A stretch of 64,000 nucleotides of DNA from Deltaproteobacteria bacterium (GCA_016210055.1 JACQUZ010000020.1:1-64000), one strand, 5' to 3'; positions 1 to 64,000 are shown, numbered from the stretch's first letter. Program-made: numbers and translations. The notes: a model not told the origin generated them from the letters alone.

Positions 1-77
1 GCGAAGCCTAGCTCGCTCCAATCCAGTCCCTTCTTGTCTAAAAACTGGCCTCCCCTCTAGGACAGGGACAGTATTCC

Positions 78-1124
78 ATGCAATTTATCGACGAGGCCAA
101 GATCTACGTGAAGGCCGGCGACGGCGGGAACGGAGCCATCGCGTTCCGCCGCGAGGCCCACGTCCCGCGAGGAGGTCCCTCGGGAGGAGATGGCGGTGAC
201 GGCGGTGACGTCGCGTTCGTCGCTGACCCGCAGCTCTCGACCCTCCTCGATTTCAAGTACCAACAGCACTACCGCGCCCGAAGCGGTGAGCCTGGGCGCA
301 CCAAGGACCAGTATGGGAAAGCGGGTGAGGACCTCGTCGTCCGAGTTCCCGTGGGCACGTTGGTTAAAGGTGAGGAAACCGGCGAGGTGCTCGTCGACCT
401 CGCATCCGCGGGGCAGCGTGCGGTCATCTGCAAGGGCGGAAAGGGGGGCCGCGGTAACATCCACTTCAAGACGCCCTGGAATCAAGCCCCACGTCATGCG
501 GAACCAGGAACGCCGGGCGAGGAGCGGACCATTCGCCTGCAGCTCAAGCTTCTTGCGGACGTGGGCCTCCTTGGCTATCCCAATGTTGGCAAGTCAACGT
601 TCATCGCCACTGTTTCGCGGGCGCGCCCCAAGATCGCCGACTATCCGTTCACGACTCTTTCTCCCCATCTCGGTGTCGTGGGGCTCAGCAACCACAGGAG
701 CTTCGTGCTGGCCGATATTCCCGGCCTAATTGAGGGTGCGGCCGAGGGGGCGGGGCTTGGGCACCGATTCCTGCGTCACGTCGAACGCACCCACGTTCTC
801 CTGCACCTCCTCGAGCTTTCGCACGAGCCAGGGCGTGAACCCGAGCATGACCACGACGTGATCAACCGCGAGCTAGCCCGATATGACGCAGCGCTCGCGC
901 AGCGCCCGCAGATCGTCGTGCTGAACAAGCTCGACCTCACCGAAACGCGCGAAGCTTATCCCGAGCTGCGCGCACGTTTTGCCGCCCAAGGGATCGATCT
1001 CCTGGCCATTTCTGCGGCGACGGGCGAAGGGGTGGACGTAGTCCTTGAGAAGGCGTGGTCGCTCCTCGACAAAGCACGTTCAGCGCGAGAAGCGCCAGGA
1101 ACCCCGGCTGGCGATCAAGCGTAA
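78..1124 (+). CDS. obgE: GTPase ObgE/CgtA
   Basis: Ribosome-associated GTPase acting in late 50S subunit assembly and growth control. The 348-residue protein has the glycine-rich Obg fold in roughly residues 1-158, then a G domain: G1 GYPNVGKST at 166-174, switch region DYPFTT near 188, G3 DIPGLIEG near 213, and the guanine-specifying NKLD at 283-286. There is no C-terminal OCT domain, which is usual in proteobacterial Obg. The start at 78 begins the canonical Obg N-terminus (MQFIDEAKI). obg commonly sits behind rplU-rpmA; those would lie left of the window. The next + strand gene starts 173 bp later behind its own predicted promoter, so obg is probably not in the same transcription unit. Confidence 0.98.
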   Translation: MQFIDEAKIYVKAGDGGNGAIAFRREAHVPRGGPSGGDGGDGGDVAFVADPQLSTLLDFKYQQHYRARSGEPGRTKDQYGKAGEDLVVRVPVGTLVKGEETGEVLVDLASAGQRAVICKGGKGGRGNIHFKTPWNQAPRHAEPGTPGEERTIRLQLKLLADVGLLGYPNVGKSTFIATVSRARPKIADYPFTTLSPHLGVVGLSNHRSFVLADIPGLIEGAAEGAGLGHRFLRHVERTHVLLHLLELSHEPGREPEHDHDVINRELARYDAALAQRPQIVVLNKLDLTETREAYPELRARFAAQGIDLLAISAATGEGVDVVLEKAWSLLDKARSAREAPGTPAGDQA

Positions 1125-1185
1125 CACTCCCGACGCCGGCCTGGCGCGTGGATCACGCTTGCAAACTCACCCAAGGTGAGCGTCC

Positions 1186-1214
1186 TTGCGATTCGCAAGT
1201 GCCCGTGATATACA
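1186..1214 (+). promoter_or_regulatory. Predicted sigma-70-type promoter for the exported TPR/glt-like operon
   Basis: TTGCGA at 1186-1191 and TATACA at 1209-1214 are separated by exactly 17 bp. They lie in the 173-bp gap between obgE and the next gene, about 84 bp upstream of the ATG at 1298. The hexamers are one or two bases from consensus. This is a sequence match only; no transcription start is known. Confidence 0.5.
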
Positions 1215-1297
1215 CGGTTCTCGTCTGTAGTGTCGGTAGTCGGCTCGGAGTGGCGCCTACCATCATGACACGCCACGGTGGCCTATCGGGGGACACG

Positions 1298-2071
1298 ATG
1301 CGCTTTACCCGTTCGCATGCGACGCGCCTGATTGCCTTTCTCGCCGCTCTCCTTGTTACCCTACCGGCTATCGCCCGTGCTCAGGACACGGCGTCACCCG
1401 GTACTCCCGCAGCGCCCGCCCCTGCACCCAGTGCGGAACCCAGTGCACCTGCGACCCAAGCTTCCACGCCGCCGGGGGACATTGGCAGCACAGCTACGGC
1501 GAGCGCGAGTGGAAATGGCGGGGAAATTGGGGGGGATGTCGCCCCGGCGAACATCCGCCTTCGCCGCTTGGAGCAGCGCGTCCAGGCCCTGAAAGAGCAG
1601 GCATGGCGGGTCAAGGCGCGAGTGGGAATGCTCAAGGAAGCGGTGCTCGGAGGAGGAATCGGCGCCCGAGCGACCATACTCCACCAAAACAAGATGGGAG
1701 GGTCGTTCCGTCTCGTGAAACTTGTTTACGCTCTCGACGGCGCACAGATTTTTTCGCGCAGCGACGACAGCGGCAAGCTGAACGAGCTCAAGCAGCTCGA
1801 TATCTTGGCTGGGCCCATTGCTCCGGGCAACCACACCATCAGCGTCCTCATGGAATACAACGGCCATGGTTACGGTGTATTTGCCTACCTGAAGGGCTAC
1901 AAGTTCAAGGTTCGCTCGAGCCACACCTTCACTGTCTCCGAGGGCAAGCAAACGCAGATTACCGTGGTGGGCTATGAGCGGGGTGGCGTGACCACGCCGC
2001 TGGAAAAACGTCCTGCGGTTGATTTCAAAGTCAACGTAGTCGTCGAGCGGCTGAGCTCCAAGGGTAAGTAA
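1298..2071 (+). CDS. Exported proline/alanine-rich protein of unknown function
   Basis: A 257-residue protein starting at the ATG at 1298, preceded by GGGGGA, rather than at an in-frame ATG far upstream inside obgE. Residues 1-28 form a clear signal peptide (basic start, hydrophobic core, ARAQ cleavage-type end). A low-complexity Pro/Ala/Thr/Ser/Gly stretch of about 60 residues follows, then a charged helical segment (LRRLEQRVQALKEQ) and a folded beta-rich C-terminal part. The low-complexity part resembles linkers of acyltransferases, and such proteins are often auto-annotated as dihydrolipoamide acetyltransferase, but no catalytic domain is visible. Its stop is directly followed by the ATG of the next TPR gene (TAAATG), so the two are translationally coupled. 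Probably a periplasmic partner of the following complex (inference). Confidence 0.75.
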   Translation: MRFTRSHATRLIAFLAALLVTLPAIARAQDTASPGTPAAPAPAPSAEPSAPATQASTPPGDIGSTATASASGNGGEIGGDVAPANIRLRRLEQRVQALKEQAWRVKARVGMLKEAVLGGGIGARATILHQNKMGGSFRLVKLVYALDGAQIFSRSDDSGKLNELKQLDILAGPIAPGNHTISVLMEYNGHGYGVFAYLKGYKFKVRSSHTFTVSEGKQTQITVVGYERGGVTTPLEKRPAVDFKVNVVVERLSSKGK

Positions 2072-4453
2072 ATGAGTAGCGTGAGAACGCTGGCGACGGC
2101 ACTTTCGCTTGCTGTTGCCTTGGTGTGGGGATCGGCTCGCCCAGCGAACGCCGACGCTGTCGATGATCTCGGGCGACAACTCGTCAGGATCGAGGCCAGC
2201 GTCACGCAAGTTCTGCAGGGCCTCGAGGCTCCGAGAGCGCTGCGCGAAAAAAAAGAGGACATGATCGAGCGCCGGTTTATCCAGGCGCAGGTCGCCTACA
2301 AGCTCGGAGGTCAGCACTACGACGAGGCGGCGATCAGCTTGTATGAGCTCGTCGAGAAGTACCCCAAGAGCCGCATTTATCCCGACGCGGTGTTTTACCT
2401 GGCGGACTCTCTATATAAGAAGCAGGACTACCTGTCTGCGCGGGACTATTTCAAGAAGGTCGTCTACGAGTTTGGCGAGACGGGGAAACATTACCAGCAA
2501 GCGCTTCAGAGGCTGATCGAGCTTTCCCTCCAAATGGATGATCGATCCACTGTTCCCGATTACCTAGCCCGACTCGACAAGATACCCCAGTATACCCGCC
2601 TCGACTCCGCTCCCTACGTGCGAGGGAAATACGCCTATTTCTCGAAGAACTTCGACGAAGCCATCCGCGTTTTCGAGACGATTAACCAAAGCTCCAAGTA
2701 CTTCTTTCAAGCCCAGTACTTCCTGGGCGCTTCGCACGTCGCCAAGGGCGAGCTAGCCTCGGCCGCACGGGTTTTCAATGGGCTCCTCGCGCTGAAGGCC
2801 GAGACCAAGGAGCAGGAACGAGTTCTCGAGCTTGCCCACCTCGCTCTTGGACGAATCCATTACGAGCGCGACCAAATGGCAGAAGCGATTGATCACTACA
2901 ACGCCATTGCGCGCAAATCTCGCCTTTTTGACGAGATGCTCTACGAAGTTGCCTGGGTATACGTCAAGAACAAGCAATTTGACCGGGCGCTCCGATCCCT
3001 TGATCTCCTTGCCATTGCGAACCAGAAATCGGCGATGCTCCCAGATGTCCGTATCCTCGAAGGGAACCTGCGTATCCGCAAGGCGCAGGCGCTCACCGCA
3101 GAGGGGACGGGGAACAGCGCCGAGGAATATGCCAAGGCGCTGCAAGTATTCGCGGTCACTCGCGATGCGTACCAGAAGCCACGGGAGGAGCTCGAAGCCC
3201 TCATGGCGGCCCACGCGGATCCAATGCGCTTCTTCGCGCAAATTACGGGCGAATTCATCGAGGCGTTCGACACGGACATCAAGCTTCCCAGCGTGGCGGC
3301 TGAGTGGGTGCGATCGGAACGACAAGTAGAGCGCGTCGTCACGACGACGAGCAATCTTGCGAAGGTGCGAGCAGAGCTCGAAGAGACCGCGCATCTCCTC
3401 GGTCGTGTCGAGCGGGCCGTGGAATCGCCCGCCCGAGTGCAGATATTCCCAGACCTCGCAGAGCGGCGCATCCAGGTACAGGAAAACGCGGAACAGGTGC
3501 AGAAGATTCGGCAAAAGCTCGCCACCCAGGAGCAGGCGTTCGTGAGCAAGTACCTGGGTCCCGAGGAGCGACAAGAGCTAGAGCGCCTCAAGCAACGCCG
3601 GACGGAGCTCGTGGAGAAGCTTTCCTCGATGCCAAACTCTGGGGAAAGCGTCACCGAGCGAGTCCGCAAGGCGCGCGAAGCCTATCAAGAGAAGGACAAG
3701 GAAGCCCAGCAGGTCGAGGTGTTCATTACCGGCGTGGAGGCCGAGATTGCGGCCGTCGAGACCTTCTACAAGAGCAATGAAGACAAGCGCAAGGTCCCGC
3801 TGGAGGAGTACAACGCGACGATGGAGGACCTCCGCGCAGCTATCGCGGAGCTACGGGTCGAGCTCTCGGCCATTCGCCATGAGATGGCACTCGCCATGGA
3901 CGAAGCCGGGATCGGCGACGATCAGGCCCGTGCAGAAATGGGGACGCGTACTTCACTGAACGAGGCAGTCAGGCAAGAGCAGGACTTCATGGGCAAGCTG
4001 CGATCCCGGATGGATGGGAAGGATCGCGACAAGGCTGAGCAGATCGCAAGCCTCGTCGATCACATCGGCCGCATTGAAGGGAAGATCGAGCGGTCGAATC
4101 GCAAGATCGATGAGCTCGTAGACGGCCAGCTCGCCGACGTCAAGGTTATGCTGAACGAAGAGAAGATTCGCCTCGGAGAGTACCAGAGGCATCTTCAGGA
4201 ATACCTGGGAGAGAACAGAGCGGTTGGCTCGCAGATCATCTTCGACGCGTTCTCGGCGGTTTCCTCCAAGTTCTACGAAATCGCGGTGCGGGCTGACCTT
4301 GGGGTCGTCGACGTGGCGTGGGCCCAGAAGGAAGAGGCGAAGGACCAGGTGAACCGCATGACCCTGGATTCCAGCCGCGAGAAGAAGATGCTCATCGAGG
4401 AGTTCCGCGACTCAGCTGACAGCGGGTCGGAGGGTGTCAATGGCGCTCCATGA
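2072..4453 (+). CDS. Exported TPR and coiled-coil protein
   Basis: A 793-residue protein with a signal peptide ending around ARPANA (residue 28). Residues about 60-390 hold repeated TPR-like helical pairs (patterns such as YDEAAISLYELVEKYP, YLSARDYFKKVVYEF, FDEAIRVFETI). Residues about 410-720 are strongly charged heptad-like helix, predicted long coiled coil. It begins immediately after the stop of the preceding gene and overlaps the next gene by 14 bp, so it belongs to the same operon. Such a rod-like periplasmic TPR/coiled-coil protein suits a structural role across the envelope. No enzymatic motif is seen. It is not one of the named Glt proteins that I can recognise with confidence. Confidence 0.85.
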   Translation: MSSVRTLATALSLAVALVWGSARPANADAVDDLGRQLVRIEASVTQVLQGLEAPRALREKKEDMIERRFIQAQVAYKLGGQHYDEAAISLYELVEKYPKSRIYPDAVFYLADSLYKKQDYLSARDYFKKVVYEFGETGKHYQQALQRLIELSLQMDDRSTVPDYLARLDKIPQYTRLDSAPYVRGKYAYFSKNFDEAIRVFETINQSSKYFFQAQYFLGASHVAKGELASAARVFNGLLALKAETKEQERVLELAHLALGRIHYERDQMAEAIDHYNAIARKSRLFDEMLYEVAWVYVKNKQFDRALRSLDLLAIANQKSAMLPDVRILEGNLRIRKAQALTAEGTGNSAEEYAKALQVFAVTRDAYQKPREELEALMAAHADPMRFFAQITGEFIEAFDTDIKLPSVAAEWVRSERQVERVVTTTSNLAKVRAELEETAHLLGRVERAVESPARVQIFPDLAERRIQVQENAEQVQKIRQKLATQEQAFVSKYLGPEERQELERLKQRRTELVEKLSSMPNSGESVTERVRKAREAYQEKDKEAQQVEVFITGVEAEIAAVETFYKSNEDKRKVPLEEYNATMEDLRAAIAELRVELSAIRHEMALAMDEAGIGDDQARAEMGTRTSLNEAVRQEQDFMGKLRSRMDGKDRDKAEQIASLVDHIGRIEGKIERSNRKIDELVDGQLADVKVMLNEEKIRLGEYQRHLQEYLGENRAVGSQIIFDAFSAVSSKFYEIAVRADLGVVDVAWAQKEEAKDQVNRMTLDSSREKKMLIEEFRDSADSGSEGVNGAP

Positions 4454-7400
4454 TCGCGGCACGCGCCGATACCGAATCGGCGCCCTTGTCCTCGCACACG
4501 TGTTGGCGCTGCCTCCCCCTATGGCCCACGCTCAGGATTCTCCATCCGGATCCGCGCCGGCGGCCGAGGGTCCGTCCCAGGCGGCCACATCCTCGCTTCC
4601 GCCACCAGCCCAACCCCTAACTCCCGAGGAGCTTCGGGAGCTCGAGGATCTGGAAGAGATCGTCGGGCGCTACACCGGATCGTCTCAAGAGCACCAGAAG
4701 CGAATGAAGACGCTCCTCAAGCATGAGCAGGACAAGCGGCTTGCGGACCTCGAACACCGCTACCAAAAAGGGCTCCAGGGCGCCCAATCAAGCCTAGAAT
4801 CACGTCACCTGAACGCGCTCGAGGAACTGGAGCGCTTTCTTTCGAAGTACCCTAACGACCCGCGCTGGACCCCTGACGCCATGTTCCGGCTCGCCGAGCT
4901 GTACCTCGATCAAGCCGGGCTCGAATTTGAAAAGAAGCAAGCGGCGGCTCTGTCGGCGGGCACACCACCTGAACCACCGCCCGAGGAAGCGATCGATCCA
5001 AACGCTCCTCCCCCCTACGAGGGCCCAGACTATACGCGCGCCCTGAACACGTGGCGGGACATGGTCAAGCGGTTTCCCACCTACCGCCAAATTGACGGCG
5101 CGCTCTACCTCCTGGGCTATTACCTCGGTGAAATGGGGCAGGTCGATGCGGCCAAGCAGGCCTACATGGGGCTGGTCTGCGCCAACAAGTTCGACCCCTT
5201 GGCACCGCCACCACCGCCGCCCGACCCCGACGACCTGCGGGCGCGAATCGGTGGGCAGCGCCCCGTATTTGTCGATCCGTATTCTGACTGCACGCCGCGA
5301 AAGCCCAACTCCAACTTGATCGACGAGTCATGGGTGCGCGTCGGGGAAGCGCACTTCGATACGCGCGGTGAGCTCGATCTTTCCATCGCCGCATACAAGA
5401 AAGTCGTCACCAAGACTGAGTCGGATTTCTTCGACGAGGCCTTGTACAAGCTGGCGTGGGCCTACTATCGAAACGACCAGTTCATCGAGGGCATCAACAC
5501 CTTCGACCAGTTGGTCGTCTTCTCAGACAAGCAAGAGGAGGCTGGCGGTGGATCGGTTGAGCTCCGCCAGGAATCGGTTGACTACATCGCCATAAGCTTT
5601 GCTGATCCTTGGGAGAAAGACGCCCAGCCGGATCCCGCCAAGTCCATGGAACGTGCCCTCGCGTACTACAAGGGCAGAACCGCCGAGAAGCACGTCCGGG
5701 ACGTTTTCGAAAAGCTCGGCGATACCCTGCGCGCTGGTGAGGCGTACGAGCAATCGATCGAGTCCTGGCGATTTGCACTTGAGAACTGGCCACTCCATCC
5801 GCGGAACCCGATCGTCCACCAGAAAGTCGTCGACGCCCTGGCCGACAAGGGAGATGCCCAGGGTGCCATGACAGAGCGGGGAAAGCTCGCCGTCGCCTAT
5901 AAGAAAGGCTCAACTTGGTACACGGCGAACGAGACCAACCGAGAGGCAATGGATACCGCCAGTCGCCTCTCCGAGCAGTCGCTCATTGCGTCGGCCAAGT
6001 CCACGCACCGCAACGCGCAGCTCGCCAAGCAGGAGTGGGAAAAGACACAAGCTCCCGAGCTCAAGACGGCGTACCTGGACCTGTATCGCCAGGCCGCAAC
6101 GCTCTACCAACAGTACCTCTCGGAGTTCCCCACGTCGAACGAGGTCTACGAGCTCACGTTCCGCCTGGCGGATTGCTATTTCTTTAGCGAGCAATACGTG
6201 GAATCAGTGCCCCATTACCGGTGGGTAAGGGATCACCGGGAGCTTGGGACCAAGTACTTCGAGCCTGCCGCGCTCTCAATCGTCCAGGCGCTTCAGACTG
6301 CGGTCGATCGCGGCAAGGCCGAAGGAAAGCTCGTCGAGCCGCCGATTCCGACATCCGAAGCACTCGCCCAGTCGTCGCAGCCCATCGATTTTCCGATCCT
6401 CTACAACGATCTCCAGGCGGCCTACGACGAGTACATGACCATCATCAATGACCAGAAGACGGCGCCAAGAATGGCGCTCGCTTCGGCCATGATCTCCTAT
6501 CGCCACGTGGCGCTCGACGACGCACTCAAGCGGTTTACCGTCGTCATGGACAAGTACTGCAAGACCTCCGAGGCGGTGCAGGCCAAGGACGGCATCCTGG
6601 TGATCTACCAGGCCAAGAGTGACGACGCGAACTTCAAGTCCACGATCGACAAGTTCGTCGGCAGCAAGTGCGGTGAAGACAAGGACGTCGCGCTGGCCAG
6701 GGCGCAGAAGCTGTCGAAGGAATACGAGATCGCATCCAAGCTGTTCAAGGACAACAAGTTCGAAGAGGCGGGCGCCGCTTTCTATGAGCTTTACAAGGCC
6801 GCTCCCGACACCGACGAAAACCAGGACGATGCGCTCTTCTCTTCTGCAGTGGCTTTCGAAAAGGCTGGAAAGCCCAAGACAGCCATTGCGATGTATCAGG
6901 AGTTCTCCAAGAACCCGCGCTTCCGGAGCTCTGAATACTTTGTCGAATCGCTCTATCGCACCGCCGTGAGCTACCAGAACGCGTTTGATTACGACAGCGC
7001 CGTGGACGGCTACCTGCGAGTCGCCGATGCCGCCGTGGAGCCGGGCCGCAAGGCAAGGGAAGGCTTTGACCTCGCGCAAGCGCGGCTCGACGCCATGTGG
7101 AATGCGGCCGTGCTCCGCGAGCAGGATCGCGTCTACTACGATCGAGGCCGGAATGATCCTGGAGCTGCCGCCCTGTACAAGCGTTACTCGGCCGCCGAGA
7201 CCAAGGACCGCAAGCGTGCTGGCGAGGCATTTTTCCGCGCGGCGCTGGTGTACGAGAAGGCGGGCGACTTGAAGAACATGGTCAAGTCGTTCCAGGAGTG
7301 GCGCAAGGGGTTCGGAGGCGATGAAGGGTCAGGCCCATACGTTGTTCTCTCCCAATACAAGACCGCGAAGGCGCTCGAGAAAGCGCGTGACCAAAAAGGG

Positions 7401-8015
7401 GCCGAGGATTACTTTCGGGCCACGATCAAGTCATTTGACGAGGTGGGCGAAAGGCCCGGCTCGCCGTCGTCCGAGCTTGCGGCAGAAGCGCAGTTCTGGC
7501 TGGCGGAGAAGGTGTATCGGGCGGGCTTCGAGCCGTACAAGGTGAAGTGGCTCGGCAACGTCGCAGCCAAGGATGAGAAAAAGGCTGAAAAGGCAGTTTC
7601 CGATACCCTCGACGCCCTTGCGAAGATCTCCACGTCCACGGCCGAGGGCTACAAGAGCGTGGCACGCTTCGAATCCTCTTGGTCCTTGGCCTCGATCGTC
7701 CGACTGGGTGACATCTCGTTCTTCGCGGGGCAAAAGCTCATCGAAGCCCCGGTACCGAAGGAGATCCAGAAACTCGACGAGCAGTACCCAGACTTGGGCG
7801 TCCTCGCCCAGTACCAAGGAATGATCGAACAGCAGGTGCAGCCACAGACGGACGGCGCCAAGGTCCAGTGGGAGAAGGCGGTCAACGTGGCCAAGGAGCG
7901 CGGCGTGGCCAACCGGTGGTCAAAGCTGGCGCAGCAGCGCCTGAATGCCTACGTGGCATCCGACCTCTACCCAGTGCAGCGTGACGAGATCATCGAAAAG
8001 GAGCTCCTCCCATGA
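4440..8015 (+). CDS. gltD: Giant periplasmic TPR protein, GltD/AgmU-like
   Basis: A 1191-residue exported protein. The ATG at 4440 has GGAGG six bases upstream and is preferred to the GTG at 4434. The N-terminus is a signal peptide ending near AHAQD, followed by a Pro/Ser/Ala linker and then many TPR-type helical pairs to the C-terminus (for example LNALEELERFLSKYPNDP, LDLSIAAYKKVVTKTESD, FEEAGAAFYELYKAAPD). Length, export signal, TPR content and position directly before a TPR lipoprotein match GltD (AgmU) of the M. xanthus gliding complex, a periplasmic scaffold. The order with gltE-, gltF- and gltG-like genes supports this. Orthology is inferred from architecture and gene order, not alignment, and related proteins occur in non-gliding relatives. 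It overlaps the next gene by 4 bp (ATGA). Confidence 0.75.
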   Translation: MALHDRGTRRYRIGALVLAHVLALPPPMAHAQDSPSGSAPAAEGPSQAATSSLPPPAQPLTPEELRELEDLEEIVGRYTGSSQEHQKRMKTLLKHEQDKRLADLEHRYQKGLQGAQSSLESRHLNALEELERFLSKYPNDPRWTPDAMFRLAELYLDQAGLEFEKKQAAALSAGTPPEPPPEEAIDPNAPPPYEGPDYTRALNTWRDMVKRFPTYRQIDGALYLLGYYLGEMGQVDAAKQAYMGLVCANKFDPLAPPPPPPDPDDLRARIGGQRPVFVDPYSDCTPRKPNSNLIDESWVRVGEAHFDTRGELDLSIAAYKKVVTKTESDFFDEALYKLAWAYYRNDQFIEGINTFDQLVVFSDKQEEAGGGSVELRQESVDYIAISFADPWEKDAQPDPAKSMERALAYYKGRTAEKHVRDVFEKLGDTLRAGEAYEQSIESWRFALENWPLHPRNPIVHQKVVDALADKGDAQGAMTERGKLAVAYKKGSTWYTANETNREAMDTASRLSEQSLIASAKSTHRNAQLAKQEWEKTQAPELKTAYLDLYRQAATLYQQYLSEFPTSNEVYELTFRLADCYFFSEQYVESVPHYRWVRDHRELGTKYFEPAALSIVQALQTAVDRGKAEGKLVEPPIPTSEALAQSSQPIDFPILYNDLQAAYDEYMTIINDQKTAPRMALASAMISYRHVALDDALKRFTVVMDKYCKTSEAVQAKDGILVIYQAKSDDANFKSTIDKFVGSKCGEDKDVALARAQKLSKEYEIASKLFKDNKFEEAGAAFYELYKAAPDTDENQDDALFSSAVAFEKAGKPKTAIAMYQEFSKNPRFRSSEYFVESLYRTAVSYQNAFDYDSAVDGYLRVADAAVEPGRKAREGFDLAQARLDAMWNAAVLREQDRVYYDRGRNDPGAAALYKRYSAAETKDRKRAGEAFFRAALVYEKAGDLKNMVKSFQEWRKGFGGDEGSGPYVVLSQYKTAKALEKARDQKGAEDYFRATIKSFDEVGERPGSPSSELAAEAQFWLAEKVYRAGFEPYKVKWLGNVAAKDEKKAEKAVSDTLDALAKISTSTAEGYKSVARFESSWSLASIVRLGDISFFAGQKLIEAPVPKEIQKLDEQYPDLGVLAQYQGMIEQQVQPQTDGAKVQWEKAVNVAKERGVANRWSKLAQQRLNAYVASDLYPVQRDEIIEKELLP

Positions 8016-9289
8016 TCCGGCGCCTGCGCTCTCTTGCGTGCTTTTCAGATCCTTCCACGCTTTCCCGCGTCGTAAGTCGCATGGACGGCAAGTCGCGCCT
8101 GCTTTCGATCCTTCTCGTCGCCGCCTGCGCAGGCGGCTCCCAGAAGGGGCCGCAGGCCCCCGCCTCCCAGGGCACGGTGACCTACCAGGACGTCCCGGGC
8201 GCTCAAGCCCCGCAGCCAGCTACTCCTCCTCAAGATGTCGAGCCGGAGGGCGTTGTCCGAAAGGACAATTCAGGTAGCGCCGAGAACACGCCATCTCCTC
8301 AACCGCAGAATGCGTCGGGCGACGACGGGGTGAAGCTGCCGGGCCAAGACATGACACCGGAAAAAAGGACAGCGACCGTACAGGTCCACCTAAAAGAGGG
8401 CACCCGTGCGGTACGCGGCCGCGACACGGACACCGCGATCCGAGAGGCCCGCGCGGCACTCGACGTGGACGAAACCAACGTGGCAGCCATGCTGGTCCTG
8501 GCGGAAGCCTATTATCTGAAGGAGTATGACGACAAGGCCCATGCCATCCTCGAAATCGCCAAGACGCGCCCCGAGGGAAAGCAGGACGCGACTCTCTGGA
8601 TGCTCCTCGGCTTGATCCACGATAGGAGCGGCATGCGCGAAGATGCGGCGCTCGCCGCGTATGAAAAAGCGACCGAGCTCAAGCCGAGCTATGCGGCCCC
8701 CTGGGCTAATCGAGGGGCGATTTACCTTGGTCGCCGTCGCTATTCGGATGCAATCAGTGCACTTGAGACCGTCGTCAGGTTGCAAGGCCGCTCGGCGAGA
8801 GCACATGCGAACCTGGGTTCGAGCTATCGGGGGCGCGCTGCCGAGCTTGGCGCAGAGCCAGCGCAACGCGACCAGTACCTGAAGAAGGCCGAAAGCGAAT
8901 ACAAGCTCGCGATGACCCAGGATCCGGCTCATGCGCCGGCGTATTTCAACCTTGGGCTGCTTTATCTCGACGCGGACCCGTTTCCCGGAGCAGAGACGCT
9001 TTCGCGGCTTCAGACAGCGATGAAATACTTGAACGAGTACAAGCGGATTGCCGGGTCGAACGTGCGTCCGAATGATCCCGTGGACGAACACCTGGCGGCG
9101 GCGCAAAAGGCCTACGATCGCGAAGTCAAGCGTCTCGAGAGGAAGAAGAAGAAGGACGCGGAGAAGAAGAAAGAGGCCGAACCGCAGAAGGCTGAAGGGC
9201 AGCCGGCTCCTCCACCAGATGCGCCCCCAGGCGCAGCCGGTGAGGGTACACCCGAGAATCCGCCGCCGGCTGAAGGAGGTGGCCAGTGA
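8012..9289 (+). CDS. gltE: TPR lipoprotein, GltE/AglT-like
   Basis: A 425-residue protein from the ATG at 8012, which has AGGAG eight bases upstream and overlaps the previous stop (ATGA). The lipobox LVAAC lies near residue 39. A second in-frame ATG at 8081 would give a conventional 15-residue lipoprotein signal but has a poor ribosome site. After a Pro/Gln-rich linker, residues about 110-345 carry TPR units (AIREARAALDVDETNVAAM, AYEKATELKPSYAAPWANRG, SEYKLAMTQDPAHAPAYFNLGLLY). The C-terminus is a Lys/Glu run followed by Pro/Ala. A TPR lipoprotein directly after the giant TPR protein corresponds to AglT/GltE of M. xanthus, an outer-membrane-associated gliding component. Identification rests on architecture and context. 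Confidence 0.72.
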   Translation: MIRRLRSLACFSDPSTLSRVVSRMDGKSRLLSILLVAACAGGSQKGPQAPASQGTVTYQDVPGAQAPQPATPPQDVEPEGVVRKDNSGSAENTPSPQPQNASGDDGVKLPGQDMTPEKRTATVQVHLKEGTRAVRGRDTDTAIREARAALDVDETNVAAMLVLAEAYYLKEYDDKAHAILEIAKTRPEGKQDATLWMLLGLIHDRSGMREDAALAAYEKATELKPSYAAPWANRGAIYLGRRRYSDAISALETVVRLQGRSARAHANLGSSYRGRAAELGAEPAQRDQYLKKAESEYKLAMTQDPAHAPAYFNLGLLYLDADPFPGAETLSRLQTAMKYLNEYKRIAGSNVRPNDPVDEHLAAAQKAYDREVKRLERKKKKDAEKKKEAEPQKAEGQPAPPPDAPPGAAGEGTPENPPPAEGGGQ

Positions 9290-9585
9290 GGACTATTGGA
9301 GCCGCTGTGCTTGGGATCTTGCTCATCCCACACGTGGTGGGAGCGCAGGGAAAGCCCAAGTGTGCTGATGATTCGAGCAAGGGGGGCACGAACTATGAAA
9401 TCGTGCGCGGGCCGGATGGGAAGAAGATCTTCAAGATCAAGACGGGCTTTTGCATCGAAGGGAAAGTGCCGAAGCCCAGCGTGATCTATGTCCTCAACAG
9501 CTCGACCATCAACTACGAGTGGGAGAACCTGAAGCAGGACTTTCTGCCAAAGGTCATCAACTCGGTCGAACAGAGTCCGTTCTAG
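9286..9585 (+). CDS. gltF: Small exported protein in the GltF position
   Basis: A 99-residue protein starting with GTG at 9286, overlapping the preceding stop by 4 bp (GTGA). Residues 1-20 form a signal peptide ending VVGAQ. The mature part of about 79 residues has two cysteines (CADDSS near residue 26 and GFCIEG near residue 57) that could form a disulfide. No known enzymatic motif is present. In M. xanthus the small periplasmic GltF lies between GltE and GltG, so position and size suggest the same role. That assignment depends on context. It is followed after 11 bp by the GltG-like gene. Confidence 0.6.
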   Translation: MRTIGAAVLGILLIPHVVGAQGKPKCADDSSKGGTNYEIVRGPDGKKIFKIKTGFCIEGKVPKPSVIYVLNSSTINYEWENLKQDFLPKVINSVEQSPF

Positions 9586-9596
9586 CGAGGAACGCC

Positions 9597-11030
9597 ATGG
9601 CGCAGAAGCAACAAGCCGTGCGACAACAAGTGCAACCTGGAACGGCTCAACCCCAGCCGGCAGGCAAGTCCAAGATCCTCAGGATTGGAATCATCCTCGG
9701 AGGAAAAATCGTCGAGGAACGATTGATCCGGGATCGCGTCACGGTAAGTATCGGGCAGTCTGCCAAGAACACGTTTTCCATGCCGTTTCCAGAGCTGCCC
9801 AAGATGTGGCCGCTCTTCGACTTGCTGGATGGGAAATATGTCCTGAACATCGCAGAGGGGATGGACGGACGACTCTCTGATGGCGGCCACCCCATCCCCC
9901 TGGCCCAAGCCCGCACAAACGGCCAAGCCAAGAAGGTTGGTGTAGGCTGGCAGCTTTCCCTTTCCGAGAACGCCAGGGGCAAAATCATCTGCGGCGACAT
10001 GACGCTCTTGTTCCAGTTCGTCACGGCGCCACCGCTTCAGCCCAAGCCCCAGTTGCCCCATTCGGTCCGCGGGCGTCTCGCAGACCGAATCGACCCCTAC
10101 ATGGCCGTAGTGCTCGTGCTCTCGTTCCTCGTTCATGGGGGGAGCGTGGTGGCGATCTACAACATGGACATGCCCGCGCTTCCTTCTCCGGATGAGATCC
10201 CCGACCGATTCGCCAAGTCAATCATGCAGAAACCACCAACCTTGGAGCCGAAAGAAAAGGACACCAAGGCGGCTTCGACCGTAGCCGATGAGAAGCCGGA
10301 AGAGACCTATAAGGGGGTCCAGGGCAAGGGGGACGACAAGCCAAAGAAGGGCAAGGGGGACGACAAGCCCCCGGCCCCAGTTGAAGAGGCCCCTCCCGTG
10401 GAAGCTGCGGTGGCGCAGCAGGTGCAAAACCAAGCTCTCTTCAAGGTCTTGGGCGCCCGCTCTTCCTCGGGGTCAGGTCGATTCGCCGACGTTTTGGGCG
10501 GAAAAGACTCTGGCGAAGACTTGGACAAGGGCCTGGCCAACGTCGGGAAATCTGGAACTGCGGTTGCGCTTCCGGGTGCCGGTTCGGGACCGGGCATCCG
10601 TGGCTCGGCGACCGGGACCATTGGCGCTGGCAAGTCTACGGGAGTAACCGGTCCCACGGGTACTGGCAATGTCGGTGGCGCTAAGGGTGAAGATGAAATC
10701 CGCGCCGACGTGCGGTCCGGCGGCCTCGACGAAATCGAGTCCGGTGGCCTCGATCCGGCCAAGGTCATGGCCACAATCAAGGCCCGCTACTTCAGCGGCG
10801 TGCAGCAGTGTTACCAGCGCGCCCTAAAAGCAAATCCAAAACTCGGAGGGAAAGTCAGCGTCGGCTTTAGCATTGGTGCCGCAGGCAACGTCACCAAGGT
10901 CACCGTCGACGGGTTCGATGGAGAAGTCGACTCGTGCATCGAGGCTCAGGCCCGACGGTGGCGCTTCGATAAGCCCGAAGAAGGATCGGCAGAATTCGAA
11001 ATCCCCTTCATCCTCCGCCCGGGTAACTAG
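9597..11030 (+). CDS. gltG: Envelope-spanning protein with AgmX/PglI C-terminal domain, GltG-like
   Basis: A 477-residue protein; the ATG at 9597 has GAGGAA upstream and is preferred to an upstream in-frame ATG inside gltF. Residues about 25-145 are a beta-rich FHA-like cytoplasmic domain. One transmembrane helix lies at about 168-188. A Lys/Pro/Glu-rich periplasmic linker (about 205-290) and a Gly/Thr-rich stretch follow. The last roughly 100 residues form the TonB-like AgmX/PglI C-terminal domain (IKARYFSGVQQCYQRALK, then GAAGNVTKV and a paired second cysteine). This architecture matches GltG (PglI) of M. xanthus, thought to reach from the cytoplasmic membrane into the periplasm and link the inner motor to outer-membrane parts. 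It is the last gene before a new promoter. Confidence 0.82.
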   Translation: MAQKQQAVRQQVQPGTAQPQPAGKSKILRIGIILGGKIVEERLIRDRVTVSIGQSAKNTFSMPFPELPKMWPLFDLLDGKYVLNIAEGMDGRLSDGGHPIPLAQARTNGQAKKVGVGWQLSLSENARGKIICGDMTLLFQFVTAPPLQPKPQLPHSVRGRLADRIDPYMAVVLVLSFLVHGGSVVAIYNMDMPALPSPDEIPDRFAKSIMQKPPTLEPKEKDTKAASTVADEKPEETYKGVQGKGDDKPKKGKGDDKPPAPVEEAPPVEAAVAQQVQNQALFKVLGARSSSGSGRFADVLGGKDSGEDLDKGLANVGKSGTAVALPGAGSGPGIRGSATGTIGAGKSTGVTGPTGTGNVGGAKGEDEIRADVRSGGLDEIESGGLDPAKVMATIKARYFSGVQQCYQRALKANPKLGGKVSVGFSIGAAGNVTKVTVDGFDGEVDSCIEAQARRWRFDKPEEGSAEFEIPFILRPGN

Positions 11031-11079
11031 GATGTTACGGGAGCTCATGAACACTTTCTTGGAAGCTTTCACTAACACT

Positions 11080-11108
11080 TTGACTCATCGTTAGGTGCTC
11101 CCTATACT
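11080..11108 (+). promoter_or_regulatory. Near-consensus sigma-70 promoter
   Basis: TTGACT at 11080-11085 and TATACT at 11103-11108 with a 17-bp spacer, each hexamer one base from consensus. It lies 45 bp upstream of the ATG at 11153 in a 122-bp gap. An inverted repeat overlaps the -10 element (separate entry). It probably drives the two genes at 11153-13159 independently of the long operon before them. Confidence 0.65.
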
Positions 11109-11115
11109 GGGGAGC
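11097..11115. repeat. Inverted repeat over the -10 element, possible operator
   Basis: GCTCCC at 11097-11102 and GGGAGC at 11110-11115 are perfect inverted arms separated by 7 bp, and the spacer contains the predicted -10 hexamer. The position would suit a repressor site. It could equally be chance in GC-rich DNA. Confidence 0.35.
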
Positions 11116-11152
11116 GCCTCGGATTTGGTGCTGCGTCGGAGGGGTCGCTAGG

Positions 11153-11761
11153 ATGTCAAAACAGAGCTTTCGAAAACGCCTCATGGGGCTGGTCATAGCA
11201 ACAGGCTTCTCGCTGGGTGGGGGGCTTGTGATCGCACAGGATGCCCCCCCTTCGCCTCCCGCTCCCCCAGCGGCCAGCGAAGAGGCTCCACCGGCCCCAG
11301 TACCCACTGCAAAGAAGCCTATCCTTTCCCCTGCGGACATGGTCAAGCAGGTCGCCGATTACGCTCAGAAAATGCAGGGCATCCTCAAGCGGGTGGTCCA
11401 GCTTCAGGAAGTCGCACGCCGACAAAAAGATGTCATCAAGCTGAACTGCGTCAACGACAAGCACCTGCAGATCAAGCAACTCATGAACATCGCCGACGGC
11501 GCGTCGACGAATTTGCAGGAGGCGATTGCTCGGAACGACGACGATGCACGCGAGCACGAGTTCCATCGCATTCAGATAACGAGCGAACAGGTGACCGTTC
11601 TCGCTACAGAAGCAGAGAACTGCATCGGAGAGGACTTCACTTTCTTCGGTGACACTCAGGTAACCGTCGAGCAACCAGAGGAACCTGAGGATCCCACTCA
11701 GGCCGCCGACCCGGGAGTCCCCGACATTGAACCCATACCCGTCGCCAGCCCGTTTGTTTAG
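11153..11761 (+). CDS. Small exported helical protein of unknown function
   Basis: A 202-residue protein with a signal peptide (residues 1-27, ending IAQDA), a Pro/Ala-rich linker to about residue 57, a helical core (about 60-165) containing two cysteines (KLNCVNDKH and AENCIGEDF) and an acidic, Pro-rich tail. The start at 11153 has GGAGGGG upstream. It is separated from the next gene by 15 bp, so the pair is probably co-transcribed from the promoter at 11080. It is not a recognised family. By context it may be a periplasmic partner of the beta-barrel encoded next and of the glt-like complex (inference). Confidence 0.72.
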   Translation: MSKQSFRKRLMGLVIATGFSLGGGLVIAQDAPPSPPAPPAASEEAPPAPVPTAKKPILSPADMVKQVADYAQKMQGILKRVVQLQEVARRQKDVIKLNCVNDKHLQIKQLMNIADGASTNLQEAIARNDDDAREHEFHRIQITSEQVTVLATEAENCIGEDFTFFGDTQVTVEQPEEPEDPTQAADPGVPDIEPIPVASPFV

Positions 11762-11776
11762 GACCGAGGCCCAGTC

Positions 11777-13159
11777 ATGACGCCAATACGACAGCGCCGC
11801 TTGGGCGCCCTCTTGTCGTGCCCGTTGCTGGTAGCCCCAGGGCTTGCGCGTGCTCAGGCAGGACAAAGCGCCGAGTCGGTGAGTGAAACACCCGAGCGGG
11901 AGCCCGCATTCTCTGAATCTGCTGGTGTAAAGCTCTCGGAAAGCACGGTCTTCCGGCCCAGCGTTGAGCTATCCACAGGCTATCAGCCAAACGTATTTTT
12001 TGAGGACGGCAGCGCTACGGAGCCCGCCAATGGCTCGGCAATCATGCGCATTGGCGTCGGGGCGATTTTCTCGACGATGCCGGCCCAGCGCCTCGCCGCA
12101 GAGGCACCGCCAGGACAGTCCCAGGGACCGAAACTTGCGTTTTCTGGTGACTTGAACGTGACACGGCACCAGTACCTTTCAACCAACGACAACGTGAGCA
12201 AGCAGAGCGATTTTGGAGTATCCGCTCTGATTGACGTGGCGCTCAATCCAGAAGGCGCTTTTACGCTCGTTCTGCGCGACGCATTCAATCGAGCCGTCCG
12301 CCCGCCGCCTGCAGAAACCGGACAAAGCATGGATCGCGACCGGAATGAGCTCGTCGCCGGGTTTATTCTTAAGCCAGGCGGCGGAGCTATTCAGGTCTAT
12401 GGGAACTATGCTTTCGGTGCTGATATTTTCGAAAGGTCTGATCTTTCGTTCGCCAATCGGCTCAGCCACACATTTTCCCTGGGCGGCCGCTGGCAGTGGC
12501 TCCCCAAGACACAGTTCAATTTCGAATCCAGTTTCGGAGTAATCGTCGTCAAGGAGGAAGCGTTCAAAATGGGCTCGTCGACCCCGCTGAGAATCATGAT
12601 CGGGACATCGACGCTAATCACCCCGACGTTCGGAACGGTTCTGAAGTTGGGCTACGGGAACGGCTACTACGATCAGGGGCCGAGCTTCTCAAGCTACCTT
12701 GCACTGCTTGAAGGTCGCCTCGCCCTTGGCCCGACAGTTCGATTGGCTTTCGGCTACTCCCATGACTTTGCCGATTCCCTTATCGGCAACTATTACGCTG
12801 ATCATTCGCTATACACGCGTGCCGTGCTCCAGGTTGGCGACCGAGTGCAACTACGAGGCAAGGGTGAGGTTCGCTTCCGTGGCTACGGTGGTATCCCAGC
12901 GCAAGACGAGATGGATGGACGGACGTACCAGTTTTGCGGCAACAGCGCCTGTACGTCGTCGGAGCGAAGCGATGTGATGACGAAGATTGAGGCGGGGGCG
13001 GATGTCCAGGTCAATGCGTGGATGACCGCCGGCGCAAGCTATGTCCTGTCGGGTCAGTCTTCAGATTTCTTCCTCAGGGAAATCGCTGGAAATACGACGA
13101 ATGATACGGTGAGCTATGTCTGGCAGGAATTTCTGGTACGAGCGGTTGCGAAGTTCTAG
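11777..13159 (+). CDS. Probable outer-membrane beta-barrel protein, possibly GltH-like
   Basis: A 460-residue exported protein with a signal peptide ending near ARAQAG. The mature protein is rich in alternating hydrophobic/polar strands with aromatic residues (VELSTGYQPNVFF, GAIQVYGNYAFGADIF, VRLAFGYSHDFADS) and ends in an aromatic residue (VRAVAKF), the usual C-terminal signature of outer-membrane barrels. In M. xanthus the outer-membrane barrel GltH is encoded after gltG, so this is a candidate equivalent, but the 202-residue gene intervenes and I cannot confirm orthology. The gltI and gltJ genes are not in this window. The gene converges with the polysaccharide operon, with 58 bp between the stops and no clear terminator hairpin. 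Confidence 0.72.
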   Translation: MTPIRQRRLGALLSCPLLVAPGLARAQAGQSAESVSETPEREPAFSESAGVKLSESTVFRPSVELSTGYQPNVFFEDGSATEPANGSAIMRIGVGAIFSTMPAQRLAAEAPPGQSQGPKLAFSGDLNVTRHQYLSTNDNVSKQSDFGVSALIDVALNPEGAFTLVLRDAFNRAVRPPPAETGQSMDRDRNELVAGFILKPGGGAIQVYGNYAFGADIFERSDLSFANRLSHTFSLGGRWQWLPKTQFNFESSFGVIVVKEEAFKMGSSTPLRIMIGTSTLITPTFGTVLKLGYGNGYYDQGPSFSSYLALLEGRLALGPTVRLAFGYSHDFADSLIGNYYADHSLYTRAVLQVGDRVQLRGKGEVRFRGYGGIPAQDEMDGRTYQFCGNSACTSSERSDVMTKIEAGADVQVNAWMTAGASYVLSGQSSDFFLREIAGNTTNDTVSYVWQEFLVRAVAKF

Positions 13160-13217
13160 GGCAGGCGCCAACGCCCGTCGAGCCTGGTCCAGCAGCTGAA
13201 ATTCCCTCGAAAAACCT

Positions 13218-14144
13218 TCAGTACCGCGACCGAAACCAGCCGTAGGTCTGCTCGACTCCGTCCCTAAGACCGATCCTGCCATGCCAGCCGAGGGCTGCGA
13301 TCCGGGAGACGTCGAAAAGCTTGCGGGGAGTACCGTCCGGCCGCGAGGGATCCCAAACAATGCGGCCGCGATAGCCGACAACATCAGCGACCAGGTTGGC
13401 GATCTCTCCTATCGTCTGGTCGGCTCCTACCCCAACGTTGATAATTTCGGGAGAGTCGTAGCGCTCCATGAGAAGCAGGGCAGCGTCGGCTAAGTCATCT
13501 ACGTGTAGGAACTCGCGGCGGGGCGTGCCCGTGCCCCAGAGGGTGACTTCGGGGGCGCTCGCAATCTTGGCATCGTGGAAACGGCGAATGAGCGCGGGCA
13601 GGACGTGGGATCTCTCAAGTTCAAAGTTGTCGCCCGGACCGTAGAGATTCGTCGGCATCAGGCTGATGGCGTTGAACCCAAGCTGCCGCCGATAGGAGCG
13701 ACACATGATGATCCCTGCGATCTTGGCGATCGCGTAGGCTTCGTTGGTCGGCTCGAGCGCACCGGTGAGGAGGTACTCCTCCTTCATCGGCTGCGGCGCG
13801 TGCTTGGGGTAAATGCACGATGAGCCCAGGAAGAGAAGCTTCTTCACTCCCGAACGCGACGCAGAATCAATGACGTTCGTCTGGATGAGGAGGTTCTCGC
13901 GGATAAAATCCGCCGAATAGGTATCGTTCGCCAGGATGCCGCCCACACGAGCGGCCGCAAGGAACACATGATCCGGCCGCTCGACCGCGAAGAAACGCTG
14001 GGTTGCAGGTGCATCGGTGAGGTCGAGATCGGCATGGGTTCTCGTAATGAGGTTGCGGAACCCCGCTTCTCGCAAGTGGCGCACGATGGCCGAGCCGACA
14101 AGTCCGGCGTGGCCGGCAACGTAAACGCGACTATCCCTGCGCAT
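13218..14144 (-). CDS. fcl: GDP-L-fucose synthase
   Basis: A 308-residue SDR enzyme that performs the 3,5-epimerisation and 4-reduction of GDP-4-keto-6-deoxy-mannose to GDP-L-fucose. The nucleotide-binding motif [10 protein letters not shown] is at 11-20, catalytic serine in GSSCIYP near 108, and YxxxK at Tyr137/Lys141. The start at 14144 overlaps the gmd stop by 14 bp; the longer open frame upstream has no support. It is the last gene of the long - strand operon and makes the next product after Gmd, encoded immediately before it. Together they supply GDP-L-fucose for the surface glycan. Confidence 0.95.
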
Positions 14145-15192
14145 GGTTCCCTCGCAGCGCCACCTTGAAGCCATTGTCACGCAAGGATTTTTCCCTGCGC
14201 GCAAGGTCAAGGTCATGCTCGACCATCATGCGGACAAGGTCAGCGAAACCGACATTTACCTTCCAGCCAAGCTTCTTCGCGGCCTTGGAAGCGTCGCCGC
14301 GCAAGTGATCGACCTCAGATGGGCGGAACAGGCGAGGATCAATCTCAACGTGGGCGCGCCAATCGAGCCCGAGGCACCCGAAAGCATGATCCAGCATCTC
14401 GCGGACCGAATGAGACTCTCCCGTTGCGATCACAAAGTCATCTGGTTCCGGGGCCTGGAGCATGAGCCACATGGCTTCGACGAAATCGCCGGCAAAGCCC
14501 CAATCACGGTACGCGTCGAGATTGCCCAAATAGAGCTTGTCTTGCAGACCGCAATGGATGCGGCCGACGGCACGCGTGATCTTGCGGGTGACGAAAGTCT
14601 CCCCGCGGCGCGGCGACTCGTGGTTGAACAAGATCCCATTCGTGATGAACATCCCGTAGGCTTCGCGATAGTTGACTGCGTAGTAGTACGCGGCAACCTT
14701 CGATACGGCATACGGGCTGCGTGGGTAGAAGGGCGTGCGCTCGCTCTGGGGCGGCGGCATGGTGCCGAACATCTCCGACGAGCTCGCCTGATAAGTGCGC
14801 ACCGGCTTGCCAGAAACTCCAATGTAGTCACGAACGGCTTCCAAGAGGCGAAGGGTGCCGGTCCCCACCACGTCCGCGGTGTACTCTGGCTGCTCGAACG
14901 ACACCCTCACGTGCGACTGGGCGCCCAAGTTGTAGACCTCGTCGGGCTGCACGCGCTCCATGATGCGCCGCAAGCACCCCCCATCGACCAGATCACCGTA
15001 GTGAAGAAACAACTGCGCCGACGGGTCGTGCGGATCGCGGTACAGGTGGTCAATGCGGTCGGTATTGAAGGTGGACGAACGGCGAATCATTCCGTGCACC
15101 TCGTACCCCTTGGCGAGGAGAAACTCGGAGAGAAAGGCGCCATCCTGACCGGTGATGCCCGTGATGAGGGCTCTTTTTTTCGTAGCTTTCAT
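14131..15192 (-). CDS. gmd: GDP-mannose 4,6-dehydratase
   Basis: A 353-residue SDR enzyme converting GDP-D-mannose to GDP-4-keto-6-deoxy-D-mannose. The N-terminus has the Gmd signature [10 protein letters not shown] at 11-20, followed by [15 protein letters not shown], and the active-site region contains [12 protein letters not shown] (YxxxK). The ATG at 15192 gives the canonical start with no overlap of the upstream gene; an ATG at 15204 is also in frame. Its product goes to Fcl encoded next. Gmd usually forms oligomers in the cytoplasm. Confidence 0.96.
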
Positions 15193-15196
15193 GGGA

Positions 15197-17098
15197 TCAT
15201 CCAACTTCCACCTGAACGTGTCGCCGCACTGCCACTGCGGGGCCTACCCCTTCGTCGATCTCCTGTCGTCGGTACTCTGGCACGATTTCTGGAATGAGGC
15301 GCTGAATACCGGTTTCGTCGTCTCGTGTCACGCATCCCCGGAGCTCCTCTATCAGGTCACGAAACCTGTTCACGTCGAACTTGGTGTGGCGCGCGGTGAG
15401 AATTTTGGGATGTGATGTCCGGTCGGCCTTTTCCACCTCGAGGTAGAGCTCCTCGCAAAGTTTCTCCCCCGGCCGTGGTCCTGTGAATACGATCTCGACG
15501 TCGACCCCGCGCCGGAGGCCAGACAGGGATATCAGGTCGTTCGCAAGGTCCAGGATCCGCACGGGCTCCCCCATTTCCAACATGAACACTTCATTGTTGT
15601 GTCCCATGGCGCCCGCCTGAAGAACTAGCTCCACGGCCTCGGGGATAGTCATGAAATAGCGCCGCATGTCTGGATGCGTAATGGTAATGGGCCCCCCCTT
15701 GGCAATCTGCTCCTTGAAAAGGGGCACCACGCTCCCCTGGGAGCCGAGAACGTTGCCAAAGCGCACGGCCGTAAAGCGGGTATGAAAGGGGAGCGTTTGG
15801 ATGAGAAGCTCTGCAATCCTCTTCGAAGCACCCATGACGCTCGACGGGTTGACGGCCTTGTCGGTCGAGATCAACACGAACGTTTCCACTTCGTGGCGGC
15901 CAGCGAGGGTTGCGACCGTCTCGGTACCAAAAACGTTGTTGCGAATTCCCTCGACGGGATTGGCCTCGATCACTGGCACGTGCTTGTGGGCCGCCGCGTG
16001 GAAAATGACGTGGGGTTTCGTCGTGCCGAGGAGCGCATCCATGTGCTCGGCATCGGTGATGTCGGCAAGACGGTAGGCTACCCTGCCCTGCGAAGCAACG
16101 CCGCGCAGGGACCTCTCGAGATAGAAGAGGGCGTTTTCGTCGTGATCGAGGCACGTGAGCGTGGCTGGGTTAAAGCGCAATACTTGGCGGCAGCTCTCTG
16201 AACCGATGGAGCCTCCGGCACCCGTAACGAGGACCCGCTTTCCGGTAATAAACCGACCAATTGCCGCCAGGTCCAGGTGAACAGGGGGCCTACGGAGAAG
16301 GTCGTGAATGTCCACCTGGCGCGCCGCATCCAAGCCCGCACGGCTATTTAGCATTTCCCAGGTCGCCGGCATTACTTTCAAGGGAATCTCCGCCCCCCGG
16401 CAACGTTCAATGATGCTGCGCATTTCTTGTCCGGAAGCGGACGGGGTGGCTACAATGATTTCGTCGATCTGAAGCCGCTTGGCGACTGCGGGGGTGGCAT
16501 CAATCACGTCGAGGACCGGTACTCCGTTGATGTACGTACCCCTTTTTGACGTGTCATCGTCCAGGAAGGCCACGACATGATAGTTGAGTCGTCTACTCTG
16601 TCGAATCTCCCGAAGCAGGGCCTCGCCGGTATCTCCAGCGCCGATGATCAAAAGACGCCTGCGTGTTGACGCCAGGGTCTCCACCGGGACTCGCCTGAGG
16701 AGACGAACCAGAAGGCGCGCGCCTATCGATAGGCCTACGACAAGGACGAAGTTAATGAGAAAGACCGACCTGGGATAGAAGATATGGCGGTGAAATGCCA
16801 TCACGTACGTGACCAGCCCAAGGGCGGCAAGGGCAGATGCCTTTGCCGCATTGACGAAGTCGGCGGTTCCCACGTAACGCCAATGACCACGAGTTAGCTT
16901 GAATGCATAGAATGCCGCATAATGAACGGAGACCGCCGCCGGCAACGTGAGGATTAGGGTCGGCCAGAGCTCGTCTGGAAGGGTCAAATCAAAACGAAGA
17001 AGGAAGGCCAAGACATAGGAACACGTGATGATGACCAGGTTTGCCGCAGTCACGCGTAGGCCACGGAAAAGACCACTGATTGGCTGGAGTTTTGGCAT
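15197..17098 (-). CDS. Membrane nucleotide-sugar 4,6-dehydratase (PglF/WbpM/CapD family)
   Basis: A 633-residue protein of the long UDP-GlcNAc 4,6-dehydratase type. It has four predicted transmembrane helices in the first 130 residues, a first Rossmann-like domain ([10 protein letters not shown] at 151-160) and a second SDR domain with [10 protein letters not shown] at 291-300. The usual catalytic tyrosine is replaced: [10 protein letters not shown] at 421-430 has Met422 and Lys426, as in WbpM/PglF. The start at 17098 has AGAGGA upstream; 17134 is an alternative ATG. It probably makes UDP-2-acetamido-4-keto-2,6-dideoxy-hexose, the precursor of bacillosamine- or QuiNAc/FucNAc-type sugars. The PglE-like aminotransferase at 40810 and the PglC-like transferase at 19202 are plausible partners. 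Confidence 0.92.
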
Positions 17099-17201
17099 AG
17101 GTGACAATCCTCTGCGTCGACTCGGTTGCGTCATGATCCCAATGGGTTGACAGACCCTACGACCCCCCACCCACTACCGCCCCCTAACAAGTGCGGACTA
17201 A

Positions 17202-18272
17202 TCAAGATCTATACGCAGGAAAAAACCCTGGACGTGGTCCCCACTCATTGCCGTTGCGTGCCTCGTATTGCCTGCGCATTTCGATGAGATGCACGTACGC
17301 GCGGTCGTCCCACACTCGATTTCCGACCGAATACGGCCTGACTCCGCCTGGGGCGAGAGAGCGCTTGTAATTGAATATTCCGTCCGTCCCGCCGTATCCG
17401 CCACCGAGCACAAACCCAGACTTGCGCGCTTCAATGCCCCACAGAATTATCTCGTGCTTGAGAATATCATTGGGCCGCACGTCGAATGCATCTTCGAGCG
17501 TTCCACCCAGAAAGGAGTAGATGTTGCGCTCGGAGACCAAGACCAGCTCGGTCGAAACCACCCGACCCTCGAGAAGCGCGTGGAAGAAAGCGAACTGGCC
17601 AGGGAGCCCCTCGACAATGTTGCGGAAGAAGGTCTCGGGAAAATAGTAAATCTTCGACGCCTCTCGACGCCCCATCGTGGCGTAGTAGATGTTCAGGAAT
17701 TCTGCGAGGTGAGCCCCCGCTTGGTCTCGTTCCACCACGACGCCGCGCGACCGTGCCCGCTTTACATTCTTGCGGACCTTGTGCTCGTAATCCATCCACA
17801 AGGCACTCGGTTCGATGTCAAGGCTACGCACGACATTAAGGGCATTCCGCTCTACGACTCCATCAAAGGGGAGGTGTTGGTCTGAGAAAAGGGAAAGTCG
17901 AGCGAAGCAGGACACCATTCCAGCCTCTCTTGCCCAGGCATTGAATCGCTCCCAATATTCCTGTGCCTGGACATTCCCCCATGAGAAAGGCCCCCCATAG
18001 CCGTATGGGCTGGTGAGATCGCAATGCGCCGTGTCCACTTTAGCCCAGGGCTCCTTGGCAATAGGCCGGGCGATCAAGGGAAAGATCACTCCTCCGTGCT
18101 CCCCACTCCACGCAGCGCACAGAGCCCGGTCGCCTTTGTCGCAGAAGAGCGAAACGTACGCGGGGTGGGCGAAGACCTCGCGGTCAGGCCAAAGCCCCCA
18201 CAGCTCAATCCAGCGCGCCCGCTCCTCCGGTACCTCGGCTCGAAGAATCGCGAATCCTCTCACGCAGCCCAT
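17202..18272 (-). CDS. FemAB-like GNAT-fold acyl/aminoacyl transferase
   Basis: A 356-residue protein with the features of FemAB-like (Acetyltransf_6) proteins found in polysaccharide clusters: a central MDYEHKVRKNVKRARSRG segment, a FLNIYYATMGRRE region and the hallmark LGGGYGGTDGIFNYKRSLA near the C-terminus. These enzymes transfer an acyl or aminoacyl group to an amino or hydroxyl acceptor; substrate here is unknown. The start at 18272 leaves one base after the stop of the DegT-like gene, so the two are coupled. The pairing with an aminotransferase-fold protein suggests that an amino sugar made nearby is N-acylated (inference). Confidence 0.78.
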   Translation of the reverse strand: MGCVRGFAILRAEVPEERARWIELWGLWPDREVFAHPAYVSLFCDKGDRALCAAWSGEHGGVIFPLIARPIAKEPWAKVDTAHCDLTSPYGYGGPFSWGNVQAQEYWERFNAWAREAGMVSCFARLSLFSDQHLPFDGVVERNALNVVRSLDIEPSALWMDYEHKVRKNVKRARSRGVVVERDQAGAHLAEFLNIYYATMGRREASKIYYFPETFFRNIVEGLPGQFAFFHALLEGRVVSTELVLVSERNIYSFLGGTLEDAFDVRPNDILKHEIILWGIEARKSGFVLGGGYGGTDGIFNYKRSLAPGGVRPYSVGNRVWDDRAYVHLIEMRRQYEARNGNEWGPRPGFFPAYRS

Positions 18273-18273
18273 G

Positions 18274-19263
18274 CTAGTGGTAGCTCTCCAACAGGCGCCG
18301 CAGGCACCCAACCATCTCGACCAAAGCATCCGGCGACGCGTCTTGGTGCACCGGCAGGTTTAGGACTCGCCTGGCAAGCCAGTGGGACTCTGGAAAGGCC
18401 TCGGCAGAGATGGCGTCTACCATCGTGTGGTAAAGACTGACCACGCCGAACCCTGCACGATTCATTTGCTCGTAGATCTCATCCCGCGGGGCCTTCTTGA
18501 GAGTAACCGGGAAGGTCTGCGGAACCACACCCGGCTGGCTCTCGTGGCGAAGCGGCTCCAGGAATTGTGCGAGGGGGGATAGGAGGGTGCTAAGAGCCCG
18601 AGCGTTCTCCAGGCGCCGCTGTGCAATCGCTGCCAGGTCGTACTGGCCTAGCGCCCTGGCGTATTCCGCCCCCGGGGCTTTATCGCTCGTTTCTGTCCGC
18701 CATCTCGCGCCATTCAGCAGCAAGAGGCCCCCCGAATCCACCGGAAGCATCTTGTGAAGGGAGAACAGGGCCGCCTCGCCGGCCCGCCCGCAGGCAAAGC
18801 CGACCTGATCGGAGAACAAAGCGTGGGCTTCGTCCTCCACCACGATCGCGCCAGCCTCGCGCCCAAGTGCTGCCGCCTGTCGATAATTGGGGTCGGGGTA
18901 ACCGAAGTAATGGATAAGGAGCAATACCCTAGGCTTCAATCGATTAAGCTTCTGGGCCAGGTCCTCAACGTCGATATGCAGGCTTCGAGTCACCCTATAG
19001 AATTCAAATGTTGCCCCCAGGGCGCGCACGGGATCAAAGACCCCCGAGCCCTCCCTGGCGCTCCATCCAATGTAGGCAGGGAGGAGTATTCCACCGCGCT
19101 CCGGCACGCCTACACGGACCATGAAAGCCTGGAAGGCATCGCGCGCCCGCGGAAAGGGCTCCACCAAGCGCCGGAAGCCGTCAGGGCGAATAGCCCGCCT
19201 CTCAATCACCGCCAAGAGGTGCCTCCTGTCCGGTGGCACGCCGAGCTTGCCTACGCTCCTCAT
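18274..19263 (-). CDS. Divergent DegT/DnrJ/EryC1-type aminotransferase-fold protein
   Basis: Up to 329 residues with PLP fold-type I features: VEDEAHALFSD at 142-152 (Asp144 in the pyridine-nitrogen position) and SLHKMLPVDSGG with the candidate PLP lysine at 171. The typical N-terminal segment of the family is shortened and divergent. From the ATG at 19263 it overlaps the preceding gene by 62 bp; a GTG at 19209 would reduce this to 8 bp and is a credible start. It is directly coupled to the FemAB-like gene. Whether it transfers an amino group to a sugar or has another role is not clear. Confidence 0.7.
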   Translation of the reverse strand: MRSVGKLGVPPDRRHLLAVIERRAIRPDGFRRLVEPFPRARDAFQAFMVRVGVPERGGILLPAYIGWSAREGSGVFDPVRALGATFEFYRVTRSLHIDVEDLAQKLNRLKPRVLLLIHYFGYPDPNYRQAAALGREAGAIVVEDEAHALFSDQVGFACGRAGEAALFSLHKMLPVDSGGLLLLNGARWRTETSDKAPGAEYARALGQYDLAAIAQRRLENARALSTLLSPLAQFLEPLRHESQPGVVPQTFPVTLKKAPRDEIYEQMNRAGFGVVSLYHTMVDAISAEAFPESHWLARRVLNLPVHQDASPDALVEMVGCLRRLLESYH

Positions 19264-19870
19264 CGAAATCTAGCATCGCAGCTCCCGGGTCCACCTTAAG
19301 ACCGTCACGCCGGAAGACGCGCCACGGTGTCAAGAAAAGAATCTTCAGGTCCAGCGCCAGTGAGCAGCAAGCAACGTAATCCATGTCTTTCCTGATGCGC
19401 ATGTCCCAGGAGAGATCGTTGCGACCCTGCACCTGCGACAAGCCGGTAATCCCGGGGGGGACTGAGAACCGAACCATTTCCTCCTCGGTGAAATACGGCC
19501 AATATCGCACCAGAAGCGGGCGTGGCCCCACCAGGCTCATCTCCCCGCGCACGACGTTGATGAGTTCGGGCAGCTCGTCGAGGCTCGTTGCCCTTAGGAA
19601 CCGCCCAAACGCCGTGAGGCGTTTTCCGTCGGGAAGAAGCTCGCCATCTGGTCCCCGGGTGTCGGTCATTGTTCGAAACTTGAATAGCGTAAAGAGGCAT
19701 CCACCACGACCAGGGCGCTGCTGGCGAAACAAGACCGGCGTTCCAAGAAAAAACGCAACCGCCACTCCGATTACCAAGAGCCATGGGGAAATGACTACCA
19801 GGCCGAACACGGCAAGCACCAGATCCATGGCTCGCTTGCCCCAGCGCCGATACAAGCCGCCCGCCCTCAT
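19202..19870 (-). CDS. Initiating phosphoglycosyl transferase, PglC/WcaJ C-terminal type
   Basis: A 222-residue monotopic phosphoglycosyl transferase that moves a sugar-1-phosphate from a UDP sugar to undecaprenyl phosphate, the first membrane step of glycan assembly. It has the N-terminal re-entrant hydrophobic helix (DLVLAVFGLVVISPWLLVIG), the LFKFRTM motif near 62-68, the catalytic Asp98-Glu99 pair in TSLDELPEL, and VGPRPLL at 114-120. Its short length matches PglC rather than the five-helix WbaP form. A PglF-like dehydratase and PglE-like aminotransferase in the same operon make an N-acetylated amino-6-deoxy sugar a likely first residue. Confidence 0.93.
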   Translation of the reverse strand: MRAGGLYRRWGKRAMDLVLAVFGLVVISPWLLVIGVAVAFFLGTPVLFRQQRPGRGGCLFTLFKFRTMTDTRGPDGELLPDGKRLTAFGRFLRATSLDELPELINVVRGEMSLVGPRPLLVRYWPYFTEEEMVRFSVPPGITGLSQVQGRNDLSWDMRIRKDMDYVACCSLALDLKILFLTPWRVFRRDGLKVDPGAAMLDFDEERRQARRATGQEAPLGGD

Positions 19871-19879
19871 TAGGTTCCT

Positions 19880-21106
19880 CTAGGCACCTCGTGCAGCCGA
19901 CTCCAGCAGCTTCTCGAAATGCCCAACCCCCGCCTGTAGTGATAGGTACTGCTCGTAGAACGCCTTGCCTCGCTCGCCCAGAACCGCGAGCTTCCCAGCC
20001 GGCGCTTGCGCGAGCTCGCACACCGCATCTGCCAGTTGACGGGGATTCTCTGGGCACGTACACACGCCAGCTCCCGCCTGCCGAATCAAGTCTGCGGCAT
20101 CACCCCGCACGGCCATGAGAATTGGCCGTCCCACCGCCATGTACGCTTGGGTCTTTGAAGGAATAGTAATCGCGAAAAGAGGGCTATCACTCAGGTGCAC
20201 GAGCAGAACGTCTGCAGCATGGAGCAAGGGGCCAATCTCGGCAGGAGGCCGCCTTGAAAGGAAACGCACGTTCCCTAGTCCCAGCGCCATCGCCTCACGC
20301 TTGAGAGCCTCGACCTCGATGCCGCCGCCGACGAAAGTAAACTGGACCTTCGAGTCGCATGCCTCCACGAGCTTCGCGGCATGCAGCACGGACGAGAGCG
20401 CCTGCGCTTTGCCCATCGTGCCCGCGAAAACAACGTTAAATCGCCCATCGAGGCACGCTTCTTCGAGCACGGCAGCACTCGGGTTCGCGTTCGTGATCGC
20501 CGCTTCATCGCACCAGTTGTAGATGACTTCCAGCTTGTCGGCGGGCACGCCTCGGTCGACCAGGAGGCGATTGAACCCTGGAGAGAGCACCACGACCCGC
20601 GCCGCTGAGCGGTATGCCAAGCGACAGAACATGCCTATGATCCCGAGTGCCGCCCGACTCCTCATCATCCCGGTCGCGGTGAGCGTATCCGGCCAAAGGT
20701 CTTGGATGTCGAGGACGAATGGTACACCCCTGAACCACTTGAGAACCATTGCGGCCAGCGCGATCGTCGCAGGCGGGTGATACGCGTAGACCACATCCGG
20801 CCGGCGCACTGTAAAGGCACCAATGGTCGCTGCGGACAGGGCAAAGCTAAGGTAGTTGGCCGCTCGGCGCACGGCGGAACGATCGTGGCTTGGATAGAGC
20901 GCGACCCGGGTCACAGGGATCCCCTCGACGAGCTCTCGTTGTCGCCACCGGATCCGATAGCCGGGGTAAACGCGCCCACCCGGATAGTTTGGAAAACCGG
21001 TCAGGACCTCGACTTCGTGGCCGCGCGCGACTAGCTCCTTGGCGAAGGCAAGTCCCTTGAACGTCGGCTCTGGGTCAAACCACTGCGTAAGGAGAAGAAT
21101 TCGCAT
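19880..21106 (-). CDS. GT4 glycosyltransferase, WbuB-like (probable L-FucNAc transferase)
   Basis: A 408-residue GT-B fold enzyme. The N-terminus (RILLLTQWFDPEPTFKG, GFPNYPGGRVYPGY) and the FVLDIQDLWPDTL motif near residue 136 are typical of WbuB-type GT4 enzymes, and the C-terminal domain has the FAGTMGKAQ and PSKTQAYMAVGRPI donor-binding segments. WbuB in Escherichia coli O26 transfers L-FucNAc and is encoded next to the fnlABC genes. Here the gene lies right after capE-capF-capG, so the same donor is likely (inference). It precedes the PglC-like gene by 9 bp. Confidence 0.88.
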   Translation of the reverse strand: MRILLLTQWFDPEPTFKGLAFAKELVARGHEVEVLTGFPNYPGGRVYPGYRIRWRQRELVEGIPVTRVALYPSHDRSAVRRAANYLSFALSAATIGAFTVRRPDVVYAYHPPATIALAAMVLKWFRGVPFVLDIQDLWPDTLTATGMMRSRAALGIIGMFCRLAYRSAARVVVLSPGFNRLLVDRGVPADKLEVIYNWCDEAAITNANPSAAVLEEACLDGRFNVVFAGTMGKAQALSSVLHAAKLVEACDSKVQFTFVGGGIEVEALKREAMALGLGNVRFLSRRPPAEIGPLLHAADVLLVHLSDSPLFAITIPSKTQAYMAVGRPILMAVRGDAADLIRQAGAGVCTCPENPRQLADAVCELAQAPAGKLAVLGERGKAFYEQYLSLQAGVGHFEKLLESAARGA

Positions 21107-21118
21107 CCGTTTTCTTGA

Positions 21119-22264
21119 TCATGCCCGTCGGGGCCGGGGCGTCTCTCGCCACACCACTTCGCGCACGTAGTTGGTGTAACTGACGATGATCCGCAACACC
21201 TTCTCGGAAACGGCCGGGGCTCGGTAGTCATCGACGATCTCCAGTTTCCTTTTTCCTCGCACCTGGCCCTGCACGATCTGCAACGCCTGCCGCACTCGTG
21301 CCAAGTCAAGGCCAGTCATCATGACCGCCCCCTCTTCCATCCCCTCGGGGCGTTCATGCGCCGCGCGAATGTTCAGCGCCGGGAAGTTGAGAATGGAGGA
21401 TTCCTCCGTAATGGTGCCGCTATCGCTGAGGACTGCCCGCGCTCCGAGCTGCAAGCACACGTAGTCCGTGAAACAGAAGGGCTTGTGCAGGCGGACTTCA
21501 TCTCGAAGTTTCTCGTTTCGCTCCTTGATTCGCTTCCACGTGCGCGGGTGAGTAGACACGATGACAGGCAGGCCGTGATCCTCGGCCAACGCATTGAGCA
21601 GCTCCACGAGCCTCTGGAACTGGTCGTCTGGGTCTACGTTCTCCTCACGGTGTGCGCTTACGACAAAGTACTCGCGTTCCTTCAGGCCTAGCCGGCTTAA
21701 CGCGTCCGAGGCCACTATCTTGGGCATGTAATGGTGGATCACTTCGTACATGGGGCTGCCGGTCTTGATGATCCGGTCGGCAGGAAAGCCCTCTCGCAGC
21801 AAGTACTCGCGCGCGATGGCGCTGTACGGCATGTTGATGTCGGCGACGTGGTCGATGATCCTGCGGTTGATCTCCTCGGGCACGCGCTGGTCGAAGCAAC
21901 GGTTGCCAGCTTCCATGTGGAACACGGGAATCTTGCGGCGCTTGGCTGGAATTGCCGCCAGGCACGAGTTCGTGTCCCCCAGAATAAGCACTGCCTCGGG
22001 CTGCACCTTAGCCAGTACGTCATCGGCCTTGATGATAACCCCCCCTATGGTCTCCGCGGCGTTGGCCCCAGCGGCCTCGAGGAAATAGTCTGGCTTTCGA
22101 ATCCCTAAATCGTCAAAGACGATCTGATTAAGCTCATAATCGTAGTTCTGCCCAGTGTGGACGAGCGTGTGATCGGTCTCCCTATCGAGCGCAGGAATGA
22201 CCCGCGAGAGCCGGATGATCTCAGGCCGCGTTCCGACGATCGTCATGACCCTCATCCTGCTCAT
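21119..22264 (-). CDS. capG: UDP-N-acetyl-sugar 2-epimerase, CapG/FnlC-like
   Basis: A 381-residue non-hydrolysing 2-epimerase of the WecB fold (VGTRPEIIRLSRVI, HTGQNYD, GDTNSCLA, HMEAGNRCFD). CapG/FnlC converts UDP-N-acetyl-L-pneumosamine to UDP-N-acetyl-L-fucosamine, the last step of that pathway. Placement directly after CapE and CapF in the order E-F-G supports this over WecB, which makes UDP-ManNAc. The start overlaps the capF stop by 4 bp (ATGA). A WbpI-like role on UDP-GlcNAc3NAcA cannot be excluded by eye. Confidence 0.88.
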   Translation of the reverse strand: MSRMRVMTIVGTRPEIIRLSRVIPALDRETDHTLVHTGQNYDYELNQIVFDDLGIRKPDYFLEAAGANAAETIGGVIIKADDVLAKVQPEAVLILGDTNSCLAAIPAKRRKIPVFHMEAGNRCFDQRVPEEINRRIIDHVADINMPYSAIAREYLLREGFPADRIIKTGSPMYEVIHHYMPKIVASDALSRLGLKEREYFVVSAHREENVDPDDQFQRLVELLNALAEDHGLPVIVSTHPRTWKRIKERNEKLRDEVRLHKPFCFTDYVCLQLGARAVLSDSGTITEESSILNFPALNIRAAHERPEGMEEGAVMMTGLDLARVRQALQIVQGQVRGKRKLEIVDDYRAPAVSEKVLRIIVSYTNYVREVVWRETPRPRRA

Positions 22265-23385
22265 TTCAGCACCTCGAGATAGCAGGTGTCCGGTTGCGCC
22301 GGGTCAAAGCGTTCGCTTGCCCAGAACAAAACGACCATTTCGGTAGTTCCAACGTTCTCAATGGAATGCGTGTATCCAGGCGGGATGTCCACGACGCGGA
22401 GTTCCTGCCCGGACACGCGGTAGTTCAGCACCTCCTCGCCATCGATGCGCCGAAAGCGAATGAGCGCCTCACCCTCGAGGACGCAGAATTTCTCCGTCTT
22501 CGTATCGTGGTAGTGATTGCCACGCGTTAGGCCGGGCTTTGTCCGCGATACAAACACCTGTCCAATCGAAGGTCCCCGGAACAGCTCCGCCAAAACCCCG
22601 CGCGCATCTTCCTTCTTCGCGAGCGCGTACGCGAAGTCGTTCTCCGGAAGGTACGAAAGGTACGTTGCGTAGAGACACTTGACGAACGGATCGCCAAAGT
22701 CGGGGAGCTCAATGGAGTTACGGCTTTCCTTAAACCCATAAAGGAGGTCTACGATCTGCCCCAAGCTTGCGTGGTGGATGGGCGACATCTCATGGAATCG
22801 TGCTCCGGGAAGCCGAGGCGAGTCGACGAACCCCAAGAACGTTCTCGCCACGTCGTCGATATAGGCCAGGTTCAATTCGCGCTCTCGATCTGTCACTGTG
22901 ATCGGCAATCCGCGAGCGATGTTGTGGCAGAACGTGGCAACGGCCGAGTTGTAATTGGGCCGGCACCACTTGCCGAACACGTTCGGCAACCGGAAGATCG
23001 CCACGGACGCGCCACACCGCGAGGCCCACGCTTGCAGCGTCTCCTCGGCCCGAAGCTTGCTCCGTCCGTATGGGTTATCAAGCAGAGCCTGAATCGAAGA
23101 GCAAAGGACGACCAGTGGCTTTCGACCGTGGGGCTCCATCCGACGAACCAAGTCCCGCACCGAACCGACATTGCCGGCCTCGAAATCCTCTGGGTTCGGC
23201 GGTCTATTCACCCCCGCCAGGTGGAAGACCACATCGACTTCGAGCAGGGCGCGGTCCAGTACTTCCGGACTCGTGCCTAGGTCATAGGGCGTAACGATTA
23301 CATCCTTGCGCCGCCCGAGCCACTCACGCAGGTTGCGCCCAATAAAGCCTGCGCTTCCCGTAACGATGACGTGCGTCTGTGTCAT
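22261..23385 (-). CDS. capF: CapF/FnlB reductase with C-terminal cupin
   Basis: A 374-residue two-domain enzyme of UDP-L-FucNAc synthesis. The N-terminal SDR domain has TGSAGFIG at 9-16 and YxxxK at Tyr106/Lys110; the C-terminal cupin (about 270-374) has metal ligands in GNHYHDTKTEKF (His291, His293, Glu298) and PPGYTH (His340). In Staphylococcus aureus CapF, the cupin epimerises the sugar and the SDR part reduces the 4-keto group. Both domains look complete here. It lies 7 bp after capE and overlaps capG. Confidence 0.95.
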   Translation of the reverse strand: MTQTHVIVTGSAGFIGRNLREWLGRRKDVIVTPYDLGTSPEVLDRALLEVDVVFHLAGVNRPPNPEDFEAGNVGSVRDLVRRMEPHGRKPLVVLCSSIQALLDNPYGRSKLRAEETLQAWASRCGASVAIFRLPNVFGKWCRPNYNSAVATFCHNIARGLPITVTDRERELNLAYIDDVARTFLGFVDSPRLPGARFHEMSPIHHASLGQIVDLLYGFKESRNSIELPDFGDPFVKCLYATYLSYLPENDFAYALAKKEDARGVLAELFRGPSIGQVFVSRTKPGLTRGNHYHDTKTEKFCVLEGEALIRFRRIDGEEVLNYRVSGQELRVVDIPPGYTHSIENVGTTEMVVLFWASERFDPAQPDTCYLEVLK

Positions 23386-23392
23386 TTGGAGC

Positions 23393-24412
23393 CTATCGAG
23401 TCCAAGATTTTAATTCCCCTTGCACAAGCTCCAGCTTGAGGAGAAGCTCGGCGACTTCGTTGATGTTCAGGCGACGCGTATTGTGCGAGTTGTAATCCTC
23501 CTCTGAGGAGACCTTCTCCTGGCCTTCGGAGAAATACAGGTTGTAGTTTAGGTCGCGGTTGTCGGCGGGGATTCTGAAATAGCCCCCGAGATCCTCTGCT
23601 CTTGCACGCTCTTCCCGAGTGAGCAGCGTTTCATAGAGCTTCTCCCCATGACGAGTGCCGATGACCTTTACGGGGTTGTCAGCGTTGAATAGCTTCTTCA
23701 ATGCGAGAGCCAAGGCTTGGATCGTCGCGGCGGGTGCCTTCTGAACGAAGATGTCCCCCGGCCTGGCGTGCTCGTAGGCATAGAGCACCAGGTCCACGGC
23801 GTCCTCAATGGACATCATGAACCGTGTCATGTGGGGGTCCGTCACGGTGAGGGGCTTGCCCTCCTTGATCTGGCTGATGAAAAGAGGAATCACGGACCCA
23901 CGCGAAGCCATCACGTTGCCGTAGCGCGTCCCGCAAAGCGTCGTGCCATTCGCCCCATGCAGGCGGACCTTGGATACCATGAGCTTCTCCATCATTGCCT
24001 TGGAAAGGCCCATGGCGTTTATGGGGTACACGGCTTTATCCGTGCTCAGGACGATGGCGCACTTAACGCGGGCTGCGACGGCCGCCTGGAGGACGTTCTC
24101 GGCCCCTAAGGTGTTGGTACGAATCGCTTCCAGTGGGTAAAACTCACAAGACGGCACCTGCTTGAGCGCTGCAGCATGGAAGACGTAGTCCACGCCTTCC
24201 ATGGCTGCCCTGACGCTATCAGGCGAGCGCACATCTCCAATGTAGAACCTTAGCCTCGGGGAGCGATACCCGATCCTCATGTCTTCTTGCTTCTTCTCGT
24301 CGCGCGAGAAGATCCGGATCTCTTTAATCCCCGTGGAAAGGAACCGGCGCACGACGGCATTGCCGAACGTCCCCGTTCCGCCGGTAATCAAGAGCGACTG
24401 GCCGTCAAACAT
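23393..24412 (-). CDS. capE: CapE/FnlA UDP-GlcNAc 4,6-dehydratase/5-epimerase
   Basis: A 339-residue soluble SDR that dehydrates and inverts UDP-GlcNAc to the L-arabino 4-keto sugar, first step to UDP-L-FucNAc. ITGGTGTFGNAV spans 9-20. The active-site segment STDKAVYPINAMGLSKAMM has Met133 and Lys137 in place of YxxxK, as in CapE/PseB-type inverting dehydratases. The start at 24412 overlaps the HisF-like stop by 8 bp; 41 upstream in-frame residues lack support. It leads the capE-capF-capG order. Confidence 0.94.
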   Translation of the reverse strand: MFDGQSLLITGGTGTFGNAVVRRFLSTGIKEIRIFSRDEKKQEDMRIGYRSPRLRFYIGDVRSPDSVRAAMEGVDYVFHAAALKQVPSCEFYPLEAIRTNTLGAENVLQAAVAARVKCAIVLSTDKAVYPINAMGLSKAMMEKLMVSKVRLHGANGTTLCGTRYGNVMASRGSVIPLFISQIKEGKPLTVTDPHMTRFMMSIEDAVDLVLYAYEHARPGDIFVQKAPAATIQALALALKKLFNADNPVKVIGTRHGEKLYETLLTREERARAEDLGGYFRIPADNRDLNYNLYFSEGQEKVSSEEDYNSHNTRRLNINEVAELLLKLELVQGELKSWTR

Positions 24413-25190
24413 CGCGTCGCCCCGAATTGCACAGCAGTGCGTCCCGCTGGCTTCGACTGGGATAGTTGATGAGCACTGCTTTACGAGGCCCTTTGAAAAC
24501 GAATAGGCTCCCGGCCGCAATGCCGAGGGTTCCATATCTCCCGGCGAGCATGGCCAGGTCCGCCACCGAACCGGCGCCCCCCAGGATCGTTATTGGCACC
24601 GATATCACCCCACGCACCTCATCGAGGAGCTCCAGATCATAACCGGTCATGGTGCCATCGTTATCTATCGAGTTCACTACAATCTCACCCGCTCCGCGCT
24701 CTTGCATTTCCGCCGCGACCTCAACCGCTGTCCGATGCGTGTTGCGCTGCGCATTACGCGTCCACACCTCATATTTGCCGCTCGAGTGGTTCTTCTTGAC
24801 GTCAAGGACCACCACCACGCTCTGACTACCCACCACTTCAGCCGAGACATTGATCACGTCGGGGTTTTCAATCGCCGCCGTGCTCATGGCCACCTTCTCC
24901 ACGCCCAGCCGAACGATTCTCTCTACCTGTTCAGGGGCCTTCACGCCGCCTCCGTAGCACAGGGGCATCTGGCACTCTGCTGCTAGGTAGGCGATTGACT
25001 TGAAGTCGGGATCTCTGCTCTCCCTCGTCGCGTCGATGTCCAACACCATGAGCTCGTCGACTTCCTTTTCGTTGAAAATCCTCACCGCGTTGACTGGATC
25101 ACCAACGTATCGTGGAGAGCTGAACTTCACGGTCTTGACGAGCCCCTTGTCCTTGACGAGCAGGCAGGGAATGATTCGAGGACGCAGCAT
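24405..25190 (-). CDS. HisF-like synthase subunit for sugar amidination (HisF2/WbuZ type)
   Basis: A 261-residue (beta/alpha)8 barrel of the HisF family. In histidine-pathway HisF the motif is PCLDVKDG with a catalytic Asp11; here it reads PCLLVKDKGLVKT, so that Asp is Leu, as in the P. aeruginosa HisF2 / WbuZ subgroup. The second acidic site (NSIDNDGTMTGYD) is kept. These variants partner with HisH2-like glutaminases and a WbpG-type amidotransferase to put an amidino group on a sugar. The three genes are here with one glycosyltransferase gene between. The start at 25190 follows the previous stop by 2 bp. Confidence 0.9.
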   Translation of the reverse strand: MLRPRIIPCLLVKDKGLVKTVKFSSPRYVGDPVNAVRIFNEKEVDELMVLDIDATRESRDPDFKSIAYLAAECQMPLCYGGGVKAPEQVERIVRLGVEKVAMSTAAIENPDVINVSAEVVGSQSVVVVLDVKKNHSSGKYEVWTRNAQRNTHRTAVEVAAEMQERGAGEIVVNSIDNDGTMTGYDLELLDEVRGVISVPITILGGAGSVADLAMLAGRYGTLGIAAGSLFVFKGPRKAVLINYPSRSQRDALLCNSGRRDV

Positions 25191-25192
25191 GC

Positions 25193-26380
25193 TTATCCCT
25201 GTGCCTCGAGCGGCATTGGAGAAACAACACCTTTTTGCTGATGCGCGATTTCGAGCAACCACTCGAACACCATGTCGTGTTTTTTTTTGGGACTGGGAAA
25301 TGTCTCGATCCGTCGCTTCCCCCGCTGGACCAAGTCCCGTCTCAGATGCTCGTCATTGACAACCGCCATGATTGCGCCTGCGGCAGCTTCCGCAGATTGG
25401 GGATCAAAATACAGGGCTGCGTCGCCACACACCGAGCGACAGAAGTCCCGGTCAGTCGTGACGATCGGCTTCATCATGGCCATTGCTTCCACGTGGGTCG
25501 CCGAGAACACCTCAAGCAAGGTTGGGAGGAACACGACGTCACAGTTCTCGTACCACGAAATGCACTCCCTCATCTTGAGCAGCCCCACGTTGGCGATCAT
25601 GTCGCCGACACCCAACCGGCGAGCCTTCTCTCGTATCTCCCTGTCCAACTCGCCGCCCGGCGGTATTGTGAGAACAAAGGAGTATGAGTGGCTCGGATCA
25701 CGCCGTTTCAAAATGGCCGCGACCCTAGGAATTATCACCAGGTTCTTGTGGCGGTAAGGCGCGGCAAGACAGAAAACAGTCGCCTGCTTTTTCCCGGCAT
25801 CCTGATTATCCCTGGGCCCAGGAGAGCAAAACACGGGGTTTGGAGCGTTGGGAATGACTTTCACTCGGTTTTCGGGCACGCCCAGTCGTTTCACGATGGC
25901 CGCCTTGGCCGCCTCGGTCTGGGTTTCGAAGTACGCGACATTTCGTACCCAGAGAAGCCGATACCGCGCCGAGAGCCAGAAGTATATCTTGTCCTTGAAG
26001 GGCAGGCAGGACCACGGGAGATCGGCAAATATCTCCCACGGGTTTGTATAGCGCCCAATCTCCATCGTGCGAAATCGCGTATACGAAGGCGATCCCAGGC
26101 TATATACAAGGTCCGGCCGGAACTCCTTTTCCAGCTCTTTTAATAGCCTCCGGGATTCGTGCCCGGAAACTATTCGCGCCGGCGAATTGCGTACGAGCTT
26201 GACCCGGCTGTCTTGTTGCCGCTCGAGGGGAAGGCCATCGTAGATCCCCTTGGAAACGGCGAACATGAATTCGAAATCAGTCGAATAGCCTTGGCTCGCG
26301 AATTCAACAAATGAAATACCAACCTGGATGCCACCGCCCACCACGAGGGTTGAAGCGTTAATGAGAATCCTTGGTTTCAT
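25193..26380 (-). CDS. GT4-type glycosyltransferase
   Basis: A 395-residue GT-B fold protein. The N-terminus (ILINASTLVVGGGIQVG) and the C-terminal domain (VFCLAAPYRHKNL, PTLLEVFSATHVEAMAMMKPIVTTD) are typical of family GT4 retaining glycosyltransferases, including the E-x7-E-like donor site. It overlaps the HisH-like gene by 4 bp, and sits between the HisH-like and HisF-like genes. It may transfer the sugar modified by that amidotransferase system (inference). Acceptor and linkage are unknown. Confidence 0.9.
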   Translation of the reverse strand: MKPRILINASTLVVGGGIQVGISFVEFASQGYSTDFEFMFAVSKGIYDGLPLERQQDSRVKLVRNSPARIVSGHESRRLLKELEKEFRPDLVYSLGSPSYTRFRTMEIGRYTNPWEIFADLPWSCLPFKDKIYFWLSARYRLLWVRNVAYFETQTEAAKAAIVKRLGVPENRVKVIPNAPNPVFCSPGPRDNQDAGKKQATVFCLAAPYRHKNLVIIPRVAAILKRRDPSHSYSFVLTIPPGGELDREIREKARRLGVGDMIANVGLLKMRECISWYENCDVVFLPTLLEVFSATHVEAMAMMKPIVTTDRDFCRSVCGDAALYFDPQSAEAAAGAIMAVVNDEHLRRDLVQRGKRRIETFPSPKKKHDMVFEWLLEIAHQQKGVVSPMPLEAQG

Positions 26381-27000
26381 GCGGGCACGGTTCGGGCAAA
26401 GTTTTCAAGGAGGCGCATTCCCCAGCGATGGCTTTTCTCTGGGTGGAATTGGACGCCGTACACGTTCCCGGAGCGAATGGCACACGTGAAATCAGCACCA
26501 TAGTTGGCGGAGGCGATCATGGCGTCCTGCGAGTCGGTCTCGAAATAGTACGAATGGAGGAAATAGAAGCGGGCGTCTTGACCCAGTTCCGCAAGAAGGC
26601 CGTCATTCCGGGCAGCCTTGATGTCGTTCCAACCCATGTGGGGCACGCGCAAGCCCCGACCATGAGAGGCTTCCGAGAATCTCCTCACTCGCCCGCTTAC
26701 CCAGCCCAAGCCGGGAAGATGTCCTTCTTCGCTTGTGCTGGCCAGCATCTGCATTCCGACGCAGACCCCAAGAAAAGGAACATGGCGACCGAGGACGCAC
26801 TCCTCCAGAGCCGGCCGCAATCCGGATCCATCGAGTCGTTTCATGGCTCCGTCGAACGCTCCGACACCCGGCATGATGATCCGGGTCGCCTTTTTCAGCT
26901 CTTCGGATGTCGAGGCGATGGATACAGGAATGCTAAGGCGGTGATAGACGTTCTGAAACGCCCTGACGTTTCCCAGCCCGTAGTCCAATATGGTGATCAT
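26377..27000 (-). CDS. HisH-like glutamine amidotransferase subunit (HisH2/WbuY type)
   Basis: A 207-residue class I glutaminase domain that releases ammonia from glutamine. The triad is intact: Cys80 in GVCVGMQML, His186 and Glu188 in VQFHPEKS. The start at 27000 gives the family N-terminus (MITILDYGLGNVRAF) and overlaps the amidotransferase gene by 4 bp. With no histidine genes nearby and a HisF partner lacking the histidine-pathway Asp, it most likely feeds ammonia to the sugar amidotransferase encoded immediately upstream. Confidence 0.93.
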   Translation of the reverse strand: MITILDYGLGNVRAFQNVYHRLSIPVSIASTSEELKKATRIIMPGVGAFDGAMKRLDGSGLRPALEECVLGRHVPFLGVCVGMQMLASTSEEGHLPGLGWVSGRVRRFSEASHGRGLRVPHMGWNDIKAARNDGLLAELGQDARFYFLHSYYFETDSQDAMIASANYGADFTCAIRSGNVYGVQFHPEKSHRWGMRLLENFARTVPA

Positions 27001-28139
27001 CGGAAGAGCCTCCGCTCCAGCCCCAGCCACCTCATCGCTTTCGCACCAAGCCCAATTAGGGCTCTCTTGTTCCGGTAGGAGTGATAGGTCCTGTTTTCGC
27101 CTTCGAACAGCTTCCGCAGCTCTTCAACTGGAAGATCGAGCTTCCTGGCCACGAACTCGAACTCCTTCGCATGAAAGTCGTCGTCGAGCACCGGCTGGGC
27201 GATTCGTCGCAGGGCCTCGTCTCTCGTCATCTGCTTGGTCATCACCAAGCTCGAAAAGTGAGCGCGCCGCCTTTCATAGCCAAATTTCTTCGGCAGCCAG
27301 AAGTCCTCGTAGAACCTGGTAAAGCGGGACTCGTGATGCTTGTGGTCGAACGGTTCCCACCCAAAGCGATCCGCCAAGTGTGTCTCGGCCTCTTTCTTGA
27401 CATAACGGGTGTGGTTTAGCGGCATGAAGACTTCCATGCCCAGAACGTACTTGTAGTAAAGCTTGTACTGGATAATGTCGACCATCGGAAAGGACTTCAG
27501 CGGGACCTTGCCGAATCGTCGGTGGATGTCTCGTACGAGCATCGTATCGATTCCAGGGTAGGCGCCCCACTCCTCCGGCTCCCTGCAGCATTCTGTCGAG
27601 AAGTTGGCTCCAGTCAGCACGTACTTGATCCGGTGCTTCACTGCGTAAGTGTAGAGGGCCGAGAAGAACGCCAAGTCCTGCGGATAGTCGATATCGGGGA
27701 CCTGCGCCTTGAAGAAAGCGAGCTGGAGATCCCTCATCTCCTCCCAGTTAATAACTTCTGTATGCAGGTCTAACCCGAGCCCGTCTACGAGTCGTTCAAT
27801 GTTTCGAACTGCTTGCTGGGAGTTCCAGCCAGCGTCCACGTGGAATAGGAGCGGGCGAAGGCCCATCTTCTCCTTGGCGACATAGGCCGCATAGGAGCTG
27901 TCTGGTCCGCCACTAATGCCGAGGATGCAGTCGAAGTCCCGACCCTTTCCGTCTTTCCGTATTTTCTCGGCAGCTGACGCAAGAACCTTCTCCCCATGCT
28001 CATCCGGGTGCCAGTTCGGAAGGATGTGGTTATGGTAATTCTGGCAATAGTCACACCGTCCGCGCTCGTCAAACGTAATATTCGAGTCGCTGGTGTCCAT
28101 GATGCAGTTGTTGCAAATTCGATATTCCCTGCGTGTCAT
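26997..28139 (-). CDS. N-acetyl-sugar amidotransferase (WbpG/WbuX/PseA family)
   Basis: A 380-residue ATP-dependent enzyme that converts a sugar N-acetyl group to an acetamidino group using ammonia. The N-terminus has a zinc-type set Cys9, Cys12, Cys29 and Cys32 with the family motif CIMDTSD; the PP-loop ATP site SGGPDSS is at 76-82. The start at 28139 has AAGAGG upstream and gives the usual family N-terminus; an ATG at 28205 overlapping the previous stop adds 22 residues. HisH- and HisF-like subunits follow. Substrate candidates are a 2,3-diamino uronic acid, as for P. aeruginosa WbpG, or a nonulosonic acid, as for PseA-like enzymes. Confidence 0.92.
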   Translation of the reverse strand: MTRREYRICNNCIMDTSDSNITFDERGRCDYCQNYHNHILPNWHPDEHGEKVLASAAEKIRKDGKGRDFDCILGISGGPDSSYAAYVAKEKMGLRPLLFHVDAGWNSQQAVRNIERLVDGLGLDLHTEVINWEEMRDLQLAFFKAQVPDIDYPQDLAFFSALYTYAVKHRIKYVLTGANFSTECCREPEEWGAYPGIDTMLVRDIHRRFGKVPLKSFPMVDIIQYKLYYKYVLGMEVFMPLNHTRYVKKEAETHLADRFGWEPFDHKHHESRFTRFYEDFWLPKKFGYERRRAHFSSLVMTKQMTRDEALRRIAQPVLDDDFHAKEFEFVARKLDLPVEELRKLFEGENRTYHSYRNKRALIGLGAKAMRWLGLERRLFR

Positions 28140-28197
28140 GGCGCCTCTTGGACGCTCGCGTCCCGTCGATACCTTCTCCGCTTGGCTCGCACCGGTG

Positions 28198-29472
28198 TTA
28201 AGCATGATGTCGTGTCCCCGAGTCGTCGCTTGCATGCAATTCGTTTCTATAATTGCGTAGTCTCTGCGAGCTCCGTGCGTGGAGCGATTGAAGAAACCCA
28301 TCCAGCGGGGCTGCCCAGCCCCGGTAGTCGAGACGTTCCCGCACCAGGCGAATCGCCGCCGCCCGCATTTCTTGACGCCGCTCGCTGGTGGTCCGAGCCA
28401 GGCGCGTGACGGCCTCAGCGAGGCCCTGTTCCGATAGCGAGCGGACGAGGAACCCCTCGCTTCCGTCCCTGATGTACTGGCTGAGGTCCGACGTGTCATT
28501 GAAGATGAGAGGAAGGCCGAGCCGTAGGAGCTCAGGTACCTTCGACGGGAAGCACGCCCGCGACCATGGCGCATCGTCTCGAAATAGGACAGCGGCGTCC
28601 TGTTCCGCAAGGGTTCGCAAAAAGGCACCTCTCTCGAGTCGCCCGTGGAACTCCACATGCCTGCGCCATCGTGGCCATTTTCCGTCGGACTGCTCGACGA
28701 GCTGAGTCTCACCACTTCCAAAGAGGTGGAGTTTCGCTCGGACTCCCGTGGTCTCGAGCAGGTCCATTGCCCCGAAGATGAGGTCCCACCGCTCTCTGTC
28801 CGGCGTGCCGACGAATGCAAGACGGATCGTTCCGTCCTGGCGATCGATGATTCTGCTGGGAGGCCAGTCCGCGTCCTCGGCATCGATGACCGGGGGCAGA
28901 ACCATCGACGAGCACCCTTTTTCGGAGTAGTGGCGGCAAATGAGGGAGCTAATCCCTATGACGCCGTCAAATCGCGGCAGAACGACTCGTATTCGAAAGA
29001 GGTCGTCAAGGTGCACCGGGCCGAATAGCCCACCGGGCCGATGTTTCGGATCAATCCATTCCGCGCAGTCACAGACGACCGGAACCCCGTGGGAGTGGCA
29101 AGCATCGCGCAGGCGCGCCAGGAAGAGCGATGTTCCTCCATAGGCAATCACTGCACAGGCACAAGCAAGGTCGTGGCGGGTAGCGGCCTCCAACATCTCC
29201 GATCCGGTCCGCACGTAGCGGAGGACCTTTGACCCAAGTCCTTTCGAAGGGCCCTTGGCCTCGTCGAAGACGCGATACTCGAATCCCTGGTGGTTGAGTG
29301 GTTCTGGATGGCTTGGCGTCTCATCGCCTGAGGGGAGACAAAAACATCGCATCTCGTACCCAGCGTGTCGCAAGGCCTTGCCCATGTTCAGGATCCTCAG
29401 CCCGCCTGCATCGCCATGCGGAAAGCGAAACGCGCCCACTACGATCACCGTCCTTCGAGGAATTCCACTCAT
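28198..29472 (-). CDS. GT4-type glycosyltransferase
   Basis: A 424-residue GT-B fold protein with a start at 29472 that overlaps the previous stop by 4 bp. The N-terminus has VVVGAFRFPHGDAGGLRIL, a glycine-rich acceptor loop, and the C-terminal half has AFVGTPDRERWDL, RDDAPWSRACFPSKVPELLRLGLPL (split here for reading) and a DLSQYIRDGSEGF segment, as in GT4 enzymes. Acceptor and sugar are unknown. It lies between the polymerase-like gene and the amidotransferase gene. Confidence 0.87.
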   Translation of the reverse strand: MSGIPRRTVIVVGAFRFPHGDAGGLRILNMGKALRHAGYEMRCFCLPSGDETPSHPEPLNHQGFEYRVFDEAKGPSKGLGSKVLRYVRTGSEMLEAATRHDLACACAVIAYGGTSLFLARLRDACHSHGVPVVCDCAEWIDPKHRPGGLFGPVHLDDLFRIRVVLPRFDGVIGISSLICRHYSEKGCSSMVLPPVIDAEDADWPPSRIIDRQDGTIRLAFVGTPDRERWDLIFGAMDLLETTGVRAKLHLFGSGETQLVEQSDGKWPRWRRHVEFHGRLERGAFLRTLAEQDAAVLFRDDAPWSRACFPSKVPELLRLGLPLIFNDTSDLSQYIRDGSEGFLVRSLSEQGLAEAVTRLARTTSERRQEMRAAAIRLVRERLDYRGWAAPLDGFLQSLHARSSQRLRNYRNELHASDDSGTRHHA

Positions 29473-30812
29473 TCGCGCGTCACCAGCGCCCCCATCGAGG
29501 CCCCAACAAGGAACGTCGTGGCTTCGACTCCAGGTGTCATCCAAAACCCCTCCGCCATGCTGAAGAGAAGGTATATGAAGACGAACGCCCAGGCGTTGAG
29601 CTTGAGCGGGTTCTTCAGGACCTTGCCGAACCTCCACAGAGCGACCACGACGCCTGCATAGAAGATCGTGAAAAATATCGCCCCTCCCTTGTGGAAGGCC
29701 CAGAACATCCCGATGTGAGCCGCGGTACTGCCAGGAATAAGATCCCCGGACAAGGTACCGACAAATGTTCTCACTGCGACCAACTCATGACTAGAATAGC
29801 CGCCCAGACCGGTCCCAAGCCATGTTTGGGAGCGGGTCATGCCGTCATAAAAGTAGCCCACTTCCCGAAAGCGAAATGTCTCATTTTCCGCGTCCGAGGC
29901 AGCCCAAACATCGTCGTACCTGTGGTCGCTGTCGACGATATCGCTCAATACCGATAGCTTTTCGAAGCGCGATCGAACCTCGTGACCCCTCTCGTCGCCA
30001 CTGCTCACGAGGACCGCGGTTCCTAGGATAAGGAGTCCAACCAGGCGCCGCCATTTCCGATGCCGACCTGTCCAGCCGGGTATTAGCCAATACGCAAAGA
30101 AGAAGACCACGATAACCCGCGATAGCGGTGCACGCTTGGCGAACAGGAACTGGCATACCCCATACAGGAGAAATGCCCAGGATACGAATTGCCGATGCAG
30201 GGCCGAACCAAGGCGTGAGGGCACTAGTACGAAATAAGTGGTCGGAATTAGGATGACCGACGCTGTGTACACGAGTCGCGCCAGCAGATCTTCTCTCGAA
30301 GAGACTCCAACGAGCTTGATGCCTGCCAACACGACAGGGATGCCCAGAAGCCCCAGTCCAAGAGGGTATACGCTGTCAATGATCTTCCAGCCTGCAGATG
30401 ACGTCCCGATGGCGATACCGAGCACGAAAAGCAACGTCGCACAAAGATCGGCTATGTAGGCGAGTTCAGGCTGGCCGTCGATCCACCCGGACGCAGCCAT
30501 CCACCCTCCCCAAAGGAGAAGGAAACCGTACCAGGGTCGAAACAACGGCAAGATTGCCGTGAATCGAAACCGCCCCGCGAGCAAGCTGGCGGCGAAGGAC
30601 GCGGCCAACAGGCACGTCGCAGCCACGTTGAGGTGCATTACCTTTAGCCATTCAAGCTGCCCTGTCCACTCCGTGACCATCCGGACTGGCCATGGGAGAA
30701 AAAGCAATATCAACCCACATGCCAAAAGGAAGTTCTGCGCCTTGTCGGAGCCGCGTAGCAGATCAGTCCTAGGCAGCCTTGGGGCATCCATGGAATGGGT
30801 GGCCTGTATCAT
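29469..30812 (-). CDS. wzy: O-antigen polymerase-like membrane protein (Wzy candidate)
   Basis: A 447-residue integral membrane protein with about ten to twelve hydrophobic helices (for example FLLACGLILLFLPWPV, FLLLWGGWMAASG, AFVFIYLLFSMAEGF) and a larger hydrophilic loop near residues 290-340 that contains YFYDGMTRSQTWLGTGLGGYSS, shown here as an approximate description of the loop. Size, topology and position directly after the flippase gene suggest the Wzy polymerase that joins repeat units in the periplasm. Sequence similarity within Wzy proteins is low, so the call rests on topology and context. It overlaps both neighbours by 4 bp. Confidence 0.8.
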   Translation of the reverse strand: MIQATHSMDAPRLPRTDLLRGSDKAQNFLLACGLILLFLPWPVRMVTEWTGQLEWLKVMHLNVAATCLLAASFAASLLAGRFRFTAILPLFRPWYGFLLLWGGWMAASGWIDGQPELAYIADLCATLLFVLGIAIGTSSAGWKIIDSVYPLGLGLLGIPVVLAGIKLVGVSSREDLLARLVYTASVILIPTTYFVLVPSRLGSALHRQFVSWAFLLYGVCQFLFAKRAPLSRVIVVFFFAYWLIPGWTGRHRKWRRLVGLLILGTAVLVSSGDERGHEVRSRFEKLSVLSDIVDSDHRYDDVWAASDAENETFRFREVGYFYDGMTRSQTWLGTGLGGYSSHELVAVRTFVGTLSGDLIPGSTAAHIGMFWAFHKGGAIFFTIFYAGVVVALWRFGKVLKNPLKLNAWAFVFIYLLFSMAEGFWMTPGVEATTFLVGASMGALVTRE

Positions 30813-32083
30813 GCCGCCGCCTTATTTCCTTCGTCTCGAGTCGCCATCCTGCACGCGATTACCGCGGCACCGGCTGCGACCACGGCTGATACCAGCCCAC
30901 CCCAGGCGACCCCCATTACCGGGCTATCTCCCCCTGCCATGAGCCCGACCGCAATGAGTTTCGCTGTGCCCACCAGCGCTATGAACCCATATAGGAGCGT
31001 CCATTTCTTCAGCGCCCTGAGAACGGAGGTTCCGGTGATCACCGAGAGGAGCATCCCGGTGAGCAGAGCGATCCTCATGGCGGGCAGCGCCGCGGAATAC
31101 TTCGGAACAAGGCGCTCGACCACCCATGGGAGGCAGACCCAACCAACCAGAACCAAGGGCACGCACAGGGCCAGCGCGAGGCCCATCGTCCAGAACGTCA
31201 TTCGGCTTAGCCGACTGGCATCACTTGTCTCCCCAAACCGGAACGACATCCTTGGATACACATAACTTGAAAGGGCCGCAGGGAGGACTTCCATGGCATG
31301 GGAGACAGCCAACGCGGGCGCAAAGATGCCGACCATCGCCTCTCCGCCCCGCCTGAAGAGAAACACGTTCTCGAGGCCTCGCACCAGCGTGAGGAGGTAG
31401 GCACTGATGAAGAGGTGGAACCCTGTCCGCCACAGGAGTGACCAGGCTTCGGCGTGAAAAGCTGGACGAATCCTTAGCGGGCGCTTGGCGTGGCAAATCC
31501 CGGCAAGAATCACCGACTGAAGAACGGCGTGGAGGCAAAAGCCGTTATACCCCCACGCGTACGCGAAGACTGGCATGAGAAGCGCCAACCCAGCTTGAGC
31601 CAGCTGAATGCCGGCGAGCGCCTTAAAGCTCTTATTTGAGCGAAACGTCCCGGTCAGGTACGAAAAGTAGAAGCCCGTCCCTGCGGCGATGGACCTGGCG
31701 AGCGCTGCGAGCTGCCATCCGGGCTTCCCGGAGTCGATGGCCAAGCCTGCGATGGCAAATCCAGCAAAGACCATGGCCCCCGTGAGAATGGCATGCAGCA
31801 AGGCAGTGGCAGCGACCTGCCGACCGCGCTCCTCTTCTCCCCTACCCAAGAAGTAGGGTAGCTCGCGGTTCATGGCGTTGGGGATGCCCATGCGGAGGAC
31901 GGACGCGTAGCCCTCCGCGAGGAGCATCATCTGCCAGATACCCATGAGCTCAGGAGGGATCCAGCGGAGCGCTGCAACGCCTGCCAGCAACGTGGCACCG
32001 TTAATGGCCATCGACGATGCAGCGAAATAGGCAAGGACGCTGTGGCCGGTGAGCCGCAACCGGAGCGGATGAAGAAGCTTCAT
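30809..32083 (-). CDS. wzx: Wzx-type polysaccharide flippase
   Basis: A 424-residue membrane protein of the MOP/PST flippase type with about twelve predicted helices (STLLAGVAALRWI-like and MFWTMGLALALCVPLVLV-like segments). It is expected to move undecaprenyl-linked repeat units across the inner membrane. The start at 32083 overlaps the stop of the frameshifted methyltransferase by 4 bp; 21 upstream in-frame residues lack support. It is followed by the Wzy-like gene, which is typical of Wzx/Wzy clusters. Confidence 0.88.
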   Translation of the reverse strand: MKLLHPLRLRLTGHSVLAYFAASSMAINGATLLAGVAALRWIPPELMGIWQMMLLAEGYASVLRMGIPNAMNRELPYFLGRGEEERGRQVAATALLHAILTGAMVFAGFAIAGLAIDSGKPGWQLAALARSIAAGTGFYFSYLTGTFRSNKSFKALAGIQLAQAGLALLMPVFAYAWGYNGFCLHAVLQSVILAGICHAKRPLRIRPAFHAEAWSLLWRTGFHLFISAYLLTLVRGLENVFLFRRGGEAMVGIFAPALAVSHAMEVLPAALSSYVYPRMSFRFGETSDASRLSRMTFWTMGLALALCVPLVLVGWVCLPWVVERLVPKYSAALPAMRIALLTGMLLSVITGTSVLRALKKWTLLYGFIALVGTAKLIAVGLMAGGDSPVMGVAWGGLVSAVVAAGAAVIACRMATRDEGNKAAA

Positions 32084-32947
32084 TCTTTTTTGAAACACAC
32101 CAAAGCGTTTTTTACACAGAAGTCCTCTCGCCCGCGCTCCGGCCAACGGCGCCTCAATTGCGGAAGAATCCCGTTCACCACCGCATCATCATATCGGGAC
32201 TCGTGGAGAACCGTCGTTTCGAATCCGATTTCGCGCGCCATGGCGAGAACTTGGTAATGGCCTATTCGGTTTTCATCGTCACGATTGGAACCCATGGCTT
32301 CCCATAGCCATTTCGGGACGGTGAGGAATTGAAGAGGGTGTTCTGCCGTCCGCCAGACTCCATGGGCAGAATAGTCAATCCTTTGAACTGCGCGCCCTCC
32401 TGGATTCAATAGAGTCCATATGGCCTGGAGGGCGGTGCGAACATCCTCCAGCTGCTCGAATACGTCGAATCCAAGGACTAAGTCCACCTTCTCGATATTG
32501 GACTCCTGGAGATCTTCAAGCGGGCAGTGCACCCGTCGAACCCACCCTGTAGCTTCGTCCGAGAATGCCTGCAAGGCCGCGCTGGCGAAGTGCGTTGGCC
32601 AAATCCGGCGATTCATCGAGCAAGGCTTCGTACAGTTTTCCAGCATGCTTGCCGAATACATCCGCCGGAAATCGATCAATGGCGACATAGCGGTCTGCAC
32701 CTGCGCCTAATACGAACAGGCCCAATGGGATTGCGTCCCCTGGTCCGATCTCAGCGACTGACTTACCCGTGAGTTTCTCGCCGGCCCAGCCGGTCGAAAG
32801 CAAGTCAAATTGACTACGCGGCTTTTGCGTATTTGCCCATACGTTGGTTCTCGGTAGCCGGGCGCGCCATCGACGAACCGGCGCTACGCCCATGGCTATG
32901 TTCACGAGTATTTCGCGTGAAATCTCAATCAGCGTGGGGTTCCCCAT
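32080..32947 (-). pseudogene. Class I methyltransferase gene split by a frameshift
   Basis: Two overlapping frames together make one SAM-dependent methyltransferase. The upstream frame, from the ATG at 32947, holds the SAM-binding motif (VAEIGPGDAIPLGLF) and ends at 32516 after off-frame residues. The downstream frame, readable from about 32,600 to 32,080, carries the rest (VDLVLGFDVFEQLEDV, LLNPGGRAV). The shift falls near 32,560-32,605 and equals one extra base (or two missing). The ends are intact: the start overlaps the preceding gene by 23 bp and the stop overlaps wzx by ATGA. It may be a recent inactivation, phase-variable site or a sequencing error. Substrate would be a sugar in the glycan. 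Confidence 0.75.
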
Positions 32948-34484
32948 GGTCACCGTTCGTTTCCCCTCGCTCCCCGATTCGGATCCGTCTACGCGAATCC
33001 CTCTCCTGAGAGGAGGTATCAAGTCCTTGAATCGTTGTCCCCTCCGGACTCAACCGGCCCTCGAGGAAGGCAGAGCGAACCGGGCTTGCCGGATGCGGCG
33101 TGATCGTCTCATCAAGTGCATCCAGGATCAGCTGCGCCGCGCGCTTTCCAGCGCTGCCGTCGGTGAAGACGCAGTAACGTTCTCTGGCTTGCTGGCGGGC
33201 CCTGCTGTCGATCGAAGGGTCCATCAAGTATTTCGCCACCTTCTCGACAAGTTCCTCCCTTGATCCGGCGAGACCCACGCACCCGGTCGCCGCGAGCTTT
33301 GCGTAGTGATCAAATTGGGCGTACCGAGTAACCGAACGAAGGAGGGGTCGCGGTCCTCGAAAGTCAAAGTTCACGCAAACGACCGGAGTGTCGCACGCGA
33401 CAGCGTCGAGCGTGACGGTAGAGAAGAGATTCACGACGACGCTGCTGTGGTGCATCAGCTCGGCGAAGGCCCAGTCGTCGTCCTGCGTGAAAAGGCGATC
33501 GACAAAAGCGGAAGCACTCCCAGGAACATCCACGACTACGTCTTTCCTCGACATTAACCGGGCATACTGGGCGGGGTCTGCCTGGGGGTGGAGGCGCACG
33601 AGCAATTGCGCACCAGGAATAACGCCTGAAGAAATAGCGTCCGCCAGGAACTCGCAGATCTCTGGCTCCGGTGTCACTGGATCTTCCGGGCAAAGACCTA
33701 GGTTTTTGCTCCCGGTAGCGTACGTTACCAACTTCTTGCTCGGGTCCATGCCAAGCGCGCGCAGAAACGCGTCGCGCGAGCGCACGGTATCAGCCGAGAA
33801 AAACACATCGTATCTAGGAATGCCGCTAATGAAGACGCGGTCAGGAGGGTAGTGAAAGAGGTCGACCGCTTCTTCTTTCATGACTTCATTCCACACGACG
33901 AGGCGAGACACGTCGAAAGCGAAGAAGCCTTTGCTTGTCAGGTTATCCCAACTACTCACCAGTGCGACCACGGGCACGCCCTCAACCTGAGCCCGCTTCA
34001 TGATTGGGTAGTCCAGGGAAAAACCGAGCACCCGGGTCACGACAACGAGATCCGGGCGAATCCTGGCGAAGAGCTCCTTGTACAGTCGAGTGGGCGTCAG
34101 GTGGCGAAAGCAGAAGGTCATCAACTTCATGACCTGGCGCTCTCCCAGAACAAGCCGCGCTACCTTGGCCAAAGGTGCCATTACTTGAAGCGACCAGGAC
34201 ATGCCGGAAACACTCCCTACCTGGAGAGTCCGGCTCTTGTGATACAGAAAACCAAGCACGAAACGGTAGAGGAGCCGCTCCACGAAGCTTGTCGAGAACT
34301 TTTGAAGAGGCTCAAAGCGAACATTGGGTCTGGAGAACTCACGCGCGATAGTAGCAAGCTCACCCTCTGGAGCCAGGACGACGACCTCCAAGTCGGAACG
34401 CGCGCATAGCACGTCGAAGGTCTGGCTGCGGAGCACATCTCTCACCGCAACGGCATACGGAATGGCGAGAAAGAGCTTCGGCAT
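32925..34484 (-). CDS. GT-B fold glycosyl/glycerophosphotransferase-like protein
   Basis: A 519-residue cytoplasmic protein starting at 34484 (MPKLFLAIPYAVAVRD). It shows two Rossmann-like halves: VVVTRVLGFSLDYPIM and WDNLTSKGFFAFDVSRLVVW in the first, and AQLLVRLHPQADPAQY and HSSVVVNLFSTVTLDAV in the second. This arrangement resembles CDP-glycerol glycerophosphotransferase-like and related capsule enzymes. The C-terminal 40 residues are charged and low in complexity. It follows the NeuA/NeuB-like cassette and a methyltransferase, so it may use the activated sugar made there (inference). I cannot assign a donor. Confidence 0.75.
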   Translation of the reverse strand: MPKLFLAIPYAVAVRDVLRSQTFDVLCARSDLEVVVLAPEGELATIAREFSRPNVRFEPLQKFSTSFVERLLYRFVLGFLYHKSRTLQVGSVSGMSWSLQVMAPLAKVARLVLGERQVMKLMTFCFRHLTPTRLYKELFARIRPDLVVVTRVLGFSLDYPIMKRAQVEGVPVVALVSSWDNLTSKGFFAFDVSRLVVWNEVMKEEAVDLFHYPPDRVFISGIPRYDVFFSADTVRSRDAFLRALGMDPSKKLVTYATGSKNLGLCPEDPVTPEPEICEFLADAISSGVIPGAQLLVRLHPQADPAQYARLMSRKDVVVDVPGSASAFVDRLFTQDDDWAFAELMHHSSVVVNLFSTVTLDAVACDTPVVCVNFDFRGPRPLLRSVTRYAQFDHYAKLAATGCVGLAGSREELVEKVAKYLMDPSIDSRARQQARERYCVFTDGSAGKRAAQLILDALDETITPHPASPVRSAFLEGRLSPEGTTIQGLDTSSQERDSRRRIRIGERGETNGDHGEPHAD

Positions 34485-34489
34485 CGCAG

Positions 34490-35299
34490 CTAGTTCGACT
34501 TGTGAAGCAGGTAGAAACCCGTGGCCCCCATCAGCGGGCCGCCTCTTTCGAGTGCCAAGGAACGCGAAACCTTTGCCATCCACTCAAGGAGCCGTGGGAC
34601 GCGAGTATTGTCGATTCCCGCGTCACGGAGCGCGTTCTGCAAGCGCTTGTCGAGATCGACGAGCATCTGGTCGCCATTGCCCTTCGAGAAGTCGCAGCTA
34701 TCCACGCGCTCGAGAATCATGCCCGCTTCTGCAGCCATTGCCTCGATATCGAACGGCGAAAGGAAATGGATGTCCGTAAGCGACATGGGGATGTTCTGGA
34801 GAAGCTGCAACGTCATCCACACGAGCCCCCGGATATTGATGAAACATGGGCAGGTAAGGACGACCTTCCCGTTGTCCTTCAGCGCTCGCGCCATGACCTT
34901 TAGGGCAAGCACGGGCGAATCCATGTGCTCGAGCGTACCGAGGGAAATGATGCAATCCACGGGCTCGCTCCAGGCCTCAAGCGTCATGCAGCGGAACTCG
35001 AGGTTCTCGCGCGAGTGCTCTTTCCTGGCCTTGCTGATCGCTTCCTCGGCGTAATCGATACCGGTGACGAACCGCGCCCCCCTGGCGGCGATCTCCGCAG
35101 CGACACGACCGGTCCCGCACCCCACGTCGAGAACTCGCTTCCCCGCCCAGTCCACGGCGCTGAGCACCAGCTGATTCGCTTCTGAGACGTCCGCTCCATT
35201 AGAAAACTTGCTAAAGAACTTATCCTCCCCGTCTCGGTAAACCCGATTGTAAAGATCTCCCAGCTCCGCGTTTGTTCGCATTGGAGAGCTCCCTGTCAC
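34490..35299 (-). CDS. Class I SAM-dependent methyltransferase
   Basis: A 269-residue enzyme with motif I VLDVGCGTGR near residues 56-65, an acidic motif II TGIDYAEEAI and a post-I IISLGTLEHMDSP segment. The first codon is GTG at 35299, overlapping the NeuB-like stop (GTGA); an ATG at 35281 is the alternative. It is expected to methylate a sugar or small molecule in glycan synthesis. Substrate is not evident. It is coupled to the NeuB-like gene before it and followed after 5 bp by the GT-B gene. Confidence 0.88.
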   Translation of the reverse strand: MTGSSPMRTNAELGDLYNRVYRDGEDKFFSKFSNGADVSEANQLVLSAVDWAGKRVLDVGCGTGRVAAEIAARGARFVTGIDYAEEAISKARKEHSRENLEFRCMTLEAWSEPVDCIISLGTLEHMDSPVLALKVMARALKDNGKVVLTCPCFINIRGLVWMTLQLLQNIPMSLTDIHFLSPFDIEAMAAEAGMILERVDSCDFSKGNGDQMLVDLDKRLQNALRDAGIDNTRVPRLLEWMAKVSRSLALERGGPLMGATGFYLLHKSN

Positions 35300-36267
35300 T
35301 TGTCGTCACGGAAAGAGGTATCTTCCTCCCAGTTGTATACAGTCCTACCGCCCACCCGTGACGCGAAGCGTCCTCGGTAGTAGTCGCGGTTAAGAAACTC
35401 CTCGTGGGAAAGCGGTCGCCGGGCATCCCCCAAGGCGACTGCCCAGCCCGGAATCGAGTCTGCTACAATTCGCATCCGTTCTCTCCGCGATAGGCTCGCG
35501 AAGGACCGTAGCTGAGCCAGCTGGGCAGGTGAAATGGAAACAGGCCCGTCCTTTGTCTTATCCTCCGGCAGGATCGTGAAATGACGTTCTATCCAGTCGG
35601 CGCCCAACGCCAGAGCGATCTGACTCGCCTGAATCCCGAGCTTGGAGACGGACGTGTGATCGCTCCAACCGACCTCGGGTGAATAGCGACGAAGCCAATT
35701 CATGCGCCGGAGGTGACATGAGTCAAGTGGGTTGGGATAACGCGTGACGCAATGGAGGAAGACGGCACGCTTTCCCGCAAGTTCCCGGGCGGCGACTGCT
35801 ACCTCTTCTTCAAAGGTTGCCCCCGTCGATACGACCACGGTTGACCACCACCTTGCCGCATCGCGAAGAAGTGGCGGCGAGCCGCAGTCATAACTGGCTA
35901 TTTTCACCGCTTCATAGCCAAGGTCCTTCACCTCACGGGCCGCGCTCCGCGTGAAAATGGTCGTCATGGGGGCAACTCCGGCGCGACGGCATTCCTCAAC
36001 GAACCAAGCCTCGTCGTCGAGGCTAAGGTCCAGCTTCGAAAGCCGCACCAGCTCGTCTTCGAACGGGCGCCGGATGACCTTTACTGTGCCATCTGGGGCG
36101 ATCTCGCCCGTGTCGAAACGCTCGCGATGGGTGAGCTCTGATGACCGAATCGCCTGAAGCTTCACGTAGGTGGCGCCGTTCTCTGCTGCCGCGTGGATCA
36201 TTTCCTGGAGGTACTTGCGGTCGCCACAGTGGTTCTGGCAGCACTCGGCAATGATGACTGGTGTCAT
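35296..36267 (-). CDS. NeuB-family synthase lacking a recognisable SAF domain
   Basis: A 323-residue TIM-barrel protein of the N-acetylneuraminate/legionaminate synthase family, which condenses PEP with an amino sugar to give a 2-keto nonulosonic acid. Motifs: IIAECCQNHCGD at 5-16, YVKLQA near 34-39, VKIASYDCG, VGWSDHT and WIERHFTI. The C-terminal antifreeze-like SAF domain that closes the active site in usual NeuB (about 345 residues) is not recognisable: after LSRRERMR the tail has no family SAF pattern. The start at 36267 overlaps the dehydrogenase stop (ATGA); 36276 is also in frame. It lies in a coupled NeuA-dehydrogenase-NeuB order. Confidence 0.85.
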   Translation of the reverse strand: MTPVIIAECCQNHCGDRKYLQEMIHAAAENGATYVKLQAIRSSELTHRERFDTGEIAPDGTVKVIRRPFEDELVRLSKLDLSLDDEAWFVEECRRAGVAPMTTIFTRSAAREVKDLGYEAVKIASYDCGSPPLLRDAARWWSTVVVSTGATFEEEVAVAARELAGKRAVFLHCVTRYPNPLDSCHLRRMNWLRRYSPEVGWSDHTSVSKLGIQASQIALALGADWIERHFTILPEDKTKDGPVSISPAQLAQLRSFASLSRRERMRIVADSIPGWAVALGDARRPLSHEEFLNRDYYRGRFASRVGGRTVYNWEEDTSFRDDK

Positions 36268-37262
36268 GGAAGGCATCCCAGGTGTGGAGCGGGAATCGGC
36301 GCGCGGATCCCCGCCAAGAATTTCTCGGTCACGAATCGGCGAGTCGCTTCGATGGACTCGCGGCCGTACCCGCCCATGTGAGGCGTGAGGACGAGATTCG
36401 AATGGTGGCGCGCATAATGCACCATTGGATGCTCGGCAGGCACCCTTCCAGCCCAAATGCCGTCGCCGCATAGAACGTCCAGGGCTGCCCCACCGAGGTG
36501 ATGACGTTCCAAGCTCTCGAGGAGAGCCTTTTCGTCGACTAGCTCTCCACGGGCCGTATTCACCAGGAGCGCCCCCTGCTTCATGGCCGCTAGGCGTTCG
36601 GCGTTCAAAAAACCCCGGGTCCACTCGTCCAAGGGCAGGTGGAGGCTCACGATGTCTGAAGTGGCCAGGAGCTCGTCGAGCCCAACCGGCTGCACCGGAC
36701 CTTCGGCGGCGGCAACGGCATTGGGATCCCTGTCAAAGCCGCAGGCTCGCATGCGGAATGCGGCACCGAACCCAGCGACCATTGCGCCGACTCGCCCAAC
36801 TCCCACTAGCCCGAGTTGCTTGCCATGAAGCTCCGAGGAAAGGAAGGGCTCTCGACGCCAGTTCTCCGCAAGGACATCCGCATGGGCTTGGGGGAGCCGG
36901 CGAACAAGGGCAAGGAGAAGTGCCCACGCGTGCTCGGCGGTGCTCCGCACGTAACGCAGGAAATCGATCTCGCCCCGCAGGCTTATCACCGTCACTCGAG
37001 CCCGCTCAAGCTCCTCGAGGTCCAAGTGATCGACGCCGGTCGTCGGCGTCACCACCCACTTGAGGGTCGGACAAGCTTGCGTGACCGCGGCGCCGACCGA
37101 GAGCCCCAAGCGAGTAAAGAGCGCCCCATAGGGGGCGCCTTCCAAGGTCGTAACAAGCTGAGCCTCGTCGGCCACTTCGGCGTAGTCTACCTGAACCACC
37201 TCACCCAGGCGGGCGCGTAGCTCGGCTCCGTAGCGAAGCGGCTCGACGTTCAGCACTCTCAC
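36264..37262 (-). CDS. D-isomer-specific 2-hydroxyacid dehydrogenase
   Basis: A 332-residue NAD-dependent dehydrogenase that interconverts 2-keto and D-2-hydroxy acids. The dinucleotide motif GLVGVGRVGA is at 151-160, the substrate-binding arginine in NTARGE is Arg238 and the catalytic His295 lies in TPHMGG. The usual acidic residue after LDVF is in LDVLCGDG, with Asp267 rather than Glu. It overlaps neuA before it and the neuB-like gene after it by 4 bp each, an unusual insertion in a nonulosonate cassette. Substrate is unknown. Confidence 0.9.
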   Translation of the reverse strand: MRVLNVEPLRYGAELRARLGEVVQVDYAEVADEAQLVTTLEGAPYGALFTRLGLSVGAAVTQACPTLKWVVTPTTGVDHLDLEELERARVTVISLRGEIDFLRYVRSTAEHAWALLLALVRRLPQAHADVLAENWRREPFLSSELHGKQLGLVGVGRVGAMVAGFGAAFRMRACGFDRDPNAVAAAEGPVQPVGLDELLATSDIVSLHLPLDEWTRGFLNAERLAAMKQGALLVNTARGELVDEKALLESLERHHLGGAALDVLCGDGIWAGRVPAEHPMVHYARHHSNLVLTPHMGGYGRESIEATRRFVTEKFLAGIRAPIPAPHLGCLP

Positions 37263-37960
37263 GTGTCAGCTCCGCGAGAGGCAAGCCATTCAGCGAAAAG
37301 GAAATCGCGCTCTGAATCAATGTTGACGGCCCGGTTTTCGGGAACCAACCATCTTCTGGAATCGTTACCCTTGAAAGACCCAGCCATTAGCACCCGGCGC
37401 CTGGTGAGGTAGATGCAACCGGCACGCAGGTACATGGGGCGTAGCCGCTGCCGCGGCATGTTCTCCTCGGCTTCACAAAATGGTGGATCCACGAGTCGAT
37501 CCCCCTCCAGGTACTTCATTCGAGCGGGATGGAATCCACCGACGTCCACCACGCTGATGACGCTGTCGGCACCGGTCCTCTCGAGAAGCCCGATGCTCCC
37601 ATCGATGTCCGAAGCGGTCCTGAATGGAGTAGTAGGCTGGAGAAGAAGCGTGGCATCGTACTCGCCACCTCCCTCGAGCTCCTCGACCGCTTTCAAGGCA
37701 TGCAGCACGACCTCGATGGACTTGGCCGTGTCCGTGGCGTAGATGGCGGGCCGGACAAAGGGCACATCACCTCCAAGAGACCTCGCAATCTCGGCAATCT
37801 CTGGGTCATCGGTCGATACAACAGTTTTAGCTAGACGCGAGCTCGCTCGAGCAGCCTTAATCGTCCAGCCAATCAAGGGAATACCGCAAAGCGGTCGAAT
37901 GTTCTTTCGGGGCACCCCTTTCGATCCACCCCGGGCAGGGACGACACCCAAGACCCGCAC
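37259..37960 (-). CDS. neuA: CMP-sugar synthetase (NeuA family)
   Basis: A 233-residue cytidylyltransferase that activates a nonulosonic acid, or a similar 3-deoxy-2-keto sugar acid, with CTP. The N-terminus has the nucleotide-binding loop PARGGSKGVPRKN at 8-20, followed by VVSTDDPEIAEIA and LLLQPTTPFR, all typical of NeuA/PseF/LegF. It is 3 bp downstream of the CBS-dehydrogenase gene and overlaps the hydroxyacid dehydrogenase gene by 4 bp. The exact acid, such as neuraminic, legionaminic or pseudaminic acid, cannot be told from sequence. Confidence 0.92.
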   Translation of the reverse strand: MRVLGVVPARGGSKGVPRKNIRPLCGIPLIGWTIKAARASSRLAKTVVSTDDPEIAEIARSLGGDVPFVRPAIYATDTAKSIEVVLHALKAVEELEGGGEYDATLLLQPTTPFRTASDIDGSIGLLERTGADSVISVVDVGGFHPARMKYLEGDRLVDPPFCEAEENMPRQRLRPMYLRAGCIYLTRRRVLMAGSFKGNDSRRWLVPENRAVNIDSERDFLFAEWLASRGADT

Positions 37961-37963
37961 GGT

Positions 37964-39736
37964 CTAGCTCCCCACCGAGGACACGCAGTAGCCCAAGGCC
38001 ATGTATACGCACGGGCAGGACGAGAGCACGTCCTCCTCGCGGAACATGTGCCAGCCATCGAACAAGATACCCGGGGCCCTAAGTGCCCTGGCCAGTGAGA
38101 ACACATCCGTCTTCTCGTAGCTGGGATGGTTATTGAGCACAAGAACCGCGTCTTTGCCCGCGAAACCTCCGGGAAGCGTTTCGGGAATCAGCCCCTCGTC
38201 CTGGATGGTTGCTGGCGCGACCACGGGGTCGTGACCAAACACCCGCCCCACCTTGCCGCGGAGCATCCTTGCGATCTCGACGCCGGGGGAGCTCCGGCAG
38301 TCGCCCGTCTCTGGGCGGCCCTTGAATGCTAACCCACAGACCAGGACATCGCACCTTGCTGGATCCTTGCCGAGCTTCTTGATCTGATTCAGAACCGCGT
38401 CTACGACAAATCCCGGCATTGCCTCGTTAATCCGCCTGCCGTGCTCCATGAGGGTCTGCGTGATGGGTGCGCCTTTGGCGGCGGCGGCGAAGATGTAAGG
38501 GTCCTTTGTTAGACAGGGCCCCCCAACTCCAGGGCTGGGGAGAGGCACCGGATCGCGGGGATACCCTTGGTTGGCAGCCTTGATGGCTTCGACGGCGTCG
38601 ACGCCGTAGCGCGCGGAGAGTTGGGCAACTTCGTTCGAGAACGAGAAGATGAGATCTCGGAACGAGTTATTGATGAGCTTGACCATCTCGGCGGTCTCCA
38701 GAGAGGCAACCCGGACGATCGTGGGGGTGATTTCCCGGAACAGCGCTACGGCTGCCTCTGCACTGTCCTCATTGAGTCCGCCAATCACCTGAGGAAGCGC
38801 TCGGAGCTCGCTCTGGGCCCGACCCTCGACCGTTCGCTCTGGAGCAAAGGCCAAGTGGAAATCACTCCCCCCGCGCATCCCAGTCAGCTCCTGGAGCATC
38901 GGCAGGACGACGTTGCGCGTCGTTCCCACTGGCACGGTTGATCGCAGCACGACGAGTCCACCCCGACGCAGAAGTGGAGCGATCATCTCGCATGACCGAC
39001 GCAAAGACGTTAGGTCTGGAGTGGGGAGCTTGCCTTCCGTGGAAGGCTTGACGGGGGTACCCACCGCGACGATAAAGACGTCCGCCGCCTCGGGCATGTC
39101 GGTGCGAGATCGGAAATTGCGCCCTTGATACTCCCTGAGCATCTCGGGCAACCCGATCTCGTGGATGTAGCTTTGGCCGTTTTGGAGTGCCGTCACTAGA
39201 GTCGTGTCGGTGTCGACACCCGTCACGTTATAGCCGGAGTCGGCCATGATTAGGCCCAAGGTAAGCCCGACATACCCCAAGCCAACGACCACGATGTGTC
39301 GGTGGGTAGCAACCCTCTGCTCCCAGAGCTGGTGATAGTCGATCACTCGCGTGGGACGCCGGTCCTCGTCCACCATGACGATCTTTCCCAAGAAGAGGTG
39401 AGAAGAACGTCCCCGGCGCTCCAGCTCCGCTGGAAGACGCTCAAGCACTTCGCGCAATGCAATCCCCTCGGGAAAAACTATCGGGTCCGTGGTCATGGCC
39501 TGCCCCGCAGTGCAGCCGAGCCCCCCATGGCGGAGAATTGCCCGGCGCACGTCCCCGTCCGTCAGAGTCCCTGTCACGCGCCCTCGCTTGTCGGTAACCA
39601 GGGCAATGCCGACCGGTAAACCGTGCTCTTTCGCACCCGCGTGAATCCGCAGGACCTCGAGCAACGGGGTCTCTGGGCCAATACAAAGGGGCGCCACCGA
39701 CGGCTTCGAGCCGTTGCACTTCGTGTTTCTAGTCAT
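37964..39736 (-). CDS. Nucleotide-sugar dehydrogenase with an N-terminal CBS-like extension
   Basis: A 590-residue fusion. Residues about 14-140 look like a pair of CBS motifs (ALVTDKRGRVTGTLTDGDVRR, then AMTTDPIVFPEGIALREVL, then KIVMVDEDRRP). Residues 147-590 form a complete UDP-sugar 6-dehydrogenase: GLGYVG at 152-157, APERTVEGRA, a catalytic Cys408 in GVGGPCLTKDP, and a C-terminal NAD-sharing domain (GLAFKGRPETGD). This half resembles WecC/WbpA-type enzymes that make UDP-HexNAc uronic acids. CBS pairs usually bind adenine nucleotides and could give allosteric control. The start at 39736 overlaps the previous stop by 8 bp; 39787 is also in frame. Confidence 0.9.
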   Translation of the reverse strand: MTRNTKCNGSKPSVAPLCIGPETPLLEVLRIHAGAKEHGLPVGIALVTDKRGRVTGTLTDGDVRRAILRHGGLGCTAGQAMTTDPIVFPEGIALREVLERLPAELERRGRSSHLFLGKIVMVDEDRRPTRVIDYHQLWEQRVATHRHIVVVGLGYVGLTLGLIMADSGYNVTGVDTDTTLVTALQNGQSYIHEIGLPEMLREYQGRNFRSRTDMPEAADVFIVAVGTPVKPSTEGKLPTPDLTSLRRSCEMIAPLLRRGGLVVLRSTVPVGTTRNVVLPMLQELTGMRGGSDFHLAFAPERTVEGRAQSELRALPQVIGGLNEDSAEAAVALFREITPTIVRVASLETAEMVKLINNSFRDLIFSFSNEVAQLSARYGVDAVEAIKAANQGYPRDPVPLPSPGVGGPCLTKDPYIFAAAAKGAPITQTLMEHGRRINEAMPGFVVDAVLNQIKKLGKDPARCDVLVCGLAFKGRPETGDCRSSPGVEIARMLRGKVGRVFGHDPVVAPATIQDEGLIPETLPGGFAGKDAVLVLNNHPSYEKTDVFSLARALRAPGILFDGWHMFREEDVLSSCPCVYMALGYCVSSVGS

Positions 39737-40817
39737 GGGTTTTCCCGAGGTCGATTCTCCGGACGAGCCATTGAGCTGCTCGGTCATAGCCGTCCTTTTG
39801 TCCCAGCTTCATCGCGCTAAGAATCGCAATTCGTTCACTTCCCATCGTGATTCGGCCGAGCGCGGCGCTGACGTCCTCGTCCGTCGGAGTCGATCCAAGG
39901 TAAACTCCGAGCCCAAGGGCCTCAACCGCCCGCCCGTTGTGGACCATCTCTGAATTGCCGGGCTCGTGCACGCATGCCATCGGAACCCCAACAGCAATGC
40001 AGTCGTGAATCGTTCCCATGGCCGGCCGACATATGGCAGCGGCACACGACCGGAGCGCCGAAGAGGCGAACCCTGCTTGCACCTTCGTGCCTCCCTGAAC
40101 ACGGGTGCCTATCAGCTCGATCCCCGCAATCGACGCTGCAGCAGACCTGGCCCGCGCAAGGCAGTCGTCTGCCGCTCCAGAAGCACCTCCAAGCACCGCC
40201 ACTCGTTGCCCACTCGGGGCCGACGAATACGCGTCCGTCTCTTGGGCCTCGGCACACATCCAAGGTAATTCGATCGCCGTCGTTCGCTCCAGCATGTCCG
40301 GCATCGCGAAGCCATTCACGCAAAGCGCAGGAGGGTAATGACGAGCCAAGAGGTCCCGCTCTTGTCGGACAAAAGAGCGCACGCTCGGCTCGTGAGGGAA
40401 TGCGGCTTCGAGCACGGTGGACCACAGAAAGGAGCCTTGAATGATTGCGTCGGGCCTTAGGGCAAGTACCTGTGGGAGATTGTCACTCACTACGAAGTCG
40501 GCCCTCTCCAGGATTCGGCTGCCTTCAAGCCGGTTCATCCATGATTGGAGACGCCCATCTGAGTATTTCGCGGGGTCGCTGCTCCAGCCGACACCTGGCG
40601 CCATGATCCCATATATCCATTCGACACGACCATCCTTTTCAAGATTGGCAACCATTGGGAGGTCGCGCATTTTCGCAAGCTGCCATGCCTCGCAAGCGAC
40701 AAGGACCTTCGTATTGGGGCGACGAGTCAGCACTCGATGAAGGATTTCGAGACACCGGCGGAAATGCCCCAGACCGTTTGCGCATACCAGGAAAGCAATG
40801 GTTACGCTTTCAGGCAT
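39729..40817 (-). CDS. MurG/PseG-like GT-B protein
   Basis: A 362-residue protein with an N-terminal GLGHFRRCLEI motif (residues 15-25), resembling the GxGHxxR loop of PseG-type nucleotide-sugar hydrolases and MurG-like transferases. The C-terminal domain contains AICRPAMGTIHDCIAVGVP, like the donor-binding region of family GT28. It could be a UDP-sugar hydrolase feeding the NeuB-like synthase, or a glycosyltransferase. No residue decides between them. The start at 40817 overlaps the aminotransferase stop by 8 bp; 40826 is a second ATG. Confidence 0.72.
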   Translation of the reverse strand: MPESVTIAFLVCANGLGHFRRCLEILHRVLTRRPNTKVLVACEAWQLAKMRDLPMVANLEKDGRVEWIYGIMAPGVGWSSDPAKYSDGRLQSWMNRLEGSRILERADFVVSDNLPQVLALRPDAIIQGSFLWSTVLEAAFPHEPSVRSFVRQERDLLARHYPPALCVNGFAMPDMLERTTAIELPWMCAEAQETDAYSSAPSGQRVAVLGGASGAADDCLARARSAAASIAGIELIGTRVQGGTKVQAGFASSALRSCAAAICRPAMGTIHDCIAVGVPMACVHEPGNSEMVHNGRAVEALGLGVYLGSTPTDEDVSAALGRITMGSERIAILSAMKLGQKDGYDRAAQWLVRRIDLGKTHD

Positions 40818-41961
40818 CGTGATCATGAGAAGACGCCCGCCTTCGTCGCACGGATCGCACCTCTGCCGCGACCCGGTCTCGTTCCTCAACGGTCAAGCTC
40901 GACCCCGATGGCAGGCAAAGCCCTCGCTCGAACAGATCCCGGGCTACGTTTCCCCCGCGGACCCGACACGCGGAAAACACCGGTTGCAAGTGCATGGGCT
41001 TCCAGATGGGGCGCGATTCGATGTCGCGCGACTCGAGATGAAGGCGAATGTCCTCTCGCGTCGCCCCGAACGCACAAGCGTCGACGGTGATACACGTTAG
41101 CCAGCCGTTCGATCGCCCATACGTGGCTTCGGGCATGAAATCAATCCCCGGCAGATCGAGGGCCTTGCGGTAATAGTCTCTGCTTGCGCGCCGCTCTGCC
41201 ACCCGCTGATCGAGGACCCTCAATTGCCCTCGCCCCACCGCCGCAAGGAGGTTGCTCAGGCGATAGTTGTATCCAATCTGCGAGTGCTGGTAGTGCGGCG
41301 ATGGGTCGCGCGCTTGGGTGGCGAGGAAACGGGCGCGATCGATCCAGTCCTTGCGGTTGGCGACCAGCATCCCGCCACCGCTCGTGGTGATTATCTTGTT
41401 GCCGTTGAACGAGAACACCCCAAGCTCACCGAGCGAGCCGGCCGAACGGCCCTTGTACGAGGCACCGAGCGCTTCGGCAGCGTCTTCGAGAATTGGAACC
41501 TCGTAACGGACGCAGGCCGCTCGGATTGGGTCGTAGTCGGCGCACTGACCAAAGAGGTCCACCACGATAACCGCCTTGGGCAGCTTCCCGCGCCTAGCAG
41601 AAACCTCGAGCTCCTCGGCTAGGAGCGCGGGGTCCATGTTCCAGGTAGCGCGATCGCAGTCGATGAATACCGGACGTGCGCCGACGTAGGTGATCGGATT
41701 CGCTGACGCAGAAAACGTCAGGGTTGAGACGAGGACTTCATCGCCGGCCCCAGCGCCAAGGATCTGGAGCGCAAGATGCAGCGCCCCCGTGCCACTCGAC
41801 AGCGCGACTGCGTGAGAAACGCCAACGCGTGCGGCGACCTCCTGCTCAAATGCGTCAACATGCGGCCCGAGGGGCGCGATCCAGTTGGAGTCGAACGCCT
41901 CGACGAGCAGCTTCCGCTCGTGCTCGCCCATATGGGGTGGGGAAAGATAGATCCGGCCCAT
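40810..41961 (-). CDS. PLP-dependent sugar aminotransferase, PglE/LegC/EpsN-like
   Basis: A 383-residue DegT/DnrJ/EryC1 enzyme. It begins with IYLSPPHMGEHERKLLVEAF, close to PglE-type N-termini, has the SSGTGALHLAL loop near 55-65, Asp160 in LEDAAEALGA, and the PLP lysine 189 in SFNGNKIITTSGGG. This motif is typical of enzymes aminating C4 of UDP-4-keto-6-deoxy-HexNAc. The matching dehydratase is at 15197. It is the second sugar enzyme after the carbamoyltransferase in transcription order. No PglD-like acetyltransferase is visible in the window. Confidence 0.92.
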   Translation of the reverse strand: MGRIYLSPPHMGEHERKLLVEAFDSNWIAPLGPHVDAFEQEVAARVGVSHAVALSSGTGALHLALQILGAGAGDEVLVSTLTFSASANPITYVGARPVFIDCDRATWNMDPALLAEELEVSARRGKLPKAVIVVDLFGQCADYDPIRAACVRYEVPILEDAAEALGASYKGRSAGSLGELGVFSFNGNKIITTSGGGMLVANRKDWIDRARFLATQARDPSPHYQHSQIGYNYRLSNLLAAVGRGQLRVLDQRVAERRASRDYYRKALDLPGIDFMPEATYGRSNGWLTCITVDACAFGATREDIRLHLESRDIESRPIWKPMHLQPVFSACRVRGGNVARDLFERGLCLPSGSSLTVEERDRVAAEVRSVRRRRASSHDHDA

Positions 41962-41981
41962 TCGGTTTCACGAAAAAAGCA

Positions 41982-43691
41982 TTATTTCCTAATGATGCAG
42001 TTCCCCATCACCAGAGTGGTTAGGCCGGAGGTGTAGAACGTGCGGATGGCATCTGTTGGCGAGCAGACGATGGGTTCACCTTTGACATTGAACGACGTGT
42101 TCAGGACCACGGGTACTCCAGTCTTCTTCTCGAACGCCGAAAGCAGCGCGTGGTACAGCGGGTTCGTTTTCTTCGAAACCGTTTGAAGGCGACCCGAGCC
42201 ATCGTTGTGGGTCACCGCCGGGATGACCGCTCTCTTTTCGGGGAGTATCGGATACACCTTCTCCATGAAAGGTACCAAGGTCTGGGGCTCGATGTCGAAG
42301 TACTCTCGGACGTGTTCTTCGAGAATCGAAGGAGCAAAGGGCCTGTACGGCTCGCGGTATTTCACGGCCGCGTTGATCTTCTCCTTCATCTTGGGGTCCC
42401 GTGGATCTGCCAGGATGGACCGGTTGCCGAGGGCGCGCTGCCCGAACTCCATGCGGCCCTGGAACCAGCCAACGACGTGTCCTTCCGCCAGGAGCACTGC
42501 GGTCTCCTCGCAAGCGTTGGTGCTCGTGCGGTACGGAATTCCGTACTTCTTGAGCGTCGATTCGATCTCCTGCTGGGAATAGCCGGGGCCCCAATAGGAG
42601 TGCGAAAGGTCGATCGCTTGCCGTGGATGCCCGAGCACGCCGTAATAGAGCTGCAGGGCGGACCCGATGCAGTTGCCCGTGTCGTCGGGCGAAAAGGGGA
42701 CAAAGAGATTCTGGAAGGGCGTGTTTCGGAGTACCGCGCCGTTCGCCACCGAATTCATGAGGGCGCCGCCCGACAGGCAGAGATTCGGACATCGGGTCAC
42801 TTCATGAAGGTGCCTGAGGCAGTGGAAAAGCAGCTCCTCGAAGGCGTGCTGCGCTCCGGCTGCGATGTCGTAGTGCTTCTGCTCCAGATCGTCGTCTCCT
42901 CGGCGAGGCTCTCCGAAAAGCTCTCGGAACTTCTCGCCGTACATCTTCCCGCTCTCGAAGTTGTAGTGGTTCAAGTACTCGTAGTTGAGCTGGTACTGCC
43001 CCTCTTCGCGGAGCGTGTAGAGCTTGCGGAAGGCTTCCGCGAATCGCTTGGGATCGCCATAGGCGGACATTCCCATGACCTTCCACTCGTCGGCGTCGGG
43101 GTTGTAGCCAAGGAACTGGGTGAGCGCCGAGTAAAAGCCCCCGAGGGTGTTCGGGAAGGCCATGTCTCGAAGCGTCTCGATCCGGTTGCCCTCTCCGGTC
43201 TTCCAGCTCGTGCAGGTGTTTTCGCCATACTGGTCCACCGTGAGGATTGCCGCCCGCTCGAAAGGAGACCCGTAGTACGCCATCGCGGCGTGGCAGTCGT
43301 GATGGGTCAGATAGTGAACGTCGAAGGACTTGGACCCATCGAGCCGAAATACCTGCTCGGTGTGACGCACTTGTGCCGGATGAAGGCGATTGAAGACCTG
43401 GTTGGGTATCGCGTAGAGCCAGTGCCCTGGGTAAGGCACTCTTTCGGAGAGGCCCCCGCGAAACCTTGCTGCCACATTGATGCCGGGGTTGAAGCCCATG
43501 GCCAGGGCATCGACCTTCTCAAAGGTAATGCCTGCGGCATCCAGGCAGTAACGAATCGCCCTCACGGGGAAACCGCGGGAGTAGTGCTGCCGGTCGAGAC
43601 GTTCCTCTGGACAGGCTGCAACGAGATGACCGTCCCTGATGAGCGCCGCCGATGCGGTCAGACCTGAGTAATGGATCCCGATGATGTACAT
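41982..43691 (-). CDS. Carbamoyltransferase, NodU/CmcH family
   Basis: A 569-residue enzyme that transfers a carbamoyl group from carbamoyl phosphate to a sugar hydroxyl by way of a carbamoyl-adenylate. The N-terminal Kae1-like ATPase fold has IIGIHYSGLTASAALI and the metal-binding HHDCH at 130-134 region, SVDQ-like LTVDQYGENT and GGALMNSVANG. The C-terminal YrdC-like part has WFQGRMEFGQRALGNRSI and LNTSFNVKGEPIV. It looks complete. O-carbamoyl groups decorate nodulation factors, antibiotics and some O-antigens. It lies 115 bp after the Wzc gene, the largest gap within the operon. Confidence 0.95.
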   Translation of the reverse strand: MYIIGIHYSGLTASAALIRDGHLVAACPEERLDRQHYSRGFPVRAIRYCLDAAGITFEKVDALAMGFNPGINVAARFRGGLSERVPYPGHWLYAIPNQVFNRLHPAQVRHTEQVFRLDGSKSFDVHYLTHHDCHAAMAYYGSPFERAAILTVDQYGENTCTSWKTGEGNRIETLRDMAFPNTLGGFYSALTQFLGYNPDADEWKVMGMSAYGDPKRFAEAFRKLYTLREEGQYQLNYEYLNHYNFESGKMYGEKFRELFGEPRRGDDDLEQKHYDIAAGAQHAFEELLFHCLRHLHEVTRCPNLCLSGGALMNSVANGAVLRNTPFQNLFVPFSPDDTGNCIGSALQLYYGVLGHPRQAIDLSHSYWGPGYSQQEIESTLKKYGIPYRTSTNACEETAVLLAEGHVVGWFQGRMEFGQRALGNRSILADPRDPKMKEKINAAVKYREPYRPFAPSILEEHVREYFDIEPQTLVPFMEKVYPILPEKRAVIPAVTHNDGSGRLQTVSKKTNPLYHALLSAFEKKTGVPVVLNTSFNVKGEPIVCSPTDAIRTFYTSGLTTLVMGNCIIRK

Positions 43692-43806
43692 GCGTGCCCC
43701 TGATGGTCGGACCGCTGATCTTGGTGGAGTACACCCAGCGTGCTAGGCCAAAGCCAGCGTCGTCACGACTTCGTTTCAGTCCTTCGACGTAACCGGAGCT
43801 ATCGTA

Positions 43807-45999
43807 CTAGCCCCTGCCTGCATTGGCACTCGCAGTTTCGACACCATCTGGCGAGTGCTCATAGCGATAGCGATAGGTGTAGTAGTATCCCGAATACTGC
43901 GCCTGCTTGAGATTGATGTCGTTCATGACAACGCCGACCACGTGGCTGTCCACCTTGGCCAACGTGCGTTTTGCGCGAAGGAGTGAGTCTCGCGCCGTCT
44001 TGCCGGCCCTGACGACGAGCATCACGCCATCGACTCGCTGGGCGAGAATGGCCGGGTCGGCGACCGGCAAAACGGGCGGCGCGTCGAAAATAATATGATC
44101 GTACTTGCTCACGAGCTGACCCACCACTTCGGCAAACCGCTCCGTTTGCAGAAGCTCCGCCGGATTTGGCGGCACCGGGCCGCAGGGAAGAACGAACAGG
44201 TTCGGGACCTCCGTGCTCTTGATGCTGTCGTCGAAGGTGGCCTCACCGACCACCAGGCGCGTGAGCCCATGCTCGGCTGACAGGCCGAAGGCCTTATGGA
44301 GGCGGGGCCGCCTCAGATCCGCGTCCACGAGGAGCGTTCGGTGTCCGCTCTGCGCCATGACGACGCCGAGATTGATGGCCGACGTCGTTTTTCCCTCCAT
44401 TGGGCTCGGCGAGGTGACCAACATGCTCTTAAGGGGCCGCGCCGCTGAGCAAAAGAGAATATTGGTGCGCACTACCCGACAGCACTCCGCGGCGACCGAC
44501 CTAGGGTTCGCAACCAGGTGAAAATCACGGTCTTTGAGCGACGCCGTCTTCGCTTCCTCCAGCTCGGGGATCATCCCGAGGTACGGCAATCCCGCGGCGA
44601 CTTCGATGTCCTCCTGGGTTTTCACGCTTCGGTCTATCGCTTCCACAAGGAACGCGAGTCCGAACGCAATCAAGCCAGCAAAGACCATTCCCACCGCCAT
44701 CGCTCGAGGCAAGTTCGGCTCCACTGCGGCCTTTGGTGCACGCGCCTCATCGAGGAGCCGGATGTTATTCGCAAAATCCTGTTCCTGAAGCCCGTTCTCG
44801 TGGTAACGGCGAAGGAGTTGACCATAGATTTCAGCCGAATTGCTCGCATCCCGCCTCAGTCGCTGATACTCGATTTCTTTTTGGTTCAGGACGAAGGCTT
44901 CCGCGGAAAGGCGACCGATCTCCTTCTTGAACTGCCCCTCGGTCTCGCTGAGCGCCTTAATCTCACCATCGACGGACGCCAACAGAGTCCGTGACTCGGC
45001 TCGCAGATCCTCGAGAGCGCTCGTCACGCGCACGGCCTGCGAGGCGTGCTCGGGATGCTTCGGGCCATAACGTTCCTCTATCCCGCGGAGCTTCCGTCTC
45101 TCCTCCGCATAGAACTCCCTCAACCGCGCAATGGTCGGAGACTCGGCGACGTAGCTATGGGGAATTTCCGCGATCTCATTGTTGATCAGACCACTGATCG
45201 CCCTGCGCCTGGCCTCCAGCTCGATGCGGCGCCGCTGGGCATTGGCAAGCGCTTCCGCGAAGGACTCGAGTGCTTCCGAAAGCATCTTCTGGCGATCTTC
45301 GAATGAGACTGACAGCACGTTGAAATCGACTTTGAATGAGTAAAGAGCCGTCTCGGACTTTTCGAGCGCCTTATTGGCGTCATCGAGCTGCTTCGCGACC
45401 CAACCACGGGCGTCGCGTGTCACCCCCTGCTTGAGGCCAAGATTCTGGTCGACATAGACGGCCGTTAGATAGTTCGCGAGGTCCGAGGCCACCCTGGGAT
45501 CGCCATGGCGGATGGATACGCTGAAGACGCGACTGTCCCTCGCAAGGCTCACCTTGAGCGCGCTCATGACGAACTTCACGGCTGCTTCGATCTTGTCTTC
45601 TTCGCTCGCGCTGGGCTGGAAGTGGATACCAAGCCGCGAGTCCTTGTGGAGATTGTACTGGGTAACGGTTTTCTCGGCGATTGCTCGACTGCCAATGATT
45701 CGAGACTGCGTGTTGTAGTACTCCTTAAGATTCCAGGAGTTCGCACCCGCACCGAGCTCCACGACTTCCTCGGAACGACGCCCAAGGACCTTCGGTGCCT
45801 GGGGATCGACGACGATAGTAGCTGTCGCCTCAAATACCGACCTGCGTGTCATCGAATAGGCAATGACCGCTCCGAAGACAGCCACGAAGGCCGAGGTGAT
45901 TAGCCAGCGGTGCTTCTTGAGAAGACCCCAAGTCCGCTGCAGGTGGACACCGATACCCTCTTCAACAACCTCAGCTGTGGCATTCTCGTTCTGTGTCAT
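43807..45999 (-). CDS. wzc: Chain-length determinant fused to BY-kinase (Wzc-like)
   Basis: A 730-residue polysaccharide co-polymerase. Transmembrane helices lie at about 31-50 and 431-452 and enclose a periplasmic Wzz domain with long coiled coil (about 195-400). The cytoplasmic bacterial tyrosine kinase has Walker A SPSPMEGKTTS at 530-540, Walker A-prime VDADLRRPR at 558-566 and a later FDAPPVLPVADP. The C-terminal tail contains a tyrosine cluster (SGYYYTYRYRYE), the autophosphorylation site in this family. It controls polymerisation and export with Wzy and Wza. It starts 52 bp after the antiterminator gene. Confidence 0.95.
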   Translation of the reverse strand: MTQNENATAEVVEEGIGVHLQRTWGLLKKHRWLITSAFVAVFGAVIAYSMTRRSVFEATATIVVDPQAPKVLGRRSEEVVELGAGANSWNLKEYYNTQSRIIGSRAIAEKTVTQYNLHKDSRLGIHFQPSASEEDKIEAAVKFVMSALKVSLARDSRVFSVSIRHGDPRVASDLANYLTAVYVDQNLGLKQGVTRDARGWVAKQLDDANKALEKSETALYSFKVDFNVLSVSFEDRQKMLSEALESFAEALANAQRRRIELEARRRAISGLINNEIAEIPHSYVAESPTIARLREFYAEERRKLRGIEERYGPKHPEHASQAVRVTSALEDLRAESRTLLASVDGEIKALSETEGQFKKEIGRLSAEAFVLNQKEIEYQRLRRDASNSAEIYGQLLRRYHENGLQEQDFANNIRLLDEARAPKAAVEPNLPRAMAVGMVFAGLIAFGLAFLVEAIDRSVKTQEDIEVAAGLPYLGMIPELEEAKTASLKDRDFHLVANPRSVAAECCRVVRTNILFCSAARPLKSMLVTSPSPMEGKTTSAINLGVVMAQSGHRTLLVDADLRRPRLHKAFGLSAEHGLTRLVVGEATFDDSIKSTEVPNLFVLPCGPVPPNPAELLQTERFAEVVGQLVSKYDHIIFDAPPVLPVADPAILAQRVDGVMLVVRAGKTARDSLLRAKRTLAKVDSHVVGVVMNDINLKQAQYSGYYYTYRYRYEHSPDGVETASANAGRG

Positions 46000-46051
46000 T
46001 GTCCTCTAGTTCCGACGGCGAGATTACCCTTTTGGCAAGCGTGCTCGGACC

Positions 46052-46570
46052 CTATGCCGCCTTGACTGCGGCGGTCGGCACATTGACCACCAGGCTCCGC
46101 CCGAGAAGCTCGAGCGACACCGCGACGCGACTGTTGCCGCTTGGGCTCACGACCACAACCCCTTCCATCCCGGCCAGTGCTCCCTCCACAATGCGCACCA
46201 GCCGCCCCGACACGAGATTGAGCAGTACCTCGACGGGATGACGCGAGGCCAGCGCGATCTCGATCGATCGAATCTGCCAATCTGGCACCGACTGCGGCCC
46301 AAGAGACGAACCGAGAAGGCTCACAACCCCCGGCGCACGAAGAATCGCCAGCCTCTGCTCTGCTTGCAGCCTGCTGCGTACAAAGAGGTAACCCGGAAAT
46401 ACTGGCCGCGTCAGCGTTACTTTTCGATCTCGCCTTCGAGAAGGAAGCTCGACCGTAGGCAAGAACGTTCGCAAGCCGACTGCCTTGAGGTGCGAGGCAG
46501 CAACATCTTCATGATTCGAGCGCGTCCAGACCGCATACCAGCGAGACCCCGTTTCGTCCCTCGACTGCAT
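46052..46570 (-). CDS. NusG/RfaH-like transcription antiterminator
   Basis: A 172-residue protein with an NGN domain (RWYAVWTRSNHEDVAASHL, then RPVFPGYLFVRS) and a C-terminal KOW-type segment (GRLVRIVEGALAGMEGVVV). Specialised NusG paralogs of the RfaH/UpxY/LoaP type are often the first gene of long capsule or exopolysaccharide operons and allow RNA polymerase to read through them. This one leads an operon of about 33 kb, which fits. No ops-like element is recognisable in the upstream region. Confidence 0.92.
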   Translation of the reverse strand: MQSRDETGSRWYAVWTRSNHEDVAASHLKAVGLRTFLPTVELPSRRRDRKVTLTRPVFPGYLFVRSRLQAEQRLAILRAPGVVSLLGSSLGPQSVPDWQIRSIEIALASRHPVEVLLNLVSGRLVRIVEGALAGMEGVVVVSPSGNSRVAVSLELLGRSLVVNVPTAAVKAA

Positions 46571-46809
46571 CTTGCCTCCGCGCAGGCTCCGCCCCCGTCG
46601 CTTACATGAAGCAAGCCCGCCATCACCAACTCCATCAGGTCGTTCGGACCACCAACACTCCGATCGGGGCGTAACCTTATCAACGGGAGTTGCGCCTGCG
46701 CAATAGTATTTCGATCAGGGTTTGGCCCACATCCTCCATGGAACCGCTGGCCGCCGAGCCCCGTCCGGAATTTGACAGTGACAAGCAACCCGATAAAGGT
46801 TTCCCCATC
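46571..46809. promoter_or_regulatory. Divergent intergenic region upstream of the polysaccharide operon
   Basis: This 239-bp gap separates the divergent antiterminator gene (-) and the nucleotidyltransferase-like gene (+), so promoters for both should lie here. I see an inverted repeat, TTGCGC at 46690-46695 and GCGCAA at 46698-46703, with a 2-bp centre, a possible regulator site. No convincing -35/-10 pair or GG-N10-GC pair was found on either strand. Confidence 0.45.
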
Positions 46810-48006
46810 ATGAAGGAACGCTCCGACAACGTGTCAGATGCCGAGTTGGCGTGTCTCGTTCATGCCGCGGGCGTCGGTCGAAAGCATGCCGAACCGGTGG
46901 TGGTGACCGGCGCACTCGCGACGCGTGCGACCGGAGAACGTCTTGGCGCGCTCCTTGGGGCACGGCTGTCGGCAGGGGAGCTCGCGGCAAGTGAGCCGGT
47001 GCGGGCGTTACTCTTGAGGAAGCATCGTGCCTGTCTCGCACAGGAGCTCCTGGCCGCGTCGCTCGTTCGGCCGCTATGGGCGGCCCTCCGCGCCCGCGGC
47101 GTGCCGGTGTTGCTTCTCAAGGGCGCTGCCTTGCAGCGTGTCGTTTGGGGCCCGGGGCGCAGGCCCATGGGGGATATCGACTTCCTGGTGCCCGCCGGTC
47201 GCTGGCTCGACGTCTTCGACGCAGCCAATGCGTGCGGTGCGCGGCTGGCTCCACCTGCCGGAGGTCCTCTGACGGCACGACTCGACATGGAGCGAACATT
47301 CGTCATCGAGGGGCGCGTAGTCCTCGATGTGCACCGGGCGCTTTGCTCTTCGTTGCAGTGGAGGGTCGACTACCGTGGACTTTTCCATCGGGCCATTGCC
47401 TTGCCCGACGGACTCCTTGTCCCTGCGCCGGCCGACCTCCTGGTGCATCAGGCGATCCACGCGGTCACGCACAGGCTCACGTTCCCGTTCCGGGAGGTCG
47501 TAGACGGGCTGGCGATCGTGGAGCGGGCCAGAGTAGATCCAGCCGAAGTTGTGGTGCGCGCCAAGGACTGGAAGGCACGCCGAGCGACCGCTACGTGGAT
47601 TGGAATCCTCTTGCGCTTCGGCCTAGATGGGGCTGGTTGGCATGATGCCATGCGAAGCCTGGTTGGAGCGGCTGACTGCCGGACAATCAGGCCAATCATC
47701 GCCGGTGCGCCGTGGCCACCCACCTCGTCTCACGTGCTTGGCGCGACGCCCGCGCGCCTGCGCGTTGCGCGGCTCCTCGATAGCCGGCTGCGACAAGTCG
47801 CCTGGGCGCTTGGGCGTGCCTCATGGCACGCGGCCGACGCCTCGCTCCACCTTGCCGCGATTGCGCTCGGCGCCCTCAGGGCGCACGCAGCTTGGCCGCC
47901 TTTTCCAACTCCCACCGGTAGCGGTGCTCGTTCCCGGCCTGGCGTTCGACGTCCGCCCGGGTTTCGTGAAGGAGGATCCGATGCGCCCGATCAAGGTCCC
48001 AGTTGA
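46810..48006 (+). CDS. Nucleotidyltransferase-family protein (NTP_transf_5-like)
   Basis: A 398-residue protein of the uncharacterised nucleotidyltransferase family often found in myxobacterial and other exopolysaccharide clusters. The core motif is LLLKGAALQRVVWG followed by RRPMGDIDFLVP (Gly-Asp-x-Asp metal site), and VVLDVHRALCSS downstream. The start at 46810 has AAAGG upstream; 46738 is an alternative. The C-terminal 44 codons run into the opposite-strand ligase gene and look like out-of-frame sequence (Pro/Gly/Arg-rich), so the natural stop may have been lost. Its biochemical role is unknown. Confidence 0.82.
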   Translation: MKERSDNVSDAELACLVHAAGVGRKHAEPVVVTGALATRATGERLGALLGARLSAGELAASEPVRALLLRKHRACLAQELLAASLVRPLWAALRARGVPVLLLKGAALQRVVWGPGRRPMGDIDFLVPAGRWLDVFDAANACGARLAPPAGGPLTARLDMERTFVIEGRVVLDVHRALCSSLQWRVDYRGLFHRAIALPDGLLVPAPADLLVHQAIHAVTHRLTFPFREVVDGLAIVERARVDPAEVVVRAKDWKARRATATWIGILLRFGLDGAGWHDAMRSLVGAADCRTIRPIIAGAPWPPTSSHVLGATPARLRVARLLDSRLRQVAWALGRASWHAADASLHLAAIALGALRAHAAWPPFPTPTGSGARSRPGVRRPPGFREGGSDAPDQGPS

Positions 48007-50263
48007 GTCGGTCGAGCCGAGCAATCGCCCCGTCCCGGTCGCCCGACTGGGAATAGGCGTGCGCAAGATCCAGCTCAAGGAGAAAAGTTCTGGACGAGCG
48101 GTCCGCAAGCGTGTCGGCCATGGCGACGGCAGCGGGCAGGTCCTTTTCGAGGACCAACGAACGGATGGCGATGCGGCGGGACTCCACCGAGCGGTCCACG
48201 GCTAGAAGGGCCTCGCGACGGTGGCGTGCCGCCGGGGCGTCGCGGCGTCCGATAGCGACGCCTGCGAGTTTTTGCAGCGCCTCCACGTTCGCCGGATCGC
48301 GCTCGACCGCCCTGGCGTAGGCCGCCTCGGCGTCGCTCACGCGCTCGCGACCCATAAGCCAGTGGCCGAGCTCCACGAGGAGCGCTGAATCATCCGGCGT
48401 CGCTGCAAAAAGCGAATCCATCCCAGGGAAGCGTTCCGCCACTCGTTGCCAAACCGTGCGTGGATTGGACGCGAGCCCAGTCGCAAGGCGGTACTCAATC
48501 ATCGCCTGCTGTTGCTGCTTGCCCGCCGCGAGCAGCTCTGCTGCGATGAGGTGCGGCGAAGCATAGTTCGGATTGAGGTACATGGCGTCGTTCAGCCACG
48601 GCAGGCTTCGTAGGTTCTCGGGGTGTTGTTCCCGGGCGAGGCGTGCGGCGACCAGCAGGTGAATCGAGAAGTCGGCGGGGTGGCGAGTCCTTAGCCGCTC
48701 GCCGGCAGCGACCACCTCGTCAGTCGACACCTTCGCGTCATGCACCCGCGCGCCCAACCGGCGAGCGTCGGCCTCGGCCGTGGGCCATGCGGCCGCGCAG
48801 AACACCGCCGCGAGGAGCGCAGCCGGCAGAGCCAGAGCGGGCGACCTTACTGGTACCAGTCGGTAGCCAGGTTCGGGCACCGAGCTACGCCTCGCGAACA
48901 GCGTCGCAACCACGGTAAGAGCCGGAATGGCCACGCCCGGAAGCTCGACCGCAAAGTCCACCGCCTCGTGAACTGCCAAGCCAATGAGCGCCGCGAGGCC
49001 ACCCGTCCCGGTAGGTTCTGAGTCGGGATGACGCATCGCGACTACGAGAGCCCAGCCGGCAAGCAAGAGCAGGAGAATCGCCACTGGCACGCCCCAGTCC
49101 GTGGCAACCTGAAGGTAGATATTTTCCAGCCACGGGTAGCGAGCTTGGCCTCCGCGGTCGTTGAATTGTGGAAACCCCTGCTCGAATGCGCCACGGCCGG
49201 CTCCGGTCCAAAAGTATTCGCTGGTCATTGCTACCGCCCCGCGCCACAGGCGAAGCTTGGACTGCGGGGCATCTAGCGGGCTGTCCAGCTCCGCCGTGCG
49301 CGTGCGTTCGAGCTCGGGGACAAGGCGCTCCGCCCCGATCGCTGCTGCGACCGCCACGGCTGTGGCGGCGCCAATGGCCAGCGCACCACGATATCCAAAA
49401 GCCGGCCCGTCCGATCGGCGTCGGCGCTGCAAATGGTCCAACGCGAAGACAAGCACTTGCGCCAACGGGGCCGCCACGAGCGTCGAGCGAGACACCGTCA
49501 AGACGATCGCGAGATTCATGACAACAACGGCGGCAAGTGCCGGGACACGCAACCGACGATCGCTTAGGCCAATGGCGAGCGCGCAGGGTGCGCCGAGGCA
49601 CAGGAGCGCACCGAAGTGGTTTGGGTTGACAAAGGGGCCACGGGCGAAGCGGTCGATCGCCGCGCCGGCCTCCGGCGTGTAAAAAAAGAGGATCTTGCTC
49701 GAGCCGAGAACAAGCTGGGCCAGCCCTAGGAGCGCTGCCACTGTAGCCACGGCCACCACAGCGAGAAGAAGTCGATGACGCCGGTAGCTCCGGGAGCCAT
49801 AAATCGTCGCGGCCGCAAGGAACGCTGCGTAGGCCCCGAGCTTTGCGAGCTCGGCGAGGGTACCCGACGGATCAAGCGATAGGGAGTGCCAGCCGTAGTC
49901 CTCTCCCAGGGTGACGCCGAAGACCTCGTGCGCATGGGGGGAAAGACGGGCGACGATCGAGGAGGGAAGGGGTACGAGCTGGACCGCCGTAGCGCCGACC
50001 GCCACGCAAAGGGCGACAAGGGGAATCGTAATAGCTACGCGTTTCCCCCGTCGGAAGCGATCGAATAGCGCCAATGCGATGGCTGCAGCGCAGCCCACAA
50101 ACAGGATCGCACGGGTAATGGGGTGAACCGTTCCGATGGCGAGCGGAGCAAAGAAGATGAGGAGAAGGAGAAGAACTCCCAAAAGCCTTTTCCGCGACCG
50201 TCCGCCCATTGGTGAATCGGAGGTTGGGCTTGCCGGGGGATGGGGCGAGATCGGAAAAGCCAT
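47876..50263 (-). CDS. O-antigen ligase/polymerase-like membrane protein with TPR tail
   Basis: A 795-residue protein. Residues about 20-475 hold ten or more hydrophobic helices with the Wzy_C/WaaL-type features FVNPNHFGALLCLG and a periplasmic loop containing WTGAGRGAFEQGFP. The remaining 300 residues are soluble and contain TPR-like units (AEAAYARAVERDPANVEALQKLAG, DAPAARHRREALLAV-type helices). It may ligate or polymerise glycan, with the TPR part binding partners. The ATG at 50263 is 7 bp after the Wza-like gene; a TTG at 50269 is possible. Its 3-prime end overlaps the convergent nucleotidyltransferase-like gene by 131 bp. Confidence 0.85.
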   Translation of the reverse strand: MAFPISPHPPASPTSDSPMGGRSRKRLLGVLLLLLIFFAPLAIGTVHPITRAILFVGCAAAIALALFDRFRRGKRVAITIPLVALCVAVGATAVQLVPLPSSIVARLSPHAHEVFGVTLGEDYGWHSLSLDPSGTLAELAKLGAYAAFLAAATIYGSRSYRRHRLLLAVVAVATVAALLGLAQLVLGSSKILFFYTPEAGAAIDRFARGPFVNPNHFGALLCLGAPCALAIGLSDRRLRVPALAAVVVMNLAIVLTVSRSTLVAAPLAQVLVFALDHLQRRRRSDGPAFGYRGALAIGAATAVAVAAAIGAERLVPELERTRTAELDSPLDAPQSKLRLWRGAVAMTSEYFWTGAGRGAFEQGFPQFNDRGGQARYPWLENIYLQVATDWGVPVAILLLLLAGWALVVAMRHPDSEPTGTGGLAALIGLAVHEAVDFAVELPGVAIPALTVVATLFARRSSVPEPGYRLVPVRSPALALPAALLAAVFCAAAWPTAEADARRLGARVHDAKVSTDEVVAAGERLRTRHPADFSIHLLVAARLAREQHPENLRSLPWLNDAMYLNPNYASPHLIAAELLAAGKQQQQAMIEYRLATGLASNPRTVWQRVAERFPGMDSLFAATPDDSALLVELGHWLMGRERVSDAEAAYARAVERDPANVEALQKLAGVAIGRRDAPAARHRREALLAVDRSVESRRIAIRSLVLEKDLPAAVAMADTLADRSSRTFLLELDLAHAYSQSGDRDGAIARLDRLNWDLDRAHRILLHETRADVERQAGNEHRYRWELEKAAKLRAP

Positions 50264-50269
50264 GGCCAA

Positions 50270-50860
50270 TCAGAAGACGCGCTCTGGGACGAAGACTACG
50301 TCGCCCGGCCAAAGCTGGTAGTTCGGCGCTTTTCCCTGCCCGATATCTTCCACCGCCACTGTTGTCTTCGTCGTCTTTCCGTCCACCAGGCGAGTCACTC
50401 GGACACTGTTCTTCTTGGCCATGCTGGTGAAGCCACCCGCCCGAGTGATGGCCTCGATAACCGACATGTGCTCGGTGAAGGGGAAAGTGCCAGGATTCCT
50501 CACTTGCCCAAAGACGCTCACCTTTTTTGAGCGGTACTCTTTCACCAGAACGGACACTTGGGGATTCTTGAGGAAGCCGTCGGCAAGGCGCGCCTTGATC
50601 TCCTGTTCCACGTCCGACGGCAGCTTCCCCTCGACAACCACCCGCCCGATGAGCGGAAAGCTGATCGCGCCGTCGGTGCCCACTTGGTAGACTCCGGCGA
50701 GATCGGGTTCGTCAAACACGCGCACTTCAAAAAGGTCGCCCTGTCCAAGGGAGGCGTCGGTCGTTCCCGGCCGCAAGGAGACTGGATAGGGCGAGGTCGC
50801 CTTGTCGGCGCAGCCGAGGCCGACCGTGAGGACCAGAAGGGTGAGTAGGACGCTCCGCAT
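50270..50860 (-). CDS. Polysaccharide export lipoprotein, Wza-like
   Basis: A 196-residue outer-membrane-type export protein. From the ATG at 50860 it has a 16-residue lipoprotein signal and a lipobox LGC with Cys17; in-frame codons further upstream would place this too far inside. A polysaccharide export domain (LGQGDLFEVRVFDEPDLAG, SFPLIGRVVVEG) is followed by one SLBB-type repeat (SVFGQVRNPGTFPF, then AITRAGGFT). It is shorter than E. coli Wza (about 380 residues) and has no obvious C-terminal helix, as in several short PES proteins. It probably serves the Wzc-dependent glycan encoded next door. Confidence 0.93.
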   Translation of the reverse strand: MRSVLLTLLVLTVGLGCADKATSPYPVSLRPGTTDASLGQGDLFEVRVFDEPDLAGVYQVGTDGAISFPLIGRVVVEGKLPSDVEQEIKARLADGFLKNPQVSVLVKEYRSKKVSVFGQVRNPGTFPFTEHMSVIEAITRAGGFTSMAKKNSVRVTRLVDGKTTKTTVAVEDIGQGKAPNYQLWPGDVVFVPERVF

Positions 50861-50914
50861 GCCGGAGGAGTATAGCTCAACCGCCGTTGCCATCACGAAG
50901 AACTCTGTTTTGCA

Positions 50915-50936
50915 ATTTAGGAAAGCGTTCCTAAAT
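50915..50936. repeat. Perfect 9-bp inverted repeat at the end of the WlbA-like gene
   Basis: ATTTAGGAA at 50915-50923 and TTCCTAAAT at 50928-50936 are perfect inverted arms around a 4-base loop. On the - strand the hairpin contains the last codons and stop of the WlbA-like gene and lies about 55 bp before the Wza-like start. It is AT-rich in a GC-rich background. There is no following T run, so an intrinsic terminator is not clear; an operator or mRNA-stabilising hairpin is also possible. Confidence 0.55.
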
Positions 50937-51942
50937 CACCAAGGGGAATAGGCCTTCCGTCGGCCTCCAGAGACCGCTGGGCGAGCTCAAGCACGCGAAC
51001 GACGCGCAAGGCGGAAAACCCATCGGTAAGGGGTTTTGTGCCCTTTTCGATGCAATCCAAGAAATGCCGGCATTCAAGCTCAAGCGGCTCCGCCATGGAG
51101 ACATGGGGAATATGCACGTCACCGTTACGGATCGAAAGGTATTCCGCGTATTCGGTAAACTGCGGGGGACGGCTGAATCCCTTGTCGTAGATCCGCAGCT
51201 TCTCGACCGGATGCACGTCATCGAATTCGACCATCTTTTGGGACCCCACGATGGTCAGGCGACGCTCTTTGCAGGGATCCAGCCACGAAAGCTGCACCTG
51301 CGCCAAGATGCCGCTCGGGAAGCGCATGTTCATGAACGCCACGTCCTCGATGCCCTGCTGGAGGTAGCATCCACCCCGCGCGCTCACCGTGTCCGGCTCC
51401 TCACCGAGCAGGTGGAGGATCATCGAGACGTCGTGCGGCGCCAAGCTCCACATGGCGTTCTCGTCGCTGCGCAGGCGCCCGAGGTTGACCCGCAGGGCGT
51501 ACAGGTAATAGATGCGGCCCAGCTCGCCACCGTCGATCAGGGTGCGAAGACGCGTGACAACGGGATGGTAGAGCATCAGATGTCCAACCATCAGCACTCT
51601 TTCGGCGCGGGATGCCGTGGCGACGACCCGTTCTGCGTCTTTCGTGCTGAGCGCGAGAGGCTTCTCAACGAGGACGTGCTTGCCCGACTCGAGGGCATGA
51701 CATGCGAGGGCCGCGTGGGTGATCGCCGGGGTCGCAAGGACCACTGCATCCACGTCCTTGGAGGCCAGCATTTCCTCAACTTGCTTGACCGCGCGTGCCC
51801 TTGGGGCGAGCGCCTGCGCCCGCCGAAGAGCATCATCCGAAGGATCACAGACCATGACGAGCTCAGCGCCCTTCGCTCGCGCGAACGCGCGCACGTGGTT
51901 GGCTCCCCACGCACCGGCACCGGCGACAGCGACACGTACCAT
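50917..51942 (-). CDS. UDP-GlcNAcA 3-dehydrogenase-like oxidoreductase (WlbA/WbpB type)
   Basis: A 341-residue Gfo/Idh/MocA enzyme with GAGAWG at 8-13, the EKP motif at 93-95 and HDVSMILHLLGE at 170-181. These match WlbA/WbpB, which oxidises C3 of UDP-N-acetylglucosaminuronic acid. The next step, amination at C3, is by WlbC/WbpE, encoded 25 bp before it. The start at 51942 gives the family N-terminus; about 90 upstream in-frame codons overlap the preceding gene and are unsupported. Other Gfo/Idh/MocA substrates cannot be fully excluded. Confidence 0.85.
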   Translation of the reverse strand: MVRVAVAGAGAWGANHVRAFARAKGAELVMVCDPSDDALRRAQALAPRARAVKQVEEMLASKDVDAVVLATPAITHAALACHALESGKHVLVEKPLALSTKDAERVVATASRAERVLMVGHLMLYHPVVTRLRTLIDGGELGRIYYLYALRVNLGRLRSDENAMWSLAPHDVSMILHLLGEEPDTVSARGGCYLQQGIEDVAFMNMRFPSGILAQVQLSWLDPCKERRLTIVGSQKMVEFDDVHPVEKLRIYDKGFSRPPQFTEYAEYLSIRNGDVHIPHVSMAEPLELECRHFLDCIEKGTKPLTDGFSALRVVRVLELAQRSLEADGRPIPLGDLGTLS

Positions 51943-51967
51943 GCGCGTAGGGTAGCACTTCTCGGTG

Positions 51968-53035
51968 CTAGTAGAACGAAGCGATCTGCGCCACGACGAA
52001 GGCCTGCTGTTCTTCTGTAAGCTCCGGGTAGATGGGAAGCGCCAGAACTTCACGAGCAGCCCTTTCTGCGTGCGGCAGCGATCCTTCTCGGTAGCCGAGA
52101 TACGCAAAGCAGGGCTGCAGGTGAAGGGGCAGCGGGTAATAGATCTCGGTGCCGACGCCTGCTCGAGCCAGGTGATCGCGAAGCTCATCGCGGCGTGGCG
52201 CGCGGACGACAAACTGGTTGTAGATATGCTCCGGGGTATCTTCGGGCAGGCGCAGCTCCGGAGGGATCCCCTTCGTGCCTTGGAAGAGGTTTCGGTAACG
52301 CTCGGCGTTTTGCCGACGGGCGCGCGTGTACCCAGCTAGCCTTGGAAGCTTCACGCGAAGGACTGCTGCATGGATGGCGTCGAGCCGGAAATTGGCCCCC
52401 AATACGGGGTGGAAGTACTTGGGGCGCGAGCCGTGGGTGCGAAGCAGGCGAACCCGGTCCGCCACCGCGTCGTCGTTGGTGTAGATCGCGCCCGCATCGC
52501 CCAGGGCGCCGAGGTTTTTCGAAGGAAAGAAGGACAGGCAGCCACAAGTGCCAGCGAGCGGGATGGCGCCGATGGATTGCGCTGCGTCCTCGATAATGGG
52601 CACCGGCACCCGAGGCGCGCTGGCCGCCCGACCAAACAGGTGCACCGGGATCACGGCTCGGGTCTTGTCGCTCGCGGCCTCGGCGGCCTTTGCGGGGTCC
52701 AAGTGGAAGGACAGTGGATCGATGTCCGCAAAGACCGGGCGTGCGCCAAGGCGAGCGATCGCGCCTGCCGTGGCAAAGAAGGTAAATGGAGTGGTCACGA
52801 CCTCGTCACCTTGGCCCACGCCGATCGCCATGAGTGCCGCAAGCAGCGCGTCGGTTCCCGACGAAAGGCCGACGGCATGCTTGGCGAGCACGGTGCGCGC
52901 GAGCTCCCGCTCGAACGACTCAACCTCGGGCCCCAAGATGAACTGGCCAGTGTCGAAACAACGACTCAAGGCCGACAAGATTTCTTCTCGGAGCGGGGTG
53001 TGATGGGCAGACAGGTCGAGAAGCGGAACGCGCAC
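51968..53035 (-). CDS. UDP-3-keto-uronic acid aminotransferase-like (WlbC/WbpE type)
   Basis: A 355-residue DegT-family PLP enzyme. Motifs are the SSGTDALLAAL loop near 58-68, IIEDAAQSIGA at 147-157 and SFFPSKNLGALGDAG with the PLP lysine at 173. This SFFPSKNLG signature is characteristic of WbpE/WlbC, which produces UDP-GlcNAc3NA. The gene directly precedes the WlbA-like gene. Together they would give a UDP-2-acetamido-3-amino-uronic acid. The WbpD/WlbB acetyltransferase that normally follows is not seen in this window. Confidence 0.9.
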   Translation of the reverse strand: MRVPLLDLSAHHTPLREEILSALSRCFDTGQFILGPEVESFERELARTVLAKHAVGLSSGTDALLAALMAIGVGQGDEVVTTPFTFFATAGAIARLGARPVFADIDPLSFHLDPAKAAEAASDKTRAVIPVHLFGRAASAPRVPVPIIEDAAQSIGAIPLAGTCGCLSFFPSKNLGALGDAGAIYTNDDAVADRVRLLRTHGSRPKYFHPVLGANFRLDAIHAAVLRVKLPRLAGYTRARRQNAERYRNLFQGTKGIPPELRLPEDTPEHIYNQFVVRAPRRDELRDHLARAGVGTEIYYPLPLHLQPCFAYLGYREGSLPHAERAAREVLALPIYPELTEEQQAFVVAQIASFY

Positions 53036-53054
53036 GCGGCTATATTACACGCCC

Positions 53055-54032
53055 ATGCGCCCCCCTGCTCTGTCACTTCTCTGTTGCCCGACATGCCAAG
53101 GCGATCTAGCACTCGACGCGCCAGATCATGCGGCCGACGGACACGTCATGACGGGCCGCCTCGGATGCGCGCCTTGCCAGAAGACCTACCCAATCACCGG
53201 CGGAGTGCCTCGTCTCGTCGCCGGATCCGTATCGCCCGCGTCCACCGAGACCGCGGGTCGCTTTGGCGCCCAATGGAAAACATTCGATCACATGTCCACG
53301 TATCAGGAGCAGTGGCTTCGAAAATGGCTGGATCCCATTGGCCCTGATGACTTCACGGGCAAGGTCATCCTCGAGGCGGGCTGCGGAAAAGGCAGGCACA
53401 CGCTCGTGGCGTCCGACTGGGGCGCGGCGGAAATCGTTGCGCTCGACCTCTCCGAATCGGTCGACGTGGCCTTCTTCCATGCACGGGAGCGAAAGAACGT
53501 CCACGTGGTGCAGGGCGACATCCTTTGCCCGCCCGTGCGACGCGTCTTCGACTTGGCGTTCTCCGTCGGCGTCCTTCATCACTTGCCCGATCCGCGGGCG
53601 GGCTTCGACAAGTTGCGTGGGCGGGTCAAGCCTGGCGGGAAGATCGCCGTCTGGGTATACGGACATGAGAACAACGAGTGGATCGTGCGCTACGTGAACC
53701 CATTCAGGAATAGGATTACCGCGCGCATGAACCCCGAGCTTCTGTACTGGCTCTCGCTCCCACCATCGGCGGCACTTGCCATGACGCTCGTCCTATACAG
53801 GAACGAGCGAGTGGCCAAGCTGCTCCCGTACCGCGACTATCTTCGCCAGCTCGCGACGGTACCCTTGCGAGAGGTACACAACATCGTGTTCGACCAGCTC
53901 GTCACGCCCATCGCCTTCTACATGCGGCAGGACGAGGTCCGCAGCTGGTTTTCGGGGCAAGGGCTCGGGTGCGTCACGCTCTCCTGGCACAACAAGAACA
54001 GCTGGCGGGCCTCGGCGCTGGTAACGGAGTAG
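53055..54032 (+). CDS. Methyltransferase with N-terminal Trm112-like zinc finger
   Basis: A 325-residue class I SAM-dependent methyltransferase. The first 55 residues form a Trm112-like zinc site (CCPTC at 10-14 and CAPC at 38-41, then YPITGGVPRL). The Rossmann domain has ILEAGCGKGRH, ALDLSESV and FSVGVLHHLPDP. Such fusions are common in glycan and secondary-metabolite clusters. The start is 19 bp from the divergent WlbC-like start, so both promoters must overlap these genes. It converges with the lipoprotein gene, stops 9 bp apart. Substrate is unknown. Confidence 0.88.
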   Translation: MRPPALSLLCCPTCQGDLALDAPDHAADGHVMTGRLGCAPCQKTYPITGGVPRLVAGSVSPASTETAGRFGAQWKTFDHMSTYQEQWLRKWLDPIGPDDFTGKVILEAGCGKGRHTLVASDWGAAEIVALDLSESVDVAFFHARERKNVHVVQGDILCPPVRRVFDLAFSVGVLHHLPDPRAGFDKLRGRVKPGGKIAVWVYGHENNEWIVRYVNPFRNRITARMNPELLYWLSLPPSAALAMTLVLYRNERVAKLLPYRDYLRQLATVPLREVHNIVFDQLVTPIAFYMRQDEVRSWFSGQGLGCVTLSWHNKNSWRASALVTE

Positions 54033-54041
54033 AAGGGATGC

Positions 54042-55442
54042 CTACTGGACGAGGTCTTCACCCACTCTTGCCTTCGGGCTGAGCGCTCCGCCTTCAATCT
54101 TGATCCCCCGCTCCGTCGACCGCAGGTAGATCCGCCCCACAGCCCCACCACCGCCCCCAGTTCCATCAGCATTCTCCTCTGGCGACCCACGACTTCCGGC
54201 CGTGGCCTCGAGGGCACCGCCCCATCCACCGGCGTGCGTTCCAGTGCCCCCTCTCGCCCTGGCCGTGCTCATCGCCCCGCTTTCGCCTGCCGTGGACGAC
54301 CCGACGAGACCCGCACCGCCGCCTCCGCCGCCACCATTCGCCGCGATTGCTCCTTCGATACGAAGACTCGTGGACTCGAGGAGGATTGCCCCACCCGATC
54401 CGCCACCACCGCCAGCGCTCGTGTCCCACCCTGGGCCACCACCAGCACCGCCCGCCTTGATGCCCGATCCCGGACCAAAGATCTCGAGCGATTCCATCGC
54501 GGTAATCTGCAGGGCACCACCTCCGCCGCCCCCGTACCCCGAGGTGCTGGAAGGATCTAGACCGCCACCGCCTCCACCCGATCCACCTGCCATGGGGTCG
54601 GTGCGTTCCACGCCGTATGCGGTGCCGCCGCTTCCGCCTTGCGGAGAGCCGCCGCTTCCGCCGACGTCACCAAATCCACCACCTCCTCCTCCGTACTCGT
54701 TTCCGACGAGCGTCGATTCACCGCCGCCACCACCGGCTCCCTCGCCCTGTCCCGCCATGCGCTCGTCGCCACCCCACCCACCGCCGGGACCTCCGCAGCG
54801 CCTCGACCCCTCTTCGATCCCGCATGCCGCACGCATCCCGCACGCCGCGTTTCCTCCACTCACGTCGATGGTGCCGCGAATCGACGCGCGGTCCACGAGA
54901 AGCACCAAGGCATGCGAACCAACCGCCCGGAGATTCGCACCTCCAGCGACAGAGAGCGAGCGGAATGCAAAGATGCCGAGCGACGCACCCCTGCGCCTAG
55001 ACACAGGTTGAAAGAAGATCCCGTCCAGAATCCCCTTCCCGTTCCCTCGTACCCATTCCGCCCCGCATCGGTAAATCGCACCGACGCCCGTGTCCATGAT
55101 CCAGGTTTCCCCCGAAGGAATCACTAGCTCGGCCGATGCCCCGTCGAGGAGAAGTGGATCGACCCCGTTCGATGGGACCACAACGCCGCAATGCGCCCCT
55201 CTTTCGGACTCGAGGCACCCTAGAGAGCAGTTCTCGACTTGGCCACTCCCGCAGTGCCTGATGGTGTCCTCGTCGACGCACGTGGCCAGTTTTTCTCCCT
55301 CGCACGCCTGCTGCATCGACGAGTCGGCAGTTGCCGCGTCGGGGACTTTCTCTTGAGGACGAACGCGATCATCGGACGAGCCAGTCACGTCGAACTGGCA
55401 TGCTGAACAGAGGATAGCGACGAGAAAATACGCTCGTTTCAT
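54042..55442 (-). CDS. Glycine-rich, cysteine-containing surface lipoprotein
   Basis: A 466-residue exported protein with a short lipoprotein signal (lipobox near CSAC, residues 12-15); the ATG at 55442 has AAGGAG five bases upstream. The mature N-terminus has about eight cysteines in CEGEKLATC, HCGSGQVENC and LGCLESERGAHC, a pattern common in secreted myxobacterial proteins. Residues about 210-440 are very glycine-rich (repeated runs of 4-8 Gly with Ser/Ala), like glycine-rich cell-surface proteins of this phylum. The function is unknown. No operon partner. Confidence 0.8.
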   Translation of the reverse strand: MKRAYFLVAILCSACQFDVTGSSDDRVRPQEKVPDAATADSSMQQACEGEKLATCVDEDTIRHCGSGQVENCSLGCLESERGAHCGVVVPSNGVDPLLLDGASAELVIPSGETWIMDTGVGAIYRCGAEWVRGNGKGILDGIFFQPVSRRRGASLGIFAFRSLSVAGGANLRAVGSHALVLLVDRASIRGTIDVSGGNAACGMRAACGIEEGSRRCGGPGGGWGGDERMAGQGEGAGGGGGESTLVGNEYGGGGGGFGDVGGSGGSPQGGSGGTAYGVERTDPMAGGSGGGGGGLDPSSTSGYGGGGGGALQITAMESLEIFGPGSGIKAGGAGGGPGWDTSAGGGGGSGGAILLESTSLRIEGAIAANGGGGGGGAGLVGSSTAGESGAMSTARARGGTGTHAGGWGGALEATAGSRGSPEENADGTGGGGGAVGRIYLRSTERGIKIEGGALSPKARVGEDLVQ

Positions 55443-55683
55443 GCTGACTCCTTGCGCCGGACATCTCTGCGTCCATCCGCCACCTCGCTGAGCAAGCGCG
55501 CTTGGCTGGTCCTGCGACGCGTGACAAATAGAGTTCTGCTTGAAGCCCGCGGCGAACCATGATGGCCCCGACGGTAAGGACGGTAACCGGGGACTGGTGG
55601 GAACGTCAACGGACGTGATAACCTGTCGCGGCGGCGGCAGCATTACTTGCGTCGTTTCCTGGCACTTCTAGACTTCGCCGCCG
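55443..55683. other. Divergent intergenic region
   Basis: A 241-bp gap between the lipoprotein gene (-) and the SprT-like gene (+). It should carry promoters for both, but no convincing promoter hexamers, repeats or RNA gene were seen. The SprT-like start has no clear ribosome-binding site upstream. Confidence 0.4.
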
Positions 55684-56247
55684 ATGAGGGTAGCGTTCGT
55701 GACTCCGAGACCGACTGGAAGAGTCCCCCGGCGTAGCGACACCTCGGACCCGCTGGAAAAGCTGCGAGAGCATTACCAACGGGTCGTCGACAGGAAGTTC
55801 GATGGCTTGGTTCCAAGAGACTTCCAAATCGTCTTTAATCCCTACCTCAGACGACTTACGGGCAGGATTACCTACCGCCTGCGCCTCATCGAGATCTCCA
55901 GGTTTCACTTCGAACGCTACGGCCTCGCGGACGCCATCGCCACGCTGGAACATGAGCTCCTGCACTTGTACTTGCACAAGAGAGGACTCCCGAGCGGTCA
56001 CAACAACGTCTTCAAGCAGCTCGCCCAGGAAAAAGGGATTCGCGTGTATCACGAAAATCCCTACCCCAAGAACCAACCCTCCCCCTTTCGTTATGTCTAC
56101 GAGTGCCCTTATTGCAGGCGAATGGTCTTCCGCAAGCGCCCCACCGGGTCACGCCTCGCATGCGGCATTTGCTGCCGCATCGCCTCGGACGGCGCTTGGG
56201 ACCCAAGGTTTGAGCTCAGGTTCCTTTCCCGCGTCCGAATGGTCTGA
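55684..56247 (+). CDS. SprT-like zinc metalloprotein
   Basis: A 187-residue protein of the SprT-like family. It has the zinc-metallopeptidase motif HELLH at 90-94 within ATLEHELLHLYLHKRG and a downstream His106 as a likely third ligand. The C-terminal zinc ribbon has CPYC at 141-144 and CGIC at 160-163. SprT-like proteins include DNA-protein-crosslink proteases (SPRTN) but bacterial members are poorly characterised. The GTG of the NUDIX gene follows 13 bp downstream, so the two may be co-transcribed. Confidence 0.85.
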   Translation: MRVAFVTPRPTGRVPRRSDTSDPLEKLREHYQRVVDRKFDGLVPRDFQIVFNPYLRRLTGRITYRLRLIEISRFHFERYGLADAIATLEHELLHLYLHKRGLPSGHNNVFKQLAQEKGIRVYHENPYPKNQPSPFRYVYECPYCRRMVFRKRPTGSRLACGICCRIASDGAWDPRFELRFLSRVRMV

Positions 56248-56260
56248 TAAAAAGGCTAGT

Positions 56261-57085
56261 GTGTTCGTCAATTCCGTCGATTCCAAGACGCCAACGTCCA
56301 CGCCTATTCCAGCCGCCTCGGTCATTCTCTTTCGGAGGCGGGCCGGAGCCGAGGACTTGGAGACTTTCCTCCTCCGGCGCCACCGCCGATCGAGCTTCAT
56401 GTCAGACACCTTCGTGTTCCCCGGGGGGCGCGTGGAGTCCGACGATGGCGACCCAGAGACTGCGGCTATCCGCGAGCTGTTCGAGGAGGCTGGGGTTCTC
56501 CTGGCAAGAGGGGACCTCTCGGAAACGCGGCGGACCGATTGGCGACGACGCCTGAATGCGGGCGAGGCGTCCCTGGGAGCCATGATCGCGGAGGAGTCCC
56601 TTGAGCTCGACCGACAGAGCCTGCATCTTTGGGCGCGTTGGATCACACCGTCCGTGGAGCCAAAGCGGTTTGACGCCTACTTCTTCCTGGCGGAGGTTCC
56701 CGAGGGTCAGTCCCCGTCCTTCGACCAGAAAGAAACCGTCGAAGAGGCATGGGTAACCCCTGCCGAGGCCATCTCGCGCAATGACGCGGGGCAGATGAAG
56801 CTCCCGCCGCCGCAGCTTCGTACGATGACGGAGCTCCTGCCGCATTCTCGCGCCTCGACCAGCACGCTTGCTCGCATTGCGGACGAACGTCGCCAGCACG
56901 TGCACCCCATCATGCCGCGCCTGGCCATGCTGGGAGGAAATGCCGCGCTCCTCTTGCCCTGGGACCCCGACTACGCGGAAAAAGGGACCGGGGAAGCCTG
57001 CCCGATGCCACCCGGGCATTTGTTGGGTACCGGCCCGAGCCGCTTTATCCTCGACGGCGCCATCTGGCGGCTCTCCTCTCCCTAG
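56261..57085 (+). CDS. NUDIX hydrolase, NUDT19-like
   Basis: A 274-residue protein. The start is taken as GTG at 56261, which has AAAAAGG five bases upstream and lies just before the first conserved strand (PAASVILFRR); the open frame extends far upstream inside the SprT-like gene. The NUDIX box region reads FPGGRVESDDGD then AAIRELFEEAGV, with the REL-EEAG core intact but an insertion before it, as in NUDT19-type coenzyme A diphosphatases. A long C-terminal domain follows. The substrate is inferred only from this resemblance. Confidence 0.85.
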   Translation: MFVNSVDSKTPTSTPIPAASVILFRRRAGAEDLETFLLRRHRRSSFMSDTFVFPGGRVESDDGDPETAAIRELFEEAGVLLARGDLSETRRTDWRRRLNAGEASLGAMIAEESLELDRQSLHLWARWITPSVEPKRFDAYFFLAEVPEGQSPSFDQKETVEEAWVTPAEAISRNDAGQMKLPPPQLRTMTELLPHSRASTSTLARIADERRQHVHPIMPRLAMLGGNAALLLPWDPDYAEKGTGEACPMPPGHLLGTGPSRFILDGAIWRLSSP

Positions 57086-57280
57086 ACGACCCGCAACGCC
57101 CGGTGGGGCCAATTGACCTGTGCGAAGTCCGGAGCACGTCGCGTGACCCGGGGACGAGTGTCTCCACATTGGGTTTGGGCTGCGTCTTGGCTCACGCGAG
57201 CTTCCCGCGGCGCGCGAGGAATCCGCTGATTTTCTTACGTTGTCGCGAAAGCCAGGTTTTTTCGCTCGCCTGCACGCCAG

Positions 57281-57296
57281 TGGCAAGAACGTTGCA
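57281..57296 (+). promoter_or_regulatory. Sigma-54-type promoter upstream of flp
   Basis: TGGCAAGAACGTTGCA has the conserved GG and GC exactly ten bases apart and matches the -24/-12 consensus closely. It lies 49 bp upstream of the flp start. An inverted repeat GCGAAA at 57245-57250 and TTTCGC at 57260-57265 lies just upstream and might bind an activator. An almost identical element precedes cpaE. Confidence 0.75.
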
Positions 57297-57344
57297 GTCG
57301 CCCCCTCCAACTGCGCAACGCGCACAAGGACCAAGGAGGACGAG

Positions 57345-57530
57345 ATGACCCCAGCGAAGCACCTCATGAAGCGCCTTTGGACCGAAGACGAAGCCGCCAA
57401 TGCCGTCGAATACGGCCTCATTACCGCGGTCGTCGCCATCGCCCTCATCGGCGCGCTCTTCACGTTCCGCCAGAGGATTGTGGGCATGTTCTCCGACGCC
57501 GCCGACAGCATCGCGAACCGTCCACGCTAG
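57345..57530 (+). CDS. flp: Flp-type pilin
   Basis: A 61-residue type IVb prepilin with the short Lys/Asp/Glu-rich leader and the hydrophobic stretch NAVEYGLITAVVAIALIGAL (residues 19-38); the EYGLI motif is characteristic of Flp pilins. The ATG at 57345 has AAGGAGGA upstream; in-frame codons before it are unsupported. It is the major subunit of the Tad pilus used for surface attachment. It lies directly downstream of the sigma-54-type promoter and is followed by cpaA after 31 bp. Confidence 0.95.
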   Translation: MTPAKHLMKRLWTEDEAANAVEYGLITAVVAIALIGALFTFRQRIVGMFSDAADSIANRPR

Positions 57531-57561
57531 GCATGAGGCCTTTTCGCGCGCCGAGGTCACC

Positions 57562-58074
57562 ATGATCGCCGAGAGTGCTTTTGGCCTGGCCATGATGACG
57601 ACCGCCGTGTCCGACTTGCGGCAGCGTCGCATCCCGAACGCGTTGAACTTGGCGGTCCTTCTTTGTGGCCTCGGCGTGCGCGCCCTGATGGGTGGTCCAT
57701 CAGCCCTGGCGCTCGGACTAGCGGGTGCAGGAACCGGTCTCGCGCTTTTGATCGTGCTGTTCCATGCCCGCTGGATTGGTGGAGGTGACGTGAAGCTCGC
57801 AATGGCGATCGGCGCATGGCTTGGCCCAGAAGGAACCCTGCTTGCAACGTTGCTTGGCCTTGCGGGTGGAGGGGTCCTGGCTGGATTCATCCTGCTAACG
57901 TCAGGGCGCGCGCTTCGCACCGAGGTGATCGCCCACCTCAAGGTTTCCTTTTGGACGCTTTCTCCACCCCCTGTTGTCCGGAGAGGAAAGCGTCAGGTGG
58001 TACCCATGGCCATCCCGCTGGGAGCAGCTGCCATCGGCGTCATGCTCTTCTACCTCGGAGGGTTCCATGTCTAG
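57562..58074 (+). CDS. cpaA: Prepilin peptidase CpaA/TadV
   Basis: A 170-residue inner-membrane aspartyl protease of family A24 that cleaves Flp and pseudopilin leaders. Catalytic aspartates are Asp18 in VSDLRQRRIPN and Asp76 in WIGGGDVKLA (GxGD motif). It has about five to six hydrophobic helices and lacks the N-terminal methylase domain of PilD, as expected for TadV. The start at 57562 has GAGG upstream. It overlaps tadE by 8 bp. Confidence 0.94.
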   Translation: MIAESAFGLAMMTTAVSDLRQRRIPNALNLAVLLCGLGVRALMGGPSALALGLAGAGTGLALLIVLFHARWIGGGDVKLAMAIGAWLGPEGTLLATLLGLAGGGVLAGFILLTSGRALRTEVIAHLKVSFWTLSPPPVVRRGKRQVVPMAIPLGAAAIGVMLFYLGGFHV

Positions 58075-58465
58075 ACCCCGCGAGCGAGGAGCGGTGTCCG
58101 TCGAGCTGGCCTTGGTTACCCCGATCCTTCTCATGCTTGTGCTCGGCGGCGTTCACCTTGGAAGGGCGCTGGGCGCACGCCATCGGCTCTCAGAAGCAGT
58201 AAGCCAAGCAACACGATCGGCAGCCATCGCCAACGTGGACAACCAGGCAACCATTGCGACCTATGTGCGGACACGAATGGACGCCGCTGGCCCTGGTTGC
58301 ACCGAGATCCGGGTACGTTCGTCGGTGAGCACAAATGCTTTCGGGATTCGGGCCCTCGAAGTGATGGCGAGCTGCACCCTGCCAGCGCCTTTTGGAGAAC
58401 GCCTGCTCGGAGCGATGGGTCCGTCGGAAGTTTCGGCATCAGCCGCCATGCCCATGGGGCTGTAA
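58067..58465 (+). CDS. tadE: TadE-like pseudopilin
   Basis: A 132-residue protein with the TadE N-terminal signature RERGAVSVELALVTPILLMLVLGG, given here as residues 5-28: a short basic leader, conserved Glu and a hydrophobic helix. The remainder is a periplasmic domain with two cysteines. TadE-type minor pseudopilins are processed by CpaA/TadV and assist pilus assembly. Its place right after cpaA, before cpaB, differs from the Aggregatibacter order, where tadE lies near the end. The start at 58067 has GGAGG upstream. Confidence 0.9.
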   Translation: MSRPRERGAVSVELALVTPILLMLVLGGVHLGRALGARHRLSEAVSQATRSAAIANVDNQATIATYVRTRMDAAGPGCTEIRVRSSVSTNAFGIRALEVMASCTLPAPFGERLLGAMGPSEVSASAAMPMGL

Positions 58466-58475
58466 AGGAGTGGAC

Positions 58476-59462
58476 ATGAGCTTGCACGATCGAAACCCAC
58501 GTGGCGCCAAGCTTGGCGCACTCGGGTTCGCCGCAGTTGCCCTGGCCTGCGCGGCTATTGCCGCATTTGTGGCAGGTCGACTGCTCCAAGCAGGAGGGTA
58601 CACCGGCGAACGGGTGCGCCCGGTCGTGGTGGCCGCACGCCCCCTTCCGGCCGCCCAACCCCTCACCAAGACAGATCTGAAGGTCGCAAGCTGGCCCGAG
58701 GCCTGGGTCCCAAGCGGCGCTGTCAGCCGAATTGAGGATCTCTTTGTCGGAGACAAGCCTCCGGTTCCCACGGCCGGAATCCTCGAAGGGGAACCGGTAC
58801 TTCCCGCCCGGCTTGCAACGGCGTCGCAGGGGACCGCCATGGCAGCTTTGGTCGAGCCAGGGAAGCGCGCCGTGGCCGTCAAGGTGGACGAGGCGGTCAA
58901 GCGGGCCGGTCTCGTTTACCCCGGCGCCAACGTCGATGTCATGGCAACCATTCGCGATCCAGAAGGGCGAGGTCCTTCGACCAAGATCGCAGTCGAAAAC
59001 GTAAGGGTCCTCTCGGTTGAGCTCGAGACGGATGTAGCCACGCGTCGTCCAAAGCGGGAGGACGGCCCGACCTCGGACGGAGTTCAGGGGACCGTTGTGA
59101 CCCTGCAGGTAAATCCACGCGAGGCTGAGATCGTTAGCTTGGCTGCTCGGGAAGGAAGCGTCGACTTGGCATTGCGCAACGGTAGCGACCATTCTCCTGC
59201 CGGGACGCGTGGCGCAACCCCCTTCGCCTTCACGGCCTACTCGCCATCCGACGCGGCCATCGCGAGCTTGGCTGTGCCACGGCCGGCACCTGCTTTGTCC
59301 AGCGGCGCCCTCGTGGCCACAACGGCCAACGACAAGGTCGACACGGAAAGCAAGCGGTCGAGCCGGCGCAAGATCGAGCTTCGCGTTCCCGATGCCGACA
59401 TGCCAGCTCGCGTGTCGACCCAAGCCACGACGATGGAGATTGAGACGTACCATGCGCGCTAA
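58476..59462 (+). CDS. cpaB: Flp pilus assembly protein CpaB/RcpC
   Basis: A 328-residue periplasmic protein. One N-terminal membrane anchor (about 12-37) is followed by a SAF-like domain (VVVAARPLPAAQPLTKTDLK) and the RcpC/CpaB domain (KRAVAVKVDEAVKRAGLVYPGANVDVM, cited as segment about 145-170). CpaB is thought to modulate the CpaC secretin channel. The start at 58476 has AAAGGAG upstream. Its end overlaps cpaC by 11 bp. The C-terminal Ser/Arg-rich tail is variable. Confidence 0.92.
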   Translation: MSLHDRNPRGAKLGALGFAAVALACAAIAAFVAGRLLQAGGYTGERVRPVVVAARPLPAAQPLTKTDLKVASWPEAWVPSGAVSRIEDLFVGDKPPVPTAGILEGEPVLPARLATASQGTAMAALVEPGKRAVAVKVDEAVKRAGLVYPGANVDVMATIRDPEGRGPSTKIAVENVRVLSVELETDVATRRPKREDGPTSDGVQGTVVTLQVNPREAEIVSLAAREGSVDLALRNGSDHSPAGTRGATPFAFTAYSPSDAAIASLAVPRPAPALSSGALVATTANDKVDTESKRSSRRKIELRVPDADMPARVSTQATTMEIETYHAR

Positions 59463-60891
59463 TCTGATTGCCGTCCTGCTTCTCCTCGTCATGATCCCCG
59501 TCGCCCGTGCCCAAGGACCGGACGCGCCAATCCAGGTCCCGGTGTCGGGCTCCAAGCACATTCGGCTTGGCCTGCCCATCGTTCGGGTGTCGATGGGGAG
59601 CTCGGACATCGCCGACATTGCAGCTTTTCCGCCCGACCAGCTCTTGCTCACGGGCAAGCGACCCGGCGAGACCACTGCGACGGTTTGGACCAAGAACGAC
59701 GAAGTTCACATCCTTCAAGTGTCTGTGACCTATCCGGTCGAACAGATGACACAGCTTCTCCAGAGATCGGTACAGGGGAAGCACGTGAGAATAACTTCTG
59801 CCGGCGCTTCGCTTGTAATTTCTGGCGAGGTGGAAAGCCCAGCCGAAGTGGAGCGGGCAGAGCAGCTTGTCCGGGGGCTTGCGGCGGCCAGCATGGGCAG
59901 CGGCGAACCCCCTCAGGTCGTAAACGCGCTCAAGGTGATGGGAGACTACCAAGTGCAACTTGAGGTCTCGTTTGCCGAGGTCTCTCGCACCGGGCTTCGC
60001 CAGCTTGGGATGAACTTCTGGCACAAGGGGAGTGACAACAACTACGTTTCCGGCTTGCTCGGTCCCGGGACGGGCTTGCAGGGACTCGCTCCCGACGTCG
60101 GAGGAGGAGCTACTTCTACCCTGCAGAACCCTACCGCAAAGGGGCTTCCGGTTATCAACACGCCCCTTTCCAGCGCGTTTGGGGTGATCTTCGCCAATCT
60201 CGGTGGTTCAGCGTTCCCGTTTTCGGCGGCGCTCAGCGTGCTCTCGTCTCGTGGGTATGCACGCACGCTTTCCGAGCCCACACTCGTCGCCATGAATGGC
60301 CAAGAAGCGACCTTCCTTGCTGGCGGTGAGTTTCCGATCCCGATTCCCCAGGGATTGGGCCAGACGTCCGTCGATTTCAAGAAATTCGGCGTGCAGCTTC
60401 GGTTTGTGCCGACGGTTATCCAGGACACCATCCAGCTGAAGATGGCTACGACCGTATCCGATCTCGATTTCAGCGTTCCCCTCGTGCTCGCAGGAACTCG
60501 GGTCCCAGGACTTACAGAGCGGCACAGCTCCACGACTGTGCGACTTCGCGACGGGCAAAGCTTCGCCATCGCCGGGCTCCTCTCGGACAAGGTTCGTTCC
60601 ACCGTGGACAAGGTGCCCGGGCTCGGAGACCTCCCGGTCCTCGGCGCGCTTTTCCGCTCGACGACTTATCAGCGCGAGGAATCAGAGCTCCTCGTGGTCG
60701 TCACCGCACGCCTCGTGCGTCCGCAAGGGGAAAAGCCCTTTCTTCCCGGAGAGGACACCACCACGGACCCGTCGGACCTCGAACTTTTTCTCATCGGCAC
60801 GACCGAGTCGAAGCCCGCTTCGGGCGAAACGCGCCGTGCACGCCCAGCGCCCACGAGCAAGCCGGTCGGACCCGTTGGTTTCAAGCGATAG
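59452..60891 (+). CDS. cpaC: Tad secretin CpaC/RcpA
   Basis: A 479-residue outer-membrane secretin subunit. A signal peptide (1-20, ending ARAQ) is followed by the secretin-specific N-domain (PVSGSKHIRLGLPIVRVSMG) with a BON-like segment (ITSAGASLVISGEVESP), and the C-terminal secretin core with RTLSEPTLVAMNGQEATFLAGGEFP (two overlapping segments near 280-305) and VPGLGDLPVLGALFRS near 388-403. The secretin forms the pilus exit channel. The stop at 60891 is followed by a 233-bp gap before cpaE; no cpaD is encoded there. Confidence 0.94.
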   Translation: MRANLIAVLLLLVMIPVARAQGPDAPIQVPVSGSKHIRLGLPIVRVSMGSSDIADIAAFPPDQLLLTGKRPGETTATVWTKNDEVHILQVSVTYPVEQMTQLLQRSVQGKHVRITSAGASLVISGEVESPAEVERAEQLVRGLAAASMGSGEPPQVVNALKVMGDYQVQLEVSFAEVSRTGLRQLGMNFWHKGSDNNYVSGLLGPGTGLQGLAPDVGGGATSTLQNPTAKGLPVINTPLSSAFGVIFANLGGSAFPFSAALSVLSSRGYARTLSEPTLVAMNGQEATFLAGGEFPIPIPQGLGQTSVDFKKFGVQLRFVPTVIQDTIQLKMATTVSDLDFSVPLVLAGTRVPGLTERHSSTTVRLRDGQSFAIAGLLSDKVRSTVDKVPGLGDLPVLGALFRSTTYQREESELLVVVTARLVRPQGEKPFLPGEDTTTDPSDLELFLIGTTESKPASGETRRARPAPTSKPVGPVGFKR

Positions 60892-61092
60892 ACCCAGCGC
60901 CTTCATCCCATTTCCACAGAAACCTTCAAGCGAGTGTTCCAGATGCGGCCTCTTTCCACGAGAAAGCGTCAGTGGGGTCAGGCGACCTCTTTTGCTGGAT
61001 GCGGCTTCGCAAGGCCCAGGACGAAAGTCACCAGCGCACGCCTTCGTTGTCACTAACCACTGGAAACAACTAGCCTTCACCTGTCTCAAAAA

Positions 61093-61108
61093 TGGCAAGC
61101 ACGTTGCA
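61093..61108 (+). promoter_or_regulatory. Sigma-54-type promoter upstream of cpaE
   Basis: TGGCAAGCACGTTGCA differs at one base from the element before flp and keeps the GG-N10-GC spacing. It lies 17 bp upstream of the cpaE ATG in the 233-bp cpaC-cpaE gap. Initiation about 12 bases after the GC would give a very short or absent 5-prime leader, so the start codon of cpaE may be slightly further in. The remainder of the gap, 60892-61092, holds no gene that I can support. Confidence 0.72.
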
Positions 61109-61124
61109 CTAGGGGCACTCACCC

Positions 61125-62168
61125 ATGCGTCGCGAAGATACCGTTGTGGCCCCAATGCCCACGTTCGTCGCTCCCGTCCACCCTTCGCAATGGGAGCACC
61201 AGGATACTCGGGTGGAGCCATTCCCAGCGCCTGGTGCGGGCGGAACGGCGCGGGCGGTGCAGCCTGCGACCCGAATGGTGCCAGTGGTTCCTCTGCCCAG
61301 GCCGGCCCCAACTCCCACGCCCGCTCTTCCGCCGCCTTCGGTCCCCACGCAAGAGGCGGTCGTGACGCATGGCAAGATTGTTGTCGTCTTTGGATGCCGG
61401 GGCGGCGCCGGAGCCACCACGCTCGCCGTGAACATCGGGGCGACGCTGGCCCGCTCCGGCAAGAGCACGTGCCTGGTCGACTTGGACCTCCAGCTTGGAG
61501 ACGTTTTTGTTGCCCTCGACCTAGAGCCCAGCACATCCGTGGCGAAGCTCGCCCGCGAGGCCAACACAATCGACGGCGCAGCGCTTCGCCGCCGTCTTCA
61601 GCGGCATGATTCGGGGCTGCATGCCCTCACGCAAGTGGGCCGCCTCGATGACATCGACCCCCAGCTTGCCGAGCGAATGCCAGCGCTCCTGGCCACCCTA
61701 TGCGAGCACTTTGAGTACGTCGTTGTGGACGGGATAAGGGACTTCGGCGACCACGCCCTGGCAGCACTCGACATGGCGGATCGGATTGCCTTGGTCGTGA
61801 CCCAGGATGTCCCAGCCATCCGCCGAGCGACGCGCGTCGTAGATCTTTTCAGGAAGCTCGGCTACTCCGAGCGCAAGATCCAGCTCGTCGTCAATCGTCA
61901 TGTTCAAAGGTCCGTGGTTTCCGAAGTGGAAATCGAGCGAGCCCTCGGACTGCCGATTTTTGCCCGCGTCCGCAACGACTACCGGCGCATGTCGGCGGCT
62001 CTCGACGACGGCGCCCTACTCCATGACATTGCCCGGGGTTGCGGAGTGACCCAGGACGTGGAATGCCTGGCCGGAGTCCTCACCAGCGAGCCGCGGGCAC
62101 CCCAAAAATGCCAACAGGCCCCCAAGAAGGGGCTCTTTTCGCGCCTCCTCAGTCGGGGGGATAAGTAG
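61125..62168 (+). CDS. cpaE: Tad locus ParA-like ATPase CpaE/TadZ
   Basis: A 347-residue protein. Residues 1-80 are a Pro/Ala-rich linker in place of the usual receiver-like domain. The MinD/ParA-type ATPase follows, with the degenerate Walker A GCRGGAGATT at 90-99 (Ala in place of the P-loop lysine), as in many CpaE/TadZ proteins, and Walker A-prime LVDLDLQLGDVF. CpaE places the pilus at the cell pole in Caulobacter and related bacteria. It is the first gene after the second sigma-54-type promoter and its stop abuts cpaF. Confidence 0.93.
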   Translation: MRREDTVVAPMPTFVAPVHPSQWEHQDTRVEPFPAPGAGGTARAVQPATRMVPVVPLPRPAPTPTPALPPPSVPTQEAVVTHGKIVVVFGCRGGAGATTLAVNIGATLARSGKSTCLVDLDLQLGDVFVALDLEPSTSVAKLAREANTIDGAALRRRLQRHDSGLHALTQVGRLDDIDPQLAERMPALLATLCEHFEYVVVDGIRDFGDHALAALDMADRIALVVTQDVPAIRRATRVVDLFRKLGYSERKIQLVVNRHVQRSVVSEVEIERALGLPIFARVRNDYRRMSAALDDGALLHDIARGCGVTQDVECLAGVLTSEPRAPQKCQQAPKKGLFSRLLSRGDK

Positions 62169-63506
62169 ATGCGCCTCGCCCAGCGCCTGCAGAAGCAGGG
62201 CACCCCAGAAACCGCTGCCCCTTCGCAGTTCACCCAAAGCTCGAAGCAGGATATCGCGTCAATTACTGCACGACTCCACCCACGGATCCTGGACCGGCTA
62301 GACCTCGCGGCTATTGGACAGCTGTCCCAAGAAGAGCTTGGCGGTCGCCTGCGGGCCATCGTCGAGCAGCTCGTTGCTGCAGAGCGTCTTCCCGTCAACG
62401 AAGGCGAGCGAGACGCCATCGTGGCGAGCGTGGTTGATGAGCTCACAGGGCTAGGTCCGTTGGAAGTACTCCTCAAGGACCCGACCATCTCTGACGTGCT
62501 CGTGAACGGGTGCGACAAGGTCTACGTCGAGCGGAACGGCAAGCTCGTGTCTCACGACATTCAGTTTCGCGACGATAAGCACCTCATCCATACGATCCAG
62601 CGCATGGTCGCAAAGGTCGGGAGGCGCATTGACGAGTCGTCACCCATGGTGGACGCGCGCCTTCCCGACGGGTCACGCGTCAACGCCGTGATTCCTCCTC
62701 TTGCGGTGGACGGCCCGGCCTTGTCCATTCGCCGCTTTGGCGCCCGCCCGCTTTCGGGAAAGGACCTGGTCCAAAATGGTGCGCTTTCCGAGGAGATGCT
62801 CCGTTACCTGCACATGGCCGTGCATGCCAAGTGCTCCATCCTCATCGCAGGGGGTACTGGCGCAGGAAAAACCACGCTCCTCAACGCGTTGTCATCTTTT
62901 GTGCCCCAAGGAGAGCGCATCATCACCGTGGAAGACGCAGCGGAGCTCCGCCTTGCGCAGCCACACGTGGTGCGTCTTGAGGCTCGGCCGCCCAACCTCG
63001 AAGGGCGTGGAGAAGTCACCATCCGGGACCTGGTACGGAACGCGCTCCGCATGCGACCAGACCGCATCGTCGTTGGCGAAGTCCGCGGTGCCGAGGTCCT
63101 GGACATGCTACAGGCCATGAACACGGGGCATGAGGGCTCTCTCGCCACAATTCACGCCAATAGTGCCGAAGACGCCATCAGCCGCTTGATGACGATGCTG
63201 GGGATGTCCGGGACGACGTTTTCCGAGGAGACCATGGCCACGCTTGTCGCTCGGGCGGTGCACCTCGTCGTGCACGTGACCCGCATGCAAGACGGCAAGC
63301 GGCGTGTCAGCGCGATCTCGGAAGTCACAACCCAGGAAGGTAGCCGAGTCCAGATGAACCCGGTGTTCTCCTTCGAGCGCATTGGGCTTACATCTGACGG
63401 CACGGTCCTCGGCCGGCATGAACCACGGAACCGCAGCGCGCTGGGCCATCGCTTCAAGGCAGCCGGCCTCCTCAACGGCGCTGCCTCTGGCGAGGTGGGG
63501 CGATGA
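62169..63506 (+). CDS. cpaF: Tad secretion ATPase CpaF/TadA
   Basis: A 445-residue hexameric ATPase of the type II/IV secretion superfamily that powers Flp pilus assembly. An N-terminal helical domain (about 25-185) precedes Walker [10 protein letters not shown] at 228-236, an Asp box ([15 protein letters not shown]), Walker B region [17 protein letters not shown] and the His box [14 protein letters not shown]. It starts one base after the cpaE stop and overlaps the tadB start by 4 bp (ATGA). Confidence 0.97.
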
Positions 63507-64000
63507 CCCAGCTCATCCCGGCCCTGGTGTTCGTCGCCGTGCTCGGCGCATTCATGTCCACGTACCTGTTCCGGGCTGCACGCCGTTCACACGTGCGGGC
63601 GGTGCTCTGGCGCAGGCTAGGAATGCGGGAAAACGAGTCGTCGCTCCTCCGCTCGGACGTCGTCGAGCCATCCCAGCTCGATCGACTTGTTGCCGAAAGC
63701 GGCCTGGGCTGGTCCAAGGGGAAGTTCATCGGTCGAATGCTCGGCTCAGCAAGCCTCGGCGCATTGGTCGGCATCGTCATGGGCAATGCGACCGTCGCCG
63801 TCCTTCTCGCACTCGGAGGTCTCGCGACGCTCCCGATCATCGCGAACCGTGCGAGAAGCCGGCGCTTGGCACTCTGCGACCGCCAGATACCACAAGCTCT
63901 CGAGATAATGGCACTCGCCCTAAGGGCGGGCCACCCCTTGCCTACAGCGCTCGCAATCGCTGCGAGTGAAGCGCCTTCTCCTATCTGTGACGAGATTTCC
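63503..64000 (+). CDS. tadB: Tad inner-membrane platform protein TadB (partial)
   Basis: The first 166 codons of a type II secretion F-domain membrane protein; the gene runs off the window end. The start at 63503 overlaps cpaF (ATGA). One transmembrane helix lies at about 5-24 and a hydrophobic pair at about 89-115; the segment ALCDRQIPQALEIMALALRAG, positions 129-149, opens the GspF-type domain. TadB and TadC form the platform driven by CpaF. tadC and the minor pseudopilin genes should follow beyond the window. Confidence 0.93.
   Translation, partial: MTQLIPALVFVAVLGAFMSTYLFRAARRSHVRAVLWRRLGMRENESSLLRSDVVEPSQLDRLVAESGLGWSKGKFIGRMLGSASLGALVGIVMGNATVAVLLALGGLATLPIIANRARSRRLALCDRQIPQALEIMALALRAGHPLPTALAIAASEAPSPICDEIS

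Follow-up and report, generated by a model that had tools for sequence, protein, structure and literature searches.

What pathway is encoded by a gene run in which a D-2-hydroxyacid dehydrogenase lies between a CMP-sugar synthetase and a NeuB-like synthase without a SAF domain? The question is raised by a stretch of 64,000 nucleotides from a deltaproteobacterium (the window), for which a sequence-only reading had suggested a modified nonulosonate pathway. The genes concerned are all on the minus strand and are given here in the order of transcription.

40810..41961, minus strand: LegC-like DegT aminotransferase (P0007; PF01041, 5.2e-93; TIGR04181, 371.7 bits where 420 are needed)
39729..40889, minus strand: GT-B protein of the MurG/MJ1255/UGT kind (P0006, 386 aa from the first start; weak GT28_C and MJ1255 matches)
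37964..39787, minus strand: fusion of a CBS domain and a nucleotide-sugar dehydrogenase (P0005, 607 aa; CBS and UDPG_MGDP_dh_N, central and C domains; TIGR03026, 326.5 bits)
37259..37960, minus strand: NeuA/PseF-like CMP-sugar synthetase (P0003, 233 aa; PF02348, CTP_transf_3, 4.6e-19, 69.5 bits, cut-off 22.6)
36264..37262, minus strand: D-2-hydroxyacid dehydrogenase (P0002, 332 aa; PF02826, 2-Hacid_dh_C, 2e-51; PF00389, 3e-10)
35296..36267, minus strand: NeuB-like synthase without SAF (P0001, 323 aa; PF03102, 2.1e-45, 155.5 bits, cut-off 22.1; tail motif LNRDYYRGRFAS)
34490..35299, minus strand: SAM methyltransferase (P0004, 269 aa; Methyltransf_25, 5.2e-19)

The start of the dehydrogenase gene shares GTGA (37262-37259) with the stop of NeuA, and its stop shares ATGA (36267-36264) with the start of the 323-aa synthase, in agreement with the two 4-bp overlaps described before. 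A third one, absent from that description, joins the stop of the synthase to the start of the methyltransferase (GTGA, 35299-35296), and the last four genes of the run, from NeuA to the methyltransferase, overlap by 4 bp at every junction. The wider cluster contains a Wzc-like gene, UDP-L-FucNAc genes, a WbuX amidotransferase, a priming glycosyltransferase and further glycosyltransferases; two membrane-protein-like genes (29469-30812 and 30809-32146) may be read from their sequences as a putative polymerase and flippase. The whole cluster resembles a locus for a Wzx/Wzy-type polysaccharide. The LegC-like aminotransferase is located upstream in the run and is no constant member of the module.

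Pfam searches of P0001 detected the NeuB barrel alone and gave no match to SAF at E<=0.1. An AlphaFold model of the synthase, with an alignment of 57 family members as input, reached a mean pLDDT of 96.7 and consisted of the barrel and a short helical tail, in which helices 261-271 and 288-297 are followed by a small hairpin; a SAF fold was not present. In a Foldseek search the best match was N. meningitidis NeuB (1xuu, TM-score 0.69 by query), followed by further NeuB-type synthases and then by DAHP and Kdo-8-phosphate synthases. When the family is aligned with SpsE and ordinary NeuB, its specific and conserved tail motif NRDYYRGRF (NRDYYRGRFAS) falls at the start of SAF; the chain of SAF-less synthases ends shortly past this motif, and most phage copies end directly after its core. 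The loss of SAF in P0001 is genuine. Moreover, the protein scored far under the equivalog cut-offs of NeuB_NnaB (139.6 vs 399.65 bits) and PseI (118.6 vs 340.25 bits). Since both SAF with its Arg314 and a family-level score were looked for and neither was found, P0001 should not be classed among the N-acetylneuraminate synthases.

A scan of genomes for the family yielded 62 loci, and a scan of viral sequences yielded 15. In a tree with 13 ordinary NeuB rows, all from the window's own class, as the contrast, the SAF-less synthases (64 rows) were placed on one side of a branch with support of 100/100. Hosts of this clade include Myxococcota, Bacteroidota, Actinomycetota, Planctomycetota, Chloroflexota, CPR, Thaumarchaeota, Pelagibacterales, Prochlorococcus and metagenomic phages, and the nearest named relatives carrying such a synthase are Deltaproteobacteria/Myxococcales assemblies. 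Searches of phage records and plasmids returned distant matches only. The loss of SAF marks a large family and is not one oddity.

Residues of the synthase show which part of the active site has changed. The PEP, metal and catalytic residues E25, K53, Q55, K129, S132, Y186, S213, H215, E234, H236 and D247 were kept in 54/54 cellular proteins, position 110 was T or S, and E134 was replaced by Asp in all 54. In the same proteins R48, R67, E72, R75, N293 and R300 were invariant, and they were kept in nearly all viral copies; R67 falls near N74 of N. meningitidis NeuB, in a gapped region of the alignment. The SAF residue Arg314 is missing, and other sugar-side residues have been lost or altered. 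Arg314 is the sole SAF residue in the active site of N. meningitidis NeuB, where it contacts ManNAc, and the R314A enzyme is inactive (PMC6795526). Compared with the NeuB/SiaC family (PseI, LegI, SpsE), the SAF-less synthases have the same TIM barrel, PEP and metal sites, most catalytic residues and an adjoining CMP-sugar synthetase gene, but differ in the absence of SAF, the change of E134 to Asp, the new invariant arginines, the tail motif and the separate clade. Given that the PEP, metal and catalytic residues are kept, Arg314 is gone and new residues are invariant, the PEP half of the site appears to be preserved and the sugar half rebuilt. The loss of the SAF arginine, which holds the N-acetyl group of ManNAc, together with the new invariant arginines makes a ManNAc-type sugar an improbable aldose substrate.

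The dehydrogenase P0002 matched PF02826 and PF00389 (catalytic and NAD-binding domains) over the cut-offs and retained the NAD motif GVGRVG and the catalytic Arg and His; the position of the catalytic Glu, which is Glu or Asp in the family, is Asp here. Partners were counted within 4.5 kb of the synthase at the 62 cellular loci, and as many contigs are short all these counts are lower bounds: a 2-hydroxyacid dehydrogenase was found at 25/62 loci, one of which (L024) was read by eye across masked stretches. It was also found upstream of the synthase in 11/14 viral loci carrying the synthase. Ordinary NeuB loci, searched over 1.5 kb on each side, had a D-2-hydroxyacid or CBS-fused dehydrogenase in 0/18 cases. 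From this difference, the pairing of dehydrogenase and synthase is not due to chance. Pairwise divergence of NeuB was correlated with that of the 2-hydroxyacid dehydrogenase (r=0.89 over 33 loci, 0.81 for cellular loci alone) and with that of the CBS-dehydrogenase (r=0.90, 32 loci); for both enzymes 0/2000 permutations gave values as high, with shared descent of the host lineages contributing as well. The dehydrogenase order recurs in many phyla and phages. As the predicted structure has no SAF and the order is present across phyla, neither of the two outcomes that the sequence-only reading had named as contrary to it was observed.

A second type of 2-hydroxyacid enzyme takes the place of the dehydrogenase in Thaumarchaeota, where a Lar_N domain is fused to NeuA in nine genomes (PF09861, 1.2e-54). 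This domain keeps the GTHR and PHPYAGFSGGGK motifs, corresponding to the catalytic His/His and cofactor Lys motifs (GTHR, MPHPYAGFSGGGK) of the LarA superfamily of nickel-pincer 2-hydroxyacid racemases and epimerases, but differs from that superfamily in its fusion to a CMP-sugar synthetase. SAF-less NeuB was found in 9/121 genomes of the thaumarchaeal order, and a LarA frame of >600 aa in the same nine, five of which were search seeds; in these five the NeuA-LarA fusion is the only LarA. LarA and the 2-hydroxyacid dehydrogenase occurred together in 0 of the 62 cellular loci. LarC was rejected as a marker of the fusion, being present in 87/121 genomes of the order (9/9 with the fusion and also 78/112 others). 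A LarA family protein has been reported in deep-sea Thaumarchaeota and a role in lactate metabolism proposed (PMC8397731); the LarA papers searched by keyword do not mention a fusion with a CMP-sugar synthetase. In addition, a single protein of 852 aa at a Kuenenbacteria (CPR) locus (L060) combines NeuA, a methyltransferase and the 2-hydroxyacid dehydrogenase. Since NeuA is fused to LarA in Thaumarchaeota and to the dehydrogenase in Kuenenbacteria, the 2-hydroxyacid chemistry appears to be tied to the sugar in its activated form or to a precursor of it. We are highly confident that a distinct SAF-less ulosonate module exists and that the dehydrogenase belongs to it.

Further partners were revealed by the same counts. 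NeuA was near the synthase at 55/62 cellular loci, the GT-B protein at 38/62, the CBS-dehydrogenase at 35/62, a related methyltransferase at 8/62 (seven besides the window), and LarA and HAD at 6/62 each. Among the 35 loci with >=4 kb on both sides, the numbers were 33 for NeuA, 24 for GT-B, 21 for the CBS-dehydrogenase, 12 for the 2-hydroxyacid dehydrogenase, 8 for the methyltransferase, 5 for LarA and 4 for HAD. The idea of a modified pathway was right in outline and incomplete: the CBS-dehydrogenase, GT-B protein and methyltransferase of the module had been missed, as had the fact that the SAF loss characterises a whole family. P0005 carries the catalytic motif GVGGPCLTKD, and a full-length CBS-dehydrogenase was present in 3/95 relatives, exactly the three carrying the SAF-less synthase (chance 1 in 138,415 if independent, uncorrected for kinship). 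It is no universal partner, as no full-length copy was found in the searched Acidimicrobiia and Pelagibacterales genomes with SAF-less NeuB. For P0003 the nearest NCBIfam family was PseF, at 140.8 bits where 205.7 are needed. The predicted model of P0006 was best matched by GT1-type enzymes, and the PseG equivalog gave no match for it and weak matches for three relatives; P0006 may be a glycosyltransferase or a nucleotide-sugar hydrolase and looks more like the former; a PseG-like hydrolase is the less likely reading, given the GT1-type matches of the model.

The cassette works like a NeuB/NeuA pathway, and we put at roughly 0.45 the probability that it encodes the central part of a variant pathway to an ulosonate, with the following four steps. 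The conserved residues suggest that SAF-less NeuB would condense PEP and an aldose through the usual metal/PEP site. In clusters with the CBS-dehydrogenase, a nucleotide-sugar dehydrogenase that would serve as uronate maker, the aldose may be a hexuronate, giving a product with a C9 carboxylate beside an exocyclic C8-OH. The D-2-hydroxyacid dehydrogenase, or the NeuA-fused LarA epimerase in Thaumarchaeota, would then alter this 2-hydroxyacid centre. Finally, judged from family and context, NeuA would form the CMP-sugar for a Wzx/Wzy-type surface polysaccharide. By standard NeuB chemistry, condensation of a hexuronate with PEP would yield a C9 ulosonate that carries another carboxylate at C9 and, beside it and outside the pyranose ring, a free C8-OH. 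If the product has this second carboxylate, its far end would be a 2-hydroxy acid as well, and tailoring there would leave CMP activation at C2 unblocked. The dehydrogenase may act on a precursor, as the sequence-only reading held probable, or on the ulosonate itself. From a D-specific dehydrogenase alone, inversion of a centre cannot be assumed. The most likely product is a CMP-activated ulosonic acid whose aldose precursor is not ManNAc. This acid may be dicarboxylic, with a hexuronate as its starting sugar and tailoring at the 2-hydroxyacid end, and would go into the polysaccharide.

A precedent for oxidoreductase-linked variation at C8 of a nonulosonate is offered by the Acinetobacter elaABC genes for 8-epilegionaminic acid, in which a putative oxidoreductase, ElaA, has been tied to the C8 variant (PMC9676051). 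The likeness is by description only, and that description contains no 2-hydroxyacid dehydrogenase. The hexuronate/C8 version is held tentatively. Evidence against it comes from Acidimicrobiia and phages, in which the 2-hydroxyacid dehydrogenase is present and no CBS enzyme was seen, and from Pelagibacterales, in which NeuA, GT-B and NeuB are close together without either dehydrogenase. About ten cellular loci with the CBS enzyme nearby and neither a 2-hydroxyacid dehydrogenase nor LarA count against the four-step scheme, as does the failure to identify in the module an enzyme releasing the sugar from its nucleotide.

Other routes have to be weighed against this scheme. A Kdo- or heptulosonate-like ulosonate could be made from PEP and a phosphorylated or short aldose, with a HAD phosphatase taking off the phosphate, activation by NeuA and a dehydrogenase acting on a small 2-hydroxyacid precursor. 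HAD hydrolases adjoin SAF-less NeuB at six loci (L022, L039, L044, L046, L052 and L081), a HAD-nucleotidyltransferase fusion occurs in phages, and the Kdo-8-phosphate and DAHP synthases that come next in the Foldseek order are likewise PEP-dependent barrels without SAF. However, these synthases show ~14% identity, far behind NeuB-type proteins, the nearest relatives in sequence and fold being NeuB, PseI and SpsE; HAD is found at merely 6/62 cellular loci, and the CBS-dehydrogenase would be left unexplained. This route is unlikely. It is distinctly improbable that the role of the dehydrogenase or LarA is to supply a D-2-hydroxy acid (D-lactate or D-glycerate, for example) with which the sugar is then decorated through an N-acyl or ether linkage. 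Both enzyme families handle such acids, 2-hydroxyacid chemistry is their common feature, and nonulosonates with varied N-acyl groups have been described (PMC9676051), but no acid-activating ligase or acyltransferase was found among the conserved neighbour families examined, and the NeuA fusion better suits direct action on the sugar.

An ordinary sialic, legionaminic or pseudaminic acid pathway with a shortened NeuB, in which the dehydrogenase is an incidental neighbour, would agree with the LegC-like aminotransferase and PseF-like NeuA of the window. A short NeuB homologue of ~290 aa from Leptospira borgpetersenii has indeed been solved (6ncs, 290 aa) and ranked second among NeuB-type proteins in the profile search, but it has 24% identity to the model query, the match does not extend to the tail motif, and alignment is poor over its N-terminal half. 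Against an ordinary pathway stand the distinct clade, scores far below the NeuB_NnaB and PseI cut-offs, the recurrent linkage of the dehydrogenase and its fusion to NeuA in L060, and a separate ordinary NeuB, accompanied by PseG, on another contig of the same genome. Moreover, an Epimerase_2 (NeuC/LegG type) over the cut-off was missing in 9/28 genomes with SAF-less NeuB, several of them incomplete, and NeuC/WecB was not retained as the general substrate supply. We consider this explanation very improbable.

Literature searches on the gene set, on "nonulosaric" and on SAR11 synthases found nothing relevant; no paper describing the gene set was found, which sustains the earlier view of the pathway as a candidate for something undescribed. 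Since bacteria, archaea and phages all have representatives with this gene set, an undescribed surface sugar is probably made. More doubtful is the full proposal that undescribed CMP-activated dicarboxylic (nonulosaric) sugars are built from hexuronates by SAF-less synthases and tailored at C8 by a D-2-hydroxyacid dehydrogenase in bacteria and phages or by a NeuA-fused nickel-pincer LarA in Thaumarchaeota.

In sialic acid synthases the SAF domain is counted as a component of the active site, and a large natural family exists without it, with a precise point of truncation. This family spans phages and poorly cultured phyla as well as abundant marine lineages (Pelagibacterales, Prochlorococcus and Thaumarchaeota). 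Its link to two mutually unrelated 2-hydroxyacid enzymes, both of which also occur as NeuA fusions, offers a testable route towards a surface sugar that is not yet known, and the nickel-pincer cofactor may have a role in glycan biosynthesis.

In five thaumarchaeal loci (L047, L049, L050, L055 and L058) recovered by the scan for SAF-less NeuB, the gene downstream of NeuB encodes NeuA fused to a LarA-type (nickel-pincer 2-hydroxyacid racemase/epimerase) domain, and this NeuA-fused copy is the sole LarA in each of the five genomes. No description of the thaumarchaeal NeuA-LarA fusion was found in the literature searched. An order-wide search of the thaumarchaeal order showed LarC, the LarA cofactor gene product, in 87 of 121 genomes, whereas LarA was present in 18 of the 121. 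Immediately upstream of the thaumarchaeal synthase, on the opposite strand, lies a xylose isomerase-like TIM barrel gene (family F19; members L047, L049, L050, L055, L057, L058 and L085).

A different fusion is encoded at another locus:
L060:10976-13534, an 852-aa protein that joins a cytidylyltransferase domain, a methyltransferase domain and a 2-hydroxyacid dehydrogenase domain in one chain.

In Acidimicrobiia (L035, L041, L042, L043 and L083), NeuB, preceded by an FAA-hydrolase gene, is located on one strand, and the dehydrogenase, NeuA and GT-B (MurG/MJ1255/UGT-kind) genes on the other. The dehydrogenase-NeuB pair is also present on metagenomic viral contigs (L086-L100), together with genes for an aminotransferase of class I/II, a radical SAM protein and a HAD-nucleotidyltransferase fusion; some of these contigs carry a tail sheath gene.

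The genome that the window comes from has a separate, ordinary NeuB on another contig:
G000:C165:4153-6002 (L002, L127), ordinary NeuB with adjoining PseG, the latter above the curated cut-off.

Within the window, a carbamoyltransferase gene lies immediately upstream of the module, and the module's polysaccharide cluster also includes UDP-L-FucNAc genes and WbuX:
41982-43691, NodU-type carbamoyltransferase.
21119-28118, UDP-L-FucNAc genes (FnlA, WbjC-like reductase, WecB-type epimerase) and the N-acetyl sugar amidotransferase WbuX.
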